Origin: Nitrospirota bacterium
GTDB lineage: Bacteria > Nitrospirota > Nitrospiria > SBBL01 > JAADHI01
NCBI GenBank assembly: GCA_029261135.1
Contig: JAJDBX010000006.1
Span: 128,123-192,122 of the forward strand
Reading direction: 5' to 3'
Length of the DNA: 64,000 bases
In this document: one piece after another, positions 1 to 64,000 of the stretch
How the letters are laid out: each line of letters starts with the position of its first letter
Position numbering within the stretch: position 1 is the first letter of the stretch
Translations under genes and position numbers: made by a program
The notes under the pieces: generated by a model
What the model saw: the letters and a program-made list of their open reading frames with translations, nothing else
What the model was told of the DNA's origin: nothing
Database searches by the model: none

Positions 1-447
1 ATTAAAACCCTCTGTTTCCAAGTAGTTAAGAACCCATTCGGCATTTCCTTGTCCGACATTTTGACTTGATTCATAAAGCTTGGCCCCTCCGAAAATTTTA
101 ACTTCCATTCTCTTTTTAATGCCGCCTAGCTTCATAATTTCATTCAATAAAAGTTCCATGGCATAGTTTCCATATCGTGCGGATTCGCCCCAGGAATCTT
201 TACGACCACCTTTCTTCTGGGGTTTAGCCAACATAAAGTGATTGATGCCCCCGACTTTTGCGACCGGATCATTGACACAGGCAGAAATACACGAGCCCAA
301 TATGGTATAGATAATCATTGGATCTTTACTCGCAAAATATTGACCCGGAAGGACTTGGGCCACTTTATGAGGAAAGCGACCATCGACGACCATTCGAATA
401 TCGGAAAAGGCATTATTATCAGCACTTTTCTTCTCAAGTGAGAACAT
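1..447 (-). CDS. cheD: Chemoreceptor glutamine deamidase CheD (3' end cut by window)
   Basis: CheD deamidates glutamines on chemoreceptors and in some species binds CheC or CheY-P to tune adaptation. The reading frame runs from an ATG at 447 to base 1 without a stop, giving 149 visible residues; the C-terminus lies outside. The CheD signature is clear: ILGSCISACV carries the nucleophilic Cys and GGINHFML the conserved His, followed by SARYGNYAMELLLNEI and KIFGGAKL. The start overlaps the end of cheR by 14 bases, so the two genes are translationally coupled in the minus-strand chemotaxis operon. cheB probably follows outside the window, which is inference only. Identification is secure. Confidence 0.93.
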   Translation of the reverse strand, partial: MFSLEKKSADNNAFSDIRMVVDGRFPHKVAQVLPGQYFASKDPMIIYTILGSCISACVNDPVAKVGGINHFMLAKPQKKGGRKDSWGESARYGNYAMELLLNEIMKLGGIKKRMEVKIFGGAKLYESSQNVGQGNAEWVLNYLETEGFN

Positions 448-1288
448 CCATCTCCTTCTTTTGATAAATTGTGGGTTTAATGAGCGTAAATGGACTGTCC
501 AACCACTGTAAACTTTCAGAATGGCCAATAAAGAGATAACCGTTCGGTTTTAGATAGCTGTAAAAGTTATTGATCAGACGTTCTTGTGTCGGACGATCAA
601 AATAAATCATCACATTACGGCAAAAGATAATATCCAAAGGAGACTTTATGGGGTAAGTTTGACCCATTAAATTAATCCGACGAAAGGAAACCATCTCAGA
701 TAAGTGCTTCTTTATCTTTACCTTTCCCAAACCTTCTTCCCCTTTCCCTTTTAAAAAATATTTATGAAGACGGATGGTATTCAGATCTTTTACACTTTCT
801 TTTTCATAAACACCGTTCCTTGCCTTGGCCAACACACGCGTCGATAAATCAGAAGCAAGAACCTTGGCATTCCATCTTTCAGTACCAAAAGCTTCAGCAA
901 GTGTAATGGCGATAGAATAGGGCTCCTCTCCTGATGAACAAGCAGAAGACCAAATACGGATTTTTTTTAAATATTTTAATTCTGGAATAATTTGTGTTGT
1001 CATAAAATCAAAATGGATCGGCTCACGAAAAAAGTCTGTTTTATTGGTCGAAAGCAGATCCAACATCTGAATAAATTCTTCTCCCTCTGTCCCCTCCTCA
1101 AGAATATAATTGTAGTAATCCTTGAAGGATGTCATCTCTAAGGCCCGCAAGCGTTTAGACAAACGGGAGACCATCATGGTTTTTTTCTGATCACCTAATT
1201 TGATGCCACTCTCTTTATAGAGTAACTTCTGAAATTTAGAGAATGCATCGTCTGTGATCGTAAACCCAATGGTACTTTCTAGACTCAT
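434..1288 (-). CDS. cheR: Chemotaxis protein methyltransferase CheR
   Basis: CheR uses S-adenosylmethionine to methylate glutamates on chemoreceptor signalling helices during adaptation. The all-helical N-terminal domain (about residues 1-75) is followed by a Rossmann-type methyltransferase domain with the family motifs KTDFFRE, WSSACSSGEEPYSIA (SAM loop), FCRNVMIYFD and LFIGHSESL. A longer TTG-initiated frame reaches 1318, but the ATG at 1286-1288 is preceded by AAAAGGAATGAG, a good ribosome binding site, so the shorter form of 284 residues is preferred. It lies between the globin chemoreceptor gene and cheD. The neighbouring receptor ends in a sequence that fits a CheR docking site. Confidence 0.95.
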   Translation of the reverse strand: MSLESTIGFTITDDAFSKFQKLLYKESGIKLGDQKKTMMVSRLSKRLRALEMTSFKDYYNYILEEGTEGEEFIQMLDLLSTNKTDFFREPIHFDFMTTQIIPELKYLKKIRIWSSACSSGEEPYSIAITLAEAFGTERWNAKVLASDLSTRVLAKARNGVYEKESVKDLNTIRLHKYFLKGKGEEGLGKVKIKKHLSEMVSFRRINLMGQTYPIKSPLDIIFCRNVMIYFDRPTQERLINNFYSYLKPNGYLFIGHSESLQWLDSPFTLIKPTIYQKKEMDVLT

Positions 1289-1325
1289 CTCATTCCTTTT
1301 AAAAACTGGGACAAACAATTTTAAG

Positions 1326-1370
1326 ATGCCTCCTACGAAGGCGGTTATTCCCCGCCCTCGTAAGAGGCAT
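1326..1370 (-). other. Intercistronic RNA hairpin between receptor gene and cheR
   Basis: Two 19-base arms (1326-1344 and 1352-1370) around a 7-base loop pair fully as minus-strand RNA if two G-U wobbles are allowed. On the plus strand the same two positions would be A-C mismatches, so the structure belongs to the minus-strand message. It sits between the receptor stop (1441) and the cheR start (1288). No U-run follows, so it is more likely a processing, stability or attenuation element than a full terminator. Confidence 0.55.
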
Positions 1371-1440
1371 TTCTTATCACCTCGTTGAACCTATGGCTGC
1401 AACCCGCAGTGAGTGTTCTTGTATCTTTGATTTTGATGGA

Positions 1441-4287
1441 TTAAAATTCTTCAAAATCATCCAAGCCTTTCCCGCCGCCATTGCTTTTCACTCCTACTGA
1501 AACAGGTCCCCTTGAGGAGGGATTCGGGAGGGGGCTTCCTGCCGAAACAGGCTCTCTTGATCTGCGGCGGGTCTTCGGCTGAACCCTCTCCTCTCTCTCC
1601 ATTTTGATTTCACGGCTTGCACGTCGACCGCTTTCTGCCTCTTTGACTTTGAAGAAATCAACCTGGTCCAGTAAGTCTTCCGCCTGATCTTTTATCGCCT
1701 GACTGGCCGAGGTCGCTTCCTCAACCAAGGCGGCATTTTGCTGTGTGGTTTCATCCATCGCCATAATCGCTTTATTGACTTCATCAATCCCGGTCGTCTG
1801 CTCTTGCGATGCGGCACTGATCTCTGCGATGACATCGGTGACCCGTTTGACTGATTCGACAATTTCTTCCAGGGTTTCTCTCGACTGCGAGACCAAACTC
1901 GTGCTGTCTGTCACTTGCTGAACCGACTCATTGATCAAGGACTTGATCTCTTTCGCCGCTGTCGCTGAACGCTGTGCCAGATTTCTCACCTCGGCAGCCA
2001 CCACAGCAAATCCCCGTCCATGCTCCCCGGCCCGTGCTGCTTCGACTGCAGCGTTTAAGGCCAGCAAGTTGGTTTGAAAGGCGATTTCGTCGATCACTGA
2101 AATAATGTCCACAATCTTTTTACTGCTCTTGTTGACGGCGTCCATTGCTTCAGTGGTCTGGCCTGTAACCCGGCCTCCCTTTTCTGCCACTTCACGTGCC
2201 GCAATCGCCAACTGGTTGGCTTTCTGAGCATTATCCGCATTTTGCTTGACTGTTGAGGTCATCTCCTCCATCGAAGAGGAGGTCTCTTCAAGTGAACTGG
2301 CCTGCTCTGCCGTGCGTTGAGACAAGTTTTCATTGCCTTTACTGATCTCATTAATACCGTTTGTAACCATATCGGCACTTTCATTGACCGCCATCATGGT
2401 ATGACCCAGCTTTTCGAGGGCCGTATTCAGGCTCTCTTTCATATCATCAAAATCGCCTTGATAGTCTCCAGTCATTACCGTGGTTAAATCCCCTTCTGAA
2501 AGTCTACCGAGCACACTTTTGGCTTCAATCATAGGCCCTTCCACGGCTTCCACCATCGCGTTAACGCCTTCTGAAATACTCTTCAGGAAGCCCTCAAATT
2601 GAGAAGCATCAATTCGCTCTGACAGTTTTCCTGACGAAGCCGCATTAATGAGCCGTTCAACCTCACCCTGCGCCTTTTTCTCATTGGTAACGTCTCTCCA
2701 TTCAACCACGTTGCCGATGTAGTTTCCGTCTTTATCCATAATGGCCGACACATTCAAATCCAATAGGGCCGGACCCACTTGAATCTCTGCCTGATGCGGC
2801 AGGTTTTTGGGATCATCCAAAAGACGCCTTTGAAAAGACGGATCTTTGTGATAGACATCGATACAGGTTCCTACCACCGAGGCAACAGAAAACCCAGGAA
2901 AAACCTTGCGGATATCCGACTCAAGCCGCCCAAGCGTATTTCTAGAAGCCTCATTCATGTACACAACAACCAGATCCCGATCTGCCACCATTACATTGGT
3001 ATTGGCGTTATCGAGAGAGGATTTCAGACGCGCCATCTCAACTTCCACCTTTAACTTTGTGGTCACGTCCATCCACTCGAGAACATTGCCAATGTACTCA
3101 CCTTCATCTGACATCATCGCATCGACCAATAGATCCAACTTCACATCACCGACCTCAATTACGGCATTGTGCGGTAGATTATTTGGATCATCCAAAAGGT
3201 TCCTCTGCTTGGAAGGATTCCTATGAAAGTTATCGATACTTGAGCCGACTAGCTTGTCGACATCAAAGGTCGGGAAGGATTTCTGTATTTCCGGTGTCAA
3301 CTGTCTCAATTTTTTTTCAGAGGCAGAGTTCATATAGGTAATTTTGTATGATCTGTCACACACCAAGATATTGGTATTGGCGTTGTCGAGCAATATCTTC
3401 ATTCTATTATTTTCATCAGACTGAAGTTTCTGCTCAGTAATGTCCGTGGCAAACTTTACAACTTTGTAGGCTTTTCCGCTGTCGTTAAAAATCGGGTTGT
3501 AGGAGGCGTTGATCCAGACCTCTATACTGCCCTTGCCCTTCCGTTTGTACACCCCCGAATCAAATTCACCGCGATTCAGTTTCTCCCAAAACGCATGATA
3601 TTCCGGGCTGCTCGCGTAAGACGGTTCGCAAAAGATCCGGTGATGCTTCCCTTGAACCTCATCCAGGGTGTAACCCAAGGTATTCAAAAAATTGTCGTTT
3701 GCCGTGATAATTGTGCCATCCAGATTAAACTCGATCATAGCCTGAGCCCTACTGATCGCATCAACTTTCCCCTTCAGTTCATCCAACTCAACCTTTTTCT
3801 TGTTTGTTGCCATTGTTCCCTCCCCCTTTTTAAGTTTTTGATTCCCCTTTTTTGTTAATTTTGATGTCGTCGCCTTCTTCTTAGGGCTTGCGCCCCCCAC
3901 CATGAGATTTTTAATCGTCTCCAAGGCATCGCTCCAAGCCTTTTCGATCTGAGAGGTCCAGGCCTTTCCCGCAAACTCGGAAAGAACGGCCAACATATTT
4001 TCATTCACGGCATCATAATGTCCCGCCTCGGCGCCATAACCCACATGACGCGCACCCATGGCATGCAGGACTTTGGTCAATTGTGCAGGACGTCTCAAGT
4101 TTTCCACCACGAGAACCAAGGACGCGAGCAACTTTTTCTGCTGCTTTTTGATCGGAACCCCTTTAAACAGGGGTTTGACTTGTGGATATTTTTGAAACAG
4201 TCGCTCATAAAAACGCGCCACGAGCGCATCTCCCTGAGGTGCAACGAGCTTAAAACTTGCTTCGAGTAGTTTGACATTCAGTGCCAT
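1441..4287 (-). CDS. Soluble globin-PAS-PAS-PAS methyl-accepting chemotaxis protein
   Basis: This 948-residue receptor has no membrane segment. Residues 1-130 are a flavohemoglobin-type globin: Tyr27 fits B10, QQ49-50 the E7 region, and His81 in the RHVGYG stretch the proximal heme ligand. A Lys-rich linker (about 135-158) leads to a BdlA/Aer-like PAS domain (about 170-285). Two tandem PAS-like repeats follow, each opening with LDNANTN (about 290-535), then a HAMP-like stretch and a full MCP signalling domain whose hairpin tip is [22 protein letters not shown]. The C-terminal tail is flexible and ends in DFEEF, which fits the aromatic CheR/CheB tethering pentapeptide. The ATG at 4287 has AAGGGGA upstream. 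Oxygen, NO or redox sensing is the likely input (inference). It lies between cheW and cheR. Confidence 0.9.
3811..3829 (-). promoter_or_regulatory. Candidate internal ribosome binding site and start codon inside the globin receptor
   Basis: Within the linker after the globin, GGGGGAGGGA (3817-3826) lies three bases before an in-frame ATG (3811-3813, codon 159). This is a stronger Shine-Dalgarno match than the one before the gene's first ATG, although the spacing is short. Initiation here would yield a receptor of about 790 residues without the globin. The site may also be a relic of a fusion between a globin gene and a receptor gene. This is seen in sequence only and use is unproven. Confidence 0.45.
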
Positions 4288-4374
4288 TTTTATTTCCCCT
4301 TGTTACATAGACGGTAAAGAACAAGGCCAAGGCTCCCATTAGCCAGGCCGGTTCAAATTATTTCTTGATCTTTT

Positions 4375-4977
4375 TTACTGCTCTTGTTTTTTTAGGGTTT
4401 TCTTCGTTTCTGCACTTGCTTTGGGTTCTGCAGTAGCTTCGGCTTCTACGGTGGCGATGTCGTTTAAACTTCCAGCGGCACCTATGCCTTCTGAGGAAAG
4501 TACGCGATCAATATCCAGGAAGGTCACCAGGCTATCGCCATAACTGCCAATGCCATCAATGAAGCTCACATCTACAGAATCATCAAATTCCGGCGCAGGC
4601 TGGATGTCTTTTGAGGCGATATTCATCACATCGGACACGGCATCCACAATGACCCCCATCACCCGTCCCTTGACCTCGACAACAATAATAACCGTTGTTT
4701 TACTGTACTCTTCTTGCGGCATGCCAAACTTCATTCTGAGATCAACAATGGGGACAATGGTACCGCGAAGATTGAGTACCCCTTTGACATATGGAGGGGT
4801 ATTTGGAATACGTGTCACCCCGGTATAGCCTTTGATTTCTTGAACACGGAGAATTTGAACACCATATTCCTCTTCGCCCAGCAAAAAGGTCAGGTATTGA
4901 TCTCCATCTGAAGAAAAGCCCATTCGCTCATCGATATCACTGATATCTGTACTCATTTCTTTCGTTGCCGTTGCCAC
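4375..4977 (-). CDS. cheW: Chemotaxis coupling protein CheW
   Basis: CheW bridges chemoreceptors and the kinase CheA at the cell pole. The CheW-like SH3-type fold is visible from about residue 30: YLTFLLGEEEYGVQILRV, then TRIPNTPPYVKGVLNLRG and IVPIVDLRMKFGM, all diagnostic. The C-terminal tail of about 30 residues is Ala/Glu/Lys-rich and poorly conserved. The GTG at 4975-4977 is chosen because AAAGGAGG stands just before it; a longer TTG frame to 5001 has no ribosome binding site. The gene lies between cheA and the globin receptor. Confidence 0.93.
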   Translation of the reverse strand: MATATKEMSTDISDIDERMGFSSDGDQYLTFLLGEEEYGVQILRVQEIKGYTGVTRIPNTPPYVKGVLNLRGTIVPIVDLRMKFGMPQEEYSKTTVIIVVEVKGRVMGVIVDAVSDVMNIASKDIQPAPEFDDSVDVSFIDGIGSYGDSLVTFLDIDRVLSSEGIGAAGSLNDIATVEAEATAEPKASAETKKTLKKQEQ

Positions 4978-5066
4978 ATTGCCTCCTTTGATCTCCCTCA
5001 ATCCATTGAGGTATTGATTGTTTTCATTCCATTAGGGATCGATAAAACTTCCCCTCTTCTTTCGTC

Positions 5067-6854
5067 TCAAGCGCTTGAGACGAGTGCGCTTTCTTCTTTC
5101 TTTGAAAATGCGCGCAGCGTTCTCACATCCAAAATAAAAGCCACATACCCATCGCCTAAAATAGTTGCACCGGCAATGCCATGAATTTTTTTAAAATTCT
5201 TTTCCATGCTTTTAATCACCACTTGTTGTTGCCCAACCAGCTCATCCACCAAGACGGCAGATCGTCCACCGTCAGACTCAATTACTACCAAGACACCATG
5301 TTCCGGGTCTTTCACCTCTGTCGGGGTGTTAAAAAGTTCATAAAGGCGAATAATAGGAATATATTCTCCACGAAGGTTCACGACTTCTCCCTTGCCCATA
5401 ATGGTTTTTGTCTCACCGTTTTTCGGACGCAAGGATTCCACAATAGAGGTAATGGGCAAGATATAAACTTCTTTGCCGACTTGAATAACCATGCCTTCAA
5501 TAATCGCCAGAGTCAGCGGCAAGCGTATGATAAAATGACTGCCTTGCCCCAGGCACGATTCAATTTCGATGATGCCACCCATGGCTTGCACATTTTGCTT
5601 CACGACATCCATACCCACCCCACGACCTGAAATATCGCTGACTGTTATAGCGGTCGAAAAACCGGGTGCAAAGATTAGATTCCAGACTTCGCTATCCGAC
5701 ATTCCCTCAGGGCAAGCAATCCCTTTTTCTTTTGCTTTTTCAAGAATGCGATCTCGATCTAAGCCTGCACCATCGTCCCTGACTTCGATCACGACATTTC
5801 CGCCCTGATGAGATGCGGCTAAAGTAATGGTGCCTTCCGGGTTCTTTCCTGCGGCTTTCCGTGCTTCGGGAGATTCAATGCCATGATCAAAACTGTTTCG
5901 AAGCAAGTGAGTCAAAGGATCGGAGAGTTTCTCAATAAACCCTTTGTCAATCTCGGTTTCTTCTCCGATCATGACGAGATGAATTTCTTTGTTGTAATCT
6001 TTCTTCATATCCCGAACAAGCCGTGGATAACGGCTAAACACATTTTTGATCGGAACCATGCGAATCGCCATCACACTCTCTTGCAGATCTCTCGTATTTC
6101 GCTCCAGCTGAGCCAATCCATTTTCGAGCTGCTCAAAAATAGCGGGATCAAGGCGTGATGCGGTTTGCGAAAGCATGGCTTGCGTAATGACAATCTCACC
6201 CACTTGATTGAAAAGCTGATCCACTTTTTCAACCCCAATACGCAGGGATGTGGTTTCTGTGGGAGCTTTGGAAACAGTCGAACCTGTTATTTTGGCCTCT
6301 GTCGTGATTGCCTCTGCTTTTTTATTTTTTTCAAGTCCTTCAGGGCTGGGAAGATCACCAAAAAATCCAAATCCAAGATCATCCTCTTCTTCTTTGCTTT
6401 TTTTAGATTTAGCGGGTTTCTTTACTTTCGCTTTTGTATGTGTTTTTTTCTTGGGTGCTTTTTCTGCATCACTTGTTATTTTTTGTAGGGCTTTAGTGAT
6501 TCGAGTCGAAGTACGCTCATCCACTGCAGACCCATCCTTATAACTCAATAAGATGGCACTGAGATGATCTCTCGTTTCTAAAAATAAGTCGATCATCTCG
6601 CTAGAGGGATTCAAAATCCCCTTTCGAACCTGATCCAATATGGTCTCAAACACATGGGTCACTTTGGTCAACTTATCAAAACCAAAAGTTCCTGCGCCCC
6701 CCTTCACCGAATGTACGGCCCGAAATATGGCATTTAAGGCTTCTTCATCCGGAGACTGAACATCCAATGCCACCAACAAACTTTCTATCATTTCCAAATG
6801 TTCTGAGGCTTCTTCATAAAAAACTTGGAAGAACTCACTTTTATCAAATTCCAT
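5067..6854 (-). CDS. cheA: Chemotaxis histidine kinase CheA
   Basis: CheA autophosphorylates and passes phosphate to CheY and CheB. Domains in order: Hpt (residues 1-105, phospho-His48 in AVHSVKGG), a Lys-rich linker (about 125-200), dimerisation helices, HATPase (LLRNSFDHGIE, then DDGAGLD and ISGRGVGMDVV) and the CheW-like regulatory domain at the C-terminus. At 595 residues it is shorter than the E. coli protein (about 650), and the linker leaves no room for a folded P2 domain. Inside it sits the short aromatic motif DLGFGFFGDLPS. The start at 6854 has GAGGGGA upstream and is preferred over an upstream in-frame start at 6872. Confidence 0.95.
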   Translation of the reverse strand: MEFDKSEFFQVFYEEASEHLEMIESLLVALDVQSPDEEALNAIFRAVHSVKGGAGTFGFDKLTKVTHVFETILDQVRKGILNPSSEMIDLFLETRDHLSAILLSYKDGSAVDERTSTRITKALQKITSDAEKAPKKKTHTKAKVKKPAKSKKSKEEEDDLGFGFFGDLPSPEGLEKNKKAEAITTEAKITGSTVSKAPTETTSLRIGVEKVDQLFNQVGEIVITQAMLSQTASRLDPAIFEQLENGLAQLERNTRDLQESVMAIRMVPIKNVFSRYPRLVRDMKKDYNKEIHLVMIGEETEIDKGFIEKLSDPLTHLLRNSFDHGIESPEARKAAGKNPEGTITLAASHQGGNVVIEVRDDGAGLDRDRILEKAKEKGIACPEGMSDSEVWNLIFAPGFSTAITVSDISGRGVGMDVVKQNVQAMGGIIEIESCLGQGSHFIIRLPLTLAIIEGMVIQVGKEVYILPITSIVESLRPKNGETKTIMGKGEVVNLRGEYIPIIRLYELFNTPTEVKDPEHGVLVVIESDGGRSAVLVDELVGQQQVVIKSMEKNFKKIHGIAGATILGDGYVAFILDVRTLRAFSKKEESALVSSA

Positions 6855-6934
6855 TAGGATTCCCCTCTTCACTCAAACCAGATCTATCAAAAATAGGATT
6901 TCTCAGATCTGTTTCTCTGCTTCCCCTTGAGTGT

Positions 6935-7300
6935 TTATCCAATTATTTTTTTTACAACTGTGAGTAGCTTTTCCGGATCAAAAGGTTTCACAATCCAACC
7001 TGTCGCCCCCGCCTGCTTTCCTTGACTCTTCATCTCATCACCCGATTCTGTGGTGAGCATCAATATGGGCACCTGTTTATAGTTGGATAAAACTCTCAGC
7101 GAGCGAACCAGTGTCAAACCATCCATTTTCGGCATATTTTGGTCGGTCAATATAAGATCGAAAATATGATCCTTTGACTTATTCAAGCCATCTTGACCAT
7201 CAACGGCCTCAACCACATTGTAACCTGCGCCTTTCAGCGTAAAAGACACCATCTGCCTCATTGATCTAGAATCATCAACAGCTAAAACAGATTTTCCCAT
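6935..7300 (-). CDS. cheY: Chemotaxis response regulator CheY
   Basis: This is a stand-alone receiver domain of 121 residues. Asp9/Asp10 bind Mg2+, Asp53 in LILTDQNMPKMDG is the phosphoacceptor, Thr83/84 and Lys105 (IVKPF) complete the switch. When phosphorylated by CheA it would bind FliM to change flagellar rotation; the FliM encoded at 17.9 kb carries the matching N-terminal motif. The ribosome binding site AAAGGAGGAAA lies just before the ATG. It stands between a membrane receptor gene and cheA in one operon. Confidence 0.94.
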   Translation of the reverse strand: MGKSVLAVDDSRSMRQMVSFTLKGAGYNVVEAVDGQDGLNKSKDHIFDLILTDQNMPKMDGLTLVRSLRVLSNYKQVPILMLTTESGDEMKSQGKQAGATGWIVKPFDPEKLLTVVKKIIG

Positions 7301-7380
7301 GAAACTTTCCTCCTTTTATGTCATGAGCGCATCCTGAGTACGCCTTCACGACCTCGCCTATATAGCGTCTATTTTCTGTA

Positions 7381-8673
7381 CTAAAATAACTCTACATCCC
7401 CACCATCAAGGGACTGCTGCATCACCGCTTTATTCGTCATTTTGTCCTCTGACATTTGGTTGGCTAAAGCACGATCGTCTTCCTCATTAGAAAATGCAGC
7501 CTCACTATTTGAAAGTTTCGTTTCACTGGATCCACCGACTGTGACCAACTCTATCCGCTCCAGGCGTAATAACACCCCCTCTAAGAGCTGACTCACCAAA
7601 TCTTCAAACTGCATTGCAATCACAGCGCCGACAACATTGGTGGAGATGTCATTTGTAATCTGGGCGATAGAATCCACGCCATCGGTCATCTTTTTATGGA
7701 GCAAATTCAGACCCGACAGCATTTTGTCCGTCTCTCTTTTTGCCTGCAGGACAAAAGTCATGTCTTTTGAAGCCAATTCAATGGTCGATTTTTCTGCCCT
7801 TCCAATCGAGCCTCTAATTTCTTTAACATGGAGTGCAATACGCTCTCCAAATGACTTGGAGTGATCTGAAAGATTACGGACTTCGTGTGCAACAACGGCA
7901 AAACCCTTGCCTGATTTACCTGCTCTCGCGGCTTCAATGGTTGCGTTAATCGCGAGTACCTTTGTTTGTTCCGCAATCGAATGGACCCCGGAAACATCTG
8001 ACAAAATATCGCCAATAGAGGAAGTCACCTCTTCCAATTCACCCACAAGCTTCATGCTGTATTTGCTGGTATTAACAATGTTATCGACAAGCTCCGTCAT
8101 CAGTTTTTCGGTTTCTACCGCAAACCGATCAAAATCAATAGGTCTATCAAATCGTTCCGTTTCCTGTAAATCGGGGTCTTCTGCACCTCTCGTTATTTCA
8201 TTGACCAGCTCCTGTTGTGTGCGTGACCCGAATTCTAAGGAGGTGAAATTTATATTGAGTTTTTCAATCGCATCGGTTAGTACGCTTTTCACTTGACTTA
8301 TTTCAGAACGGATGGCAGAACATTCTCGATTCACTTCTAATTTTTGACTGGAATTACACGCAACGGGAGTGCCGTTCCCATTCCCATTATCATTATCATG
8401 GGTAGTAACTGAGGGTGGGTTAATATATTCATCCTGAACAGGAGGATAATTCTCTGCCATCACAGGCGGAGAGGGTTCATCTAATACAGAGGGAATCGGC
8501 ACATGATCCGGCCTATCCGCTTGCAGCGCTGTGATACAACAATTGGCTAAAAAGGCCCAAGCAAAAGACACCCCTCCCAAAACAAGATAAGGTATAAAAT
8601 TCTCTTTAGAAACAAAAAGGACAACAAATCCTATTCCGCTAATCACAGATCCCTGATAAAGTAATCTTTTCAT
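7381..8673 (-). CDS. Short membrane-anchored methyl-accepting protein without a periplasmic domain
   Basis: Two hydrophobic segments near the N-terminus (about residues 8-20 and 25-45) are separated by only a few polar residues, so there is no extracellular ligand domain. A Pro/Asn-rich linker of about 60 residues follows, then helices leading to the MCP signalling tip, recognisable by TKVLAINATIEAARAGKSGKGFAVVA and HEVRNLSD. The C-terminal part is shorter than in classical receptors. ATG 8671-8673 is used; a TTG three codons upstream is less likely. As the first gene of the chemotaxis operon, next to cheY, it may be a cytoplasmic-signal receptor or a structural partner of the arrays (inference). 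Confidence 0.82.
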   Translation of the reverse strand: MKRLLYQGSVISGIGFVVLFVSKENFIPYLVLGGVSFAWAFLANCCITALQADRPDHVPIPSVLDEPSPPVMAENYPPVQDEYINPPSVTTHDNDNGNGNGTPVACNSSQKLEVNRECSAIRSEISQVKSVLTDAIEKLNINFTSLEFGSRTQQELVNEITRGAEDPDLQETERFDRPIDFDRFAVETEKLMTELVDNIVNTSKYSMKLVGELEEVTSSIGDILSDVSGVHSIAEQTKVLAINATIEAARAGKSGKGFAVVAHEVRNLSDHSKSFGERIALHVKEIRGSIGRAEKSTIELASKDMTFVLQAKRETDKMLSGLNLLHKKMTDGVDSIAQITNDISTNVVGAVIAMQFEDLVSQLLEGVLLRLERIELVTVGGSSETKLSNSEAAFSNEEDDRALANQMSEDKMTNKAVMQQSLDGGDVELF

Positions 8674-8991
8674 TTTCCCCAAGGCTCGAAAAACACATCA
8701 AACATCAACATCGATTTACCCTTAAAGACAGGACGAAAAGTGACACACCTCTACTAGTGTATCCAATAATTCTCATTTATAATCTAATGTGGATTTTTTA
8801 TAGAAGATTTGGTTTTTTTTTAGAAAAAACCTGCTCTTCCAGCGATTATTGTATTCTCCCGATACATCTTCTCTTCGGTCGAGTCGACCCAATTCTTTAG
8901 CGATTTATAAATTGATAAATCAGTATTGTTTTGTATACATATAAATAATATATTGTCTAATCCAATAAATATGTGAAATTCAGTCACACGA
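8674..8991 (-). promoter_or_regulatory. Intergenic region between fliA and the chemotaxis operon; weak sigma28-like promoter
   Basis: This AT-rich 318-base region has no gene. On the minus strand TAAAGAAT (about 8892-8899) and ACCGAAGA (8872-8879) are spaced close to the sigma28 consensus (TAAA, about 15 bases, GCCGATAA). A short perfect palindrome, GGTCGA-G-TCGACC (8877-8889), overlaps the putative -10. The leader to the receptor ATG would be about 190 bases. FliA being encoded directly upstream makes class-3 control of the chemotaxis genes plausible, but the box matches are partial. Confidence 0.3.
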
Positions 8992-9735
8992 TTACCTCAG
9001 AAATCCCTTCAATTTCAAAACAGCTCGAGTGTGAAGTTGACAGACGCGTGATTCGGAAACCTTTAATATCAGACCTATTTCTTTCATAGTGAGTTCTTCA
9101 TCGTAATAAAGGGAAACAACCAACTGCTCTTTCTTCGTGAGCTTTTCGATGGCTTCTATCAAGTGCTCTTTGTCGCGTTGAGAAAGTAAGGAGAGAAGAG
9201 GATCCTCACTATTGGGATCAGCCATGGATTCAATCAATTTCCATTCGACGCCATCTTTAATCCCAAGATCGTCCAAGCTGAGCAGGGTCACACCACGAGC
9301 CTTGAAGAGAAAAGTATCGAAAGATTCTTGATCCATCCCCAGTGCTTCTATGAGTTCTTCTTCCGTGGGTGGACGTCCTTTTTTATTGATGATCGCATCA
9401 CTGACTTTTTTCAATTTTTTTGATTTATCATGTACCGATCTCGGTATCCAATCGAGCGTACGAATCTCATCAAGCATCGCACCACGTATCCTAAATTCTG
9501 CATATGTTTTAAAGCGTGCATTGATGGAAGGATCATAACGGTCAAAGGCATCCATTAAGCCGATGACACCAGAATGCACCAGATCGTCAAGATCAAGCGA
9601 TGAAGGCAGTCTAAAAACCAGACGTTGAGCAATCATTCTGATCATTGGGACAAATTCTTCTATCAGTGCATCTATTTTGCTGTGCTCCGGTATCTTTCCG
9701 GTCACATATGATGGCCCAATTTTTTGTGATTTCAC
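8992..9735 (-). CDS. fliA: Flagellar sigma factor FliA (sigma28)
   Basis: FliA directs RNA polymerase to late flagellar and chemotaxis promoters. The 247-residue protein has region 2 (DLDDLVHSGVIGLMDAFDRYDP, then FKTYAEFRIRGAMLDEIR), region 3 with DWIPRSVHDK, and a region 4 helix-turn-helix (TMKEIGLILKVSESRVCQLHTRA). Translation likely starts at GTG 9733-9735 behind AAGGAAATCAGGA. It is the last gene of the fliL-to-fliA operon. No FlgM-like anti-sigma gene was found in the window. Confidence 0.96.
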   Translation of the reverse strand: MKSQKIGPSYVTGKIPEHSKIDALIEEFVPMIRMIAQRLVFRLPSSLDLDDLVHSGVIGLMDAFDRYDPSINARFKTYAEFRIRGAMLDEIRTLDWIPRSVHDKSKKLKKVSDAIINKKGRPPTEEELIEALGMDQESFDTFLFKARGVTLLSLDDLGIKDGVEWKLIESMADPNSEDPLLSLLSQRDKEHLIEAIEKLTKKEQLVVSLYYDEELTMKEIGLILKVSESRVCQLHTRAVLKLKGFLR

Positions 9736-9761
9736 TCCTGATTTCCTTTATTTCTTAGCAC

Positions 9762-10649
9762 CTAGGCTTTCGTCTCTGAAGGATCGCCTAACAAACCCTT
9801 CCAGAGAAATTGGACATTTCCTTTTGGGAACTGTTTTTGAGGCCATGAGAGAATCTCTTTTGAAAATTCAACAAAACGCTGGCTTGACTTCGCGTTTGGA
9901 TAAAGGTCAACGACAGATTTTTGTTCAAGAACCGCCATCCGTAGATAATCGTCTTGAGGAATAAATCCACAGAAATCGATGGCAATATCCAAAAACTGAT
10001 CCGAAACCAGCGTCAACTTTCGATACACTTCTTTCGACTCCCTCAAACTTCTAGACATATTCACCAAAAGCTTGAATCGCTTTTCGCCATGCCGCTTCGA
10101 CAGTATTTTCATAATGGCATAGGCATCGGTCACTGATGTTGGGTCCGCCGTAGCGACGACCAAAATATCCTGAGCGACGGTATTAAAATAAAGCACGTTT
10201 GAAGAAATGCCTGCGGCAGTATCAATGAGAAAAACATCGACACCCTTTTCTAACTCATCCAATTCTGAGAGAAAAATAAGTTTTTGTTCAGCGCTTAAAT
10301 TCGTGAGATCTTCAGAGCCAGAACTGGTCGGCAATATTTTAATGCCCAGTGGCCCTTCCACCATGACTTCTGAGAGTTTCTTTTCGCCCAGAAGGACATG
10401 TTCTATCGTGTACTTTGGAATAATCCCGAAAAGGACATCGACATTACCCAAACCCAGATCTGCGTCGAGAATGACAACAGACTTACCCAGACTCGCGAAA
10501 GCAACCGCCAGGTTTGCAACCACATTTGTTTTTCCGACACCACCCTTACCGCTGGTGACGGCGATCACTTTTGGAATCCGGATGACTTCAGGAGAAGGCT
10601 CTGTGACCATATCTTTGTCTTTCTCATTTATTATGCCCGTTCGCTCCAT
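9762..10649 (-). CDS. flhG: Flagellar number regulator FlhG (FleN/YlxH), MinD-type ATPase
   Basis: This is a MinD/ParA-like ATPase that controls flagellar number and placement together with FlhF. The deviant Walker A motif TSGKGGVGKTN is followed by VVILDADLGLGNVDVLFG and the Walker B-like VFLIDTAAGI. In Pseudomonas the homologue FleN restrains the activator FleQ; a FleQ-like regulator is encoded here at 25 kb. ATG 10647-10649 with AGAGGA upstream is preferred over a start eight codons earlier. It lies between flhF and fliA. Confidence 0.94.
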   Translation of the reverse strand: MERTGIINEKDKDMVTEPSPEVIRIPKVIAVTSGKGGVGKTNVVANLAVAFASLGKSVVILDADLGLGNVDVLFGIIPKYTIEHVLLGEKKLSEVMVEGPLGIKILPTSSGSEDLTNLSAEQKLIFLSELDELEKGVDVFLIDTAAGISSNVLYFNTVAQDILVVATADPTSVTDAYAIMKILSKRHGEKRFKLLVNMSRSLRESKEVYRKLTLVSDQFLDIAIDFCGFIPQDDYLRMAVLEQKSVVDLYPNAKSSQRFVEFSKEILSWPQKQFPKGNVQFLWKGLLGDPSETKA

Positions 10650-10699
10650 CTTATTTTCCTCTCTTTTTATCACTATTTATGTAATCCGTTCTTTTATGT

Positions 10700-11965
10700 T
10701 CACGCTGTTTGCATTGCATTTGTTAGTACCAAACCTGCAAACCGTTTTGGCGTTGCCAGAACAATATCTCCAGGTATTTCCTGGCCTGTAGTAAAATAGG
10801 AAACCGGTTTTCTTTTTCTGCCCATCACTGAAAAAAGAGATCCATAGCTTTGTGTTTCATCAATCTTTGTAAAGAGGAGGGAATCGATTGGAATCACAGA
10901 AAATCGATCAATCATGTCAGAAAGGTCGCTCCCCTTCGTATTTGCAGCAAGCACGAGGTGTGTCTCCAGAGGAATTCCAATGGAGGTTAGACCCCGTAAG
11001 GCAGAGACATCACCTGCTTTTAAATGACTTCGTCCGACGGTGTCGACTAAGATCAGTTCTCCTTTTTTTCTTTGTGAGACCAGTTTGCCCAGCTGATCCC
11101 AGGTGGCCACTTTTAAAGCCGGAATACCATACTGATTGGCATATTGAATTAATGTCTCCCCGGTGTGTCGCGCGGTTTCATCAAGGGAAACCAGCGTGAC
11201 TGCTTTTTGTGCTTCTTGTCTTTTCACCCCCAACTTGGTGAGGGTTGATGTTTTTCCGACTCCTGTCGGACCAATCAAGGCAATGACTTTCGGCCCTTTC
11301 TCGACATGTGTTTCATCAAAATCAATCGGGCCTGTCACATGAATCAAACCTTCAACAATATTTTTTAGAGAGTGTTGTATTTGTGTGGGTTTGAGTAAAT
11401 CCACTTCAGGGGAATAGTCTTTGACGGCATTCACGAGATGTTGCGCAGTGTCAGGATCAATCCCGCTTTGCATCAATTGATCGTATAGCCGAACTAAGTT
11501 CTCATCTTTAGAGAACGCCGGGTCTGCCTTTTTCATTTCGGTCAGTGACTTCAACATAATCTTCATTTCAAGCCATGTTTCATTAATATGTTGGAGAGGT
11601 GTCGGGTCACCAAAGCCATTTTCGACAAGATGAGTGGTCGGGACTTTGACTGCATCTGACTTTTTAAGCGAAAGCAGCTCGGACTTAATCTCTTCTAATT
11701 CCTTATAGATGTCCCCCTGAACGGTTTCTGCCAGTACCGTTTCAAATGGACTCTTCCCTTGTTGAGCGACCTTTTTGATCGGTTCCGTGTTTTCTTTGGC
11801 TGCTGAAATTTCGACGATAGGGACAAAAATGGCTCCACCACTTTTCGTGCGTTTTCGTTTGGTGAACTCCCGCGTGGAAAGAATCACGGCATCCTGGCCC
11901 AATTCTCTCTTCACAGCCAGAAGGGCTTCGGTCATTCCTCTTCCTTCGAATTTTTTAATTTTCAT
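10700..11965 (-). CDS. flhF: Flagellar SRP-like GTPase FlhF
   Basis: FlhF is the third member of the SRP-GTPase family and marks the site of flagellum assembly. The N-terminal B domain begins MKIKKFEGRGMTEALLAVKR, a variable middle region spans about 100-240, and the NG domain carries the P-loop ALIGPTGVGKTSTLTKLG, G3 LVDTVGRS and G4 FTKIDE. Length (421 residues) is normal. It overlaps flhA by 11 bases and precedes flhG, the standard order. Confidence 0.95.
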   Translation of the reverse strand: MKIKKFEGRGMTEALLAVKRELGQDAVILSTREFTKRKRTKSGGAIFVPIVEISAAKENTEPIKKVAQQGKSPFETVLAETVQGDIYKELEEIKSELLSLKKSDAVKVPTTHLVENGFGDPTPLQHINETWLEMKIMLKSLTEMKKADPAFSKDENLVRLYDQLMQSGIDPDTAQHLVNAVKDYSPEVDLLKPTQIQHSLKNIVEGLIHVTGPIDFDETHVEKGPKVIALIGPTGVGKTSTLTKLGVKRQEAQKAVTLVSLDETARHTGETLIQYANQYGIPALKVATWDQLGKLVSQRKKGELILVDTVGRSHLKAGDVSALRGLTSIGIPLETHLVLAANTKGSDLSDMIDRFSVIPIDSLLFTKIDETQSYGSLFSVMGRKRKPVSYFTTGQEIPGDIVLATPKRFAGLVLTNAMQTA

Positions 11966-14048
11966 CAGGCATTCTCACAGTTTCGGCTGATTGTAGTTTT
12001 ACGTTTTGTGCAATTTCATTTGATGATAGGACCACCAAATTTGGAATATATCGTTCCACCATACCTCTTAAATGGAATCGAACCATTGGAGAACACAAAA
12101 CGATGGGATGCTGTCCACGCATGGCTACCTGCTCTGAAGCACGGCGTATTTGCATCACTATTTTTTGTGTGATAAGTGGATCAAGCGTAAGCACGTTTCC
12201 TTGCTCTGTCGCTTGAACCGATTGTGCAATCATCAAATCAAGACGCGGATCAATATTAATCACGGTCAAGTTCCCCATATCATCTTGATACAGTTTTGAA
12301 ATAGAGCGAGCCAAGGCCTGGCGGCAATACTCGGATAACTGTCCCGTATTTTTTGTGATCGTTGCAACATCGGCCAGGGTTTCTAATATGGTGCGGAGAT
12401 CCCGTATGGGCACACGTTCTCTCAGGAGGTTTCCAAGGACTTTCACAACACCTCCCAATGGCAACAAGTCCGGAATCAGCTCTTCGACCACTTTAGGATT
12501 GTTTTTCCCAAATTGATCGATCAGATGTTGTACTTCCTGACGACCCACGAGCTCTGCCGCATGACTTCGAATCGCTTCGGTGAGATGGGTGGCAATCACT
12601 GAAGGGACATCAACGACAGTACAGCCTTCCATTTGTGCACGTTCTTTTTCTTTTTCTGTAATCCACAAGGCATCTAAACCAAAACAAGGTTCTTTGGTCG
12701 GAATACCATCGATGCCGTTTTTTTCCAGACCGGATGGATTCATCGCTAGATAGTGGCGCGGTAAGACTTCACCGCGACTGACTTCAACCCCTTTGACCAC
12801 GATAAGATATTCATTGGGTTTGATCTGAAGATTGTCGCGAATGTGAATGGGTGGCACTATAAACCCAAGCTCGAGTGCGAGCTGCCTGCGAATCGCAGTG
12901 ATGCGTTTCAACAAATCGCCGTCTTGTGCTTCATCCACCAGTGGAATTAAGCCATAACCTACATTTAATTCCATCAAATCGAGTGGCACAATCCACTCTT
13001 CTTTACTCGGCACTTTGGATTCTTTTTCTATTTTCTGAACAGTTTTTGCTTTGGCGACTTCTTCTGTCTGCTTTGCGCTATAACCCACAAAGCCGATACC
13101 CGCAGCCAGTGAAAAAAAAGCAAGGTGAGGTAAGCCTGGAATCAAACCAAAAATAAAGGTAATGGCTCCTGCCCCCATGAGCGCACTGGGATGAAACATC
13201 ATCTGTCGTGTCACATCCTGTCCAAGACTCGAATCTGAGGCCGCACGGGTAACCACAATGCCGGAAGCGGTTGAAATAATGAGTGCAGGGATCTGACCCA
13301 CAAGGCCATCTCCAATACTCAGTAAGGTATAATTTTGCGCGGCAGTCGCCGCGTCCATTCCTTGCTGGAGCACGCCAATAACAAACCCCCCAATGATATT
13401 CACTAAAATAATGAGAATCGCCGCAATGGCATCCCCTCTGACAAACTTGCTGGCACCATCCATTGCCCCGTAAAAATCAGCTTCTTTCGAAATGCCTTCG
13501 CGTCGTTTCCGGGCTTCTTTTTCATCAATCATCCCCGCATTTAAATCTGCATCAATACTCATCTGTTTTCCGGGCATCGCATCCAACATGAACCTTGCTG
13601 CGACTTCGGCGATACGACCCGCACCTTTCGTAATGACCACAAAATTGATCACGACAAGAATGATGAACACCACGAGTCCAACGGCGTAATTTGAACCGAT
13701 CATCAAATTCCCAAAGGTTTCAATCACTTTTCCTGCAGAGCCGACGCCGGTATTGCCGTTCATTAAAATGGATCGGGTCGTCGCGATGTTGAGGGCAAGC
13801 CGAAACAAGGTGACGATGAGCAGTATTGATGGGAAGGAAGAAAATTCGACGGGTTTAATCGTGTGTAAGGCCACGAATAAAATCACCAAACCCGAACTGA
13901 TACTGAAGGCCAGCAGCAAGTCTAAAAAGAAGGTCGGGGTGGGTACAATCATGAGCAGTAAAATGCCAATCACACCCAGCGCCATGATCAAATCACCATT
14001 TTTTGCGATGCTCTTGTTTTCTTCTGTTTGAGTTAATACTTCAGCCAT
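11955..14048 (-). CDS. flhA: Flagellar export gate protein FlhA
   Basis: FlhA is the large nonameric gate component of the flagellar type III export apparatus. Its 697 residues comprise eight N-terminal membrane helices with the FHIPEP-region motifs (RFMLDAMPGKQMSIDADLNAG and NIIGGFVIG) and a cytoplasmic C-domain from about residue 350 that docks substrates and chaperones. The length and motif order are those of full FlhA. It sits between flhB and flhF. Confidence 0.97.
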   Translation of the reverse strand: MAEVLTQTEENKSIAKNGDLIMALGVIGILLLMIVPTPTFFLDLLLAFSISSGLVILFVALHTIKPVEFSSFPSILLIVTLFRLALNIATTRSILMNGNTGVGSAGKVIETFGNLMIGSNYAVGLVVFIILVVINFVVITKGAGRIAEVAARFMLDAMPGKQMSIDADLNAGMIDEKEARKRREGISKEADFYGAMDGASKFVRGDAIAAILIILVNIIGGFVIGVLQQGMDAATAAQNYTLLSIGDGLVGQIPALIISTASGIVVTRAASDSSLGQDVTRQMMFHPSALMGAGAITFIFGLIPGLPHLAFFSLAAGIGFVGYSAKQTEEVAKAKTVQKIEKESKVPSKEEWIVPLDLMELNVGYGLIPLVDEAQDGDLLKRITAIRRQLALELGFIVPPIHIRDNLQIKPNEYLIVVKGVEVSRGEVLPRHYLAMNPSGLEKNGIDGIPTKEPCFGLDALWITEKEKERAQMEGCTVVDVPSVIATHLTEAIRSHAAELVGRQEVQHLIDQFGKNNPKVVEELIPDLLPLGGVVKVLGNLLRERVPIRDLRTILETLADVATITKNTGQLSEYCRQALARSISKLYQDDMGNLTVINIDPRLDLMIAQSVQATEQGNVLTLDPLITQKIVMQIRRASEQVAMRGQHPIVLCSPMVRFHLRGMVERYIPNLVVLSSNEIAQNVKLQSAETVRMPDEN

Positions 14049-14057
14049 TTTCCACCC

Positions 14058-15128
14058 TTATCCGAATGCACGTTTCCCTTTGAGTTTGTAGATATAAGAC
14101 ATAATTTCAGCGACAGCCCTGTAGATCGAAGATGGAATCGTTTGTCCAATTTCCACTGTTTTGAACAGTGACTGTGCAACAGATTTATTTTCAACCAAGG
14201 GCACATTGTGTTCGCGTGCCAGTTCTCGAATCCGTTCTGCAACAAAACCGGAGCCTTTCGCAACCACCTTCGGCGCGGCCATCGATTCAGGTTTGTAACT
14301 GAGTGCAATGGCCAATCGCGTCGGGTTGGTAATGACTACATCGGCTTGAGGCACATCCGCCATCATCCGTTTTCTGGCTGCTTCACGCTGAAGGCTGCGT
14401 ATTCTTGATTTGACCAATGGCGTTCCTTCGGTTTGTTTGTGTTCGTCTTTAATTTCTTGCTTACTCATGCGAAGTTTTTTCTCGTGTTCCCACCACTGGA
14501 ACCCGTAATCTGCCACCCCGATCACCGCAACAACAGATCCACACCAAAGCACCACACTCCCAATCATGTCTCCTGAGATCAGGACAATCTCTCCAGCAGT
14601 CATTCGGCTTAAAGCCAAGACGGAAGGCAACTTTTTACGCACCGACAGATAGGCGATTCCGCCGATCACTAGAAATTTCAGGAAGGTTTTCATGCCATTC
14701 ACCATCGATGAGATAGCAAAAATGCGTTTAAAACCAGAAAGGGGATTGACCTTTCCCCAATCCGGGAGCAAAGAATCTGTTGAAAAGAGCACACCATGTT
14801 GTACGACGACAGACAAGCCTCCCACCAATGCGATTAATGACAGCAATGGCATGATCATCATAAAGACTTGAATAAAACTGTCCCTGACCAAGAGACTAAA
14901 ATTTGCAGGCGTCATTTCGACAGTGGCAATCAAAGCATAGGTCCTCATCATGGTTATTTTGAGTCCTAGAATGAGATCCAAACCAAAGTTTTTAAAAATC
15001 AGTACGGCAAAGAGAAACAAGAAGGCAGAACTCAAGTCACGACTGGTAACGACCTGACCCTTTTTACGGGCCTCTTCTCTACGCTTGGGCGTTGCTTTTT
15101 CAGTTTTTTCTTGATCGTCCGCTGCCAT
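14058..15128 (-). CDS. flhB: Flagellar export switch protein FlhB, with NPTR in place of NPTH
   Basis: FlhB switches export from rod/hook to filament substrates by autocleavage. The basic N-terminus (EKTEKATPKRREEARKKGQV), four membrane helices and the C-terminal cytoplasmic domain are all present in 356 residues. The autocleavage loop reads VVITNPTRLAIALSYK: Asn and Pro of the N|PTH site are kept, but the usual His is Arg. The codon is CGA at about 14317-14319, read directly from the sequence. The frame is intact, so this is a variant rather than a pseudogene. Confidence 0.96.
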   Translation of the reverse strand: MAADDQEKTEKATPKRREEARKKGQVVTSRDLSSAFLFLFAVLIFKNFGLDLILGLKITMMRTYALIATVEMTPANFSLLVRDSFIQVFMMIMPLLSLIALVGGLSVVVQHGVLFSTDSLLPDWGKVNPLSGFKRIFAISSMVNGMKTFLKFLVIGGIAYLSVRKKLPSVLALSRMTAGEIVLISGDMIGSVVLWCGSVVAVIGVADYGFQWWEHEKKLRMSKQEIKDEHKQTEGTPLVKSRIRSLQREAARKRMMADVPQADVVITNPTRLAIALSYKPESMAAPKVVAKGSGFVAERIRELAREHNVPLVENKSVAQSLFKTVEIGQTIPSSIYRAVAEIMSYIYKLKGKRAFG

Positions 15129-15163
15129 GCTTCATCCTTAATTATTCCTTCAATAAATACGAT

Positions 15164-15949
15164 TTAAGGCTGCATTCTTATGATTAATCCGGGTAACACC
15201 GTTCGTAAACCTGTAATCTCATTTGTAATCATGCTCACAAAAACAGGGAGAGACAGCCCTAGGATTAAAAGACCCAACATGATCGTCACAGGGAAACTAA
15301 AAAGAAGCACATTCAGTTGAGGGATGACCCGTGAAAAAATACCGATAATGACATTGGCCAGTAATAAGGTCACGATGACCGGGGCGGCGATTTTCAAGCC
15401 GAGTAAAAACATTTTACTCACCAAATGCATCAAATATTCGATGCTCAATCCCGAAGGATAAAATCCAAATGAAGGAAGGAGTTCAAAACTGAGGGTCAAA
15501 TTTTCAAAAACAATAAAATGACCATTGATGCTCAAAAAGACCAACATCGCAACAAGCCCTTCTAAACGCGCGATAAGAGACGCTTGTCTGTTTGAAATGG
15601 GATCAAAGAGATTTGCACTGCCAAAGCCCATTTGCATCCCCGCAATTTCTGAACCAATCTCAACCGCCGCAAAAAGAAAGTTCACCCCCAAACTAAGAAT
15701 CAGTCCGATGAGCACTTCACCCAAGACCCCGGTGGTTAATGTCACCAGGTTAAGACTTTTTTCAGGTTTTAATTCGAGCACTTGGAAAAGCATGAGAGTC
15801 ATTGAAAGCACAATCATCACCTTGATCATGGTCGGAACCCCGGCGCCTCCAATCAGGGGAACAGCCGCTAAAAATGCGGCAACGCGAACCAAGATAAATA
15901 GAAAAGCCGCTTGGTTCTGCAAAATGCTTTCAATCAAGGGTATATTCAT
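15164..15949 (-). CDS. fliR: Flagellar export gate protein FliR
   Basis: FliR forms the core of the membrane export gate with FliP and FliQ. The 261-residue protein has multiple membrane helices and family stretches such as GSEIAGMQMGFGSANLFDP and the C-terminal VIPQLNVLLFSFPVTIMLGL. The ribosome binding site GAAAGGC precedes the ATG. It lies directly between fliQ and flhB. Confidence 0.96.
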   Translation of the reverse strand: MNIPLIESILQNQAAFLFILVRVAAFLAAVPLIGGAGVPTMIKVMIVLSMTLMLFQVLELKPEKSLNLVTLTTGVLGEVLIGLILSLGVNFLFAAVEIGSEIAGMQMGFGSANLFDPISNRQASLIARLEGLVAMLVFLSINGHFIVFENLTLSFELLPSFGFYPSGLSIEYLMHLVSKMFLLGLKIAAPVIVTLLLANVIIGIFSRVIPQLNVLLFSFPVTIMLGLLILGLSLPVFVSMITNEITGLRTVLPGLIIRMQP

Positions 15950-15963
15950 AATGCCTTTCTATT

Positions 15964-16233
15964 TCACCCCGTGTACATGGGCAGATTTGTTAAAATCCCA
16001 CTCGTAAAACTGACAATGAGCGATATCATCCAGGGCAGAAAAAAGACGAGTGAAAGTCCTGCAATCAAAATTTTGGGCAAAAAAGTTAGGGTGGCTTCGT
16101 TAATCTGTGTCACGGCCTGAAAAAGACTCACCACCAAACCGATGGCAAGACTTGAAACAAGGACGGGGGCAGATAAGAGCACCGCAATTTCTATGGTGCG
16201 TTGCACGATCTCTACAACAAATTCAGGCGTCAT
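15964..16233 (-). CDS. fliQ: Flagellar export gate protein FliQ
   Basis: The 89-residue protein has two membrane hairpin helices (about 17-37 and 52-75) with the family core AVTQINEATLTFLPKI. It forms part of the helical FliPQR export channel. Length and position between fliP and fliR are standard. Confidence 0.95.
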   Translation of the reverse strand: MTPEFVVEIVQRTIEIAVLLSAPVLVSSLAIGLVVSLFQAVTQINEATLTFLPKILIAGLSLVFFLPWMISLIVSFTSGILTNLPMYTG

Positions 16234-16264
16234 ATTTTAACCCCATACAAAACCAGTCTCCTCT

Positions 16265-17065
16265 TCACGCGAAACCTCTGACCAATGACCCCACGACCAA
16301 GTACCAACCATCTGCCAAGACAAATAATATGAGTTTAAATGGGAGCGAAATCATGACGGGCGGCAACATCATCATCCCCATCGACATCAAGATGCTGGCC
16401 ACCACGATATCGATCACAAGAAAAGGGAGGTACACAAGAAATCCAATCTGAAATGCGGTTCTCAATTCACTAATCATAAAAGCAGGAATGACGGTATAAG
16501 AGGGCAAGTCAGAAGGGTCTTTTGGTTGAGGCAATTTGGCAATCTTGACAAAAAGGGAAAGATCTTTTTCTCGCACTTGTTTCAACATAAAGTTTCGAAT
16601 TGGCGCCATCGCTAAATCGAACGCTTCATCTTGAGAAATCTCTTCTTCAAGATAAGGCTGCAAGGCCTCTTCATTCACTTGATGCCATATGGGTGCCATC
16701 ACCAGAAAAGTAAGAAATAAGGCCAAGCCGATCAAAACTTGATTGGGGGGCGATTGCTGCGTACCAAAGGCTTGTCGCATAAATGAAAGCACCACAATAA
16801 TGCGGGTAAAGGAGGTCATCATGATGAAAATTGCGGGTGCAAGCGAAAGGACAGTTAATAAAATGAGTATCTGTATACCGACAGAAAATTGACCATCAGA
16901 TCCTTCCCCCAAGTTCACCGTCAAGGAATTCGATTCAACCGAGGCCGCTTGTGCGAAAGTCACTTCCGGGATCACAATCTGAAGTAAGATCATCACCACC
17001 ACACTCAGGACGATCACCCCAAAAATATGAAGCATTCCCCTATTTTCGATTTTAAAATCACACAT
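16265..17065 (-). CDS. fliP: Flagellar export gate protein FliP
   Basis: FliP is the pentameric base of the export gate. After an N-terminal signal-like helix and a short periplasmic stretch come the conserved LSLAPAIFIMMTSFTRI, RQAFGTQQSPPNQVLIGLAL and the C-terminal SILMSMGMMMLPPVMISLPFK. ATG 17063-17065 overlaps the end of fliO by 8 bases and gives 266 residues; a frame open to 17119 would run further into fliO and is not favoured. The exact start is uncertain because no strong ribosome binding site is seen. Confidence 0.93.
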   Translation of the reverse strand: MCDFKIENRGMLHIFGVIVLSVVVMILLQIVIPEVTFAQAASVESNSLTVNLGEGSDGQFSVGIQILILLTVLSLAPAIFIMMTSFTRIIVVLSFMRQAFGTQQSPPNQVLIGLALFLTFLVMAPIWHQVNEEALQPYLEEEISQDEAFDLAMAPIRNFMLKQVREKDLSLFVKIAKLPQPKDPSDLPSYTVIPAFMISELRTAFQIGFLVYLPFLVIDIVVASILMSMGMMMLPPVMISLPFKLILFVLADGWYLVVGSLVRGFA

Positions 17066-17375
17066 GAGGGTCTTCACTCTTTTCAATTTCTCCTGAAAAA
17101 CGGGGTACTTGAGATTCATCGAGTTGGCTCAGTAGAGAAATTTGATAGGGGGTCACACCAACAACAAGGTACTGATCTCCCACTTCAATAATGGAGACTT
17201 CCCTTTTCGGCCCAAGGTAGGTTGTTGAAAGCACTTGAATCAGAGGGGCATTTTTCCATCGACCAAGGCGAGAACCGAAATAACGTTTAAAGAGAAAGGC
17301 GCTGCCTAGAATCAGTCCCAAAACGAGTAAAAGTGCAGAGATCATTTTCACTAAGCTTACGAATGGATCATCCAT
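17058..17375 (-). CDS. fliO: Flagellar assembly protein FliO
   Basis: This small bitopic protein (105 residues) has one membrane helix (about 8-28), then a basic patch and a beta-rich cytoplasmic domain (PLIQVLSTTYLGPKREVSIIEVGD). FliO helps assemble the FliP ring. The assignment rests on topology, the typical core pattern and location between fliN and fliP, since FliO sequences diverge strongly. Confidence 0.87.
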   Translation of the reverse strand: MDDPFVSLVKMISALLLVLGLILGSAFLFKRYFGSRLGRWKNAPLIQVLSTTYLGPKREVSIIEVGDQYLVVGVTPYQISLLSQLDESQVPRFSGEIEKSEDPHV

Positions 17376-17390
17376 ACTGAGTGTTTCCCC

Positions 17391-17885
17391 TTACCCTAAA
17401 TTTTCAATACGGTCGGTGGTACTCACAATATCTGTCAAACGGACACCAAATTTTTCATTCACGACAACCACTTCCCCACGTGCAACCAGTTTGTCTCCAA
17501 TCAGGACATCCATCGGCTCTCCCGCCATCTTTTCAAGTTCGACGACCGAACCCTGAGCGAGCTGCAGCAATTCCTTGATCTGCATTTTTGCACTGCCTAA
17601 ATTGACCGTTACTTTTAGCGGAACGTCTAAAATAAAATCGAGCTTCCCAAGAGGTTCACCACTCGGTGTTGGCTCAAGCTGGTCAAGTGGTTTTGGGGAG
17701 ACAAGCGTTTCGTCTGTCATTTCTTCAGGGTGCTTTTCCTCTGCTTGCAGAGGTGGATCATCGGCACCTTGCACGACAGTTTCTGCTTCGGAGGGTTGCT
17801 TTTCTATCGGCTCTCCTGCCTCTTCCATGGCCTCAGCCATGGCTTTTGACATTTCATCTTCTTCATCTGGGTCAGGTTCTGCCAT
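17391..17885 (-). CDS. fliN: Flagellar switch protein FliN with acidic N-terminal extension
   Basis: FliN forms the lower C-ring with FliM and takes part in export and CheY-P binding. The C-terminal SpoA domain (about residues 78-164) has LDVPLKVTVNLGSAKMQIKELLQL, GSVVELEKMAGEPMDVLI and ARGEVVVVNEKFGVRLTDI. The first 75 residues are acidic and Pro-rich, a linker longer than in the 137-residue E. coli protein. AAGGAGAAAGTCA precedes the ATG. Confidence 0.95.
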   Translation of the reverse strand: MAEPDPDEEDEMSKAMAEAMEEAGEPIEKQPSEAETVVQGADDPPLQAEEKHPEEMTDETLVSPKPLDQLEPTPSGEPLGKLDFILDVPLKVTVNLGSAKMQIKELLQLAQGSVVELEKMAGEPMDVLIGDKLVARGEVVVVNEKFGVRLTDIVSTTDRIENLG

Positions 17886-17909
17886 TGACTTTCTCCTTAT
17901 GATAAATGT

Positions 17910-18890
17910 TCAACTTTTTCTCTCCTTTGACATTGACGAGATTTGAAAGGAAACATTTCCCCGGTGAAGCCCGGGTTTTCCATAAAAAATTGTTTTCCCT
18001 TCGACTTTAAATTCGAGATCTTCTACCACCGAACGATTCAACATAATCACATCACCCACAGAAAGCGCAGTCACTTCCTTAATAGACAGAACGGCCGACC
18101 CAATTTCAGCCACTCCATTTAAAGGGCAATAAACCAACTCTTCTAAAAATCGCTCTGACCACACCTCGTTTTTATCATCCCGGTCACTCTGGAAACTCCC
18201 GTAAAGTTGCTCCCGGATCGGTTCAATTGTCGGATAAGGCAGTCCAATGTAAAGATCGCCTCCTTCAGCTTCGATCTCTATTTTGAAGAGTGTGGTTACA
18301 ACCACCTCTTGTGGTGAAACCACTTGAGCAAACTGCGGATTAATCTCGTGTCGAAGATGGGTAATATTAATTGGAAAAACCGGTTCCCAAGCTTTCGTCA
18401 TATCGACATAAAGTTTCTCGATGACTTTACTGATTAGCCGGGTTTCAATAGCCGTAAAATCTCTTCCTTCGATTTTGACGTAGGTCTGTCCATCCCCGCC
18501 AAAGTAAAGATCAACGAGACGATAAACAAATTTAGCATCCAAAATCACAAAGACGGTTCCCCGTAGTGGATCCATTTTGATCAAATTAATACTGCTCGGA
18601 AGCGGAATTTTCCGCATGAGCTCACCAAATTTTGGTGTATCAATTGAAACGGGGATGATTTCAACTTCCTTTTTTAAAAATGTGGATAAAGAAGATTGAA
18701 AAAAACGAGAAAAGCGTTCGTTAATGATTTCAAGACTCGGCATTCGTCCACGAATAATCCGCTCTTGTGTCGTGAGATCATATTGATGTGCCCCTTCTTT
18801 GGGGTGATCCGATTCGGTTTCAACATCCCCACCGCTGACGCCATGAAGGAGTGCTTCGACTTCGTCTTGTGAGAGAATCTTCTCTGCCAT
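17910..18890 (-). CDS. fliM: Flagellar motor switch protein FliM
   Basis: FliM builds the C-ring wall and binds CheY-P. The N-terminal CheY-binding motif KILSQDEVEALLHGV is intact. The middle CheC-like domain follows, beginning near RIIRGRMPSLEIINERFSR, and the C-terminal SpoA domain contains VLSIKEVTALSVGDVIMLNR. Length (326) is normal. It lies between fliL and fliN. Confidence 0.96.
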   Translation of the reverse strand: MAEKILSQDEVEALLHGVSGGDVETESDHPKEGAHQYDLTTQERIIRGRMPSLEIINERFSRFFQSSLSTFLKKEVEIIPVSIDTPKFGELMRKIPLPSSINLIKMDPLRGTVFVILDAKFVYRLVDLYFGGDGQTYVKIEGRDFTAIETRLISKVIEKLYVDMTKAWEPVFPINITHLRHEINPQFAQVVSPQEVVVTTLFKIEIEAEGGDLYIGLPYPTIEPIREQLYGSFQSDRDDKNEVWSERFLEELVYCPLNGVAEIGSAVLSIKEVTALSVGDVIMLNRSVVEDLEFKVEGKTIFYGKPGLHRGNVSFQISSMSKERKS

Positions 18891-18931
18891 TAATCACTAT
18901 TCCTATTCTTGAACATTTAAAAAAAGAGAAA

Positions 18932-19483
18932 TTATTGCGTCACAAATTCTGTGAAATAAGCCATTTTGACTTTGTTGTTTTTATAGATCCCGTTGACGCG
19001 TTGAAGAATCTCATCCCGAAGTTCCATTTTTCCTTCAACCGTTCGAATATTTGCAAATTCCTTGCTACTTAAAAGTAGCAGTAAGGCATCTCGAATCTGA
19101 GGAAGGTGCTCGGTTAAGTCTTCAGAATATCCACTTCGGATCATCTCAAGCTTAATATTAATTTTGAGATAACGAATCTTTCTTACATCTGCCAAATTAA
19201 CGATAAAGGGGTCAAGGTCGTAGATGCCTCCACCTTCTTCTTGTCCTTCACCTCCCCCTCCCCCTCCTCCTTTTTCGCCACCCCCTTCAGCATTTTCAGT
19301 ACCGACCGACCCTTCTGTTCTCTCTTTGGATAATGCGATGTTGTTCGCTTGGGGCTCTGGTTTTAGGACAAATGCCACCCCACCACCCACGGCCAAGCCA
19401 ATGACAAGTCCAACGGCGATCATTTTTATTGGGAGACCTTTTTTTACTGGTTTTTCTTCTGCATCATTCTCTTCGTCTGCCAT
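18932..19483 (-). CDS. fliL: Flagellar basal body-associated protein FliL with a glycine-rich linker
   Basis: FliL surrounds the stator at the basal body. A short cytoplasmic tail (1-18) is followed by one membrane helix (about 19-40) and a periplasmic domain starting YDLDPFIVNLADVRKIRYLKI. Between them lies an unusual tract of almost pure Gly and Glu (about residues 68-88), encoded by repetitive GGN codons (19,224-19,290). It is the first gene of the export operon, behind the sigma54 promoter at 19,568-19,583. Confidence 0.92.
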   Translation of the reverse strand: MADEENDAEEKPVKKGLPIKMIAVGLVIGLAVGGGVAFVLKPEPQANNIALSKERTEGSVGTENAEGGGEKGGGGGGGEGQEEGGGIYDLDPFIVNLADVRKIRYLKINIKLEMIRSGYSEDLTEHLPQIRDALLLLLSSKEFANIRTVEGKMELRDEILQRVNGIYKNNKVKMAYFTEFVTQ

Positions 19484-19567
19484 GTCTGCTCACCTTTTCC
19501 TCTGTTCGATCAAATTCACGAGAACTTTTCTCCTACGCAATCCACTCCCTGCGCACATAACGGATAT

Positions 19568-19583
19568 AGCAATCTTTATGCCG
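19568..19583 (-). promoter_or_regulatory. Sigma54 promoter upstream of fliL
   Basis: On the minus strand CGGCAT-AAAGA-TTGCT has the exact GG-N10-GC spacing of -24/-12 promoters and one to two mismatches to TGGCAC-N5-TTGCW. The downstream bases TTGCTATATC are identical to those of the fliK promoter at 23,321. The predicted leader to the fliL ATG is about 70 bases. Confidence 0.68.
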
Positions 19584-19620
19584 TTTCATGATCTGCTGAC
19601 AAATAGTCTAGGCGGTCATT

Positions 19621-19646
19621 TTATCGCTATAAGAGAAAAAACTTTT
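19621..19646 (-). promoter_or_regulatory. Possible sigma28-type promoter upstream of fliL
   Basis: On the minus strand AAAAGTTT (19,639-19,646), 10 bases, then AGCGATAA (19,621-19,628) resembles TAAAGTTT-N11-GCCGATAA. It lies upstream of the sigma54 site and may add late expression. The rest of this gene-free stretch (19,484-19,722) shows nothing else recognisable. Confidence 0.35.
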
Positions 19647-19718
19647 TTAGATCTGAGTTATTTATTCGTCAAGGCTGAGCTTTGAGATGTCATGATATTG
19701 ACAGAGAAATCTTGGAGT

Positions 19719-19765
19719 AAAAAAAGGGGAAAATAGAGAGGGAATGGATATTCCCTCTCTATTTT
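19719..19765 (-). terminator. Terminator after flgE
   Basis: A perfect 16-bp stem (19,730-19,745 with 19,750-19,765) closes a 4-base loop. On the minus strand it is followed by CCCC and seven T. It starts 24 bases after the flgE stop and separates the hook operon from the fliL promoter region. Confidence 0.85.
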
Positions 19766-19788
19766 AAAGGGACTTTACTCTCCCGTGT

Positions 19789-21069
19789 TTATCGAACGAT
19801 ATTCACCAGCTCTGAGAGTAAATCGTCTGTTGTGGAAATCACCCGGGAGTTGGCTTGAAATCCCCTTTGGAATTCGATCATCTTTACAAACTGCTGCGCG
19901 AGATCCACGTTGGAGAGTTCTAAGGAATTTGCAAGAATTCGACCGGTACCTCCCGAATTGGGTGTGCTGAGAATGGGCTGTCCCGAATCGCTAGATAAGA
20001 CAAAGGAGGTTCCGCCGACTTTACTGAGTCCCTGGGGGTTACTGAAATTAGCCAGCTCGAGTTGCGCCAAAACCCGGCTTTCTCCGTTGGTAAATAGCCC
20101 CGTGATAATTCCATCTTCATCCACAGAAAAAGAGGTAATCGCCCCGGATGAAAACCCATTTTGTGTCTGGGTCAAGACCGTAGACTCTGTACCAAACTGG
20201 GTCAAGCCATCCAGTCCAGACCCGCCCCCACCCGTGGTTGAACCAAAATTTAAAGCAATCGACTGACTTTGTGTCGCTCCTCCGGAAAAATCAAAATCTG
20301 GCGCCCCGAGTGTGTTTGCACTTAATCGTCCGTTTAGATCAAATTGTATCGTTCCTGTGGCAGCCTGGGTCACCACACCTGAAGTAGCATCTGCGGCATT
20401 CACAAGCGCAAAATATTGCCATTGATTTCCAGCAGCCAGGGCAGCATTTTTTCTAAAATAAACAGGAACCAAGTGCCCATTGCCTAAGGAATCGTAAACA
20501 GTGATACTCGTAGAGAAATTCGAAGTCCCCGAAGGATTCGCAGTAGAAAACGTCGACGGAATCGTTACCCGAGAATCGAGGTTTGCCACAAGATTCACTG
20601 TCGATGTGACTTGTGCAGGACTGAGTGTCGGTGAAAGATCAATATTCCCCGATGGCTGTCCCACCAAACTGCCGGTTGCCGTCGCTTGAATCCCTTGTAG
20701 AAGCAGACCCTCAGGATTTTCGACCAAGCCATTTTTGTTGACGTTAAAGGCCCCGTTACGGGTGTAAAACTGTGCCCCTAAAGGATCCTCCATCACAAAA
20801 AATCCGTCGCCTTCCACGGCAAGATCAAGGACACTCCCGGTTGATTCAAAGGAGCCTTGCTCGAAGTTTGTCGCAATATTGCTAAGGAAAACACCTCGGC
20901 CAATCTGACGCCTTCCCTGACCACTTGCAATTAAATCTGCAAAACTCACTTCGCCGCCTTTAAAGGCCTTTGTGTTCATATTAGCGATATTATCACTCAC
21001 CACTGAAAGCCCATTTCCAAAGGCGGTGAGCCCACTTACTCCTGCAAAAAGCGATGTTAAAACAGCCAT
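19789..21069 (-). CDS. flgE: Flagellar hook protein FlgE
   Basis: FlgE polymerises into the hook. The 426-residue protein has the conserved N-terminal rod/hook signature (SLFAGVSGLTAFGNGLSVVSDNIAN, NTKAFKGGEVSF), a hypervariable middle and the C-terminal FLGB/FLGE-type helix (NSLELSNVDLAQQFVKMIEFQRGFQANSRVISTTDDLL). GAAGGAGAGAAT precedes the ATG. It follows flgD and ends at a strong terminator. Confidence 0.96.
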   Translation of the reverse strand: MAVLTSLFAGVSGLTAFGNGLSVVSDNIANMNTKAFKGGEVSFADLIASGQGRRQIGRGVFLSNIATNFEQGSFESTGSVLDLAVEGDGFFVMEDPLGAQFYTRNGAFNVNKNGLVENPEGLLLQGIQATATGSLVGQPSGNIDLSPTLSPAQVTSTVNLVANLDSRVTIPSTFSTANPSGTSNFSTSITVYDSLGNGHLVPVYFRKNAALAAGNQWQYFALVNAADATSGVVTQAATGTIQFDLNGRLSANTLGAPDFDFSGGATQSQSIALNFGSTTGGGGSGLDGLTQFGTESTVLTQTQNGFSSGAITSFSVDEDGIITGLFTNGESRVLAQLELANFSNPQGLSKVGGTSFVLSSDSGQPILSTPNSGGTGRILANSLELSNVDLAQQFVKMIEFQRGFQANSRVISTTDDLLSELVNIVR

Positions 21070-21100
21070 ATTCTCTCCTTCTCTTTAAAATAAAGTTTAA

Positions 21101-21712
21101 TTACCTGACGGACACCACATCTGCCGCCAACACTTTTTCTTCACCGACCATCAGATAAGGGACGTTCTCTTCGTAAAGAACGCTATTGACCGTTCCTCGA
21201 CTAAATTGGATACTGTTCACCGCTTCACCCTCAGTATCTTTTGCAATAATGTCAAACTGATAAATCCCGGAAGCGAGCGGGGTTCCGCCTTGATTGAGAC
21301 CGTCCCACTGTGCAGACTGAGTTCCGCTGGCTTGTGGTCCCAATCGCATAACTCTAACCAATCCCCCAGATGCATCAGAGACTTGAATCACCACCTCTTG
21401 CGCCTCTTTTTCTAATTGAAATGACAGATCGGAAGAGACCCCTTCCTCAAGTACGATTGATCCACCAAGCACTTGAACTTCTTTACCAATCAGTGCAGTG
21501 ACCCCATGATTATTTAATGACACATTGCTTTGAACCAGCGTATCAAGGCGTTCATTCATCCCTGTCGACTGTTCCAATTGGCTAAACTGCGCTAATTGCG
21601 TCACAAACTCTGTCCCATTTAAGGGTTCAAGTGGATCCTGGTGTTTCAATTGAGTGGTCAGCAATCTTAAAAACACATCCTGTCCCATTGTTGCTGTGCT
21701 GGCTACAGCCAT
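21101..21712 (-). CDS. flgD: Flagellar hook cap protein FlgD
   Basis: FlgD caps the growing hook and guides FlgE subunits. The N-terminal secretion and capping region reads DVFLRLLTTQLKHQDPLEPLNGTEFVTQLAQFSQLEQ, followed by the FlgD Ig-like and tudor-like domains (about 85-190). Length 203 residues. It is placed between fliK and flgE, with AAGGAGGCATGAAAG before the ATG. Confidence 0.96.
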   Translation of the reverse strand: MAVASTATMGQDVFLRLLTTQLKHQDPLEPLNGTEFVTQLAQFSQLEQSTGMNERLDTLVQSNVSLNNHGVTALIGKEVQVLGGSIVLEEGVSSDLSFQLEKEAQEVVIQVSDASGGLVRVMRLGPQASGTQSAQWDGLNQGGTPLASGIYQFDIIAKDTEGEAVNSIQFSRGTVNSVLYEENVPYLMVGEEKVLAADVVSVR

Positions 21713-21743
21713 CTTTCATGCCTCCTTTTTATGAGAGCTCTCT

Positions 21744-23282
21744 TCAGATATAAAGACTAACGCCGCTCTGCCCTCGATTCGACACACTCGAAATCGCTTG
21801 GGCTGCTTGAATCACTTTAGGTTCTTCTATCGCTGAGAATTGTCTTTTTGAAGACAGTCCTGGGTCACCCTCACTAAAAAAGGGGCCTTTTCGCTCTCCA
21901 AGATCAACAGAGAACTGTTCGATATGAAGCCCCTGCTCTTTCAGTGCATCCTGTAAGAACCCTTGGTTTCCTTCTAGCAATTCCTTAACGAAATGATCGG
22001 TCGCCAAAATATGAGCACTGACGCCTTTTTCTTGAAGCCGGATATCAATTTGTAATTGCCCAAGATGTTTGGGTTCCAATAAAAGACGAATCGGCTCATC
22101 CTGCCCTGGCTGCCAAGACCGAAGCTGCAAATTAACTTGGTTTAAAACAGCTCCTTCATTGACCTGTGATAGACCTGTGCTTAAAGCGCCACGAAACCCG
22201 ACCCCTCCTTTTTGAGGCATGGGATCAGCGATGGCCTGAATTCCAGGCGGAAAAACTATCGACTCTATTTTGGGTGACGTGCTTCGAATCTGTCCCAATC
22301 CAAGACCACGCATTTTCTCAGCCATTGGGAATACAGGTTTTAACCCTTCCTCTGCTTTCATATCGATACCTTGAAAACCAGAAAGTGTTTTCGTTACTTT
22401 ATTGATTATCTCTTGGTTTTTGGTCTCGGGTTCTCTTTGTTGATCAGAAAGATCATTGTTGTCTTTCATTGTTTTCGCCTGGATTGCCCCCTTTTCCACG
22501 ATACCTTCAATCTGCTGATCAGAAGGAAGTGCCTTTGCTAGATCATCTGCATTCGATCCAGAGCTTGGATTAAGGTTTATTATCGGCTTGGAAATACCTT
22601 TCTCACTAGATATTTCAGTGAGATTCTTTTGACCATCTATCGTTTTTTCAATTGTTTGTGGTTCTAGGGTTTCGGCGCTGTCCCCGATAGAGGTCATCTC
22701 TGTATTGGACAGTTCAAGCGATTGCCCAATGGAATGATTCTCTGAAATCAAGTGAGCTTCTCCAAGTTTTTCCATATTCACCTTATTCTGAGAAGCGTTT
22801 TCTTGTAGAGATGAGATTCCCTTTGTTATTGACACGACGTTCAGTAAAACAGGAAGATCTTCTTCCGTTTCAATTTCTGTCACACTCGAATTGATTTCCT
22901 CATTGACTTCGATCAATTCAAAATTGCCTTGTATTTGTGTGGGTGCTTTTACATCGCTCTGGTCTCTTGAACCATTTTCTGTTGTTGGAGAATCTTGGGA
23001 TCGCTCCACCTGAATCTCATCGTTCTCTGAATCATTTTGAATTCCTTCTGTTTCTTCATGATGACTTATTTCTTTCTTTGATTTTTTTTCAATTCGAGTC
23101 GAGCGCTCATCAATGGAGGGTCTCTTTTTATTATCGAATTTATTCATCACTTTAGAGAATGATTTTGAATCATGTTCTCCATTTGAAAACGCTTTATCGA
23201 CGGAGATATTTAAATGATCTCCTCGGGAAAAACTTTGCGAAGGATCGATTCCAGCTTGGGAAAAGATTGGGATATTATTCAT
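21744..23282 (-). CDS. fliK: Flagellar hook-length control protein FliK
   Basis: FliK measures hook length and triggers the FlhB substrate switch. The first 350 residues are low-complexity and rich in Ser, Glu, Asn and Gln, as expected of the disordered ruler part. The C-terminal Flg_hook domain is clear at about 385-475 (QLRSWQPGQDEPIRLLLEPKHLGQLQIDI, then LKEQGLHIEQFSVDLG). The first gene of the hook operon, it starts 39 bases after the sigma54 -12 box. Confidence 0.92.
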   Translation of the reverse strand: MNNIPIFSQAGIDPSQSFSRGDHLNISVDKAFSNGEHDSKSFSKVMNKFDNKKRPSIDERSTRIEKKSKKEISHHEETEGIQNDSENDEIQVERSQDSPTTENGSRDQSDVKAPTQIQGNFELIEVNEEINSSVTEIETEEDLPVLLNVVSITKGISSLQENASQNKVNMEKLGEAHLISENHSIGQSLELSNTEMTSIGDSAETLEPQTIEKTIDGQKNLTEISSEKGISKPIINLNPSSGSNADDLAKALPSDQQIEGIVEKGAIQAKTMKDNNDLSDQQREPETKNQEIINKVTKTLSGFQGIDMKAEEGLKPVFPMAEKMRGLGLGQIRSTSPKIESIVFPPGIQAIADPMPQKGGVGFRGALSTGLSQVNEGAVLNQVNLQLRSWQPGQDEPIRLLLEPKHLGQLQIDIRLQEKGVSAHILATDHFVKELLEGNQGFLQDALKEQGLHIEQFSVDLGERKGPFFSEGDPGLSSKRQFSAIEEPKVIQAAQAISSVSNRGQSGVSLYI

Positions 23283-23320
23283 CTATTTTTGCCTCTATGT
23301 CATTCATGTCCGCAAGATAT

Positions 23321-23336
23321 AGCAAGACCAATACCA
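23321..23336 (-). promoter_or_regulatory. Sigma54 promoter upstream of fliK
   Basis: On the minus strand TGGTAT-TGGTC-TTGCT shows exact GG-N10-GC spacing and a full TTGCT -12 element. The following bases TTGCTATATC match the fliL promoter exactly. The predicted start lies about 27 bases before the fliK ATG. The hook operon as a sigma54 target agrees with the two sigma54 activators encoded next to it. Confidence 0.65.
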
Positions 23337-23456
23337 AAAATTTTCAAACATTTTAATGCCATTTACGATGCGATTTTAGATTTTTTGTCCCATTTTTAAG
23401 GTCAACCAAGGCCTTTTTGCCGGTAACTGGGAAATTTGTGCCGGAGCGACAAAAAC

Positions 23457-23485
23457 TTGACAGTATTGGGCTTTGCCTTTAAGCT
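23457..23485 (+). promoter_or_regulatory. Possible sigma70 promoter for the hybrid kinase/FleQ-like pair
   Basis: A perfect TTGACA (23,457-23,462), 17-base spacer and weak -10 TAAGCT (23,480-23,485) lie 32 bases before the ATG at 23,517. This also argues against an upstream TTG start at 23,436, which would precede the promoter. Confidence 0.42.
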
Positions 23486-23516
23486 ATTTCTATTAATGGA
23501 TTTGTTTAAGGAAGCC

Positions 23517-25067
23517 ATGCCCCGACAAAAACATGCGCCAACCCTATTGCATTTTCAAAAAGCATTAGATCTGACAGGAAATGGCCTGCTTCTTCAGGAT
23601 AAAGAAGGCCAGCCCCTCTATATTAATCAAGCGCTCTCCACTATTTTTGGCTCCTCGCAAGAAGAAATTATCGCAGAAGGCCTTAAACGCCTTTTCCCTG
23701 AAGAAAGTCTTAAAAAATTCAAAAAAAATATCCTACCTGAGACCCTTCGTTTTGGAATAAAAAAAGATGAAATCGAGGGAATCAACAGTCAAGGGGAACA
23801 TTTTCCACTTTCAATCTCAACTATGTGTGTTGAGGAAAATGACGATAAAAACGTTGGATTTGTCACACTTTGTAGAGATATGTCTGAAGAGATCGAATTT
23901 CGCAGGCGTAGACTTCATTCGGATAAACTCGCGGCCGTCGGAGAAATGTTGGCCGAGGTCGCACATGAACTCAATAATCCACTCACCAGTGTCGTCGGGT
24001 TTTCTGAACTCCTCTTAAGAAAACGGGTCAGCCCCGATATAAAACGTCTCCTGCGTCGCATTTCTTCGGAGGCGATCAGAACCTCTAAAATCGTCCGAAA
24101 CCTGCTGTCCGTCGTCCGATCGCATCAACCTGAAAAAATGGAGGTGGGGATCAACGGTGTGATTCAAAACGTCTTGGAACTCAAAACACGGCAGTTACAT
24201 ATTGATAATATCCGTCTGGTCAGAAGACTTTCCGAAGATAAGACCCTTCCTATGGTGCTTGGCGATTATCAACAATTATTAGAGGTTTTTCTTAATGTGA
24301 TTAACAACGCCCACCAGGCCATCTCTTCTGATCGCGGAAAAGGAACACTGACGATTGAAACTTCATCAAAAAAGGATTCTGTGGTTATTCGTATCAGTGA
24401 TACAGGACCTGGAATACCCGAATCTGTCATCGGTAAGTTGTTTCAGCCCTTTTTCACAACGAAATCGGATGGATCAGGGCTTGGACTCAATATCAGTAAA
24501 AAAATCATCCAAGAACATGGTGGCGATATCACCGTTGAAAATGGCCGTCAACGTGGTTGTACATTTACCATTTCCCTACCCATTGCACAGGAGAGTGTTT
24601 CCATTATAGAGGCCCCCTCAGAACCCTTAGCACTGTCACCTCAATCTTTTGATATTATGGTTTTAGACGATGAAGAGGTGATATTAGATCTTCATTATCA
24701 CCTCTTAACCCAACTCGGGCATAAACCCCATCTTTTTAGATCTGTTCAAGAAGCACTCCCCGCCTTAAAAGGGCAAACCTTTGATCTGATCCTTTCGGAT
24801 GTCAAGATGCCGCGAATGAATGGGCGGAAGTTTTACACCCATTTAAAAAAACATCATCCTGAAATGACCCAAAAAATCATATTTGTCACAGGAGATACTC
24901 TAAATAAGACCAGTCATCTCTTTTTTAAGAAACATCACCTGAATGTCCTTTACAAACCTTTTATTTTGAAGCAACTTGAGGAGATCATCCACCGCACACT
25001 CGAAAATGACATCAACTTAAATGACAATTCCAGCGAAAATGAAAGTGAATCGACAACCTATGAATGA
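23517..25067 (+). CDS. Hybrid histidine kinase (PAS-HisKA-HATPase-REC) beside a FleQ-like activator
   Basis: This soluble sensor kinase has a PAS domain (about 10-120), HisKA with phospho-His in LAEVAHELNNPLTSVVG, and an HATPase with N box NVINNAHQAI, G1 DTGPGIP and G2 GSGLGLNIS. A C-terminal receiver keeps its acidic pair (LDDEE), phospho-Asp (LSDVKMPRMNG) and Lys (LYKPF). No membrane segment is seen, so the signal is intracellular. The ATG at 23,517 is chosen for TAAGGAAG upstream and for the promoter position. It overlaps the next regulator gene by 8 bases, so the two form one system. The input signal is unknown. Confidence 0.85.
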   Translation: MPRQKHAPTLLHFQKALDLTGNGLLLQDKEGQPLYINQALSTIFGSSQEEIIAEGLKRLFPEESLKKFKKNILPETLRFGIKKDEIEGINSQGEHFPLSISTMCVEENDDKNVGFVTLCRDMSEEIEFRRRRLHSDKLAAVGEMLAEVAHELNNPLTSVVGFSELLLRKRVSPDIKRLLRRISSEAIRTSKIVRNLLSVVRSHQPEKMEVGINGVIQNVLELKTRQLHIDNIRLVRRLSEDKTLPMVLGDYQQLLEVFLNVINNAHQAISSDRGKGTLTIETSSKKDSVVIRISDTGPGIPESVIGKLFQPFFTTKSDGSGLGLNISKKIIQEHGGDITVENGRQRGCTFTISLPIAQESVSIIEAPSEPLALSPQSFDIMVLDDEEVILDLHYHLLTQLGHKPHLFRSVQEALPALKGQTFDLILSDVKMPRMNGRKFYTHLKKHHPEMTQKIIFVTGDTLNKTSHLFFKKHHLNVLYKPFILKQLEEIIHRTLENDINLNDNSSENESESTTYE

Positions 25068-26481
25068 TAAAAAAATCCTTGTGATTGAAGATGACAATAG
25101 CGTTCGTGATACCCTCGTGATGCTTTTAAATGAGGCCGGTTATGATACAGAATCGGCTCCAGATGGCCCCCCAGCGATTGCCCTAGCGAAAGAGATGCGT
25201 TTCCAACTTTACATGATTGATCTTCGCCTACCCAGTATGTCCGGGATTGAAGTCATGGAAGAAATTAGAAAAATTAATTCAGAGGCCGTTTGTATCGTTT
25301 TGACTGCATATGCCACGATAGAGCTGTCCGTACAAGCCATGCGGGCCGGCGCTTTTGATTTTATTGGAAAACCCTTCCAAATCGATGTGGTCTTAAATCT
25401 GGTTAAAAATGCCTTTGAATTTGTTCGTTTAAAACATGAAAACCTTTCTCTTAAAAAAATGGTACGTGACAAATACCGATTCGACAACATGGTCGGATCC
25501 TCTCCTGAAATGAACCAAGTGTATGAACTGATAGAACGTGTCTCTGAGACGGACAGCACGGTACTAATACAAGGTGAAAGTGGAACAGGAAAGGAGATTG
25601 TTGCCAAAACCATTCATTTCAACAGCGTAAGACGCGATAAACCACTTATTCCAATTAACTGTGGCGCCATACCCGAAGCACTATTGGAAAGTGAGCTTTT
25701 CGGACACGAAAAAGGGGCCTTTACAGGGGCAAGCTCATCAAGGGCTGGGCGATTTGAATTGGCCCATGGTGGGACCCTCTTTTTGGACGAAATTGGAGAA
25801 ATGCCACTTTCTCTACAGGTTAAACTGCTTCGCGTTCTTCAAGAACAAAATTTCGAACGTATTGGGGGTGTTAAATCGATTCAGGTTGATGTTCGCATCA
25901 TTGCAGCCACGAACCAAGATCTTGAAAAATCGATTGAAGAAAAAACGTTTCGGGAAGATCTTTATTACCGTTTAAACGTAATTCCACTCAATGTCCCTCC
26001 CCTGCGAAAAAGAAAAGATGATATTCCACTGCTCGTTGAACATTTCATAGAAAAATTTAATACGAAAAAGAATAAAAAAGTGGAAGGAATTGATGCAGGG
26101 GCTTTAAAGCTTCTCTTAAACTATTATTGGCCCGGAAATATTAGGGAGCTCGAAAATCTGGTTGAGCGGATGATGGTACTCATGAAAAATGATGGCAGTA
26201 TTACGGCGGAAGACGTCCCTGAAAAACTGATCAAATCGCGGCGAAAATCAGTCCCCTTTGAATTCGAGCTGCCAGAAGATGGGATCACTTTTTCTGAGGT
26301 TGTTTCTGCCTTTGAGAATCAGATCTTAGATTTATCACTCGCCCGTGCAAATGGCGTCAAAAACAGAGCAGCGCAACTCCTCCGCATGAATCGGACCACT
26401 CTAGTTGAAAAGCTAAAAAAACGACGACTCGTCGCAGCCAAATCCAGTGATGCTTCCAAACAGTTTTATCGAGAAGAGTAA
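25060..26481 (+). CDS. Sigma54-dependent response regulator, FleQ/FlrA-like
   Basis: An NtrC-family activator with a receiver (EDDNSVRD, phospho-Asp in [11 protein letters not shown], Lys in IGKPF), an AAA+ domain and a Fis-type helix-turn-helix. The AAA+ part has Walker A GESGTGKE, the sigma54-contacting GAFTGA loop and Walker B LFLDEIGE. The recognition region ends [18 protein letters not shown], close to the RTTLVEK signature of FleQ/FlrA flagellar master regulators. Unlike FleQ its receiver looks fully active and it has a co-transcribed kinase. ATG 25,060 is preferred over an in-frame ATG at 25,021, because the receiver begins immediately after it. Confidence 0.85.
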
Positions 26482-26698
26482 GTTAAGACTGATAATATAT
26501 CGAGAGAGTAACTTCCACTCCCCCCTGCTATTTTCTCGATTGCCTATTGACTTTATTCGTCAAAGCCTTGACAAAATTTCCTGAGTCTTCCCTTAAAATC
26601 CGACGTTTGTCTAAAACTTCGTGACATTGTTGATGGTTTTCCCCTGCCATAAGCACTTCTTTTATTAAATTACAATTTTTTAAAAAGAAAGGGACCAG
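26482..26698 (+). promoter_or_regulatory. Upstream region of the TPR-flrBC-like flagellar operon
   Basis: About 217 gene-free bases lie between the FleQ-like gene and the sigma54 site. A weak inverted repeat (ATCGAGA...TCTCGAT, about 26,499-26,540) follows the upstream stop and could end that transcript. Enhancer sites for the sigma54 activators would be expected here, but I could not define one. Confidence 0.3.
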
Positions 26699-26714
26699 TG
26701 GCATTAATTTTGCT
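26699..26714 (+). promoter_or_regulatory. Sigma54 promoter for the TPR-flrBC-flgBC-fliE operon
   Basis: TGGCAT-TAATT-TTGCT has one mismatch to TGGCAC-N5-TTGCW and exact GG-N10-GC spacing. The start would be about 26,726, leaving a leader of about 40 bases before the TPR gene. The operon that follows runs without a clear terminator to the motE-like gene at 37.9 kb. Confidence 0.72.
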
Positions 26715-26764
26715 AAATAAACTGGGAAAACCGATATTGCTCACTGATTAGGGTCAATACTTTC

Positions 26765-28813
26765 ATGATACGCTTTATTATTCTCTCAATTTTTATCTTT
26801 CTGTTCTTATTTCAGCCGAATCTCCATGCAAAGCTGGCCGATGACTTTTTATCACCTCAAGGTGATTTCATTCCTCATGATCCCGCTTTTAAACCCATCC
26901 GAAGCGCATTTGATAAATTTGATTTTGATAACGCAATCAAAGCCTCAAAACAACTTATTGAAGAAAGTCAACTCAATGCTAAAAATGCCGAAGACGCCTC
27001 CTACCTATTAGGAGATATCTATCTTTACATGGCTGAAAGAAAAAACCCTTTCTATTTTAAAGTCTCTATTAATGCCTATGGCAATGCACGGAACAAATAT
27101 CCAAATTCAAAGCGGGCACTTCCGAGCCTCATGAAGATTGGGATGATTTATGCAAAAATACAACTCTATTATGAAGCCTTGGGTAGTTTTAATCGGATCA
27201 TCAAGAATTACCCAAACAGTGTTTTCTCTGTCCCCGCGCGAATCAAAAGAGGAAAAGTTTATCTCGAATGGGGAAAGTTTGATAAAGCAATCATTGAGTT
27301 TGACCTGATCAATCCAGCCCTCTTAGGAAGAGAAGCAGGCGCTTTTCTTTTATTGGACTATGCTGAAGCCTATTATCAAAAGGGAGATCTAGAAGAAGCC
27401 TACAATTATTACGGTTTACTCTCTCTGCAAAACCCCATATTACAAATGTCACAAAGTGCGCTCTATCAGTACGGTGTGACAGCACATCACTCAAAATTAT
27501 ACCCTGTCGCGAGGGAAGCCTTCTTCATCCTTCACAATAAATATCCGAGGGGCGAGTTTTCACTGTTATCCATGGCACGCATCGGAGACAGCTATAGACT
27601 TCAAGGCAAAATTAAACGTGCGCTGAAATCTTACGATCACGTTGATTCGGCACACCGAACGGGCCCACGTTATTTAAATGCGACCTTAGTTTCCGCAATT
27701 GGCAGACTCCACCTTTCAGGATGCCAAGTACACCCTTGCGCTCCAGAATACCCTTTAGAGACGGAACTAGGTCGCCTCGCCTATCAAAAAATCAAAGAGA
27801 TAAGTCTCTCCTTGATTGAAAAAGAAAACCGTGCACCTTTTACAGAAAGATTGGTTCATGAAGCAGTGATCGCGCTTGAGGATTACGACTTTTATCCAGA
27901 TTCGCTCGAAATATCGATCATGCTTTCTCATTTAAATCTCCGACCACCCTTCAAAATAAAGGTACTGAAGACCATAGATCGCAACGCAGTTAAATCGGTG
28001 AACCTCTTGATACAAAAGAATAAAGATGCAAAAGCCTTGGGTATTTTTTATCACAATCGTAAAGCCTTCACCCCTCCCATCCTCAGAGGAAAAACAGGGG
28101 TTCAGCTGGGCATCGGTTTTGCGAGATCCGGGTATTTTGCAGAAGCAATCAAACTCCTTTCGCCAATTGCACTCACAAGCACAAGCCTTGACCATGAGGA
28201 AGCCGATTTTCAACTCACGAAAGCTTATTTCACACAAGCAGAATACAGCTTGGCTGAGAAACGAACGCAATTATTTATTAAACGATACCCCGGCAGCAAA
28301 CATATCTCTCTACTTGAACTCTTAGAAACTAAAATACTGATAAATAAAGGTAATAAAAATGAAGCCATTAGAAAATACAAGACATGGTTAAAACGTTATC
28401 CAAAACATAAGAAACGGGATGAGGCTTTGAAAGACTTAGGGGATATGGCCTTTGCTGAAGGTGATATGAAACAGGCAGTGATTCTCTATCAAAAAATTCT
28501 TTCAGAAAAAAATGAATTGATTCCAGGGCTTCAGCTCACCATTGCAGATACTTTCTTTCAAATGAAGAATTATAAAATGGCCATTTCCCACTACACAGAA
28601 GCGATTGAAGAAGGGGGAACAGCGGAACAAGTCGATTGGGCGACCTTCCAACTGGCTCAAAGCTACGAAAAACTGGGCTTAAAAGGTAAAGGGGTCCCCC
28701 TTTACGCACAATTAGAAAAAGACGCCATAGAAAGTATCATCAAGGCACTGTCCGCACAAAAAAAAGTGGAAATAGAAACCGTGGCCCTAGAGAAAACTGA
28801 AACAGCGCAATAA
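26765..28813 (+). CDS. Exported tetratricopeptide-repeat protein heading the flagellar operon
   Basis: The 682-residue protein has a typical signal peptide (hydrophobic 3-16, cleavage likely after LHA22), so it should be periplasmic or envelope-bound. From about residue 45 to the end the sequence is built of helical TPR/Tol-Pal-YbgF-like repeats: IIKNYPNSVFSVPARIKRG and LIKRYPGSKHISLLELLE carry the repeat pattern with a Tyr-Pro at the turn. No enzymatic motif is seen. It lies between the sigma54 promoter and a FlrB-like kinase, 22 bases before the latter. A scaffold for flagellar or motor parts in the periplasm, or a signal input to the kinase, are both possible. I do not recognise a named family. 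Confidence 0.8.
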   Translation: MIRFIILSIFIFLFLFQPNLHAKLADDFLSPQGDFIPHDPAFKPIRSAFDKFDFDNAIKASKQLIEESQLNAKNAEDASYLLGDIYLYMAERKNPFYFKVSINAYGNARNKYPNSKRALPSLMKIGMIYAKIQLYYEALGSFNRIIKNYPNSVFSVPARIKRGKVYLEWGKFDKAIIEFDLINPALLGREAGAFLLLDYAEAYYQKGDLEEAYNYYGLLSLQNPILQMSQSALYQYGVTAHHSKLYPVAREAFFILHNKYPRGEFSLLSMARIGDSYRLQGKIKRALKSYDHVDSAHRTGPRYLNATLVSAIGRLHLSGCQVHPCAPEYPLETELGRLAYQKIKEISLSLIEKENRAPFTERLVHEAVIALEDYDFYPDSLEISIMLSHLNLRPPFKIKVLKTIDRNAVKSVNLLIQKNKDAKALGIFYHNRKAFTPPILRGKTGVQLGIGFARSGYFAEAIKLLSPIALTSTSLDHEEADFQLTKAYFTQAEYSLAEKRTQLFIKRYPGSKHISLLELLETKILINKGNKNEAIRKYKTWLKRYPKHKKRDEALKDLGDMAFAEGDMKQAVILYQKILSEKNELIPGLQLTIADTFFQMKNYKMAISHYTEAIEEGGTAEQVDWATFQLAQSYEKLGLKGKGVPLYAQLEKDAIESIIKALSAQKKVEIETVALEKTETAQ

Positions 28814-28835
28814 ATCTACAATGTAAGGAGTCCTC

Positions 28836-29726
28836 ATGGCTGTAAAACAACAGGAAGTTGAAACTTTAAAGGAAGCCATCAGCCAATTTAATGTCAGTTC
28901 AAGCGAACTTACCGAGAGTTATGGCCTACTTCAAAAAGAGGTTCAAGAGCTCAAGGGGAAATTACGCGAAAGCCAACTTGAAGAGGCACGTTTGAGAGAA
29001 GAAGCAGAGAGAAACCACCGTCTCGCCGCTGTGGGAGAAATGGCCGCAAAAATGGCGCATGAACTGAGAAACCCATTGGGAAGTATCGAGTTATTTTCAT
29101 CGCTCTTACAAAAAGAGGTTTCAAAGTTTTCTGATGAACCTCAAAAAAGAGAATGGGGAAAACACCTCTCAAGTGCGATCAAAACAATGGATACCACGAT
29201 TACCAACCTACTGATGTTCACGCGTCAACCCAAAGCTGAATTCAGAAAAGTGGATTTAAATCATGTGATCGCAGATCTCTTTGCTTTTTTAGGACACCGC
29301 CTCCAACAAAATAATATTGAAATCGAAATAAACACAAGGACACTTTTGGAACCCGTTCATTGTGATGAAGATTTAATAAAACAAGCTTTACTGAACCTGG
29401 TTTTGAATGCCATCGACGCCATGCCGAATGGGGGTCATCTGTGCATTAAAACCTTTACACAAGGGAATAAAGGGCAGAAACAAATGGTGATTCAGTGCTC
29501 TGATACGGGGACAGGTATCTCAGCGGAGAATTATTCTAAAATCTTCGATCCTTTTTACACCACAAAAAAAACAGGATTCGGACTTGGGCTTGCCATCTCA
29601 CAGAATGCAATTGCCGCACATCAGGGTGTGATTCGAGTGGATCAAAAGGCAGATCAAGGGACATGTTTCAGCATCCTATTTCCCATATTTAGGGAGCAGC
29701 AATCGTGCAAAAAAATGCAGGCATGA
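28836..29726 (+). CDS. Cytoplasmic histidine kinase, FlrB/FleS-like
   Basis: This soluble kinase of 296 residues has an N-terminal coiled coil (about 1-60), HisKA (LAAVGEMAAKMAHELRNPLGSIE, phospho-His in the HELRNP box) and an HATPase (LVLNAIDAMPNGG, DTGTGIS, GFGLGLAIS). It lacks membrane helices and a recognisable sensor domain, as in FlrB-type kinases. It overlaps the following activator gene by 22 bases. In Vibrio and Pseudomonas such a pair drives middle flagellar genes with sigma54. Confidence 0.86.
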   Translation: MAVKQQEVETLKEAISQFNVSSSELTESYGLLQKEVQELKGKLRESQLEEARLREEAERNHRLAAVGEMAAKMAHELRNPLGSIELFSSLLQKEVSKFSDEPQKREWGKHLSSAIKTMDTTITNLLMFTRQPKAEFRKVDLNHVIADLFAFLGHRLQQNNIEIEINTRTLLEPVHCDEDLIKQALLNLVLNAIDAMPNGGHLCIKTFTQGNKGQKQMVIQCSDTGTGISAENYSKIFDPFYTTKKTGFGLGLAISQNAIAAHQGVIRVDQKADQGTCFSILFPIFREQQSCKKMQA

Positions 29727-31096
29727 AAGAAATCCACCCGATACTCGTGGTCGATGATGAACCCTCTATGCGGATGGCACTCAGTGCAACACTGCAAGCT
29801 GAAGGTTATACCGTGATGAGTGCTTGTAATGGAGAAGAAGCGATAGAAATTTGTACCCAACGCGCTCTAAAATCCCCTTTTAGCCTAGTCCTCACCGATA
29901 TTAAAATGCCAGGATTGAGTGGGATTGATCTTTTCCATCATGTGAATAGGAAATGGAAAAACGTGCCGGTGATATTAATGTCGGCTGTCGGAACCATTGA
30001 AGGGGCCGTCGAAGCGATGAAATTAGGGGCATTTGATTATTTAGAAAAACCGTTTTCAGAGGAAACCCTACTCACATCTATAAAGAAAGCACTTGGTAAA
30101 ATAAAAGACGAAACAACAATAAAGCGTTCTGGTGATAAACAACTCGTCACAGAAGACCCCGGCATGAAAAAGATGCTTAAAATGGCAGAAGTAGTCGCTG
30201 CAAGCCAAGCCACGGTGCTGATTCAAGCCGGAAGCGGGACAGGAAAAGAACTGCTTGCTCGGTTCATCCATGATAGAAGCCCGCGGGCGCATCGCCCTTT
30301 TGTAGCGATCAACTGTGCTGCCGTACCGGAAGCCTTGTTAGAGAGCGAACTCTTCGGTTATGAAAAAGGGGCATTCACTGGAGCCGTATCAAGAAAGGCA
30401 GGACGATTTGAACTGGCACAGACGGGAACACTCCTTCTGGATGAAGTCAGTGAAATGCAGTTTTCCCTCCAAGCCAAATTACTTCGTGTATTACAAGAAC
30501 GAGAAGTGGATGTCCTCGGCAGTAAAAATGCTATACAAATTGATATTCGGGTGATTGCAACGACCAACCGTCCCCTACTGGATGAAGTCAAAGCAGGGCG
30601 TTTTCGGGAGGATCTTTACTATCGCTTGAATGTCTTCCCGCTCATGATCCCTCCCTTAAAAGATCGCATTGGAGATATTCCTTATCTCGTCAAACACTTC
30701 ATCAAAATAGCCGCCATAAAAAACGGGAAAAATGTAGAACTGATTTCCCCTGAAGCCCTTTCAATCTTAATGTCCATGACCTGGCCTGGAAATGTCCGTG
30801 AACTTGAAAATGTCATTGAACGTGCAGTTCTTCTTGCAGAAAAAGGGATCATTACAAAAGATCAACTTCTCTTTTCAGAAAGCATCTCTGAAAATAAAGA
30901 ACCCGCACCCTCTCCAGCCACGACTGTTTGGGAAGCAGAACGTAATATTATTTTAGAAACACTGACACAGGTCTCAGGCAATCGGACACATGCGGCACGA
31001 TTACTCGGCATCAGTATTCGGACACTGAGAAATAAACTAAGAGAATACCACCGGCTTGATCCAGATTGCGAAACAAGCGGCGTAAACAGCTTATAA
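29705..31096 (+). CDS. Sigma54-dependent flagellar response regulator, FlrC/FleR-like
   Basis: The protein has a receiver (VVDDEPSMR, phospho-Asp in LTDIKMPGLSG, Lys in LEKPF), AAA+ with GSGTGKELLARF, GAFTGA and LLLDEVSEM, and a C-terminal helix-turn-helix GNRTHAARLLGISIRTLRNKLREY that closely follows FlrC/FleR. GTG 29,705 with AGGGAG upstream is used; an ATG six codons later is possible. It is followed after 25 bases by flgB, so it probably activates sigma54 promoters including the one in front of its own operon (inference). Confidence 0.88.
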   Translation: MQKNAGMKEIHPILVVDDEPSMRMALSATLQAEGYTVMSACNGEEAIEICTQRALKSPFSLVLTDIKMPGLSGIDLFHHVNRKWKNVPVILMSAVGTIEGAVEAMKLGAFDYLEKPFSEETLLTSIKKALGKIKDETTIKRSGDKQLVTEDPGMKKMLKMAEVVAASQATVLIQAGSGTGKELLARFIHDRSPRAHRPFVAINCAAVPEALLESELFGYEKGAFTGAVSRKAGRFELAQTGTLLLDEVSEMQFSLQAKLLRVLQEREVDVLGSKNAIQIDIRVIATTNRPLLDEVKAGRFREDLYYRLNVFPLMIPPLKDRIGDIPYLVKHFIKIAAIKNGKNVELISPEALSILMSMTWPGNVRELENVIERAVLLAEKGIITKDQLLFSESISENKEPAPSPATTVWEAERNIILETLTQVSGNRTHAARLLGISIRTLRNKLREYHRLDPDCETSGVNSL

Positions 31097-31121
31097 AATA
31101 TCGCCTGATAAAGGAGGGAAG

Positions 31122-31532
31122 ATGATATTAAAACAGATCAATCAATCAACAGAGCGACTGGAGCAGGCACTGGATCTCAGAAGCGCACGCCATGCAGTCA
31201 TTACCAGCAATATCGCCAATCAAGATACGCCCGGTTATAAATCAAAAGAAATTGATTTCAAAAAAGCCTTATCCGATGCACAGAGAGGGAATACATTGGG
31301 ACTCGCTAAGACAAGTGCGATGCATATTGCTACTGAGACATCGGGTTCTAGTATATCACCTAAAATAACACTCTCGCCAAGTCGAGGAACAAAGCGGCTC
31401 GATGGGAATACCGTGAATGCTGAAAAAGAAATGACGCATCTCGCAGAAAACACCTTTATGTATCAGGCGACTGCACAGTTAATCGCCAAAAAATTTGCAG
31501 GAATAAAATACGTGATTAACGAAGCGCAATAG
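31122..31532 (+). CDS. flgB: Flagellar proximal rod protein FlgB
   Basis: The 136-residue protein has the rod signature near the N-terminus (LRSARHAVITSNIANQDTPGYKSKEIDF) and the C-terminal helix EKEMTHLAENTFMYQATAQLIAKKF. FlgB forms the proximal rod at the MS ring. AAAGGAGGGAAG precedes the ATG. Confidence 0.96.
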   Translation: MILKQINQSTERLEQALDLRSARHAVITSNIANQDTPGYKSKEIDFKKALSDAQRGNTLGLAKTSAMHIATETSGSSISPKITLSPSRGTKRLDGNTVNAEKEMTHLAENTFMYQATAQLIAKKFAGIKYVINEAQ

Positions 31533-31586
31533 TGCGTAAAGCGAATCAAGTTAAGTCCTGATTTAATAGAAGAGAGGAGATCTAAG

Positions 31587-32021
31587 ATGAATATTTCACA
31601 GGCGTTTTCAATACCGGCAACGGGGCTTGATGCACAAAGGGAAAGACTCAATATTATTTCAAGCAACCTCGCCAACATCGATTCAACAGAAACTACAGAA
31701 GGAGGGCCTTATCGCCGGCGTGATGTTGTCTTTACAGCGACAGCCCTTGAAGACAGCTTTGGATCAATGATGAATCAGGAAATGAACCCCGTCAAGCAAG
31801 TGAAAGTTTCAGAAGTCGTCTACGACCAACGTCCTTTTTCAAGAGTGTTTGAGCCAGGGCACCCCAGTGCGGATTCAGAAGGATATGTCCTTTATCCCAA
31901 TGTGAATGCGATGGAAGAGATGGTGAATATGATCTCCTCTTTACGCTCTTATGAGGCCAATGTCACCGTACTCAACTCGATTAAAAGTATGGCCCTAAAA
32001 GCATTAGAAATTAGTCGTTAA
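31587..32021 (+). CDS. flgC: Flagellar proximal rod protein FlgC
   Basis: The 144-residue protein carries the N-terminal rod motif IPATGLDAQRERLNIISSNLANIDST and the C-terminal YVLYPNVNAMEEMVNMISSLRSYEANVTVLNSIKSM, both diagnostic of FlgC. A strong AGAGGAGA site precedes the ATG. It stands in the usual flgB-flgC-fliE order. Confidence 0.96.
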   Translation: MNISQAFSIPATGLDAQRERLNIISSNLANIDSTETTEGGPYRRRDVVFTATALEDSFGSMMNQEMNPVKQVKVSEVVYDQRPFSRVFEPGHPSADSEGYVLYPNVNAMEEMVNMISSLRSYEANVTVLNSIKSMALKALEISR

Positions 32022-32046
32022 ATTTCTATTCCAGGAGAACGCAATT

Positions 32047-32343
32047 ATGGATATCAAAGGTGTTGGACAAAAACTAAATAATGAAATCCTCTCAAAAGGA
32101 ATGGAGCCTTCTGAAAAAGGATCGAAACCTTTTATCGATTCCCTGAAAGAATCAATTGAGAAAGTCAATCAAATACAAGGGGTCGCCAGTGATTCTGTGA
32201 CAGACCTCGTCATAGGCAAAGATCAAGAACTTCATCAAACCATGATCGCTGTTGAAAAAGCAGATATCTCTTTTCAGTTGATGATGAAGGTCAGGAATAA
32301 AATTCTAGCCGCCTACGAAGATATCAGTCGGATGCAAATTTAA
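32047..32343 (+). CDS. fliE: Flagellar hook-basal body protein FliE
   Basis: FliE (98 residues) links the MS ring to the rod. The C-terminal half has the family pattern DLVIGKDQELHQTMIAVEKADISFQLMMKVRNKILAAYEDISRMQI. CAGGAGAACGCAATT precedes the ATG. It sits between flgC and fliF. Confidence 0.95.
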   Translation: MDIKGVGQKLNNEILSKGMEPSEKGSKPFIDSLKESIEKVNQIQGVASDSVTDLVIGKDQELHQTMIAVEKADISFQLMMKVRNKILAAYEDISRMQI

Positions 32344-32382
32344 ACATTAATTAATTAATACATTTTAAAAAAGAGGTGATCA

Positions 32383-33972
32383 ATGCCCGGTTTTATGGAA
32401 CAACTCAGAGACAATTTATCGGAAATCAGTATGGGCAAGAAGATCCTCCTCATGATGCTTTTGGCAGGAGGACTCTCTGCGGTCTCTGTCATTTGGCTTT
32501 GGGTGCAAAAACCCGATTTTCGCATTCTTTATACGAATCTCTCTTCCGAAGATGCCGGGTCTGTTGTCACAAAATTTAAAGAGTTGAATGTTCCCTACGA
32601 ATTTTCAAATGATGGAAAATCTCTTCTTGTTCCCGCAGAAAGGGTACATGAGCTCAGACTCCTCCTCGCCGGAGAAGGGCTTCCACAAGGGAGTGGCGTG
32701 GGTTTTGAAATTTTTGACCAAAGCACATTTGGCACGACTGAATTTGCCCAGAAGCTCAATTACAGAAGAGCGCTTCAAGGAGAACTTGCCAGAACCATCA
32801 GCCAACTCCATGCGGTGAATAATGCACGGGTTCATCTTGTCATTCCAGAACCCAGACTTTTTAGCAACCAGGAAGAGCTCACACGGGCAGCCGTCGTCGT
32901 CAATCTTAAGCCTGGAAAAATCCTAACAGACGCGCAAGTTCGAGGGATTACCCACCTCGTTTCGGGCAGTGTAGAAGGTCTAAAATCAGAATCCGTGACA
33001 ATTGTAGATGGTCAGGGGAAAATTAGATCAACGGGATCAGAAGGCTCATCGTCGGTCATGATGAGCAGCAACCAGCTTGAATTTCAAAAAAACCTGGAAC
33101 AACAAATACAAAAAACTATTCAATCAATGCTGGAAAAAGTGGTCGGCCCGGGCAAGGCACTTGTTCGTGTCTCCAGTATTATTGATCTTAGGCAAATCGA
33201 ACTCACCGAAGAAAAGTTTGATCCAGAAACCCCTGTCGTTCGCAGTGAGCAACGGAGCCAAGGCAATGTAAGTGGTCAATCTCAAAGTACCCGTCCTTCA
33301 GGAGCACCTGGCGTCACCTCTAATGTCCCACCGGGCACACAAGGTTCCGCCGGAGGTGCAAACAATCGAAACTCGTCCGACAATACGAGTGAAGTCATCA
33401 ACTATGAAATCAGCAAAATCGTCAGCCATGTGGTTGAGCCTTTCGGTACGATCAAACGCCTCTCTGTCGCGGCTTTAATAGACGGAACCTATGAAGAGGT
33501 CACTGATGAAGAAGGGGTCACTTCCCAAAAATATATCGCCCGGGGAGAAGAAGAAATGGTCACTTTAACGGCCATAGTCAGAAAAGCCATGGGCTTCTCT
33601 GCGGTACGAAAAGATGAACTGGAGGTGGTCAATATTCCCTTTAAAAACGACCAGAGTTTAGATTTGGGGGAAGCCCCTGCTGAAAGTATCACCGAAAAAT
33701 TAATGCAATGGATGCCCCTTGTTCGCCAGATACTGGGCCCCATACTGATCTTGTTGGTTCTTGCGATGATCGTCCGTCCGATTATTAAAGCGGCATTAAC
33801 CCAAATTCCCCACCCTGTTCCACTTGCCGCGGTTGGGCAAGAACTCCCTTTCGTTGAAGAAACACCGCAACTCCCCCCGGGGCCCTCAACGGATGAAATC
33901 ATAGAATTAACAGAAAATAATCCTCAACTCGGACCAACAATGGTCAGAAAATGGGTAAAGGAAGATGAATAG
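32383..33972 (+). CDS. fliF: Flagellar MS-ring protein FliF
   Basis: FliF forms the MS ring. The 529-residue protein has a first membrane helix at about 23-43, ring-building motifs (FRILYTNLSSEDAGSVV, GVGFEIFDQSTFGTTEFAQKLNYRRALQGELARTI), a Gly/Ser-rich periplasmic stretch at about 290-335, a second membrane helix (about 445-465) and a cytoplasmic tail that contacts FliG. The length is near typical. It precedes fliG by 24 bases. Confidence 0.96.
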   Translation: MPGFMEQLRDNLSEISMGKKILLMMLLAGGLSAVSVIWLWVQKPDFRILYTNLSSEDAGSVVTKFKELNVPYEFSNDGKSLLVPAERVHELRLLLAGEGLPQGSGVGFEIFDQSTFGTTEFAQKLNYRRALQGELARTISQLHAVNNARVHLVIPEPRLFSNQEELTRAAVVVNLKPGKILTDAQVRGITHLVSGSVEGLKSESVTIVDGQGKIRSTGSEGSSSVMMSSNQLEFQKNLEQQIQKTIQSMLEKVVGPGKALVRVSSIIDLRQIELTEEKFDPETPVVRSEQRSQGNVSGQSQSTRPSGAPGVTSNVPPGTQGSAGGANNRNSSDNTSEVINYEISKIVSHVVEPFGTIKRLSVAALIDGTYEEVTDEEGVTSQKYIARGEEEMVTLTAIVRKAMGFSAVRKDELEVVNIPFKNDQSLDLGEAPAESITEKLMQWMPLVRQILGPILILLVLAMIVRPIIKAALTQIPHPVPLAAVGQELPFVEETPQLPPGPSTDEIIELTENNPQLGPTMVRKWVKEDE

Positions 33973-33996
33973 TTTTAATTGAGGAGAAGAAACTGA

Positions 33997-35001
33997 ATGG
34001 CAAACGGATATTACAAAGCAGCTATTTTTCTTGCAACGATTGGAGAAGATAGAGCTTCCGATATTATGAAAACACTTGGCCCTAAACAACTTCAACGACT
34101 TGGGGCTGAGATCAATCAACTCTCAGACATTCCACAGGAAGACCTGAATCAGGTTTTTGAAGAGGTTATACAGGGTGCAAAAGAACCCGGCGGAATCAAT
34201 GTTGAAGGCACGGAGTATGTCCTTAAAGTCCTCACAAAAGCCTTGGGGGAAGACCAAGCCAATCGAGTCATGGAGAACATGGGCAACCCTGAATCCGGAG
34301 GGATGGAAGCGCTGAAATGGTTGGAACCTAAAGGAGTGGCAACCCTGGTCAAAGGAGAACATCCGCAAACCGTCGCGATCATCCTGTCAACTCTTGAAAC
34401 AGAACAAACAAGCGAGGTTTTACCCCATCTTCCTGAAGAGCTTAGAAATGATGTGATGATTCGCATAGCGACAATGGAGGACATCCCTCCGGGAGTCATA
34501 CAAGAAATTGGAGAAACCATTCAAAATGAATTGTTGAAAGGTGAGACATCAAGCCTTACAAGTTCAAAAATAAATGGTGTGAAAATGGTTGCTGATATCT
34601 TAAACCAAATGGATCAATCCTCAGAACAAGCCATAATGTCTGCCATTACTGAACACCAGGAAGACTTGAGTGAAGACATCCGTTCTTTAATGTTTGTCTT
34701 TGATGATCTGGTCGGTTTAGATGACCGAAGTATCCAGGCTCTTATCAAAGAGATCAGTAACGATGAACTGGGTGTCGCATTCAGGGCTGCAAAAGAAGAA
34801 GTGAAGGAACGGTTCTTTTCTAATATGTCTGAACGTGCAGCACTCTTGCTCAAAGAAGATATGGAGGCAAAAGGACCCTTAAAGCTCTCAGAAGTCGAAA
34901 AAACACAACAAACTATTTTAAAAACTGCAAAACGTCTTGCCGATGAAGGTACGATTAACATTGCGAAGAAAGGATCGGGTGGCGGTGAAGTACTTATCTA
35001 A
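33997..35001 (+). CDS. fliG: Flagellar motor switch protein FliG
   Basis: FliG transmits torque from the stator. N-terminal (1-100), middle (the EHPQTVAIILSTLE region) and C-terminal domains are complete in 334 residues. The torque helix reads IKEISNDELGVAFRAAKEEVKERFFSNMSERAA, with the conserved charged residues. GAGGAGAAGAAACTGA precedes the ATG. Confidence 0.97.
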   Translation: MANGYYKAAIFLATIGEDRASDIMKTLGPKQLQRLGAEINQLSDIPQEDLNQVFEEVIQGAKEPGGINVEGTEYVLKVLTKALGEDQANRVMENMGNPESGGMEALKWLEPKGVATLVKGEHPQTVAIILSTLETEQTSEVLPHLPEELRNDVMIRIATMEDIPPGVIQEIGETIQNELLKGETSSLTSSKINGVKMVADILNQMDQSSEQAIMSAITEHQEDLSEDIRSLMFVFDDLVGLDDRSIQALIKEISNDELGVAFRAAKEEVKERFFSNMSERAALLLKEDMEAKGPLKLSEVEKTQQTILKTAKRLADEGTINIAKKGSGGGEVLI

Positions 35002-35005
35002 CATC

Positions 35006-35623
35006 ATGAAGTCAGATTTTATTTCAGAGAAGGACATCGCCCCATTTTCTTTGAAGGAGGTCTCTTTTATCACATCCGGTGAAGAAGGCACCAGTCTCGA
35101 AAAAAGAATTGGTGGAGAATTATCAAAAATAGAACGTGATGCCTATGAAAAAGGGTTTTCAGCCGGTGAAGAGGCCGGACGAATGCTTGGTCTTAGAAAA
35201 CTTGATCCCACAGAAAAAATATTATTGAACACGATTAAAGAAGTGAATCATTTGAAAGAAATTGTCCTGAAAGAAGCGGAAGAGGATATGCTCACCATCG
35301 CATTGGCCGTGGCAAGACGTATCCTTGGGCAAGAGGTCATGGGAAATCCTGAAATTATTCTTAGGAATATTCAAACGGCAATCCTCAAGCTTGCCGAAAC
35401 AGAAAAAGTAACGATCCGTCTCAACCCGGACGACCTCGAAATTATTTCACAAGATGCCGATGACATTGTCCGCCCCCTGAATCGGGACATCCTGTTGACG
35501 TTTGAGGCAGATCACGGGCTTTCTCCTGGAGATTGTATCGTAGAAGGAAAAGAACGAATGGTCGATGCACGTCCCCTGATCCAACTGCGTACCTTTGATG
35601 AAATATTAAGGGATAAAGATTAG
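35006..35623 (+). CDS. fliH: Flagellar export ATPase regulator FliH
   Basis: FliH holds the ATPase FliI at the export gate. The protein has a Lys/Glu-rich N-terminus, an AYEKGFSAGEEAGRMLG coiled segment with small-residue repeats, and a V-ATPase E-subunit-like C-terminal domain (VARRILGQEVMGNPEIILRNIQTAI and DHGLSPGDCIVEG). ATG 35,006, four bases after the fliG stop, gives 205 residues; the frame is open further upstream within fliG, so the start is not certain. Confidence 0.92.
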   Translation: MKSDFISEKDIAPFSLKEVSFITSGEEGTSLEKRIGGELSKIERDAYEKGFSAGEEAGRMLGLRKLDPTEKILLNTIKEVNHLKEIVLKEAEEDMLTIALAVARRILGQEVMGNPEIILRNIQTAILKLAETEKVTIRLNPDDLEIISQDADDIVRPLNRDILLTFEADHGLSPGDCIVEGKERMVDARPLIQLRTFDEILRDKD

Positions 35624-35624
35624 C

Positions 35625-36971
35625 ATGGAGAAATTTTTAACTGAAACACTTGAGAAGATTGCTCAAACAGACCCGATGCCTGCTTTAGGAAAAATATCTG
35701 AAGCCATCGGACTCGTGCTTGAAGGCCATGCCCCTCACTCCACGATTGGTGAAGTGTGTAAAATTGGCTCTACAAAAACAGAGAATCAACTCTTAGCAGA
35801 AGTCGTGGGATTTCGAGGGGAAAAAGTCCTACTCATGCCCCTGGGAGATATCAGAGGGATTGGACCGGGCTCTCCAGTCGTCATTCGTGGCGACCAGGCA
35901 ACAGCCCCCGTTGGGGAGGGGTTGCTGGGTAGAGTAATTGATGGCCTCGGGAATCCATTGGATGACCAAGGCCCTCTTAACGTTTCTCATGAACAAGCCA
36001 TCTATACCTCACCGCTCAACCCACTCAAACGAAAACGCATCAAAAGACCCATTGATCTCGGCATTCGATCGATTAATGCCCTCCTCACCTGTGGCATGGG
36101 GCAACGACTTGGCATTTTTGCCGGAAGTGGTGTCGGAAAAAGTGTGTTGCTCGGCATGATGTCTCGTTTTACTTCTGCAGATATCAATGTCATTGCCCTC
36201 ATTGGAGAACGGGGTCGCGAAGTAAAGGAATTTATCGAAAAAGACCTCAAAAGAGAAGGACTCAAGCGTTCTGTCGTGATCGTGGTCACCTCAGACCAGC
36301 CCCCTTTAATTCGACGCAGAGGCGCTTTTTTGGCAATCACCATCGCAGAATATTTTCGTGAGCAAGGCAAACAAGTCCTTTTTATGATGGATTCATTGAC
36401 GCGATTAGCCCATGCCCAGAGAGAAATTGGTCTCGCCATCGGAGAACCCCCTACCACGAAAGGCTACACCCCTTCTGTATTCACTTTGCTGCCTAATTTT
36501 TTAGAACGTGCGGGTACGTCATCGGGTGAGGGCACGATTACCGGACTTTATACCGTTTTAGTGGACGGAGATGATCTGAACGATCCGGTACCCGATACAG
36601 TGCGTTCTATTATTGATGGACATATCGTCCTCTCCCGATCACTCGCCGAAAGCAATCATTATCCCGCAATCGATGTGCTCAACAGCAAAAGTCGTGTCAT
36701 GATTGACTTGGTCAATGAAAACCATCAGGATCACGCGAATAATCTCATCGATAGGGTGGCTACGTATCGCAAAGCAGAAGACCTTATTAATATTGGCGCT
36801 TACAAACAAGGCAGTAACAAAAAGATTGATCAAAGCATCGCAATGTGGGATGAGATCGAGTCATTTCTTAAGCAATCGACCAATCAGAAAGAATCCTTGG
36901 AAGAGAGTATCTCTGCACTTTACAAATTGTTTGAAACACCTGAAGCTGAAAATCAAATACAGAAAGTTTGA
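35625..36971 (+). CDS. fliI: Flagellum-specific ATP synthase FliI
   Basis: FliI is the hexameric export ATPase. In 448 residues it has Walker A GIFAGSGVGKSVLLGMM, VIALIGERGREVKEFIE, Walker B VLFMMDSLTRLAHAQREIGLAIGEPPTTKGY and GTITGLYTVLVDGDDLNDPV. It begins immediately after fliH and is followed by fliJ, the standard order. Confidence 0.97.
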   Translation: MEKFLTETLEKIAQTDPMPALGKISEAIGLVLEGHAPHSTIGEVCKIGSTKTENQLLAEVVGFRGEKVLLMPLGDIRGIGPGSPVVIRGDQATAPVGEGLLGRVIDGLGNPLDDQGPLNVSHEQAIYTSPLNPLKRKRIKRPIDLGIRSINALLTCGMGQRLGIFAGSGVGKSVLLGMMSRFTSADINVIALIGERGREVKEFIEKDLKREGLKRSVVIVVTSDQPPLIRRRGAFLAITIAEYFREQGKQVLFMMDSLTRLAHAQREIGLAIGEPPTTKGYTPSVFTLLPNFLERAGTSSGEGTITGLYTVLVDGDDLNDPVPDTVRSIIDGHIVLSRSLAESNHYPAIDVLNSKSRVMIDLVNENHQDHANNLIDRVATYRKAEDLINIGAYKQGSNKKIDQSIAMWDEIESFLKQSTNQKESLEESISALYKLFETPEAENQIQKV

Positions 36972-36979
36972 GGTAATCG

Positions 36980-37423
36980 ATGGCCCCTTACCACTCATAT
37001 CTGGAAACATTGCTTAAAACCAGAAAATATCGAGAAGAAATCGCTTATCGTGAATTGAGTGAACAACTCAGCTTATTGAAAATTGAGACAGAACATCTGA
37101 AAAAATTAATCGGAACATCTGATGATGCTTTAGATCGTCTCATGCAGTATCAAAAAAGAGGCGGCGATCCTATCGAGATCCAAAAACATTACGGCTTTAT
37201 TCAACATCAAGGGATAAAAATTAAATCCCAAGAGGAAAAAATAAGTCTTCAAGATAAAGCGGTAGAAATAAAACGTCAAGAACTTGAAGAAATTGTTCAA
37301 GAAAGAAAAATTGTTGAAAAAGTAGAAACACGAAGGAAGGAAGCCTACCTAGAATCTGTTAGAAAAAAAGAAGTTGCCATGCTTGATGAAGTTGCTGGGC
37401 GAATGCAAAGGAAGTTGAAATGA
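36980..37423 (+). CDS. fliJ: Flagellar export protein FliJ
   Basis: A 147-residue, almost wholly coiled-coil, Lys/Glu-rich protein that starts nine bases after fliI. FliJ fits into the FliI ring and carries chaperones to FlhA. Sequence similarity within the family is low, so the call rests on length, heptad pattern and position. It ends in a 4-base ATGA overlap with the next gene. Confidence 0.88.
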   Translation: MAPYHSYLETLLKTRKYREEIAYRELSEQLSLLKIETEHLKKLIGTSDDALDRLMQYQKRGGDPIEIQKHYGFIQHQGIKIKSQEEKISLQDKAVEIKRQELEEIVQERKIVEKVETRRKEAYLESVRKKEVAMLDEVAGRMQRKLK

Positions 37424-37947
37424 AACACATTTTATCATTAAAAACATCTTATCCCCTTTGGGCAAGATTGACGATATCATTGCTCATTATTGCATTTTTT
37501 TTTACATTCTTTTTCGCTCAATCCACCTGGGCCAAGGAGATTAAAACACCCGCTTCGCTTCTCTCAGCGGTTGAACAACGGAATACAGAAATTGATACTC
37601 GGGAGCAAAATGTGGTCGAACGTGAGGCACGGCTCAATCTTCTTGAAGAAGAAATTAGAAGTATGCTGGATGAATATATCAAGCTAAAGGAAGTTGTTGA
37701 TTTGAGGGAATCTGAACATACCCTGGCACTTAAAAAAGAAAAAGAAAAGCGGATTAAACGGCTGGCTAAAATTTACCAGTCTATGGATGCGAAACAAGCC
37801 GCAAACCGAATCAGACAGATGAAAAAAAAGACCGCTTTAAGTGTATTAAGGCAGATTAAAGAAAAACAAGCCGCAAAAATCCTCAGTAATATGAGTGCCG
37901 CGCAAGCCACACAATTTAGCGAAGCATTCATTAAAACAGAAAAATAA
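37420..37947 (+). CDS. MotE/FlbB-like flagellar periplasmic protein
   Basis: One N-terminal membrane helix (about 17-38) is followed by a long coiled coil (about 48-105) and a C-terminal MgtE-N-like helical module (LAKIYQSMDAKQAANRIRQM, LRQIKEKQAAKILSNMSAAQATQFSEAF). This architecture is that of MotE, a chaperone of the stator protein MotC in rhizobia, and of similar genes found next to fliJ in many phyla. It is coupled to fliJ and ends the operon. No motA or motB lies in the window. Confidence 0.78.
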   Translation: MKHILSLKTSYPLWARLTISLLIIAFFFTFFFAQSTWAKEIKTPASLLSAVEQRNTEIDTREQNVVEREARLNLLEEEIRSMLDEYIKLKEVVDLRESEHTLALKKEKEKRIKRLAKIYQSMDAKQAANRIRQMKKKTALSVLRQIKEKQAAKILSNMSAAQATQFSEAFIKTEK

Positions 37948-38048
37948 CTGTTTCATTTCATGAGCTTTCTATTTTAAAATCATTCCTCTGTGTTAGGTTA
38001 CGACTCTTATGATAGAGTGAACTTCACTTCATTAATACGGGACTTTTT

Positions 38049-38210
38049 ATGTTGACTCGAATTGTTGGGTATATCGCCACAATGCTTGTGGGTCTTTCTC
38101 TCTTGGACTACTACGATATCGTTCAAGTCACAGCGGTGCCACTCAAGCAGCTCGTTCACGCCATCATCACCCTTGGCGCGACGATCAAAGAAAAAATAAT
38201 CTCCTTTTGA
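38049..38210 (+). CDS. Small hydrophobic ORF of unknown function
   Basis: A 53-residue frame begins with ATG 38,049-38,051 and ends at TGA 38,208-38,210. The product is mostly hydrophobic (IVGYIATMLVGLSLLDYYDI, then VPLKQLVHAIITLGATI), suggesting a membrane or amphipathic peptide. Only a weak site (ACGGGA) precedes the start, and nothing is recognised. It may be chance. Confidence 0.3.
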   Translation: MLTRIVGYIATMLVGLSLLDYYDIVQVTAVPLKQLVHAIITLGATIKEKIISF

Positions 38211-38304
38211 TATTGATATCATAAAAGGGTAGAATCCCGTCCGATTTCTTAAATGACAAATATAAAAAAGTCTTACTTATAACTTAATTACGAATGAGAT
38301 TATA

Positions 38305-38620
38305 ATGACAAAACGGGAATTTATTGAAACAGTTACAAAACCTCAATCAAAAAACGGTATTTCAAAAAAAGCGATCGAAGCGACTGTTCTGACGTTTTTT
38401 TATCATGAGTCAATCCATCAAAAAAAAATGGTCATTTTCCCTACCCCAATTTAGGAACCTTCACTGTGGCAAAACGTGCCGCAGGTAAATAAATCCCAGA
38501 ACAGGTGAAACCATTAAAATTAAAGCCTCTAAGTTGCTCAAGTTCAAGTCAACTCCAGCTTTAAAAACACTTTATAAGATCGAAGTTTACGGAAAAAGTT
38601 CATTAAGATATTTTCCTTAA
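38305..38620 (+). pseudogene. Frameshifted HU/IHF-type DNA-binding protein gene
   Basis: Three segments in three frames together read as one HU-family protein of about 95 residues. Frame 1 from ATG 38,305 gives MTKREFIETVTKPQ and NGISKKAIEATVLTFF. A second frame from 38,448 gives NLGTFTVAKRAAGK. A third from 38,492 gives NPRTGETIKIKASKLLKFK and STPALKTLYK, ending at TAA 38,618. In-frame stops (TAG near 38,451, TAA at 38,490) break each frame. HU signatures GTFTVAKRAA and NPRTGETIKI are unmistakable. The gene is therefore decayed, or the assembly has two indels. Confidence 0.82.
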
Positions 38621-38705
38621 TTCTCTCTGTAAAGATTCATCGCTTGATCACTTTGTCTTTTTGTGACATGAAGTAATATGGATTCTGAGCAGGTGTTTGA
38701 CGAGA

Positions 38706-39656
38706 TTAGGGTTTGGTATTCAACCAGGCCATGTAGGATGACACCCCCTCTTCGACATCTTTGAAGGGCTGTGTATATCCGATGTTGCGAAGCGTAGAAA
38801 TATCTGCCTCCGTAAAACTCTGATAAGCATCGCGCAATTTATCAGGGAATGGGATGTACTGAATCTCTCCTTTTGTGTGCCATCCAATGACGGCTTGAGC
38901 CACTTCGTTAAAGGTTTGGCTACGACCAGTGCCCAAATTAAATATTCCAGAATGGTTCTTATTTTTTAAGAACCAAAGATTGACCGCAACAACATCATCG
39001 ATGCAAACAAAATCTCTCCGCTGCTCCCCGTCCCCATATCCGCCGCTACCTTTGAATAATCTCACAGAATTCCCGTCTTGTATTTGGGTATTTAAATGAA
39101 AAGCAACGCTGGCCATGCCGCCTTTATGCCCTTCTCGAGGCCCATAAACATTAAAATAGCGGAATCCAGCAATTTGACTCTTTGCCTCCTGAAAAATACG
39201 GCGGACATGTTCATCGAAAAGAAATTTAGAATAACCATACACATTTAAGGGACACTCAAATTCCCGTACTTCTTTAAAGGTTTTTCCTTTGCCGTACACG
39301 GCGGCGGATGAGGCATAGATCAAAGGGATTTGCTGATCCAGACAATAGGCCAGCACTGATTTGGAATATTCATAATTATTTTGAAGCATGTAACGACCGT
39401 CCCACTCAACCGTTGAAGAACAGGCCCCTTGATGGAAAATGGCTTCAATCGATCCTGAAAATGCTTCATAGGTGTTCATCTTAGACAGGAAATCTGCTTT
39501 GTCTATAAAGTCAAGAATATCAAGATCAACCAGATTTTTAAATTTAAAACCATTTTTCAAATTATCGACGACAATAATGTCTTTTCGCCCAATATCATTC
39601 AATCCTTTAACGATATTACTTCCGATAAAACCTGCGCCACCCGTTACGATAATCAT
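38706..39656 (-). CDS. hldD: ADP-L-glycero-D-manno-heptose-6-epimerase HldD
   Basis: HldD makes ADP-L-glycero-D-manno-heptose for the LPS inner core. It is an extended short-chain dehydrogenase: NAD(P)-binding [16 protein letters not shown], the ASSAAVYG segment, catalytic YGYSK, and the substrate region [22 protein letters not shown]. The length (316) matches the family. AAAGGATGACTGC precedes the ATG. It is monocistronic and indicates a Gram-negative outer membrane with heptose. Confidence 0.93.
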
Positions 39657-40059
39657 GCAGTCATCCTTTATGCTTTCTTTGAAAAGAATTTATTGAATCA
39701 GCCCTCATGCCAAATTAAATTAAAGGATGCCATTTTAACAAAAAGACCTCACCGATAGCATTAAAAATAAAGCGTGGTCTGTTCGTCCGTACCCTGTGAA
39801 AATATTCAGAAAAAATATCTAGCTACTCCCCTACTTGAGATCACTCACGCCACCTTACATGCAAAATGCGTTAAAAATAAGATGAACCCTCCATTTGCTT
39901 CTAGCGCACTGAAGTCAGACAATACCAAAACTGAAAAGGGTTTATTTTGAATAAACTGATAATTTTTTAAAGATTCAGTATAATGTCATTAATTTTGTTT
40001 TCTGGGGTCACACAACTAGGGCAATCGTTCGACAGAACGGTGTACACTATGGAGGATTC
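39657..40059 (+). promoter_or_regulatory. Divergent intergenic region between hldD and the CBS gene
   Basis: These 403 gene-free bases separate divergent genes. On the plus strand TATAAT (39,979-39,984) could be a -10 element, with no good -35. A small inverted repeat GTTC-GACA-GAAC (about 40,027-40,038) lies shortly before the CBS gene's GGAGGATTC ribosome binding site. No other structure is evident. Confidence 0.3.
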
Positions 40060-40479
40060 ATGAACGTTGACAAAATAATGAGCGAGCCCCCTGTCACTGT
40101 CGGAATGGATGATACACTACTTAAAGTGAAGTCCATTTTCGAAAACTCTCATTTCCACCATCTCATTGTCGTCGAACTTGGGAAATTGTGCGGGGTAATT
40201 TCAGATAGAGATCTCCTCAAAGCCATAAGCCCCAATATTGGCACTGCCTCTGAAACAGCCCTGGACATTAAAACCCTTGGCAAAAAGGTACACCAAGTGA
40301 TGACCAGAAAGCCCATTGCTTTAAAAGAAAATGCAAAGGTTTCTGACGCAATAAAAATTTTCAACAAACACAGTATTTCTTGTATCCCTGTTGTCGATGA
40401 AGAAAACAACCCGCTTGGAATCATCAGTTGGCGAGACATCTTCAAAACAATCGAAAAAAACAAGGGCATAAAATTCTAA
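40060..40479 (+). CDS. Two-CBS-domain protein
   Basis: The 139-residue protein consists of two CBS motifs (about 8-62 and 77-133), the second with VSDAIKIFNKHSISCIPVVDEENNPLGIISWRD. Such Bateman modules bind adenosine nucleotides and regulate partner proteins. No other domain is fused, and neighbours do not reveal a target. It has a strong GGAGGATTC site and is a single gene convergent with the synthase at 40,537. Confidence 0.85.
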   Translation: MNVDKIMSEPPVTVGMDDTLLKVKSIFENSHFHHLIVVELGKLCGVISDRDLLKAISPNIGTASETALDIKTLGKKVHQVMTRKPIALKENAKVSDAIKIFNKHSISCIPVVDEENNPLGIISWRDIFKTIEKNKGIKF

Positions 40480-40536
40480 CACATTTAATTTCTTTGTTTC
40501 TTTGAGGGCTTGCCACGTGGAATTAAAGAAATTCAA

Positions 40537-41388
40537 TCATCTTATTTTTTCAAGCAGGGTCTTCGTTACAACCTTTCCCCGATCTGCCAAGGAAAGTCGA
40601 ATTTGTCGATCAAGCACATCAAAGGGTTTTTTTTCTATCTGACTAATCATCGCCACATACACATTGCGCATCAGCGAAACTGCAAGTCGGGAATCTGCTT
40701 CCACCATGGGGATCAAATGAATCGCTTCATCAAAATAACCGCGAATGCGCTCACATTGAAAACGCATCATTTTTAAAAACGCATCATTTTTGACCCGCTT
40801 GCAGAGTGCCTCTTCTGAATACCCTGCATCGTTAATTTCATCCAGAGGAAGATAGATGCGGCCTCGATCCAAGTCTTCACCAAGATCCCGAACAATATTG
40901 GTCAACTGAAGTGCAGTCGAGAGAGACCGGCCCAGCGAGATGCCTTTCGGATCAGAGTAACCGAAAATCGGAAGCGAAAGATCTCGAATGGTTGTGGCCA
41001 CCAAGTCTGCGTAAACCATCAGGTCTTTAAAAGTTTGATAACGACTGACTTCGATATCCATCCTGCATCCCGCAATCAAACCTAAAAATCCTTCTTTGGG
41101 AATTGGATAATGTTGACTGGCATCTGCCAAAGCAATCGTGATTGGATGACTGGGTTCCTGATTGTAACAACGTTCAAGTTCTTCTTCCCAAGATTTCAGC
41201 AAAGGTTCAATGGGCTGGTTTTGGTATTCATCCACGATATCATCGGCATAACGACAGAAGGCATACACGGCATAAATGGCTTGTCGTTTGGCCGAGGGCA
41301 GGAAGCGAAAGCCGACAGAAAAATGAGGGCCGCTCTTTTCGGTCAATTTTTTACAATAATCGTAAGCTTCAGAAAGGGACCTTGTCAT
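40537..41388 (-). CDS. Phytoene/squalene synthase family protein (CrtB/HpnD-like)
   Basis: This head-to-head prenyl synthase condenses two prenyl diphosphates. Both Asp-rich motifs are intact: ADDIVDE in YAVYAFCRYADDIVDE and RDLGEDLDRGRIYLP. Size (283) fits CrtB, HpnC or HpnD. Whether it makes phytoene, presqualene diphosphate or squalene cannot be told by eye. It overlaps the upstream flavoprotein gene by 4 bases (ATGA), so the two act in one isoprenoid pathway. Confidence 0.83.
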   Translation of the reverse strand: MTRSLSEAYDYCKKLTEKSGPHFSVGFRFLPSAKRQAIYAVYAFCRYADDIVDEYQNQPIEPLLKSWEEELERCYNQEPSHPITIALADASQHYPIPKEGFLGLIAGCRMDIEVSRYQTFKDLMVYADLVATTIRDLSLPIFGYSDPKGISLGRSLSTALQLTNIVRDLGEDLDRGRIYLPLDEINDAGYSEEALCKRVKNDAFLKMMRFQCERIRGYFDEAIHLIPMVEADSRLAVSLMRNVYVAMISQIEKKPFDVLDRQIRLSLADRGKVVTKTLLEKIR

Positions 41389-42584
41389 TTTAGTAGCGTG
41401 TTTTGAGAGCTTGGCCTATTTTCCTTCAATGGCCCAAGCTCAGTCTTTGAGGAGGCTAAAGGTTTTTCACGACACCAGTGATCGGGAATGCGATGAAAAC
41501 AACGTGACTCTTTTTCCCAAAACTGCTTAATCCACGGCAGCAATAATTTTTTCCACAGTGCCTGCTTGTGCCATTTCGCAAGGTAGGTTTGAAGATCGCG
41601 ACGACCAGCACGTTTTACAAATGAGGCCAGCCCCCAATTTCCCCCTATTTCATAAAGGCTGCGATTCACCAAACTCACCTCTTGCGCGCTGCCAATTTCT
41701 TGCTGCCAGAGTATATCGTAGCTTTCATTGTCGAGAATACTGGTCGCCGCAGCATAACCTGTTTTTATCGCATATCGAATCCCCAAACCAAAAAGATAAT
41801 CTTGAAACCCACCCGCTTCTCCCACAAAGGGTTTTCCATTGTCCATTGCAGAAGACTTTAAACAAAAATTCATATAAGAATAGGCAAACTTCGGGCGATT
41901 GATGACAAAGGTTTGAATGGTTTGAAAGCGCTTCAGTGCAATCTCAAAATAGTTTTTAATCCCATCAAAATCACGGGTGATCGCACAACCAAATGTCGCT
42001 TGGCCATCCACAACAAAAAGATAACTATATCCCCCCGGAGAAACATCCATGTCAAAAAGAACCGATATCGTATCAGGCAGATCTGTGGAAAAAGTCATCT
42101 CTTTTGCCAGTCCATCTGCAACCGCCGGCCCTGTGGCCACAATATCAACTGCTTCCGGTTTAACACGTCTACCGTAATGGATCTTAACCCCAGCTGATCG
42201 CGCTTGATTGAGTAAACCCTGGTCAAGGGTCTCCCCTCCCGGGCCTCTCATTATGAAATAACCATAAGGGCAATCGCTCTGAACCGGGTAAGGCTTCAAA
42301 CGATGGTCATAAAATACCGCCTGATGAACGGGTTTCAAAAAAAAATTATTTTGAATCCCCATGCGTTTGAACATATCCAGCGCATCTTCTTTAAAGCTGG
42401 CATTTTCAATCACTTGGAAATCGCCAATAAAGCGATCACCCACCGCTTTTTTCGCTTCAAAAACTTCGACAGAAAGACCTGATCGTGCAAGACAAATGGC
42501 CGCAGTCAAACCAGAAGGACCCGCTCCGGCTATTTTGATCACAGGCCGTACATCAATCATTTTTTCATTTTGATTTTGAATCAT
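41385..42584 (-). CDS. FAD-dependent oxidoreductase of the geranylgeranyl reductase type
   Basis: The N-terminal FAD-binding fold GAGPSGLTAAICLARSGLSVEVFEA is followed by the long substrate domain. The family's second flavin motif appears as VGEAGGFQDYLFGLGIRYAIKTG. The last 50 residues are basic and unlike the family. GGR-type enzymes saturate prenyl chains or act on polyprenyl products. Coupling to a prenyl synthase supports carotenoid, hopanoid-related or other terpenoid metabolism (inference). It is not an HpnE-type amine oxidase, which would be expected in a squalene operon. Confidence 0.75.
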   Translation of the reverse strand: MIQNQNEKMIDVRPVIKIAGAGPSGLTAAICLARSGLSVEVFEAKKAVGDRFIGDFQVIENASFKEDALDMFKRMGIQNNFFLKPVHQAVFYDHRLKPYPVQSDCPYGYFIMRGPGGETLDQGLLNQARSAGVKIHYGRRVKPEAVDIVATGPAVADGLAKEMTFSTDLPDTISVLFDMDVSPGGYSYLFVVDGQATFGCAITRDFDGIKNYFEIALKRFQTIQTFVINRPKFAYSYMNFCLKSSAMDNGKPFVGEAGGFQDYLFGLGIRYAIKTGYAAATSILDNESYDILWQQEIGSAQEVSLVNRSLYEIGGNWGLASFVKRAGRRDLQTYLAKWHKQALWKKLLLPWIKQFWEKESRCFHRIPDHWCREKPLASSKTELGPLKENRPSSQNTLLK

Positions 42585-42749
42585 GAGATTTAAGTGACGT
42601 GACTAGAGAAGGATCATGTTGTCCAGCATTCGTCGAAGTCTATATAATATCCTACAACCTGTCAAATACCAGAATAACAAAAATTAAGTAAGAATATAAG
42701 GAATTTTGAGTACCTACCTTTTTGGGATAGCCATTTATTTGATAATAAA

Positions 42750-42792
42750 GGAACGGAGGTTGATTGTAAAATATCTATTTGTTGTTTATACT
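42750..42792 (+). promoter_or_regulatory. Overlapping sigma70 and ECF/sigmaE-like promoters before htrA
   Basis: TTGTAA (42,764-42,769), 17 bases and TATACT (42,787-42,792) form a reasonable sigma70 promoter about 50 bases before the htrA start. Overlapping it, GGAACGG (42,750-42,756), 17 bases and TCTA (42,774-42,777) resembles the sigmaE consensus GGAACTT-N16/17-TCTGA, known to control degP in enterobacteria. Both are by eye. The rest of the intergenic stretch (42,585-42,749) shows nothing clear. Confidence 0.45.
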
Positions 42793-42845
42793 TAGGGCAA
42801 TATGCAATTACGTTACATCTCAATTAATCTATGAAGGGAGAGGTT

Positions 42846-44240
42846 ATGATCAAGCGGACCAAGTTCATTGTCTTCAAGTCTATGTTAATAATGGCGCTGT
42901 TATTTCCAGCGATGCCAGGAGAGGTCTCGGCAGAAAGTAAATCTGATAAAGGCATTGAACTCATTGAACTCTTTCAATCCGCATTTATCGATATTGCTGA
43001 AAAGGTAAAACCGGCCGTCGTCAATATTTCACCCACGACATCCGGCCCACCCGCTTCCCGCCCCAATAAACCGCGGGGTGGCCCTCGAGAAGCCCCTCCC
43101 GGCTCAGGCTCCGGTGTCATTTTTAACAAAACAGGATATATCATTACGAACAACCATGTGGTCGGCGGAGCAGCGGTTGTGGAAGTCCGCCTTTCAGATA
43201 AAAGGAAGTTCAAAGGAACAGTTATCGGGAAAGATCCAGACACAGATTTGGCGCTCGTAAAAATTGAAGCAGATCATGATCTTCCCTTTGTTAAATTGGG
43301 CGACTCATCGAAAGTAAAAGTCGGGCAATGGGCCATCGCCGTCGGAAACCCTTTTGGCCTAGACCGTACCGTAACAGTGGGTGTGATCAGTGCCCTTGGC
43401 CGGGAAAATGTCAACCTTTCCAGGTATGAAGATTTTATTCAAACCGATGCATCCATTAATCCGGGAAACTCAGGCGGGCCTCTTTTTAACATTAGGGGGG
43501 AAGTGATCGGAATCAATACGGCGATCATTAATTTTGCCCAAGGAATTGGTTTTGCGATCCCTTCAAATATGGCCCAATCCGTGACAACCCAACTCAGGGA
43601 TAAAGGACGCGTCAGCAGAGGCTGGCTGGGGGTTGGCATTCAACCTTTAACCACGGAATTGGCCCAAAAATTTGGAGTTAAGGAAGAAAGCGGCGTGCTC
43701 ATTAACGAAGTCTTCGATGGGGATCCCGCCTCTGTGGGCGGAATTCAGCCTGGAGATATTATCCTCTCGGTTAATGGCAAAGTGGTTGATACACCCAATA
43801 CCCTCGCCCGTGTCATCGCCGGCTATACCCCTGGTGATAAAATTAAAATTAATGTATTACGTGACGGAAAAAATGAAAAGCTGACTATTCTACTCGTCGA
43901 ACGAAAAGACGACACCGTAACCGCATCCATTCCACGGGAAACGAAGCGCTTCCTTGGACTTTCTGTCGGTGATATTACAGATGAACTGTCCCTTCAATAT
44001 AGCCTTAAAGAAGGAGATCAAGGTGCCATTATTACAAATGTTGATGAAAATAGCGTCTCTGAACAGGAGGGCTTAAAAATTGGCGATCTAATCAAAGAAG
44101 TCAACCGGCAGAAAATTGCAAGTGCAAAGGATTTTAATAAAGTGATGAAAGAGACAAAAGAAACTGAAACGATTTTGATGCGGGTCACACGCGAAGGCCG
44201 TGCTTTCTTTATTGTCTTGAAACCGAGCGCAGGCGAATAA
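42846..44240 (+). CDS. Periplasmic serine protease HtrA/DegP family
   Basis: Quality-control protease of the envelope. A signal peptide (about 1-29, cleaving after VSA) precedes a trypsin-like domain with catalytic His104 (ITNNHVV), Asp134 (PDTDLAL) and Ser209 (NPGNSGG), then two PDZ domains (about 245-340 and 355-460). A Pro/Arg/Gly-rich loop (about 65-88) sits before the protease core. ATG 42,846 behind GGGAGAGG is chosen over ATG 42,831. It is followed by a strong terminator. Confidence 0.95.
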   Translation: MIKRTKFIVFKSMLIMALLFPAMPGEVSAESKSDKGIELIELFQSAFIDIAEKVKPAVVNISPTTSGPPASRPNKPRGGPREAPPGSGSGVIFNKTGYIITNNHVVGGAAVVEVRLSDKRKFKGTVIGKDPDTDLALVKIEADHDLPFVKLGDSSKVKVGQWAIAVGNPFGLDRTVTVGVISALGRENVNLSRYEDFIQTDASINPGNSGGPLFNIRGEVIGINTAIINFAQGIGFAIPSNMAQSVTTQLRDKGRVSRGWLGVGIQPLTTELAQKFGVKEESGVLINEVFDGDPASVGGIQPGDIILSVNGKVVDTPNTLARVIAGYTPGDKIKINVLRDGKNEKLTILLVERKDDTVTASIPRETKRFLGLSVGDITDELSLQYSLKEGDQGAIITNVDENSVSEQEGLKIGDLIKEVNRQKIASAKDFNKVMKETKETETILMRVTREGRAFFIVLKPSAGE

Positions 44241-44267
44241 ACACAACTAATATACTGAAATAATTCT

Positions 44268-44306
44268 AAAAAAGGCCCTTCCGATTAAATCGGAAGGGCC
44301 TTTTTA
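44268..44306. terminator. Bidirectional terminator between htrA and the glycosylase gene
   Basis: A nearly uninterrupted 18-base inverted repeat (44,269-44,286 with 44,288-44,305) has A-runs and T-runs at both ends, so it can stop transcripts from both convergent genes. The functional loop is TTAAA with the terminal A-T pairs open. Confidence 0.9.
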
Positions 44307-44324
44307 TTAAAGACAATACCGGGT

Positions 44325-44840
44325 TTAAAGCAAATTCTTTCCTTGAAACTGGTGGAGCTGTTTTAAAAGCAGTATTAACTTGTCTTTTGTATAGTGGGTA
44401 TTTCTCGGACTTGTGGATGGAAGAGCAAAAACACTGCTTTTATGGATCTTATGTGATTTTAATCCAAGGCCACCCATCTCTTGAAATACGGCACGATATC
44501 CCGTAAGACCATTAAAACAAACAACCCGAGGCTGATAAAATCCTATTTTATGACGAAGAATTTCACCACCCTCTTTCAATTCTGCTAGAGATAAATCATT
44601 TGATCCGGGTGTGACGCGCTTGACGACATCTGTTAATCCCATTCCAAAGCGGGGAAGTTTCCAATCGTCGTCGGGTTTTAAGGGAGAAGGGATAAGTCCA
44701 CTCTGAAAAAGGATGTGCCAGAAACGATTTGCCGGTTGGGCATAATAATGCCCCATTTTGGCTGAGTATCGTCCAGGATTAATGCCCACAAAAACAATAT
44801 CCAGTTCACCTTCTAATATGTCAGGAAGCGTCGGATTCAC
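44325..44840 (-). CDS. mug: Mismatch-specific uracil/thymine DNA glycosylase (Mug/TDG family)
   Basis: The enzyme removes U or T mispaired with G. Motif A reads VGINPGRYSAKMGHYYAQPANRFW, with the family's GINPG loop carrying the catalytic Asn. The second loop is FALPSTSPRNTHY, closer to the TDG-type PSSSAR loop than to enterobacterial Mug. Length 171 is normal. It overlaps the zinc-ribbon gene upstream by 4 bases. Confidence 0.9.
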   Translation of the reverse strand: MNPTLPDILEGELDIVFVGINPGRYSAKMGHYYAQPANRFWHILFQSGLIPSPLKPDDDWKLPRFGMGLTDVVKRVTPGSNDLSLAELKEGGEILRHKIGFYQPRVVCFNGLTGYRAVFQEMGGLGLKSHKIHKSSVFALPSTSPRNTHYTKDKLILLLKQLHQFQGKNLL

Positions 44841-45022
44841 TCCGTTTGCCCGGGACGGAGTGGTTCATGGCAGATTTCACAATAAACGGCATCCGCATCA
44901 TTCTCGTGACGACATTCAGGACAATTTAATATGCGGGGTCTAGATGAAGGAAACGGGCTTAAACAGCGATCACACCAGGGAAGTTCTGGGGGATTTTCAT
45001 GCCCACATTTAAGACACTGCAT
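44837..45022 (-). CDS. Small double zinc-ribbon protein
   Basis: The 61-residue protein has two Cys4 pairs, CLKCGHEN...PWCDRC and CPECRHEN...YCEICHEP, each a four-Cys treble-clef/zinc-ribbon site. No other domain is present. The ATG is preceded by AAGGCAGATAA. Its stop overlaps the glycosylase start (ATGA), so they are co-translated. Function unknown; a role with the DNA glycosylase is possible only by association. Confidence 0.75.
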   Translation of the reverse strand: MQCLKCGHENPPELPWCDRCLSPFPSSRPRILNCPECRHENDADAVYCEICHEPLRPGQTE

Positions 45023-45061
45023 TTATCTGCCTTATTTGTGAAACATGTTCCCCCAATAACA

Positions 45062-45340
45062 CTACTCGCTTTCAACAAGCGTTCTTTTAAAACCGATTTT
45101 ACTAATTTCAAATCCCTCTTTAATTTGGTCAATTGGAACCATTTTAATCGCATGATGTTTGGCTAAATCATCACAGATGCCCACACATATCTCACAGCCT
45201 TTACAACGGTCAACTGCAACGTATGCAGTGCCTCGGATTTCGTCATAAAGAATGGTATTTCCTTCAGGACAAAATTGTGTGCAGAGACGGCATTTTGTGG
45301 CACCACAAATTTCTACATCAATATCTGCTACTGAATACAT
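45062..45340 (-). CDS. porD: Ferredoxin-type delta subunit of 2-oxoacid:ferredoxin oxidoreductase
   Basis: The 92-residue protein binds two iron-sulfur clusters. The second motif CKGCEICVGIC is a standard C-x2-C-x2-C-x3-C. The first, CGATKCRLCTQFC, has four residues between its first two Cys instead of two. It passes electrons between ferredoxin and the catalytic subunits. It is the last gene of the por operon (E-A-B-G-D). GAGGACGAT lies before the ATG. Confidence 0.85.
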   Translation of the reverse strand: MYSVADIDVEICGATKCRLCTQFCPEGNTILYDEIRGTAYVAVDRCKGCEICVGICDDLAKHHAIKMVPIDQIKEGFEISKIGFKRTLVESE

Positions 45341-45370
45341 ATAATCGTCCTCCTGCTTTCTACTGAAAAC

Positions 45371-46111
45371 TTAACCGACAGTTGCAGACTCTGCAGACTG
45401 TTGGGCTTTTGTTATACCTTCGGCAGCCAACTTATCCCAACTTCTTTCAAGGGCAAAATCACGCGCGGCTTGTGCAACATCATTATTCTTTGCCACCAGC
45501 TCTGCTTTTTTTGCAAATTTTCGTTCAATAACATTGTCAAGCGCAGCTGTACCACCCGAAACAACAATCCCTTTGCCGACAAAACGCTCCTTGATGGACT
45601 GCGCTATCGCAGATGGACTCGGCATGCCTAAAATCGCTGCAACTGCCCCGACCATGGCCATGTTGGTCGCCAATTCTGTCCCAGCTACATCAACAGCAAG
45701 TTTCGACGCAGGCACGTGAAAAACCTTGGCATTCATATCATCTAATTCTTTTTCTTGGTCTCGGGCAAGCGGGACAACTGTTTCACTATTAATAATCACA
45801 ACCCCGTTGGGTTTCAATCCCCAATAAAAGGGCATCGTATAGGATTTTCCGTGGGTAATCACTTGTGTATGAAAAATCACGATGACGTTAGGGTAAATAA
45901 TTTCGCCAATCTCATAGATCACATCTTCTGAAATTCGGACATAACTTTCCACTGGGGCCATCCGTTTTTCAGAACCAAAGAAAGGCACCATTGTACTTTC
46001 ACCTTTATCGATGATGACACCATTACTTAGTACATGAGAAGCGGTCACAACACCCTGGCCACCAATCCCTGCCATTCGTACACTATACCGCTTCGCGCTC
46101 GGTACTGACAT
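45371..46111 (-). CDS. porG: 2-oxoacid:ferredoxin oxidoreductase gamma subunit
   Basis: This is the gamma domain of the pyruvate/2-oxoglutarate synthase family: RMAGIGGQGVVTASHVLSNG, STMVPFFGSEKRMAPVESYVRIS and AAILGMPSPSAIAQSI. A much longer frame opens in porB (to 46,264), but ATG 46,109-46,111 follows GAGGAGGAAAGAT and begins the conserved domain, so the 246-residue form is used. It assembles with the alpha, beta and delta products. Confidence 0.9.
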   Translation of the reverse strand: MSVPSAKRYSVRMAGIGGQGVVTASHVLSNGVIIDKGESTMVPFFGSEKRMAPVESYVRISEDVIYEIGEIIYPNVIVIFHTQVITHGKSYTMPFYWGLKPNGVVIINSETVVPLARDQEKELDDMNAKVFHVPASKLAVDVAGTELATNMAMVGAVAAILGMPSPSAIAQSIKERFVGKGIVVSGGTAALDNVIERKFAKKAELVAKNNDVAQAARDFALERSWDKLAAEGITKAQQSAESATVG

Positions 46112-46139
46112 ATCTTTCCTCCTCGAATTGTTACTCAGA

Positions 46140-47018
46140 TTACTTTTTTTCAGCTTTACGAAGACGCTTTCTTTCTTTTTCGCTCTCCTCCCAATAGGCT
46201 TTTGCATCATCACTAAAATATTCCACAAAGCCGTAGCGATCTTTTTCGACGTCTCTCGCATCATCCATTACCTTGGGCGTTGGAATCGCGTACTCAATAT
46301 TGCATGACGTATAAGCTTGGATGAAGGTTGGCCCCACTTCGCGCGCAATCAGAACAGCTTTACGAACCGTATTGGCCACACGAGTCGGGTTTGTCGGGGC
46401 AATCCGAGCAGTGTAAGCGACCCCTGCCGTCTTTGCCAGACCGAGCATATCCATTTTCTCAAACTTTTTACCGGTCGGTGCCATCTTCATGACCATGCCT
46501 TTTTGGGTCATGCCACTGTCTTGGCCACCGGTATTCCCATACACCTCATTATCAAGCATGATGGTCGTAAATTTTTCTTTTCTAAACCAACTGTGCATGA
46601 CCCCATGAAAACCAATATCCGCAAGGCCACCGTCACCTGCCATTACAACGACATCTTTTGGTGTATCAGGAAAACGAATATCAAGACCTCTTTTAAGACC
46701 GCTTGCGACCGCATTGGTATCACCATAATTCCCATAAATAAAAGGCACTGCCCCTTGTGAAATAGCAAGCCGGCCACAACCCGCTGTACCGCAAATCACC
46801 GTATGCTCAAGGCTAGGAAGTCCTAGATAAACGAGGCGAATAAAGAGCGTCATGGCGCAACCCGAACACATCGGATGCTCCTCAATCACCTCTTTAAAAG
46901 ACCCTAATTCTGAAACCTTTCGTTGTTTAAAAAATGGACCATCTTCTAGTAAATCCTGGTATTCTTTTGGCAAGTAATCTTGAAAACCTGGTGCAGCATT
47001 AATTGTTTTTAAAGACAT
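46140..47018 (-). CDS. porB: 2-oxoacid:ferredoxin oxidoreductase beta subunit (TPP-binding)
   Basis: The beta subunit carries thiamine diphosphate and a [4Fe-4S] cluster. Cys pairs in HPMCSGCAMTLFIR and CGTAGCGR fit cluster ligands. The TPP/Mg2+ motif is VMAGDGGLADIGFHGVMHSW with DNEVYGNTGGQDSG. The 292-residue length and order fit five-subunit enzymes of Aquificota and Nitrospirota. In the reductive direction it carboxylates acetyl-CoA to pyruvate; the alternative substrate succinyl-CoA cannot be excluded. Confidence 0.9.
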   Translation of the reverse strand: MSLKTINAAPGFQDYLPKEYQDLLEDGPFFKQRKVSELGSFKEVIEEHPMCSGCAMTLFIRLVYLGLPSLEHTVICGTAGCGRLAISQGAVPFIYGNYGDTNAVASGLKRGLDIRFPDTPKDVVVMAGDGGLADIGFHGVMHSWFRKEKFTTIMLDNEVYGNTGGQDSGMTQKGMVMKMAPTGKKFEKMDMLGLAKTAGVAYTARIAPTNPTRVANTVRKAVLIAREVGPTFIQAYTSCNIEYAIPTPKVMDDARDVEKDRYGFVEYFSDDAKAYWEESEKERKRLRKAEKK

Positions 47019-47031
47019 ACAATAACCTCCC

Positions 47032-48294
47032 TTATCTCTCGTTGGAATCCTTAATCGTTTCCAAAATCAATTCTGTCGGCATGGTCATACCACCGTAAAC
47101 CCTTGGGCCACCAACGACACGATCAGTTCTCTTAATGTTGGCTTTGATTTCCTTCGATAACCATCCAACATAGTTAAACTCAGGCACAACAATTTTATCC
47201 GCATGATCAAGCGCCTCGTCAAGTTCTTTCCCTGGAAAAGGCCGAAGTGATTTCACCTTAATTAAGCCCACATCCAAGCCTTGTTCTCCAGCCTGACGCA
47301 CCGCTTCACGTCCTTGGGAAACCGCAGCACCGGATGCAACAATCATCGTTTTTGCTGTCGGATTGACTATTTCAATCAGTCCCCCCAACCAGCGATCAAG
47401 CCATTTTTTCGCACGTTCCTGCGCAGACCAAATTTCCTGCTGCCACGACGCATGCATCTGATAAGAAATGAAGTTTGATTTTTGGATGGGGGCATCACGC
47501 GCGATTCGTATCGGCGGATTTTCATTATCCATCATCGGAACGGCTTCATGATAACAATCACGGGGCGGCAACTTGATATCTTCCGCCGGCATACTGACCC
47601 AGCCACGTGCGTGTGTCACAAAAAAACCATCAACGGCTACTGCCGCAGGAAGTGTGACCTCTGGCTTTTCGCTCACCATGAATGCCACAAGCGGGAAATC
47701 ATAAAAATCCTGCTGATTTTCACCATGAAGCACGATGCCGCCGGCATTTAAAAGATAGGAAATCTCGACATTATCCGGCTGTATTGCCAATGGGGTATTC
47801 ACGACGCGGCACATCACGAGCAATACCGAAGGGAGTCGTGCCCCCGGCCATGAGACAATCGCCTCAAGGCCACGCATTAAACCAGGTCCCGCCGTAGCGG
47901 TGAGACAACGAACCCCAGATCGAGACGCACCGGCAATCGCTGACATGACGCCAATTTCTTCCTCACCCCGATAGTAATCCTTGATATAGCCTTCCGCGTA
48001 AAGATAACCGACCTGCTGCATGGTTTCGCTCTGAGGGGTAATCGGATAAGCAATGGCGATATCCACATTTGCACGGCGAATCGACTCTTTCGCGGCTTCA
48101 CTTCCCGTAATAAACTCCTTCTTCCGAGGCGCTTCTAAAATGAGATAGTCAGGATCAACCACACGTTGTGCGGCAGCGCCCTTCTTCTCTTTTTCAATTT
48201 CTTCCTTTCCTGGTGCTGGGGGCGAAGCGACACGATCTCTCGGATCATCTTGCCTCAACTGAGGCGTTGTGGCTTCTTTTGTTCCATCACTCAT
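47032..48294 (-). CDS. porA: 2-oxoacid:ferredoxin oxidoreductase alpha subunit
   Basis: The alpha subunit contains the pyrimidine-binding domain (FITGSEAAKESIRRANVDIAIAYPITPQSETMQ) and a transketolase-C-like domain (KIVVPEFNYVGWLSKEI). A charged, Pro-rich N-terminal extension of about 45 residues precedes the domain. With 420 residues it is close to PorA of five-subunit enzymes. It lies between porE and porB, 13 bases from the latter. Confidence 0.9.
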   Translation of the reverse strand: MSDGTKEATTPQLRQDDPRDRVASPPAPGKEEIEKEKKGAAAQRVVDPDYLILEAPRKKEFITGSEAAKESIRRANVDIAIAYPITPQSETMQQVGYLYAEGYIKDYYRGEEEIGVMSAIAGASRSGVRCLTATAGPGLMRGLEAIVSWPGARLPSVLLVMCRVVNTPLAIQPDNVEISYLLNAGGIVLHGENQQDFYDFPLVAFMVSEKPEVTLPAAVAVDGFFVTHARGWVSMPAEDIKLPPRDCYHEAVPMMDNENPPIRIARDAPIQKSNFISYQMHASWQQEIWSAQERAKKWLDRWLGGLIEIVNPTAKTMIVASGAAVSQGREAVRQAGEQGLDVGLIKVKSLRPFPGKELDEALDHADKIVVPEFNYVGWLSKEIKANIKRTDRVVGGPRVYGGMTMPTELILETIKDSNER

Positions 48295-48312
48295 TACTTA
48301 ACCTCCCGCCGT

Positions 48313-49068
48313 TTATTCGGCTGTTTCGTCTAATCCGGTTTCTAATTCATGAGCAAAAGCAGCCGTCACACCCGCTCCGACTGATTCATCCTCGGGTTTT
48401 TCAATATTTCCTCCAGACAATCTTGATATTTGAGCCCATCCGGTTGGGACAATCCCTTTTCCTTCGTACAAGGGCTTAATCCCATTTTTCTTAACTTTTA
48501 TAATAGCATCACGAAAACGTACCAGTTTTTCAATGTCAAAATTGGGGACAGAGCACATCGCATCTTCATGACCCGCTTCAGCACAGAGTGCAATGGTGTA
48601 ACAGTTCGTTCCCGCACGCACCATCCTCAGGGTAATATTCGCGTAGTGGCAATGCACACCTATAAAAACACAGGCTTCAATTTTATTATGCCAAATGGTC
48701 AGGTTGGGATGGCAGGGGTTGATCACCGCTTCCGGATCAATTTTCGGGTAGATTGGACGGTAGTCCGGCATGGGAATAATCCGTATGCCAGGCAACTCAT
48801 GGGCCACATCAAAAAAATACTTGGCTTTATCATTTGTATGATCATTCCAACCCCAAAGTACCAGAGGACCGGGGAAAAGCGTGGCATTTTTTCGAGTCAA
48901 CAAGGCAATTGCCGCCTTTTCGAGAGCCTCGGCTTCGTTTACAATTTTCCCCTCAACTAGACCCTCACCTTCTTCAGGGAGAGGCACACCCATAATAGTC
49001 GCTGCAGGTGGAAGAATACCTTCCGGCCCCGGAACAACAGCATACGAACTTTCTTTAACTTGCGCCAT
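48313..49068 (-). CDS. porE: Extra subunit of five-subunit pyruvate:ferredoxin oxidoreductase (PorE-like)
   Basis: The 251-residue protein is the first gene of the operon. It has no Cys cluster motif. It contains an N-terminal Pro/Gly-rich part (GPEGILPPAATIMGVPLPEEGEG) and a Rossmann-like core (LVLWGWNDHTNDKAKYFFDVAHELPG, IPMPDYRPIYPKIDPEAVINP, VFIGVHCHYANITLRMVRAGTN). Similar proteins, often annotated as CODH beta-family, accompany por genes in Hydrogenobacter and Nitrospira; I recognise it on that basis. Its role in the complex is unclear. AAAGGAGTTATA precedes the ATG. Confidence 0.72.
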   Translation of the reverse strand: MAQVKESSYAVVPGPEGILPPAATIMGVPLPEEGEGLVEGKIVNEAEALEKAAIALLTRKNATLFPGPLVLWGWNDHTNDKAKYFFDVAHELPGIRIIPMPDYRPIYPKIDPEAVINPCHPNLTIWHNKIEACVFIGVHCHYANITLRMVRAGTNCYTIALCAEAGHEDAMCSVPNFDIEKLVRFRDAIIKVKKNGIKPLYEGKGIVPTGWAQISRLSGGNIEKPEDESVGAGVTAAFAHELETGLDETAE

Positions 49069-49159
49069 TATAACTCCTTTAGATTAATCACCAGATTGCT
49101 ACTTTACGATAACTATTTTCATTAGCAGGAAATGTATAATTGAAACTCAAATTTTTAAC

Positions 49160-49189
49160 ATCATAAGTCAGCACTGAAAGGCTTGTCAA
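49160..49189 (-). promoter_or_regulatory. Sigma70 promoter of the por operon
   Basis: On the minus strand TTGACA (49,184-49,189), an 18-base spacer and TATGAT (49,160-49,165) form a near-consensus promoter. Transcription would start around 49,153, with a leader of about 85 bases before porE. Confidence 0.68.
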
Positions 49190-49409
49190 TTCTAAAAAAT
49201 ACGCAATTATCAAGTTCAGGCTTAGAAGGCGATAAAAGAATAAGGTATTTATTTTCATATATTTGAATGTGTTTCAAAATGAGAAGGTGCTTCCAGACAA
49301 ACTCAATCTCTTTTCCTTAATTTTCCCATATCCTTCACAACCTTCTTTAACCTATAAGATCAATCCCATCTCTATTAATATACCATGTACGCTTCTTTGA
49401 TGTGATTTC

Positions 49410-49486
49410 ACTTCAGCTCTTTCGTTTTAACTTCAGTACATTTTCAAGAAAACTGAGACAGACTTCAAATTTATAATTTTCTTGAA
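49410..49486 (+). promoter_or_regulatory. Repeat-rich candidate control region of the DAC operon
   Basis: ACTTCAG occurs at 49,410-49,416 and again 20 bases later at 49,430-49,436; ACTTCAA follows at 49,462-49,468. A perfect 10-base inverted repeat, TTCAAGAAAA (49,443-49,452) with TTTTCTTGAA (49,477-49,486), flanks a TATAAT (49,472-49,477) that could be the -10. The 20-base phasing suggests a dimeric regulator on one DNA face (inference). The rest of the gap from 49,190 to 49,538 shows nothing else. Confidence 0.35.
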
Positions 49487-49538
49487 GAGAGGCCTTCACC
49501 TGTTATTTAATATTTCCCGAGACTAGGCATAATCCTAT

Positions 49539-51278
49539 ATGAATACACAAATTCCGATTTTGGTTTTGATTTTGCCCTTTTTTGCAGCCTTCTTCATCCC
49601 GCTGTTGTCGGGGCGTCTCGGTGAAAAAGTGTCGAAAATTGGAATCACCGCTCAAAGTATTTCTTTTCTTATCTCCATTTTGACCCTCTATCACCTGACG
49701 CGCCATCCCCCAATCCGGACATCCCTTTTCCCTGATCTAGCCACTGCTAATCCACTCTTCGGCTTCGGTCTTTATATCGACCGTCTCTCGGCAGTGATGA
49801 TGGTCTTGGTGACCGGGGTCAGTACGATCATTCATGTATTTTCAAAGACATACCTCCACCAAGATCCTGGCTATGCGCGTTTTTTCTCACTGCTTTCTCT
49901 CATTACCTTTGCACTGCTCGGCCTCGTGACGAGCCCGAATCTCATCATCTTTTTTATCTTCTGGCAACTCATCAGCTGGTTGCTCTACCTTCTTCTGGCT
50001 TTCAACTACACCCATCATGAGACCTGCCGCGCCGCGTTTAAAACATTCATTATTTTTAGGCTGGGTGATCTTTTTTTTCTTGCAGGTATTTTTTTGGCCT
50101 ACCATTACTATGGCACGCTCGACTTTCCGCTCCTTTTTGAAAAAGCGTCGGCTTCCAATATTACACTTTCTCTCTTCCCCGGCGATCTCATTGAAATCAA
50201 TGTCGTCACCGCAATTTCATTACTGATTTTTGTGGGTGCGATGAGCAAGTCTGCTCAGTTTCCTTTACATGTCTGGCTCCCGGACACCATGTTCGGGCCT
50301 ACCCCCGTTTCGGCTTTGATGCATGCCGGTATCGTCAATTCTGGCGGATTTCTATTGAACCGGCTTGCGCCCCTTTATGGTTTGTCCCCGGTAAGCCTTA
50401 ATATTGTGTTTATCTTCGGCGCCTTTACGACAGTACTTGGTGCAAGCATGATGCTGGTACAGAACGACGTCAAAAAGATGCTGGGCTACTCTACCATTGC
50501 ACAAATGGGCTACATGATCATGGAGTGTGGCCTGGGGGCATTTGCTTTGGCCATTTTTCATTTTATCGCCCATGGACTCTTCAAAGCCTCATTCTTTTTG
50601 AGTGCCGGAAGCGTGATTCATACAACACGGGTCGAACCGAAATCACCTAAACTGCCAAAGACCGTGCAAGGTTTATCCGGACCTAAACCTGCTATGGTCT
50701 TTTCCCGCTTAATCTGGTTCACGGGCTTTATCGTGACACTTATTCTTCCTCTGATCATTCTATTTTCTGCCCACGACGTCTTTCACATTCCCTTGAATGA
50801 CGAGGCGCACGGCGCAGTCATCTTTCTCTTTTTTGGATGGGTGACCTCTTCACAGGCCATTATCAGCATTTACCGGATGAATGCGACTGCCTCTTGGAAG
50901 GTCATTGGGATAATGCTCTCGGCCCTTGCCCTCATTATTTTCACCTATCTCTTCGCTGGTGAGCTGTTTACCGTTTTTCTCTACCCCGGACCTGGAGAAT
51001 CTGCGTTATACTTTGAAGCGGCAGCCTTACCAGCGGCACTCTTCGATTCCCTTGTCATTTTAACTTCAATTACGATTATTTCTGTCTGGGTTTTTCTCTA
51101 TGCTAAGGCCCGTGGTCGAGAGATATTGATGCCCTCATGGATCAATCCGCTTAAAGAACGATTTTATGTCCTTTTCGTGAATCGGCTCTATCTCGATCTT
51201 TTTTACCAAAAACTTTCTCGAAACGTGATCCAAGTGGCGCACAAACTCGACAAACGTTATCTCTCATGGCTGCCTTAA
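49539..51278 (+). CDS. NuoL-like membrane subunit of a DAC inorganic-carbon transporter (DabB-like)
   Basis: The polytopic protein (579 residues) belongs to the NuoL/MrpA proton-conducting family. The core lysine and histidine helices are intact: MSKSAQFPLHVWLPDTMFGPTPVSALMHAGIVNS and LGYSTIAQMGYMIME...FHFIAHGLFKASFFLSAGS. It lacks the long lateral helix of true NuoL. In DAC systems DabB couples cation influx to the carbonic-anhydrase-like DabA, and the dabA gene lies two genes downstream. The start is weakly marked. Confidence 0.82.
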   Translation: MNTQIPILVLILPFFAAFFIPLLSGRLGEKVSKIGITAQSISFLISILTLYHLTRHPPIRTSLFPDLATANPLFGFGLYIDRLSAVMMVLVTGVSTIIHVFSKTYLHQDPGYARFFSLLSLITFALLGLVTSPNLIIFFIFWQLISWLLYLLLAFNYTHHETCRAAFKTFIIFRLGDLFFLAGIFLAYHYYGTLDFPLLFEKASASNITLSLFPGDLIEINVVTAISLLIFVGAMSKSAQFPLHVWLPDTMFGPTPVSALMHAGIVNSGGFLLNRLAPLYGLSPVSLNIVFIFGAFTTVLGASMMLVQNDVKKMLGYSTIAQMGYMIMECGLGAFALAIFHFIAHGLFKASFFLSAGSVIHTTRVEPKSPKLPKTVQGLSGPKPAMVFSRLIWFTGFIVTLILPLIILFSAHDVFHIPLNDEAHGAVIFLFFGWVTSSQAIISIYRMNATASWKVIGIMLSALALIIFTYLFAGELFTVFLYPGPGESALYFEAAALPAALFDSLVILTSITIISVWVFLYAKARGREILMPSWINPLKERFYVLFVNRLYLDLFYQKLSRNVIQVAHKLDKRYLSWLP

Positions 51279-52573
51279 TGGAGACCACAATTAATCTTTC
51301 TCAAGTTTTGATCATACTCCCCATTTTAGGGGCCATTTTAGGCTTAATCTTCCGGCACAAACCCAAGGCTTTCATGCTTTACTTTCAGGGGATGGTTGCC
51401 ACAGAACTCGTCTCCCTTATTATTCTTTCAGATTTTCTTGCAGGGTCCGTGACCCTTCCACTTTCGTTCATTGTCGTTTTAGCAGGCGCCTGCATTACTT
51501 TAGGGCGGCACTTGGAATCCACGTCTCCCTTTGACATTTTTGAAACGTTCATCCTCATGGGACTCGGACTCGGGTTTTTGCTGAACCCGAACAACTTGGG
51601 GCTTATTTTTTTAATTGGGCTCTTCGCTCTATTGATCGTCATTCAATATCGAGCAAAAGGCTTTTCAGACCTCAATACACGATGGGTCGTCGGGCTTTAC
51701 GGAACCGGCATCGTTTTTCTGAGCACTTCTTTATCTCTTTCCGGTCAAAGCCAACAGGTCGTTTTATTCCTGGCTTATGCGATGCTGCTCCCGCTTTTCC
51801 CGCTTCATGGGGCATACCTCTCCCTTCTTAATTGTTTATCAGGGGTGCTGCCCGCATTTCTGGCCGTTTTTCTACCCGTATTGGGCCTACATGGACTTCT
51901 ACCTCTCTTGTCCTTCCTGCCCGATGAGATCAAGCAGGTTATCCTGTTTTGCGCCATGCTAGGTGTCATCATTGCTTCCCTGCGCGGCTTGGTCCAAATT
52001 CGCATTTCAAATATCCTATCTCAAACCGCCCTCGTCTTTTGGTCAATCTTATGGTGGTATCTTTGTGGTTCTGACATAAAACCATCTGCAGGCATTATTT
52101 TTCTAAGCTCAGCCGGCTTCGCACTCTGTGGACTTTTTCTAAGCGGACACACACTCAAATCACGTTATGGAGATTTACTTGTCGATCAATTTGGGGGACT
52201 CGGATCAGTGATGCCGCGCTTTTCCGTCCTTTTTGTCTTGCTCATCATGGCCGGCATGGGGCTGCCTTTATTCGGGGTTTTCTCCGGCTTTATCGCGATG
52301 GCCTTCAGCCCTTCGATGACCTTTTCTTGGAGTCTGGCCATTATTTTATTGGCCTGGTTTTTTGCTTCATGGCGACTTCCCTTACTTATGCAAGGTACAC
52401 TTTTTGGAAAATCAAACCCGAATTGGATTTATCGTGATTTGGATCTGCGAGAAACCACCGCACTATCATTCATCCTAATTGTTCTGCTCATTTTGGGCCT
52501 CGCCCCCGATGCCTTCTTTGGGCTTGAACACCTCGATGAAATCCCCGTCGCCTTAATGAAAGCTGTAAGATGA
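51278..52573 (+). CDS. Degenerate NuoM/N-like membrane protein inserted in the DAC operon
   Basis: The 431-residue protein has about 12-14 membrane helices and resembles antiporter-like subunits. At the helix where NuoM-type proteins have K-x-P-x-x-P-x-H, the sequence is YAMLLPLFPLHGAYLSLLN: the Pro-x-x-Pro-x-His core remains but the channel Lys is gone. The second half is also divergent. ATG 51,278 overlaps the upstream TAA (TAATG); ATG 51,266 is an alternative. It ends in an ATGA overlap with dabA, so all three proteins are co-translated. I do not know a named function. Confidence 0.7.
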   Translation: METTINLSQVLIILPILGAILGLIFRHKPKAFMLYFQGMVATELVSLIILSDFLAGSVTLPLSFIVVLAGACITLGRHLESTSPFDIFETFILMGLGLGFLLNPNNLGLIFLIGLFALLIVIQYRAKGFSDLNTRWVVGLYGTGIVFLSTSLSLSGQSQQVVLFLAYAMLLPLFPLHGAYLSLLNCLSGVLPAFLAVFLPVLGLHGLLPLLSFLPDEIKQVILFCAMLGVIIASLRGLVQIRISNILSQTALVFWSILWWYLCGSDIKPSAGIIFLSSAGFALCGLFLSGHTLKSRYGDLLVDQFGGLGSVMPRFSVLFVLLIMAGMGLPLFGVFSGFIAMAFSPSMTFSWSLAIILLAWFFASWRLPLLMQGTLFGKSNPNWIYRDLDLRETTALSFILIVLLILGLAPDAFFGLEHLDEIPVALMKAVR

Positions 52574-55500
52574 CCTTACAAAAGAAGAAACACTATAGCG
52601 ACACGTCACGGATGAGATTGCTAGGTCTGGTTAAACTGGCGAGTGAACGAGTCGCCGTAACCTGGCCGATGCATACCTTGATTCAGCAGAATCCCCTCCA
52701 CGACCTCGAAGACCTTCCATTCAATAAAGCCGTGGTTCAGGGAAAACTTCAGCAAGGTGGGGAAGGCTATCTTTCGAACCCCATTTATCGGAGATATTAC
52801 CAGTCGGGCCGTATCCTTCAAAAACACCTGGATACGGCACTTCAAGCCATCGCATCCCAGAATAAAATCTCTTTGGCAAACCACACTCTCACGCATCTCG
52901 AAGTTCTGCGTGCCCACTTTATTCATGGTTTCTCTGCCCCTTCACCGGAAATACTCGAAACAAGCATCGAAAACCATTCAGATGCTCTGTTGATCAAAAA
53001 AATTGCAGACCGCTTTTACGCCTCCATTCAACCAATTGATATTGCAAGGGAAATCGATACATTTACGGAGGACTACCATTCCGGGCTCGGCCGGTGCCTG
53101 AGCCTTTCAGGATGGTTTGATCACATTTTTGGGACAGAAATTTCTGAGAAAATCAATCAAGAGATGATCAAATGGTGTCTTCCTTTTTTAGACGAAGGAC
53201 AAGCCCCGTGGCCTTTTCCTTTCCGGGAGAAGGGGCTGTTTCAATCCTGGAAAATAATGGCTTCACACGAATGGGACTTCGGCGGCATTCCCAAGATGCG
53301 TAAAAAACTCCTGGAAACACCGGATCTCGCAGCAGATGCCCTTCTTGAAAGCTTGGAAAAATTAGGCATTCCGGAAGAAGCATGGCAAGATTACTTAGGC
53401 ATGCACCTTTCGGCGCTTCCCGGCTGGACTGCCTTTATCAAATGGCGCACCGAGCATCATGATTATCGGTGGCAAGAAGCCTACCCCATTGATCTCGTTC
53501 AGGTTCTGGCCATTCGGCTTTGGTATGAACGTGAACGACTTACACCGTTTAGCCGAGAGTTCATGGATTCTGACGGCACGATGCAGGCTATTTTAGCCTT
53601 TACTGAATCATATCCGAAGACCTTATTCTTACTACGGGAAAGGACGGAAAAGCGTCTCTCCGCAAGCGATGCAAAAGCTGTCGATCATCTGAGCGCATTC
53701 CCCTTAAGGTCTAATTATCACGCATGGGAAACACTCGCGGATCAGTACGTTGAAGAAATACGGACAAAAAATGTCTTGATGGCTTCTCTCTCTGCGGCAT
53801 GGCGTCTTGTTTCACTCATAAAAACCCTCGACTGTTCTCCCGAGACCCTCTTGAAAAGCCATCCAAAAGACTTGAAGCAATACATTGACTGGATTGACGC
53901 CGCACCGGAAACCACACATGGTCCGGTTTGGCTTGAGGCTTTTGAGGCCGGCTACCAAGAAGCACTCATCAAAAAGCTAAGGAACAATACAGAGGAAATC
54001 CAAGTATTAAAAGAGAAGAGGCCTCATGCGCAAGCGGTTTTTTGCCTCGACGTCCGTTCAGGGTCTTTTCGAAGACATTTAAAAAAAATTGGGCACTATG
54101 AAACTTTTGGTTTTGCTGGTTTTTTTACGGTCTTCATCCGATATATGGCTTTTGATCGCCATCATGAAACCGATCTATACCCTGCAGTCGTAAAAGCCAA
54201 AAATACGGTAAAAGAAATTCCGCGGCCTTCCCAGAAAGAAAAAGTGCCTCGTTATCACGCTGGGGCCGCATTGATCCATGCGGCCCATACCCTGCTTCAT
54301 GATCTTAAAGAAAATGTCATCACCCCATATGTCATGGTGGAATCTATCGGGTGGTTTTTCGGCATTCCGCTCATCGGGAAAACCCTTTTTCCTAGCGCGT
54401 ATCAAAAATTTTCCCGTTGGCTAAGACAGCACCTTGCCCCTCCGGTTGCCACAACAATGACAATCGACAAGTTAACACGGGAATCGGTCGAACTGGTGAT
54501 TTCCGCTGAACAACAGGTCGTTATCCAAGAGGCATTGTACAAGTTAAACCCTGGACACAAGAAATCAATCGATCCTAAAATAATCGGGACATTAAGAAAA
54601 ATGGCCCTGGAGGAAGGCACCTCCAAAGAAGCTCTCGACCCAACAAAACATCAAACACTCACACGCTTTTTCGAGACTCCTGAAGCCCTCAATGATTTTG
54701 TTCAAACGCTTAGAGAGGATCATTTCATCACAGAAGCATGGGCTTCTGCCCGGATGGAGCGAATTACAAGAACAGGCTTTAGCCCAAATGAGCAGATCTT
54801 TACCGTTAAAACCGCACTTAAGGCGATGGGACTGACAAAAAATTTCGCGAAGCTGGTCCTTTTTTGCGCTCATGGCAGCACATCCGACAACAACCCCTAT
54901 GAAGCGTCGCTGGATTGCGGAGCTTGCGGCGGAAACCCAGGCAATCCGAATGCGCGAGTATTCGCTGCGCTGGCCAATAAACCCCACGTACGGGAACACC
55001 TGAAAACTGAAGGCTTCCTTATCCCCGAGGACACTCATTTTATCGCAGGACAGCATAATACCACGACAGATGAGGTCGTCATCTATGACATTGAAGACCT
55101 TCCCCCTTCTCACAAAAAAGCCTTGGCTCAACTCATGGTGGATCTCAAACAAGCGGGTTTGCGGAATAGTCAGGAACGATGCGGCAGATTTCCGGATATC
55201 ACCTCTAAACTCGATCCGGAAGCGTCAAATATCGAGGTCATCCGCCGAAGCACGACTTGGAGCCAAACGCGTCCTGAATGGGGACTCTCAGGAAATGCGG
55301 GCATGGTAATTTCGAGAAATCAACGAATCGAAGGGGTCGATATGAACGGCCGGGTTTTCCTCCATTCATACAATTATAAGGAAGATCCAACAAGCCAGCT
55401 ATTAGAAATCATCATGACAGGCCCCTTAGTTGTTGGCCAGTGGATTAACATGGGGTATTACTTTTCTTCAACCGATAACAACGTCTACGGCAGCGGCAGT

Positions 55501-55794
55501 AAGATATATCATAACGTGGCAGGCCGGATTGGCGTGATGCATGGCTCCACGAGTGATCTCCGCATAGGACTCCCTTCTCAGACGGTTTTTAACGGGGAGA
55601 TGCCTTACCACGAACCCATGCGCCTTTTTACGATCATTGAAGCGCCTAGAACACATATTCAAAAAATAATTTCGAGACATCGCGTATTACGAGATTTTTT
55701 CGATAACCAATGGGTTCATCTCGTCGCCCTTGAAAACAATCAATTTTACCGTTATCTTCCTAAAGGAACATGGCGTGAAGAAAAGGAATCATGA
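52570..55794 (+). CDS. dabA: DabA-type (DUF2309) inorganic-carbon transporter subunit, long form
   Basis: DabA is a vectorial, beta-carbonic-anhydrase-like protein that hydrates CO2 in the cytoplasm using energy from DabB. The N-terminal signature WPMHTLIQQNPLHDLEDLPF is present. The zinc site is intact: Cys492 and Asp494 (FCLDVRSG), His768 (CAHGSTSDNNPYE) and Cys783 (LDCGACGG). The 2- and 15-residue spacings equal those of Halothiobacillus DabA (C351/D353 and H524/C539). At 1074 residues it is longer than that protein, with about 140 extra residues before the site and about 100 between the pairs. It is translationally coupled upstream. Confidence 0.92.
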   Translation: MTLQKKKHYSDTSRMRLLGLVKLASERVAVTWPMHTLIQQNPLHDLEDLPFNKAVVQGKLQQGGEGYLSNPIYRRYYQSGRILQKHLDTALQAIASQNKISLANHTLTHLEVLRAHFIHGFSAPSPEILETSIENHSDALLIKKIADRFYASIQPIDIAREIDTFTEDYHSGLGRCLSLSGWFDHIFGTEISEKINQEMIKWCLPFLDEGQAPWPFPFREKGLFQSWKIMASHEWDFGGIPKMRKKLLETPDLAADALLESLEKLGIPEEAWQDYLGMHLSALPGWTAFIKWRTEHHDYRWQEAYPIDLVQVLAIRLWYERERLTPFSREFMDSDGTMQAILAFTESYPKTLFLLRERTEKRLSASDAKAVDHLSAFPLRSNYHAWETLADQYVEEIRTKNVLMASLSAAWRLVSLIKTLDCSPETLLKSHPKDLKQYIDWIDAAPETTHGPVWLEAFEAGYQEALIKKLRNNTEEIQVLKEKRPHAQAVFCLDVRSGSFRRHLKKIGHYETFGFAGFFTVFIRYMAFDRHHETDLYPAVVKAKNTVKEIPRPSQKEKVPRYHAGAALIHAAHTLLHDLKENVITPYVMVESIGWFFGIPLIGKTLFPSAYQKFSRWLRQHLAPPVATTMTIDKLTRESVELVISAEQQVVIQEALYKLNPGHKKSIDPKIIGTLRKMALEEGTSKEALDPTKHQTLTRFFETPEALNDFVQTLREDHFITEAWASARMERITRTGFSPNEQIFTVKTALKAMGLTKNFAKLVLFCAHGSTSDNNPYEASLDCGACGGNPGNPNARVFAALANKPHVREHLKTEGFLIPEDTHFIAGQHNTTTDEVVIYDIEDLPPSHKKALAQLMVDLKQAGLRNSQERCGRFPDITSKLDPEASNIEVIRRSTTWSQTRPEWGLSGNAGMVISRNQRIEGVDMNGRVFLHSYNYKEDPTSQLLEIIMTGPLVVGQWINMGYYFSSTDNNVYGSGSKIYHNVAGRIGVMHGSTSDLRIGLPSQTVFNGEMPYHEPMRLFTIIEAPRTHIQKIISRHRVLRDFFDNQWVHLVALENNQFYRYLPKGTWREEKES

Positions 55795-55837
55795 TCCAAA
55801 AGAACAACCCTCATTTTTTAAGGAAGGACTATAACAA

Positions 55838-56185
55838 ATGACTGAATTAATCCTGTATCAAATGAAAGAGATTCGAATCATTATCCAAGGTGAACACGTC
55901 GGATTTATCACCGAGCTACTCGACAATATCGAGGCGGGAGGATACACCATTATTAGTAATATTTCTGGAAAAGGCCATCATGGCGTTCACACTGCACACC
56001 CCATGTTCAACGAAATAGACAGCATGCAAATGGTGATGACTGTCGTGCCAGAGAAAAAAGTAGAATCTATTCTTGCCGCTTTAAAGCCTATTTTCCCCCG
56101 CTACCCCGGCATCATGCTTGTCTCGGATGTCTCAGTGACCCGAGCGGAATATTTTTCGAATCCGTCTCAGGAAGAAACAAAATAA
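55838..56185 (+). CDS. PII-like signalling protein of the DAC operon
   Basis: The 115-residue protein has the ferredoxin-like PII fold: beta strand EIRIIIQGEHVGFITELLDNIE, a T-loop region GKGHHGVHTAHPMFNEID, and MQMVMTVVPEKKVESILAALKPIF. The T-loop lacks the uridylylated Tyr of GlnB/GlnK. PII-like proteins next to DUF2309 or bicarbonate transporters are known; they sense adenine nucleotides or bicarbonate. It starts 43 bases after dabA and likely belongs to the same transcript. Confidence 0.82.
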   Translation: MTELILYQMKEIRIIIQGEHVGFITELLDNIEAGGYTIISNISGKGHHGVHTAHPMFNEIDSMQMVMTVVPEKKVESILAALKPIFPRYPGIMLVSDVSVTRAEYFSNPSQEETK

Positions 56186-56351
56186 TAGAGAAAATGGAAC
56201 CACACTATCATCCATTTCTTTGCCCTCCACAGGAATTCTGTTTTAACAACATCCACTAAATACCTATATTGTGGTATTGATATCGACTTGTTGAAAGCAA
56301 TATATTCATCGCACTATCGATATTTTTATCAAGAAAATGGAGGTCTCAATT

Positions 56352-56750
56352 ATGAAACATAAAAACCATATTTCAACAAAACATTCAGTTTTAGTGATCC
56401 TATCCGTGCTATTGATAACTGCGTGTTACGGGGGTGGCTCCAGTAATTCCAAAGCTCAAATCCCCTCACTTATGTCTCCGAAAACCGTCACTGGAAATGC
56501 CGCATCAAAAAACAACGAAGGCGTCGATCATTTGGTTCAAGGTCATTACAAAACCGCCTTGAAATATTTCCAAGAGGCTATTTCAGCCAAACCTGATTTT
56601 GCAGAGGCACACTTTAACCTCGCCATTTCTCTTGATGGTATGGGAAAACATACGGAAGCCACAAGCGCCTTTGAAAAAGCAAAAGAGTTTGGTGGAGATA
56701 ATCTAAAAATTGCTGAAAACGCCATACTCAAAAAACATCTCAATTTATGA
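56352..56750 (+). CDS. TPR-containing lipoprotein
   Basis: The 132-residue protein begins with a lipoprotein signal peptide ending LLITAC, so it should be lipidated at Cys. About two TPR units follow (NEGVDHLVQGHYKTALKYFQEAISAKPDFAEAHFNLAISLDGMGKHTEATSAFEKAKEF). ATG 56,352 has ATGGAGG upstream. It is a single gene between the DAC and nuo operons with terminators behind it. Role unknown, perhaps an envelope assembly scaffold. Confidence 0.82.
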   Translation: MKHKNHISTKHSVLVILSVLLITACYGGGSSNSKAQIPSLMSPKTVTGNAASKNNEGVDHLVQGHYKTALKYFQEAISAKPDFAEAHFNLAISLDGMGKHTEATSAFEKAKEFGGDNLKIAENAILKKHLNL

Positions 56751-56758
56751 CTTCTTCT

Positions 56759-56859
56759 CTTGAGATCCTTTTCCTTTGAAAAGGATCTCAAGCCCGATTA
56801 TTTCCCCTTGCCATTCTAGTTCAAAAGACCTATAACCCCAAAAATGACTGGGTCTTTTT
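56759..56859 (+). terminator. Two hairpins after the TPR lipoprotein gene
   Basis: A perfect 15-bp stem (56,759-56,773 with 56,778-56,792) lies nine bases after the stop but lacks a T-run. A second inverted repeat, AAAAGACC (56,823-56,830) with GGTCTTTT (56,851-56,858), is followed by more T. Together they should end transcription before the nuo operon. Confidence 0.65.
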
Positions 56860-56946
56860 CTTTATTGAAGAGAAGGCCTTTTAAGGCTAGAATGGAGAAA
56901 TTTTCATATTTTACGCGTGATTATGAATAATCGGGTTATGAGATAG

Positions 56947-57318
56947 ATGATCACCAATGCACCCCCTATAAACTATATTCCTATCTTTGTTTTCATCGTT
57001 GTTTCTCTTGTATTCGGCATCGGGACACTGGTCATCAGTTACTTTGTCCAAGTTCGAATCGATGACCCCGAAAAACTGTCCACATACGAGTGCGGAAGCG
57101 AACCCTTTTCCGACGCACGAAGTCCTTTTCCTGCGCGTTATTACATTATCGCCATGCTCTTTGTGATCTTTGATGTTGAGGTGGCCTTTCTCTATCCCTG
57201 GGCCGTTGTTTTTGACAAGATTGGACTCTTTGGATTAGTAGAAATGATTATCTTTATTGCGCTTTTCCTCGTTGCCTATGTGTATGCCTGGAGAAAAGGA
57301 GGACTTGAATGGGACTAA
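56947..57318 (+). CDS. nuoA: NADH:quinone oxidoreductase-like subunit A
   Basis: The 123-residue protein has three membrane helices and the family motif [44 protein letters not shown], including the functional Cys loop. It starts the complex I-like operon and overlaps nuoB by 10 bases. No clear ribosome binding site or promoter was seen before it. Confidence 0.95.
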
Positions 57319-57788
57319 CCGGGAAATTTGAAGCTAATTTTGTCACATTAAAATTAGATCAAGCCGTCAATTGGGCGCGAAAAGGTTCGCTTTGGCCCAT
57401 GGTCTTTGGACTTGCCTGCTGCGCCATAGAAATGATCGCAGCCGTTGCATCACGTTATGATATGGATCGATTTGGCGCCGGCATCTTTCGGGGTTCTCCA
57501 CGACAATCGGATCTCATGATTGTCTCTGGTACCGTCTGTCGGCGCATGGCCCCGGTGATTCGGAAGGTTTATGATCAGATGCCGGAACCTCGGTATGTCA
57601 TTGCAATGGGATCCTGCGCCACCTCCGGTAATTTTTATGATACCTATAGCGTCGTTCAAGGCGTGGATCGTTTTATACCCGTGGACATTTACGTTCCCGG
57701 TTGCCCGCCAACCCCGGAAGCACTTTTGGAAGGATTGATGCGGCTACAAGATCAAATTATGAAAAAGAAGGTGTTTGTAAAAGCATGA
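57309..57788 (+). CDS. nuoB: NADH:quinone oxidoreductase-like subunit B
   Basis: NuoB holds cluster N2 at the quinone site. The ligands are clear: [10 protein letters not shown] (adjacent Cys), [11 protein letters not shown] and [15 protein letters not shown]. The length is 159 residues. It overlaps nuoC by an ATGA junction, the usual compact layout. Confidence 0.96.
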
Positions 57789-58321
57789 AGCGCATCAAAC
57801 CCTTCAGAGTACCGCGTGGCATGGAGAACGGCCAAAACCATGCTTTGGCTAAAAAGATTCAACTGGATACATCCGAGTCATATCGAGGTGCGACCTTGTT
57901 TAGAGGAGACCTTTCTGTGCATATTAAGAGAGAAGGGCTTCTTCAGGTTTGCCGGCTTTTAAAAATAGATCCGACCCTGGACTTTGATTACCCGGTTCAC
58001 ATTACTTCTGTGGATTATCCGAACGATCCTGAGCGCTTTGAAGTGGTTTACGAGTTTTTTTCGATTAAAAAAAAGCACCGTATCCGTCTTAAAACCCGCG
58101 TGCCCGAGGACGACTGCACCATTGAGTCGGTCACGTCCATCTGGGCCGGTGCAAATTTTTTAGAACGAGAAGTATACGACATGATGGGTATTCGATTTGA
58201 GGGCCATCCTGAATTAAAACGTATCCTACTACCCGATGATTATGACGAAGGCTATCCCCTTCGAAAAAATTTTCCGATTCAAGGGCGAGGTTGGCGAGAT
58301 CGCTTTGATTTCCCTGTTTAG
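57785..58321 (+). CDS. nuoC: NADH:quinone oxidoreductase-like subunit C
   Basis: NuoC is a soluble peripheral-arm subunit. The protein shows [73 protein letters not shown], the diagnostic stretch. The ATG at 57,785 overlaps the nuoB stop; a frame open to 57,701 is a shadow inside nuoB. It is not fused to nuoD. Confidence 0.95.
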
Positions 58322-58338
58322 AAGAAGGATGAACTGAC

Positions 58339-59562
58339 GTGGCTGTAGAAACACCGGAAACGCGAGAGGACAAAAAAACACTTCCCCTCCTTAAGACCGA
58401 AGAGCTTCTGCTGAACCTCGGCCCTCAGCACCCTTCTACCCACGGGGTACTCAAGGTAATTCTCACCCTTGAGGGAGAAAAGGTGGTTAAATCAGAACCG
58501 GTCTTGGGCTTCTTGCATCGGGGTGTGGAAAAAATTGCAGAAACCATCACATACAACCAGTTTATTCCTCACACAGATCGGCTCGATTACGTCTGTGCAA
58601 TGTACAACAACTTTGCTTACGTCCGGGCCGTTGAAAAGTTTCTAAATATTACGATACCCGAAAGAGCTGAATATCTCAGAACCATCGTTGCCGAAGTACA
58701 ACGCATTATCGGGCATCTTTTTTGGTTGGGGACTCAGGCACTTGATATTGGGGCGATGACCGTCTTTTTCTACACATTCAGGGAAAGAGAAGCCTTACTT
58801 GATCTTTTTGTGGAGCTTTGCGGCGCACGGCTCACCACCAGTTGGTACCGCGTCGGCGGCGTTGAACGTGATTTCACACCCAAGTTTATTGAAGGCCTTT
58901 ATCAATTCATCGAGACATTCCATACTAAAATTGAAGAATATGACACGCTCTTGATTAATAATCGAATCTGGCTGGCCAGAACAAAAGACATTGCCATTAT
59001 TTCGGGGGAGGACGCGGTGAATTATGGTCTCTCAGGATCTGTATTACGAGGTTCCGGGGTCGATTACGACTTAAGAAAAGTGAGTCCCTACGGTGCCTAC
59101 GACAAGGTCGAATGGACTGTGCCTTTGGGGAAAAAAGGAGATACTTATGACCGGTATTGGATCCGTATGGAAGAGATGAGAGAGAGCACGAAGATTATCA
59201 AACAATGCCTCGACCAACTACCAGAAGAAGGGGGCTACAAGGCTTATCTGCCTAAAGTGGTTGCGCCGGATAAAGAGCGGGTATTTACCGATATGGAAAG
59301 TATGATTTACCAGTTTAAACTGTATTCGGATGGATTTAAAGTACCAGAAGGTGATATTTATTGCGGCACTGAGGCCCATAAAGGAGAACTTGGGTTTTAT
59401 ATCGTGAGCCAAGGCGGTGGAAAACCTTATCGGCTAAAAATTCGGGCCCCTTCTTTTATTCATATGGGCGCATTTGATTTTATGTCAAAGGGATATATGA
59501 TCGCAGATGTTATTACAATCTTTGGCACCTACGATATTGTGATGGGGGAGTGTGATCGTTAA
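58339..59562 (+). CDS. nuoD: NADH:quinone oxidoreductase-like subunit D
   Basis: NuoD forms the quinone cavity with NuoB. Motifs: LGPQHPSTHGVLKVILTLEGEKV, GFLHRGVEKIAE, DRLDYVCAMYNNFAY and the C-terminal MSKGYMIADVITIFGTYDIVMGECDR. Length 407. A GTG start (58,339) is used. As in respiratory complex I, the four hydrogenase-type Cys ligands are absent. Confidence 0.96.
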   Translation: MAVETPETREDKKTLPLLKTEELLLNLGPQHPSTHGVLKVILTLEGEKVVKSEPVLGFLHRGVEKIAETITYNQFIPHTDRLDYVCAMYNNFAYVRAVEKFLNITIPERAEYLRTIVAEVQRIIGHLFWLGTQALDIGAMTVFFYTFREREALLDLFVELCGARLTTSWYRVGGVERDFTPKFIEGLYQFIETFHTKIEEYDTLLINNRIWLARTKDIAIISGEDAVNYGLSGSVLRGSGVDYDLRKVSPYGAYDKVEWTVPLGKKGDTYDRYWIRMEEMRESTKIIKQCLDQLPEEGGYKAYLPKVVAPDKERVFTDMESMIYQFKLYSDGFKVPEGDIYCGTEAHKGELGFYIVSQGGGKPYRLKIRAPSFIHMGAFDFMSKGYMIADVITIFGTYDIVMGECDR

Positions 59563-59564
59563 AG

Positions 59565-62351
59565 ATGAGTAGCGTCGGAAAGCAAAGTGCTGCACCGGAT
59601 GCAGTCAAAAAGTTGGTTGAAATCACCATTAATGGAGAAGTGGTCACGGCTGAAGAAAATTCTTCACTATTTAATGCCGTGAAATTAACCGGAGTTGAAC
59701 TACCGGCGATGTGTTACCACTACAGCTTTTCTCCCTTTGGATCCTGCGGTCTTTGCCTCGTCGAGGTTGAAGGCAAGAAAAACAACGTCCGCGCCTGCAC
59801 AGCAAAAGTGCTTGAAGGGATGGTGGTCAGCACAGGAACCGACAAGATGGTCGAAGCCCGAAAAGGTGCCGTAGAAAAGCACTTAAAAACACATCCGCTC
59901 GACTGCCCCGTCTGCGATAAAGACGGGCAATGTGAACTACAAGACATGGCTTACGACCTTGAAGTCTATGACATTGCAGAGGGAAAACGGAAACAAATCC
60001 CTGAAGATACACGCAGTACCGTGCTCGATTTCAATATGGAACGCTGCATTCTTTGCGGTCAGTGCATCAACGTCTGCAAAGAAGTGCAGCTCGTTGACGC
60101 CCTCTGCTTTTATAAAAAAGACAAACAGAAACATGTGGGTGCACATGGAGGAGAAGAACTTTATTGTGAATTCTGCGGGGATTGCCTCGCCGTCTGTCCC
60201 GTGGGTGCCATTGTTAGCAAATTCTCAAAGTTCACCTTCAAACCCTGGCAACTCAAAAAAACGGAAACCACCTGTAGTTTCTGCTCTGATGGCTGTAGCA
60301 TCACTTTAGAAACCACGCAAAAAGACATTCAAGTCGTCACATCCGAACTCTCCTATACCTCAAAATTTGGCTTTGATGTTGAACCCGGCGACGGACATGG
60401 CGGTATCTGTGTCCGCGGACGTTTTGGATTTGACTATGTCATGAGCAATGAGCGTTTATCTCAGCCCATCACAAAAATCAACGGCAAGTTTGAACCCGTG
60501 TCCTGGTTCAATGCACTGATGGAAATTGGGAAACGCTTAAAGAGCATTAAAGAAGTGCATGGCGGGAAATCAATCGCTGCATTGGTGAGTGGGCGTTGTA
60601 CAAATGAATCTGTTTATCTCTTCCAAAGACTCATGCGATCAGTCTTAGAAACAAACAACATAGATACCGCCGCACGTTATGGCCATATGAATTCTGTGCT
60701 GGCCATGCAAGAGGCTTTAAAAATTGGTAAAGGCACCGTCACCCATCAAGAGCTTGCGCTTTCTGATGCCATTTTGATAATTGGCTCTAACCTGACAGAA
60801 ACAAATCCCATCACCGCGCTTCGGCCCAAAGCCTCGATGACGGAGTTCGGCGGTAAGTTGATGGTCGCCGATACCAGTAAGACAAACATGCTCAATCTTG
60901 CGACACTACCACTCCAGATCGGGCTCAATTCAGAATCCCTTTTCATTCAAGGATTGATCAAATCGGTCATTGAACAAGAATTTGTAGACTCTGAATTTCT
61001 TGAAAATTACCCTGAAGCCTATGACGCACTTAAAAATGCGGTTGCACTTATTTCTGAAAGTCTCATTACCGAACAAACGGGGCTTGAGTGGGAAAAAATT
61101 ACGGAAACGGCAGAAGCGCTTGCCCATTCAAAACGCGGCGTCCTTCTTTGGGGAGAAGGCATTATTTCAAAACCGGGGGCTTACGATAATGTCTTACTGC
61201 TCATCGACTTGGCCCTATTAACCGGTCTCATCAGAAAAGAAGGGGCGGGTCTCTTCCCTATCTGTGAAGAAAATAATGAACAAGGCGCTGTGGATATGGG
61301 TGGCGTTCCCGAATTTCTACCAGGGCAGATTCCTTTTTCATCTGAGGAAGACCGGAAACGCTTCTCATCAACATGGCACACGACCTTGCCAGAACCATCG
61401 GCCGATGCCTTAGGCTTGACGCTGCCGGAAATCATAGAAGCGGCGCATCGCGGCGAAATCCATGCGCTCTATGTGGTCGGTGAAAATCCATTGGCTTCTC
61501 TTCCGGCTGAAATGAAGGTGAGAGAAGCCCTAGAGAAGATCGATCTCATCATTTGCCAAGATCCATTTTTAACAGAGACGGGAGAGATGGCCGACTATGT
61601 TCTTCCCGCATCTGTCTTTGCCGAAAATGAAGGGAGCTACACGAACGTCGCCGGAGCGGTCAATCGGGTTTCAGAAGCCTTCGACCCGCGTGGAGAAGCG
61701 CGTCCCGACTGGAAGATCTTTACAGATTTATCAAAACATCTTGGACACCCGATTCAATACCGCTCTGTCGAAGAAATCTATCAAGAGATCGTAAAAATGG
61801 TTCCAGGATACTTCCGTGGAAACAAACCGATTGCTCAAGCGGATAATTATTTAAACAAGCGCTTCATTGAAAATATTTCAGATCGCTATGCAGTCCACTC
61901 AGAGACAAGCCAGTCTGATCCGCCGACAACATTATCTTTAGAACAGGTACTTTATCACTCCGGAAAATTGACGACACGCGACAAACAACTCATGGAAATT
62001 GACAGTAAGACTGCCTTAAAAATCAGTGAAGCCGATGCAGAAGCACTGGGCGGCCTCGTTACGGGCGATCCGGTGAACATTAAATCAGATTTAGGCCAAT
62101 TGGAAGTTGCCGTCGAGGTTTCAGAAAATTTACCGAAAGGCTTGGTACAATTTCCGCTCCATTTTAACGATCCGCCCCTTAAAGACCTTTTGAAAGTAGA
62201 AATTGATCCCTTAAGTAAAGTCATTTACTTCAAAAAAGGCAGCGTGACACTTGAACGCCCTGCCAATTTAGATCTTAAAGTCATTGAAACAAAATCAGAA
62301 ACAACAGAAGACAGTGAACCCGAAGCAGTCAAGGATGAGGAAGCATCATGA
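59565..62351 (+). CDS. nuoG: NADH:quinone oxidoreductase-like subunit G (iron-sulfur/molybdopterin-fold)
   Basis: NuoG carries electron-transfer clusters of the peripheral arm. From the N-terminus: a [2Fe-2S] domain (CYHYSFSPFGSCGLC), the His/Cys cluster motif CPVCDKDGQCELQD, two [4Fe-4S] motifs (CILCGQCINVC and CEFCGDCLAVC), a further four-Cys site starting TCSFCSDGCSI, then a molybdopterin-oxidoreductase fold to about residue 780 and a C-terminal formate-dehydrogenase-like barrel. At 928 residues it is full size. It follows nuoD directly, and nuoE and nuoF are not present in the expected place. Confidence 0.92.
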   Translation: MSSVGKQSAAPDAVKKLVEITINGEVVTAEENSSLFNAVKLTGVELPAMCYHYSFSPFGSCGLCLVEVEGKKNNVRACTAKVLEGMVVSTGTDKMVEARKGAVEKHLKTHPLDCPVCDKDGQCELQDMAYDLEVYDIAEGKRKQIPEDTRSTVLDFNMERCILCGQCINVCKEVQLVDALCFYKKDKQKHVGAHGGEELYCEFCGDCLAVCPVGAIVSKFSKFTFKPWQLKKTETTCSFCSDGCSITLETTQKDIQVVTSELSYTSKFGFDVEPGDGHGGICVRGRFGFDYVMSNERLSQPITKINGKFEPVSWFNALMEIGKRLKSIKEVHGGKSIAALVSGRCTNESVYLFQRLMRSVLETNNIDTAARYGHMNSVLAMQEALKIGKGTVTHQELALSDAILIIGSNLTETNPITALRPKASMTEFGGKLMVADTSKTNMLNLATLPLQIGLNSESLFIQGLIKSVIEQEFVDSEFLENYPEAYDALKNAVALISESLITEQTGLEWEKITETAEALAHSKRGVLLWGEGIISKPGAYDNVLLLIDLALLTGLIRKEGAGLFPICEENNEQGAVDMGGVPEFLPGQIPFSSEEDRKRFSSTWHTTLPEPSADALGLTLPEIIEAAHRGEIHALYVVGENPLASLPAEMKVREALEKIDLIICQDPFLTETGEMADYVLPASVFAENEGSYTNVAGAVNRVSEAFDPRGEARPDWKIFTDLSKHLGHPIQYRSVEEIYQEIVKMVPGYFRGNKPIAQADNYLNKRFIENISDRYAVHSETSQSDPPTTLSLEQVLYHSGKLTTRDKQLMEIDSKTALKISEADAEALGGLVTGDPVNIKSDLGQLEVAVEVSENLPKGLVQFPLHFNDPPLKDLLKVEIDPLSKVIYFKKGSVTLERPANLDLKVIETKSETTEDSEPEAVKDEEAS

Positions 62352-62914
62352 AAAAACTGCTCAAACGCGTCTTCTTTGTGGAAATTTTAAAAGCATTGAA
62401 ATTGGTTTTTGCGCACTATTTTGTCAAAGAAGTCACACTTCAATATCCTCATGAAAAGAATATATTTCCCGATACACACCGGGGGGCGCTTTGCCTGCTC
62501 AAGTACGAAAGTGGTGAAGAGCGCTGTGTCGGATGTGACCTTTGTGAAGCCGCCTGCCCCTCAAATTGCATTACAGTGGTCAGTGCGGTTGAAGAAAAAG
62601 ATCATGTCGTGAGGCGTTTTGCAACAGACTTTGACATCGATATTACAAAATGTGTCTTCTGTGGATTTTGTGTCGAAGCCTGTCCGGTGAATGCACTGGG
62701 CATGACGAAAATGTATGAATTTTCAACACCAAACAAAAGAGATCTCATTTTTGACAAAACAAAACTGTATGATGTCGGCGAAAAGTGGTATGGCCAGGCA
62801 AAGGGCTATCTCGTGGCACACAACCAAGAAGGTGAGGATGAAATCGTTAGTGAATACCGCTATCGTTTCCCCTCCTCCCGAAAACCGGAAAACGTCGTAG
62901 AAACTGATGGTTGA
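62348..62914 (+). CDS. nuoI: NADH:quinone oxidoreductase-like subunit I
   Basis: This is the two-[4Fe-4S] ferredoxin-like subunit that feeds NuoB. It has CVGCDLCEAACPSNCI and CVFCGFCVEACPVNAL, both canonical, in 188 residues. The N-terminus has an amphipathic helix for membrane attachment. It overlaps nuoG by ATGA and nuoJ by 8 bases. The gene nuoH, normally between G and I, is missing here. Confidence 0.95.
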   Translation: MKKLLKRVFFVEILKALKLVFAHYFVKEVTLQYPHEKNIFPDTHRGALCLLKYESGEERCVGCDLCEAACPSNCITVVSAVEEKDHVVRRFATDFDIDITKCVFCGFCVEACPVNALGMTKMYEFSTPNKRDLIFDKTKLYDVGEKWYGQAKGYLVAHNQEGEDEIVSEYRYRFPSSRKPENVVETDG

Positions 62915-63416
62915 ACACGCTTTTTTTATTTATTTCGCAACAGTCACAATTCTGTCTTCAATCATGACCATCGGGTTTCGTAGTCCGATCTATTGCACCC
63001 TGGCCCTGCTTTCAACCCTGCTTCATGTCGCAGGACTTTTTGTGCTACTAAATGCAGAGTTTATTGCCGCAATCCAGATCGTCGTTTATGCCGGTGCCGT
63101 TCTGGTGCTTTATCTCTTTGTTTTGATGCTTCTGAATTTAAAAAAACCGGAAGATTTTGTACACAAACAGGTGTGGATCGCCCTTTTTTTTGGTGTCATC
63201 CTCCTGATCGAAATCCTGATCGGTCTCTTCAAATCACCTCTTTTTACAAAAGCGCCCCTTGCAATGACAGAAAGCGTCTCCGAGTTGGGCAATACGGCAG
63301 CCATCGGATTCTCACTCTTTACCAAATACCTGCTCCCCTTTGAAGTGGTTGGCATGATTTTGCTGGGTGCTGTGATTGGCGCAATGGTACTCGCGAAAAA
63401 GGTCCCCACAAACTAA
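62907..63416 (+). CDS. nuoJ: NADH:quinone oxidoreductase-like subunit J
   Basis: The 169-residue membrane subunit has five helices and the family pattern SPIYCTLALLSTLLHVAGLFVLLNAEFIAAIQIVVYAGAVLVLYLFVLMLLN. The C-terminal helix is FEVVGMILLGAVIGAMVLAKK. It lies between nuoI and nuoK. Confidence 0.95.
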   Translation: MVEHAFFIYFATVTILSSIMTIGFRSPIYCTLALLSTLLHVAGLFVLLNAEFIAAIQIVVYAGAVLVLYLFVLMLLNLKKPEDFVHKQVWIALFFGVILLIEILIGLFKSPLFTKAPLAMTESVSELGNTAAIGFSLFTKYLLPFEVVGMILLGAVIGAMVLAKKVPTN

Positions 63417-63441
63417 TGTTGAATATGGACAGACTTAATCA

Positions 63442-63744
63442 ATGATTCCAATAGCGTATTATGTCACCGTTTCCACCATGATGTTTGTCATCGGTTTAGT
63501 CGGTATTCTCATTCGAAAAAATTTTTTAATCATTTTATTTTCTATTGAGTTGATGTTGAATGCCGCCAACATCAACTTAGTTGCTTTTTCAAATCAATAC
63601 GGTGAAATCGATGGACAGGTGATCTCTCTTTTTATCATCACAGTCGCTGCCGCAGAAGCCGCCGTAGGCTTGGCCATTATTATTGTACTTTTTCGTCGAA
63701 AAGCGACTACGAATGTCGATGAATTAAATTTAATGAAATGGTAA
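63442..63744 (+). CDS. nuoK: NADH:quinone oxidoreductase-like subunit K
   Basis: The 100-residue MrpC/NuoK-type subunit has three helices, with FSIELMLNAANINLVAF and the two conserved membrane glutamates (in IELML and AAEAAVGLAI). It lies 25 bases after nuoJ. Confidence 0.95.
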   Translation: MIPIAYYVTVSTMMFVIGLVGILIRKNFLIILFSIELMLNAANINLVAFSNQYGEIDGQVISLFIITVAAAEAAVGLAIIIVLFRRKATTNVDELNLMKW

Positions 63745-63772
63745 CACCTCTTTTAGTTGATGGATTAATTTA

Positions 63773-64000
63773 GTGGAAGCTGTTGAAACGATTAGGCCCT
63801 TTCTGGCTATATTGATCTCCTTGATCGCAGCAGGGTTTATTTTAAAAGCCGATAAAAACCCGAACCTTCGTGAATCCATCACCTTGGGCGCCGGCCTCAT
63901 CAAATTCCTCATTGTCATTTCGATGGCACCTGCTGTACTCGCCGGGGCCACTTTTGAATATACACTTTTTGAATTTGTCCCCGGCTTAGACATCGCTTTT
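63773..64000 (+). CDS. Antiporter-like membrane subunit, MrpD/NuoM type (cut by window end)
   Basis: The first 76 residues are visible from GTG 63,773 to the window end. They form the N-terminal helices of a proton-conducting subunit: RPFLAILISLIAAGFILKADKNPNLRE, then ITLGAGLIKFLIVISMAPAVLAGA, and FEFVPGLDIAF. This opening is like monovalent cation/H+ antiporter subunit D proteins rather than NuoL. It continues the complex I-like operon outside the window. The start codon is weakly supported. Confidence 0.72.
   Translation, partial: MEAVETIRPFLAILISLIAAGFILKADKNPNLRESITLGAGLIKFLIVISMAPAVLAGATFEYTLFEFVPGLDIAF

Follow-up and report, generated by a model that had tools for sequence, protein, structure and literature searches.

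A predicted DAB1-type DAC operon with an enlarged, NuoM-like third subunit in a Nitrospirota bacterium

Within the window, by which we mean the whole 64,000-nucleotide stretch of a Nitrospirota genome analysed here, the operon at 49539-56185 appears to encode a DAC that belongs to the known DAB1 type and has an enlarged third subunit. Its genes for DabB, the third subunit (M), DabA and a PII-like protein lie in tandem, and M is most readily explained as a NuoM-derived antiporter-like protein whose channel is dead. As far as the open-access literature that we searched goes, the new element is that the third subunit of DAB1 derives from NuoM and that its channel residues are gone in 66 of 66 homologues. 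The value lies in this identity for the third subunit and not in the four-gene arrangement itself: a hypothetical DAB1 protein can now be assigned to a family, traced to an origin and given a testable role, and a channel-dead NuoM relative turns out to be widespread in Nitrospira and to occur also in anammox bacteria and Nitrosomonas. The features of the locus are as follows.

49069..49538, no strand: intergenic region between the divergent por and dab operons, promoters presumed; no ORF found here beyond short overlaps
49539..51278, + strand: dabB, NuoL-like proton-conducting subunit, 579 aa; Proton_antipo_N/M; best NCBIfam match NuoL
51278..52573, + strand: gene for third subunit M, NuoM-like, 431 aa; alternative start at 51266 gives 435 aa
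52570..55794, + strand: dabA, DAB1 type, 1074 aa; PF10070, E 4e-253
55838..56185, + strand: gene for PII-like regulator, CPII type, 115 aa; PF00543 (P-II), E 2e-20

An earlier sequence-only reading had described this four-gene tandem, and all four ORFs were found at these coordinates, with a profile match for each. The same reading had M translationally coupled on both sides. Overlaps at both junctions bear this out, with TAATG between dabB and M, where the M start at 51278 overlaps the dabB stop, and ATGA at 52570-52573 between M and dabA, but the M start that it gave, 51266, was corrected. The start at 51278 (METT..., 431 aa) is the more likely one; in the nearest relative, too, M begins right after the dabB stop. 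The PII gene begins 43 bp past dabA.

The source genome is a 3.2-Mb draft, 95% complete, and the host is a relative of a manganese oxidiser (Ca. Manganitrophaceae). L117, a Candidatus Manganitrophaceae MAG, is the closest named relative at the dab locus; its locus and that of G004, a genome of the same genus, coincide. As had been noted from the sequence, the dab operon lies between a por operon and a complex I cluster. The por operon (45062-49068), divergent and upstream of dabB, includes a CO-dehydrogenase-beta-like gene (PF02552), and its divergent adjacency to dab is retained in three relatives (L062, L117 and L118). Because por uses CO2 and not bicarbonate, this adjacency gives no direct support for a bicarbonate pump. 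The downstream cluster contains two MrpD-like, two NuoM and one NuoN gene, a composition that fits the unusual Complex_I_3 (PMC9040806). No nuoH lies between nuoG and nuoI in this cluster (window 56947-64000; L113:896-8937), and the PF00146 matches in the source genome fall on two other contigs only. When alpha- and beta-CA were looked for in the source genome, no beta-CA was found, nor any alpha-CA above the cut-off.

The view that described DACs are two-component only, from which the sequence-only reading had started, does not hold. Halothiobacillus neapolitanus DAB1 has been published as a three-subunit DAC that includes a small hypothetical membrane protein, hneap_0908 (PMC13144422), and nuoL-ybcC operons with a downstream PII gene (clade B) and clade C ybcC operons with extra NuoM genes were reported in 2017 (PMC5700660). 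In light of these reports, a third subunit and a PII gene are not new per se. We took G460 (2,582,886 bp) to be the H. neapolitanus genome, since one of its DabAs matches the PDB DabA2 segment at 98.5% (with an approximate query). A second DAC locus in this genome (L344) encodes a DabB of 559 aa, a 248-aa protein, a DabA of 1046 aa and a PII protein of 111 aa, and its gene order is identical to that of the window. The 248-aa gene is equated with hneap_0908 on its position and not on a locus tag. Its product matches the M profile over M 161-405 (HMM E 1.4e-14) and aligns with M in BLASTP at 26% over 253 residues, which makes it homologous to M's C-terminal half.

All four window proteins have homologues in H. 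neapolitanus DAB1 (hneap_0907-0909), with global identities of 39% for DabB, 28% for M, 38% for DabA and 43% for PII, whereas the window DabB is 31% identical to DabB2. The window shares with DAB1 a third membrane subunit homologous to that of DAB1 between dabB and dabA, a PII gene 3' of dabA (55838-56185) and a long DabA. It differs in that the third subunit, 248 aa and limited to the C-terminal half in DAB1, has 431-435 aa and a full antiporter fold, and in that the por and complex I neighbours are a feature of the window. The clades of the COGNAT study (PMC5700660) are more distant parallels: clade B has the order nuoL-ybcC-PII, but its description omits any gene between nuoL and ybcC, and clade C has an additional NuoM-type gene, but its ybcC lies upstream and its NuoM often retains channel residues.

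Against Pfam and NCBIfam, M gave a weak Proton_antipo_M match and an E of 4e-16 to the NuoM model, over residues 164-420 only (435-aa numbering), and hhalign paired M 169-421 with NuoM 227-486 (E 5e-16). AlphaFold2 predicted a full NuoM/ND4 fold for M (pLDDT 86, pTM 0.89), and Foldseek placed this model at a TM of about 0.8-0.85 to NuoM/ND4. M therefore resembles the TM7-14 part of NuoM as DabB resembles NuoL, but the dab system has no redox arm and M has none of the channel residues of NuoM and complex I: TM7 Lys, TM8 Lys and TM12 Glu are missing in all 66 homologues (carried by 0/66). Their positions hold mostly L/F/M (TM7), hydrophobic or small residues or Q, with Q in most half-size forms (TM8), and F/M/Y/L (TM12). 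This loss of the channel lysines and glutamate suggests that M should not conduct. The residues that are conserved (P176, P179, P204, G207, W263, R300, G311-L312, P317, P334, F336, W364, W369, G381 and D391) look structural in character, although M could also act in another way through R300, D391 and W263/W264.

Homologues of M come as 430-aa forms (Nitrospirota, Nitrosomonas), as 250-aa halves (Proteobacteria) and as natural DabB-M fusions of 848-970 aa (Nitrospirota, anammox Planctomycetes and others), which consist of an entire DabB and the C-terminal half of M alone. In a tree of antiporter-like proteins that also held NuoM/N, MrpD, DabB and clade-C subunits, the full, 250-aa and fused forms made up a single clade (SH-aLRT 100), with a long branch for the 250-aa forms. 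Profile comparison agrees with the tree, the 250-aa profile scoring 1.5e-16 against M and 1e-4 against NuoM. Identification of M with the clade-C NuoM of COGNAT was not supported, since their tree positions are separate, though their profiles are related. That M is instead a functioning second cation channel, so that the pump uses at least two protons (or Na+) per CO2, would agree with its full antiporter fold and with the proposal of the COGNAT authors that ion number is set by the number of membrane subunits (PMC5700660). We regard this as highly improbable, given that all three channel residues are missing throughout and that the 250-aa forms and fusions wholly lack the N-terminal half of M, and a role as a second pump was rejected on the missing residues.

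The middle gene had been expected to be more than sporadic, and this proved correct. In the window's own family, 5 of the 5 DabA-bearing genomes have M either as a separate gene between dabB and dabA or joined to dabB; across relatives, DabA is present in 43 of 58 genomes. When Nitrospirota loci were picked by DabA alone, 33/43 DAB1-type DabAs were preceded by M, half-M or a fusion, a count that uses the readable upstream side only, enters once an M-less locus that was fetched twice, and leaves out three loci that were cut off and one fragment. The ten M-less exceptions all belong to family f6, and those in the tree form one clade (SH-aLRT 100). The corresponding figures were 16/16 DAB1-type DabAs in a second sample, from Proteobacteria and Planctomycetota (of which three, two from Nitrosomonas and one from anammox, were already known M carriers), and 8/8 in Halothiobacillaceae, whereas none of the 21 DAB2-type DabAs of the second sample had M. 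In all 80 named loci fetched through M, the gene either separates dabB from dabA or is part of a dabB fusion; this set is biased by design, and some of its loci are cut by contig ends.

A quick-search tree of 119 DabAs, not starred, placed the window DabA, along with the M, half-M and fusion loci, within the DAB1 superclade (SH-aLRT 91), which has one M-less clade inside it. M accompanies nearly every sampled DAB1-type DabA and no DAB2-type one, a pattern of co-inheritance with DAB1-type DabA, and the one DAB1 sub-clade without it indicates that M is no universal requirement. Among the named hosts are Nitrospira, Nitrosomonas, Ca. Loosdrechtia and further planctomycetes, and many hosts of M operons are autotrophic. 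Several loci depart from the usual layout. Orphan DabA paralogues with no adjoining dabB or PII gene form a clade of their own (L096:4707-8006, L098:7114-10413, L110:9030-12296 and L099:6748-10080), and in three gammaproteobacterial loci (L267, L269 and L310) dabA is surrounded by three or four antiporter-like genes, channel residues being retained in some of these genes. In the same-order relatives G011, G015 and G017 (L069, L073 and L074), dabA is split over at least two reading frames or contigs, perhaps through sequencing errors.

We also compared the window proteins with the two-subunit H. neapolitanus DAB2 (PDB 9rd0), whose structure is given in PMC13144422. The zinc ligands C492, H768 and C783 of the window DabA align with C351, H524 and C539 of DabA2, with spacings of 2 and 15 residues in both, exactly as the sequence-only reading had stated. 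The Asp-Arg dyad (D494/R496; D353/R355 in DabA2), the finger glutamate E591 (E444) and L906 (L658) are kept, as are all other DabA2 functional residues tested except the tunnel-bottleneck Leu629, which is Ile. A further claim, that DabA is about 240 residues longer than the Halothiobacillus protein, holds against DabA2 (827 aa, a difference of 247 aa) but amounts to 28 aa against DabA1. Length was accordingly dropped as a special trait: DabA1 itself has 1046 aa, which makes a long DabA a DAB1 trait, and M-less Nitrospira DabAs are equally long. The window DabB, a clear NuoL relative (NCBIfam NDH_I_L, E 3e-106; PF00361, E 6e-56), carries a proton path (H262, K312, S318, H341, H345, K349) that is invariant across the DAB1 and DAB2 sets, along with K237, which is nearly so. 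DAB2 differs in having neither third subunit nor PII, and in its shorter DabA.

One alternative is that the operon encodes not a carbon pump but an MpsAB-like Na+/bicarbonate symporter or a system for pH or stress homeostasis. The DAC homologue MpsAB has been proposed to be sodium-driven (work of others cited in PMC13144422), and a Leptospirillum DUF2309 operon has been tied to oxidative stress (PMC9080137). Against these precedents stand the DAB1-type placement, the complete set of zinc, dyad and finger residues, the adjoining por operon and the genome's lack of a detected beta-CA. The many autotrophic hosts (names from the loci, lifestyles from general knowledge) point the same way, and we find this alternative quite improbable.

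The explanation that we favour, and hold to be fairly likely, is a DAB1-type, PMF-driven vectorial carbonic anhydrase in which a channel-dead M docks on DabB and sets its gate and PII adjusts the pump. Structural and mutant work by others on DAB2 led to the proposed pump mechanism (PMC13144422), and residue conservation is our basis for carrying it over to the window operon. DabB would pass protons inward, with the DabA finger (tip E591) completing its periplasmic half-channel; proton flow would drive CO2 hydration at the buried DabA zinc site, and bicarbonate would be released to the cytoplasm without back reaction. We infer that M, as a non-conducting descendant of a NuoM-type protein, belongs to the complex and would dock on DabB as a structural and gating partner with a tuning role, most likely on the side of DabB that corresponds to the NuoL surface contacting NuoM in complex I. 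The proposal that one antiporter-like subunit drives while the other anchors or tunes agrees with the residues as regards a driving DabB and a non-conducting M. Natural DabB-M fusions argue for one complex and should make its purification easier. A model of a fusion had a pTM of 0.82; it was set aside as a guide to contact geometry, since its DabB part, modelled without DabA, was of low confidence.

The DabB residue equivalent to NuoL E144, a position near the membrane-subunit interface (PMC13144422), varies with the partner. All DAB1-type groups have a polar residue here: Q where M is full or fused, H/Y/Q where it is half-size, and His even in the M-less DAB1 clade, which has lost the paired Arg. 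The residue is hydrophobic (I/V/L/A) in DAB2-type DabBs, and clade C has E. The pattern fits a gate touched by M, though it is drawn from few independent clades, about four, and the polar His of the M-less clade counts against it. A bolder version, which we offer only tentatively, is that DAB1 pumps correspond to complex I membrane arms in miniature, in which M gates DabB through Q143/R174/D177/K237, with DAB1 switchable (perhaps by PII acting via M) and DAB2 locked open. If true, it would explain why DAB1 has three subunits and DAB2 two.

The PII-like protein matched only 5d4l/5d4n in the PDB (E 6e-25 for 5d4n), in keeping with kinship to CPII (PDB 5d4l-5d4p), reportedly described by Wheatley et al. 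in 2016. CPII is its nearest solved relative, and the window protein would putatively sense bicarbonate and/or adenylates. Because M genes adjoin dabA, mostly with a PII gene, and M has the conserved motifs RYGD and MPRF, M might instead serve in assembly or anchoring by recruiting DabA or PII, without setting a DabB gate. We think this unlikely: no PII gene adjoins dabA in some operons with M or a fusion (Nitrosomonas, anammox), M-less DAB1 operons retain PII, and the natural fusion partner is DabB and not DabA. Several genomes of genus g9 (family f6) have tandem dabB copies in the order B-B-M-A-PII (L084, L086, L097, L101, L102, L105 and L111).
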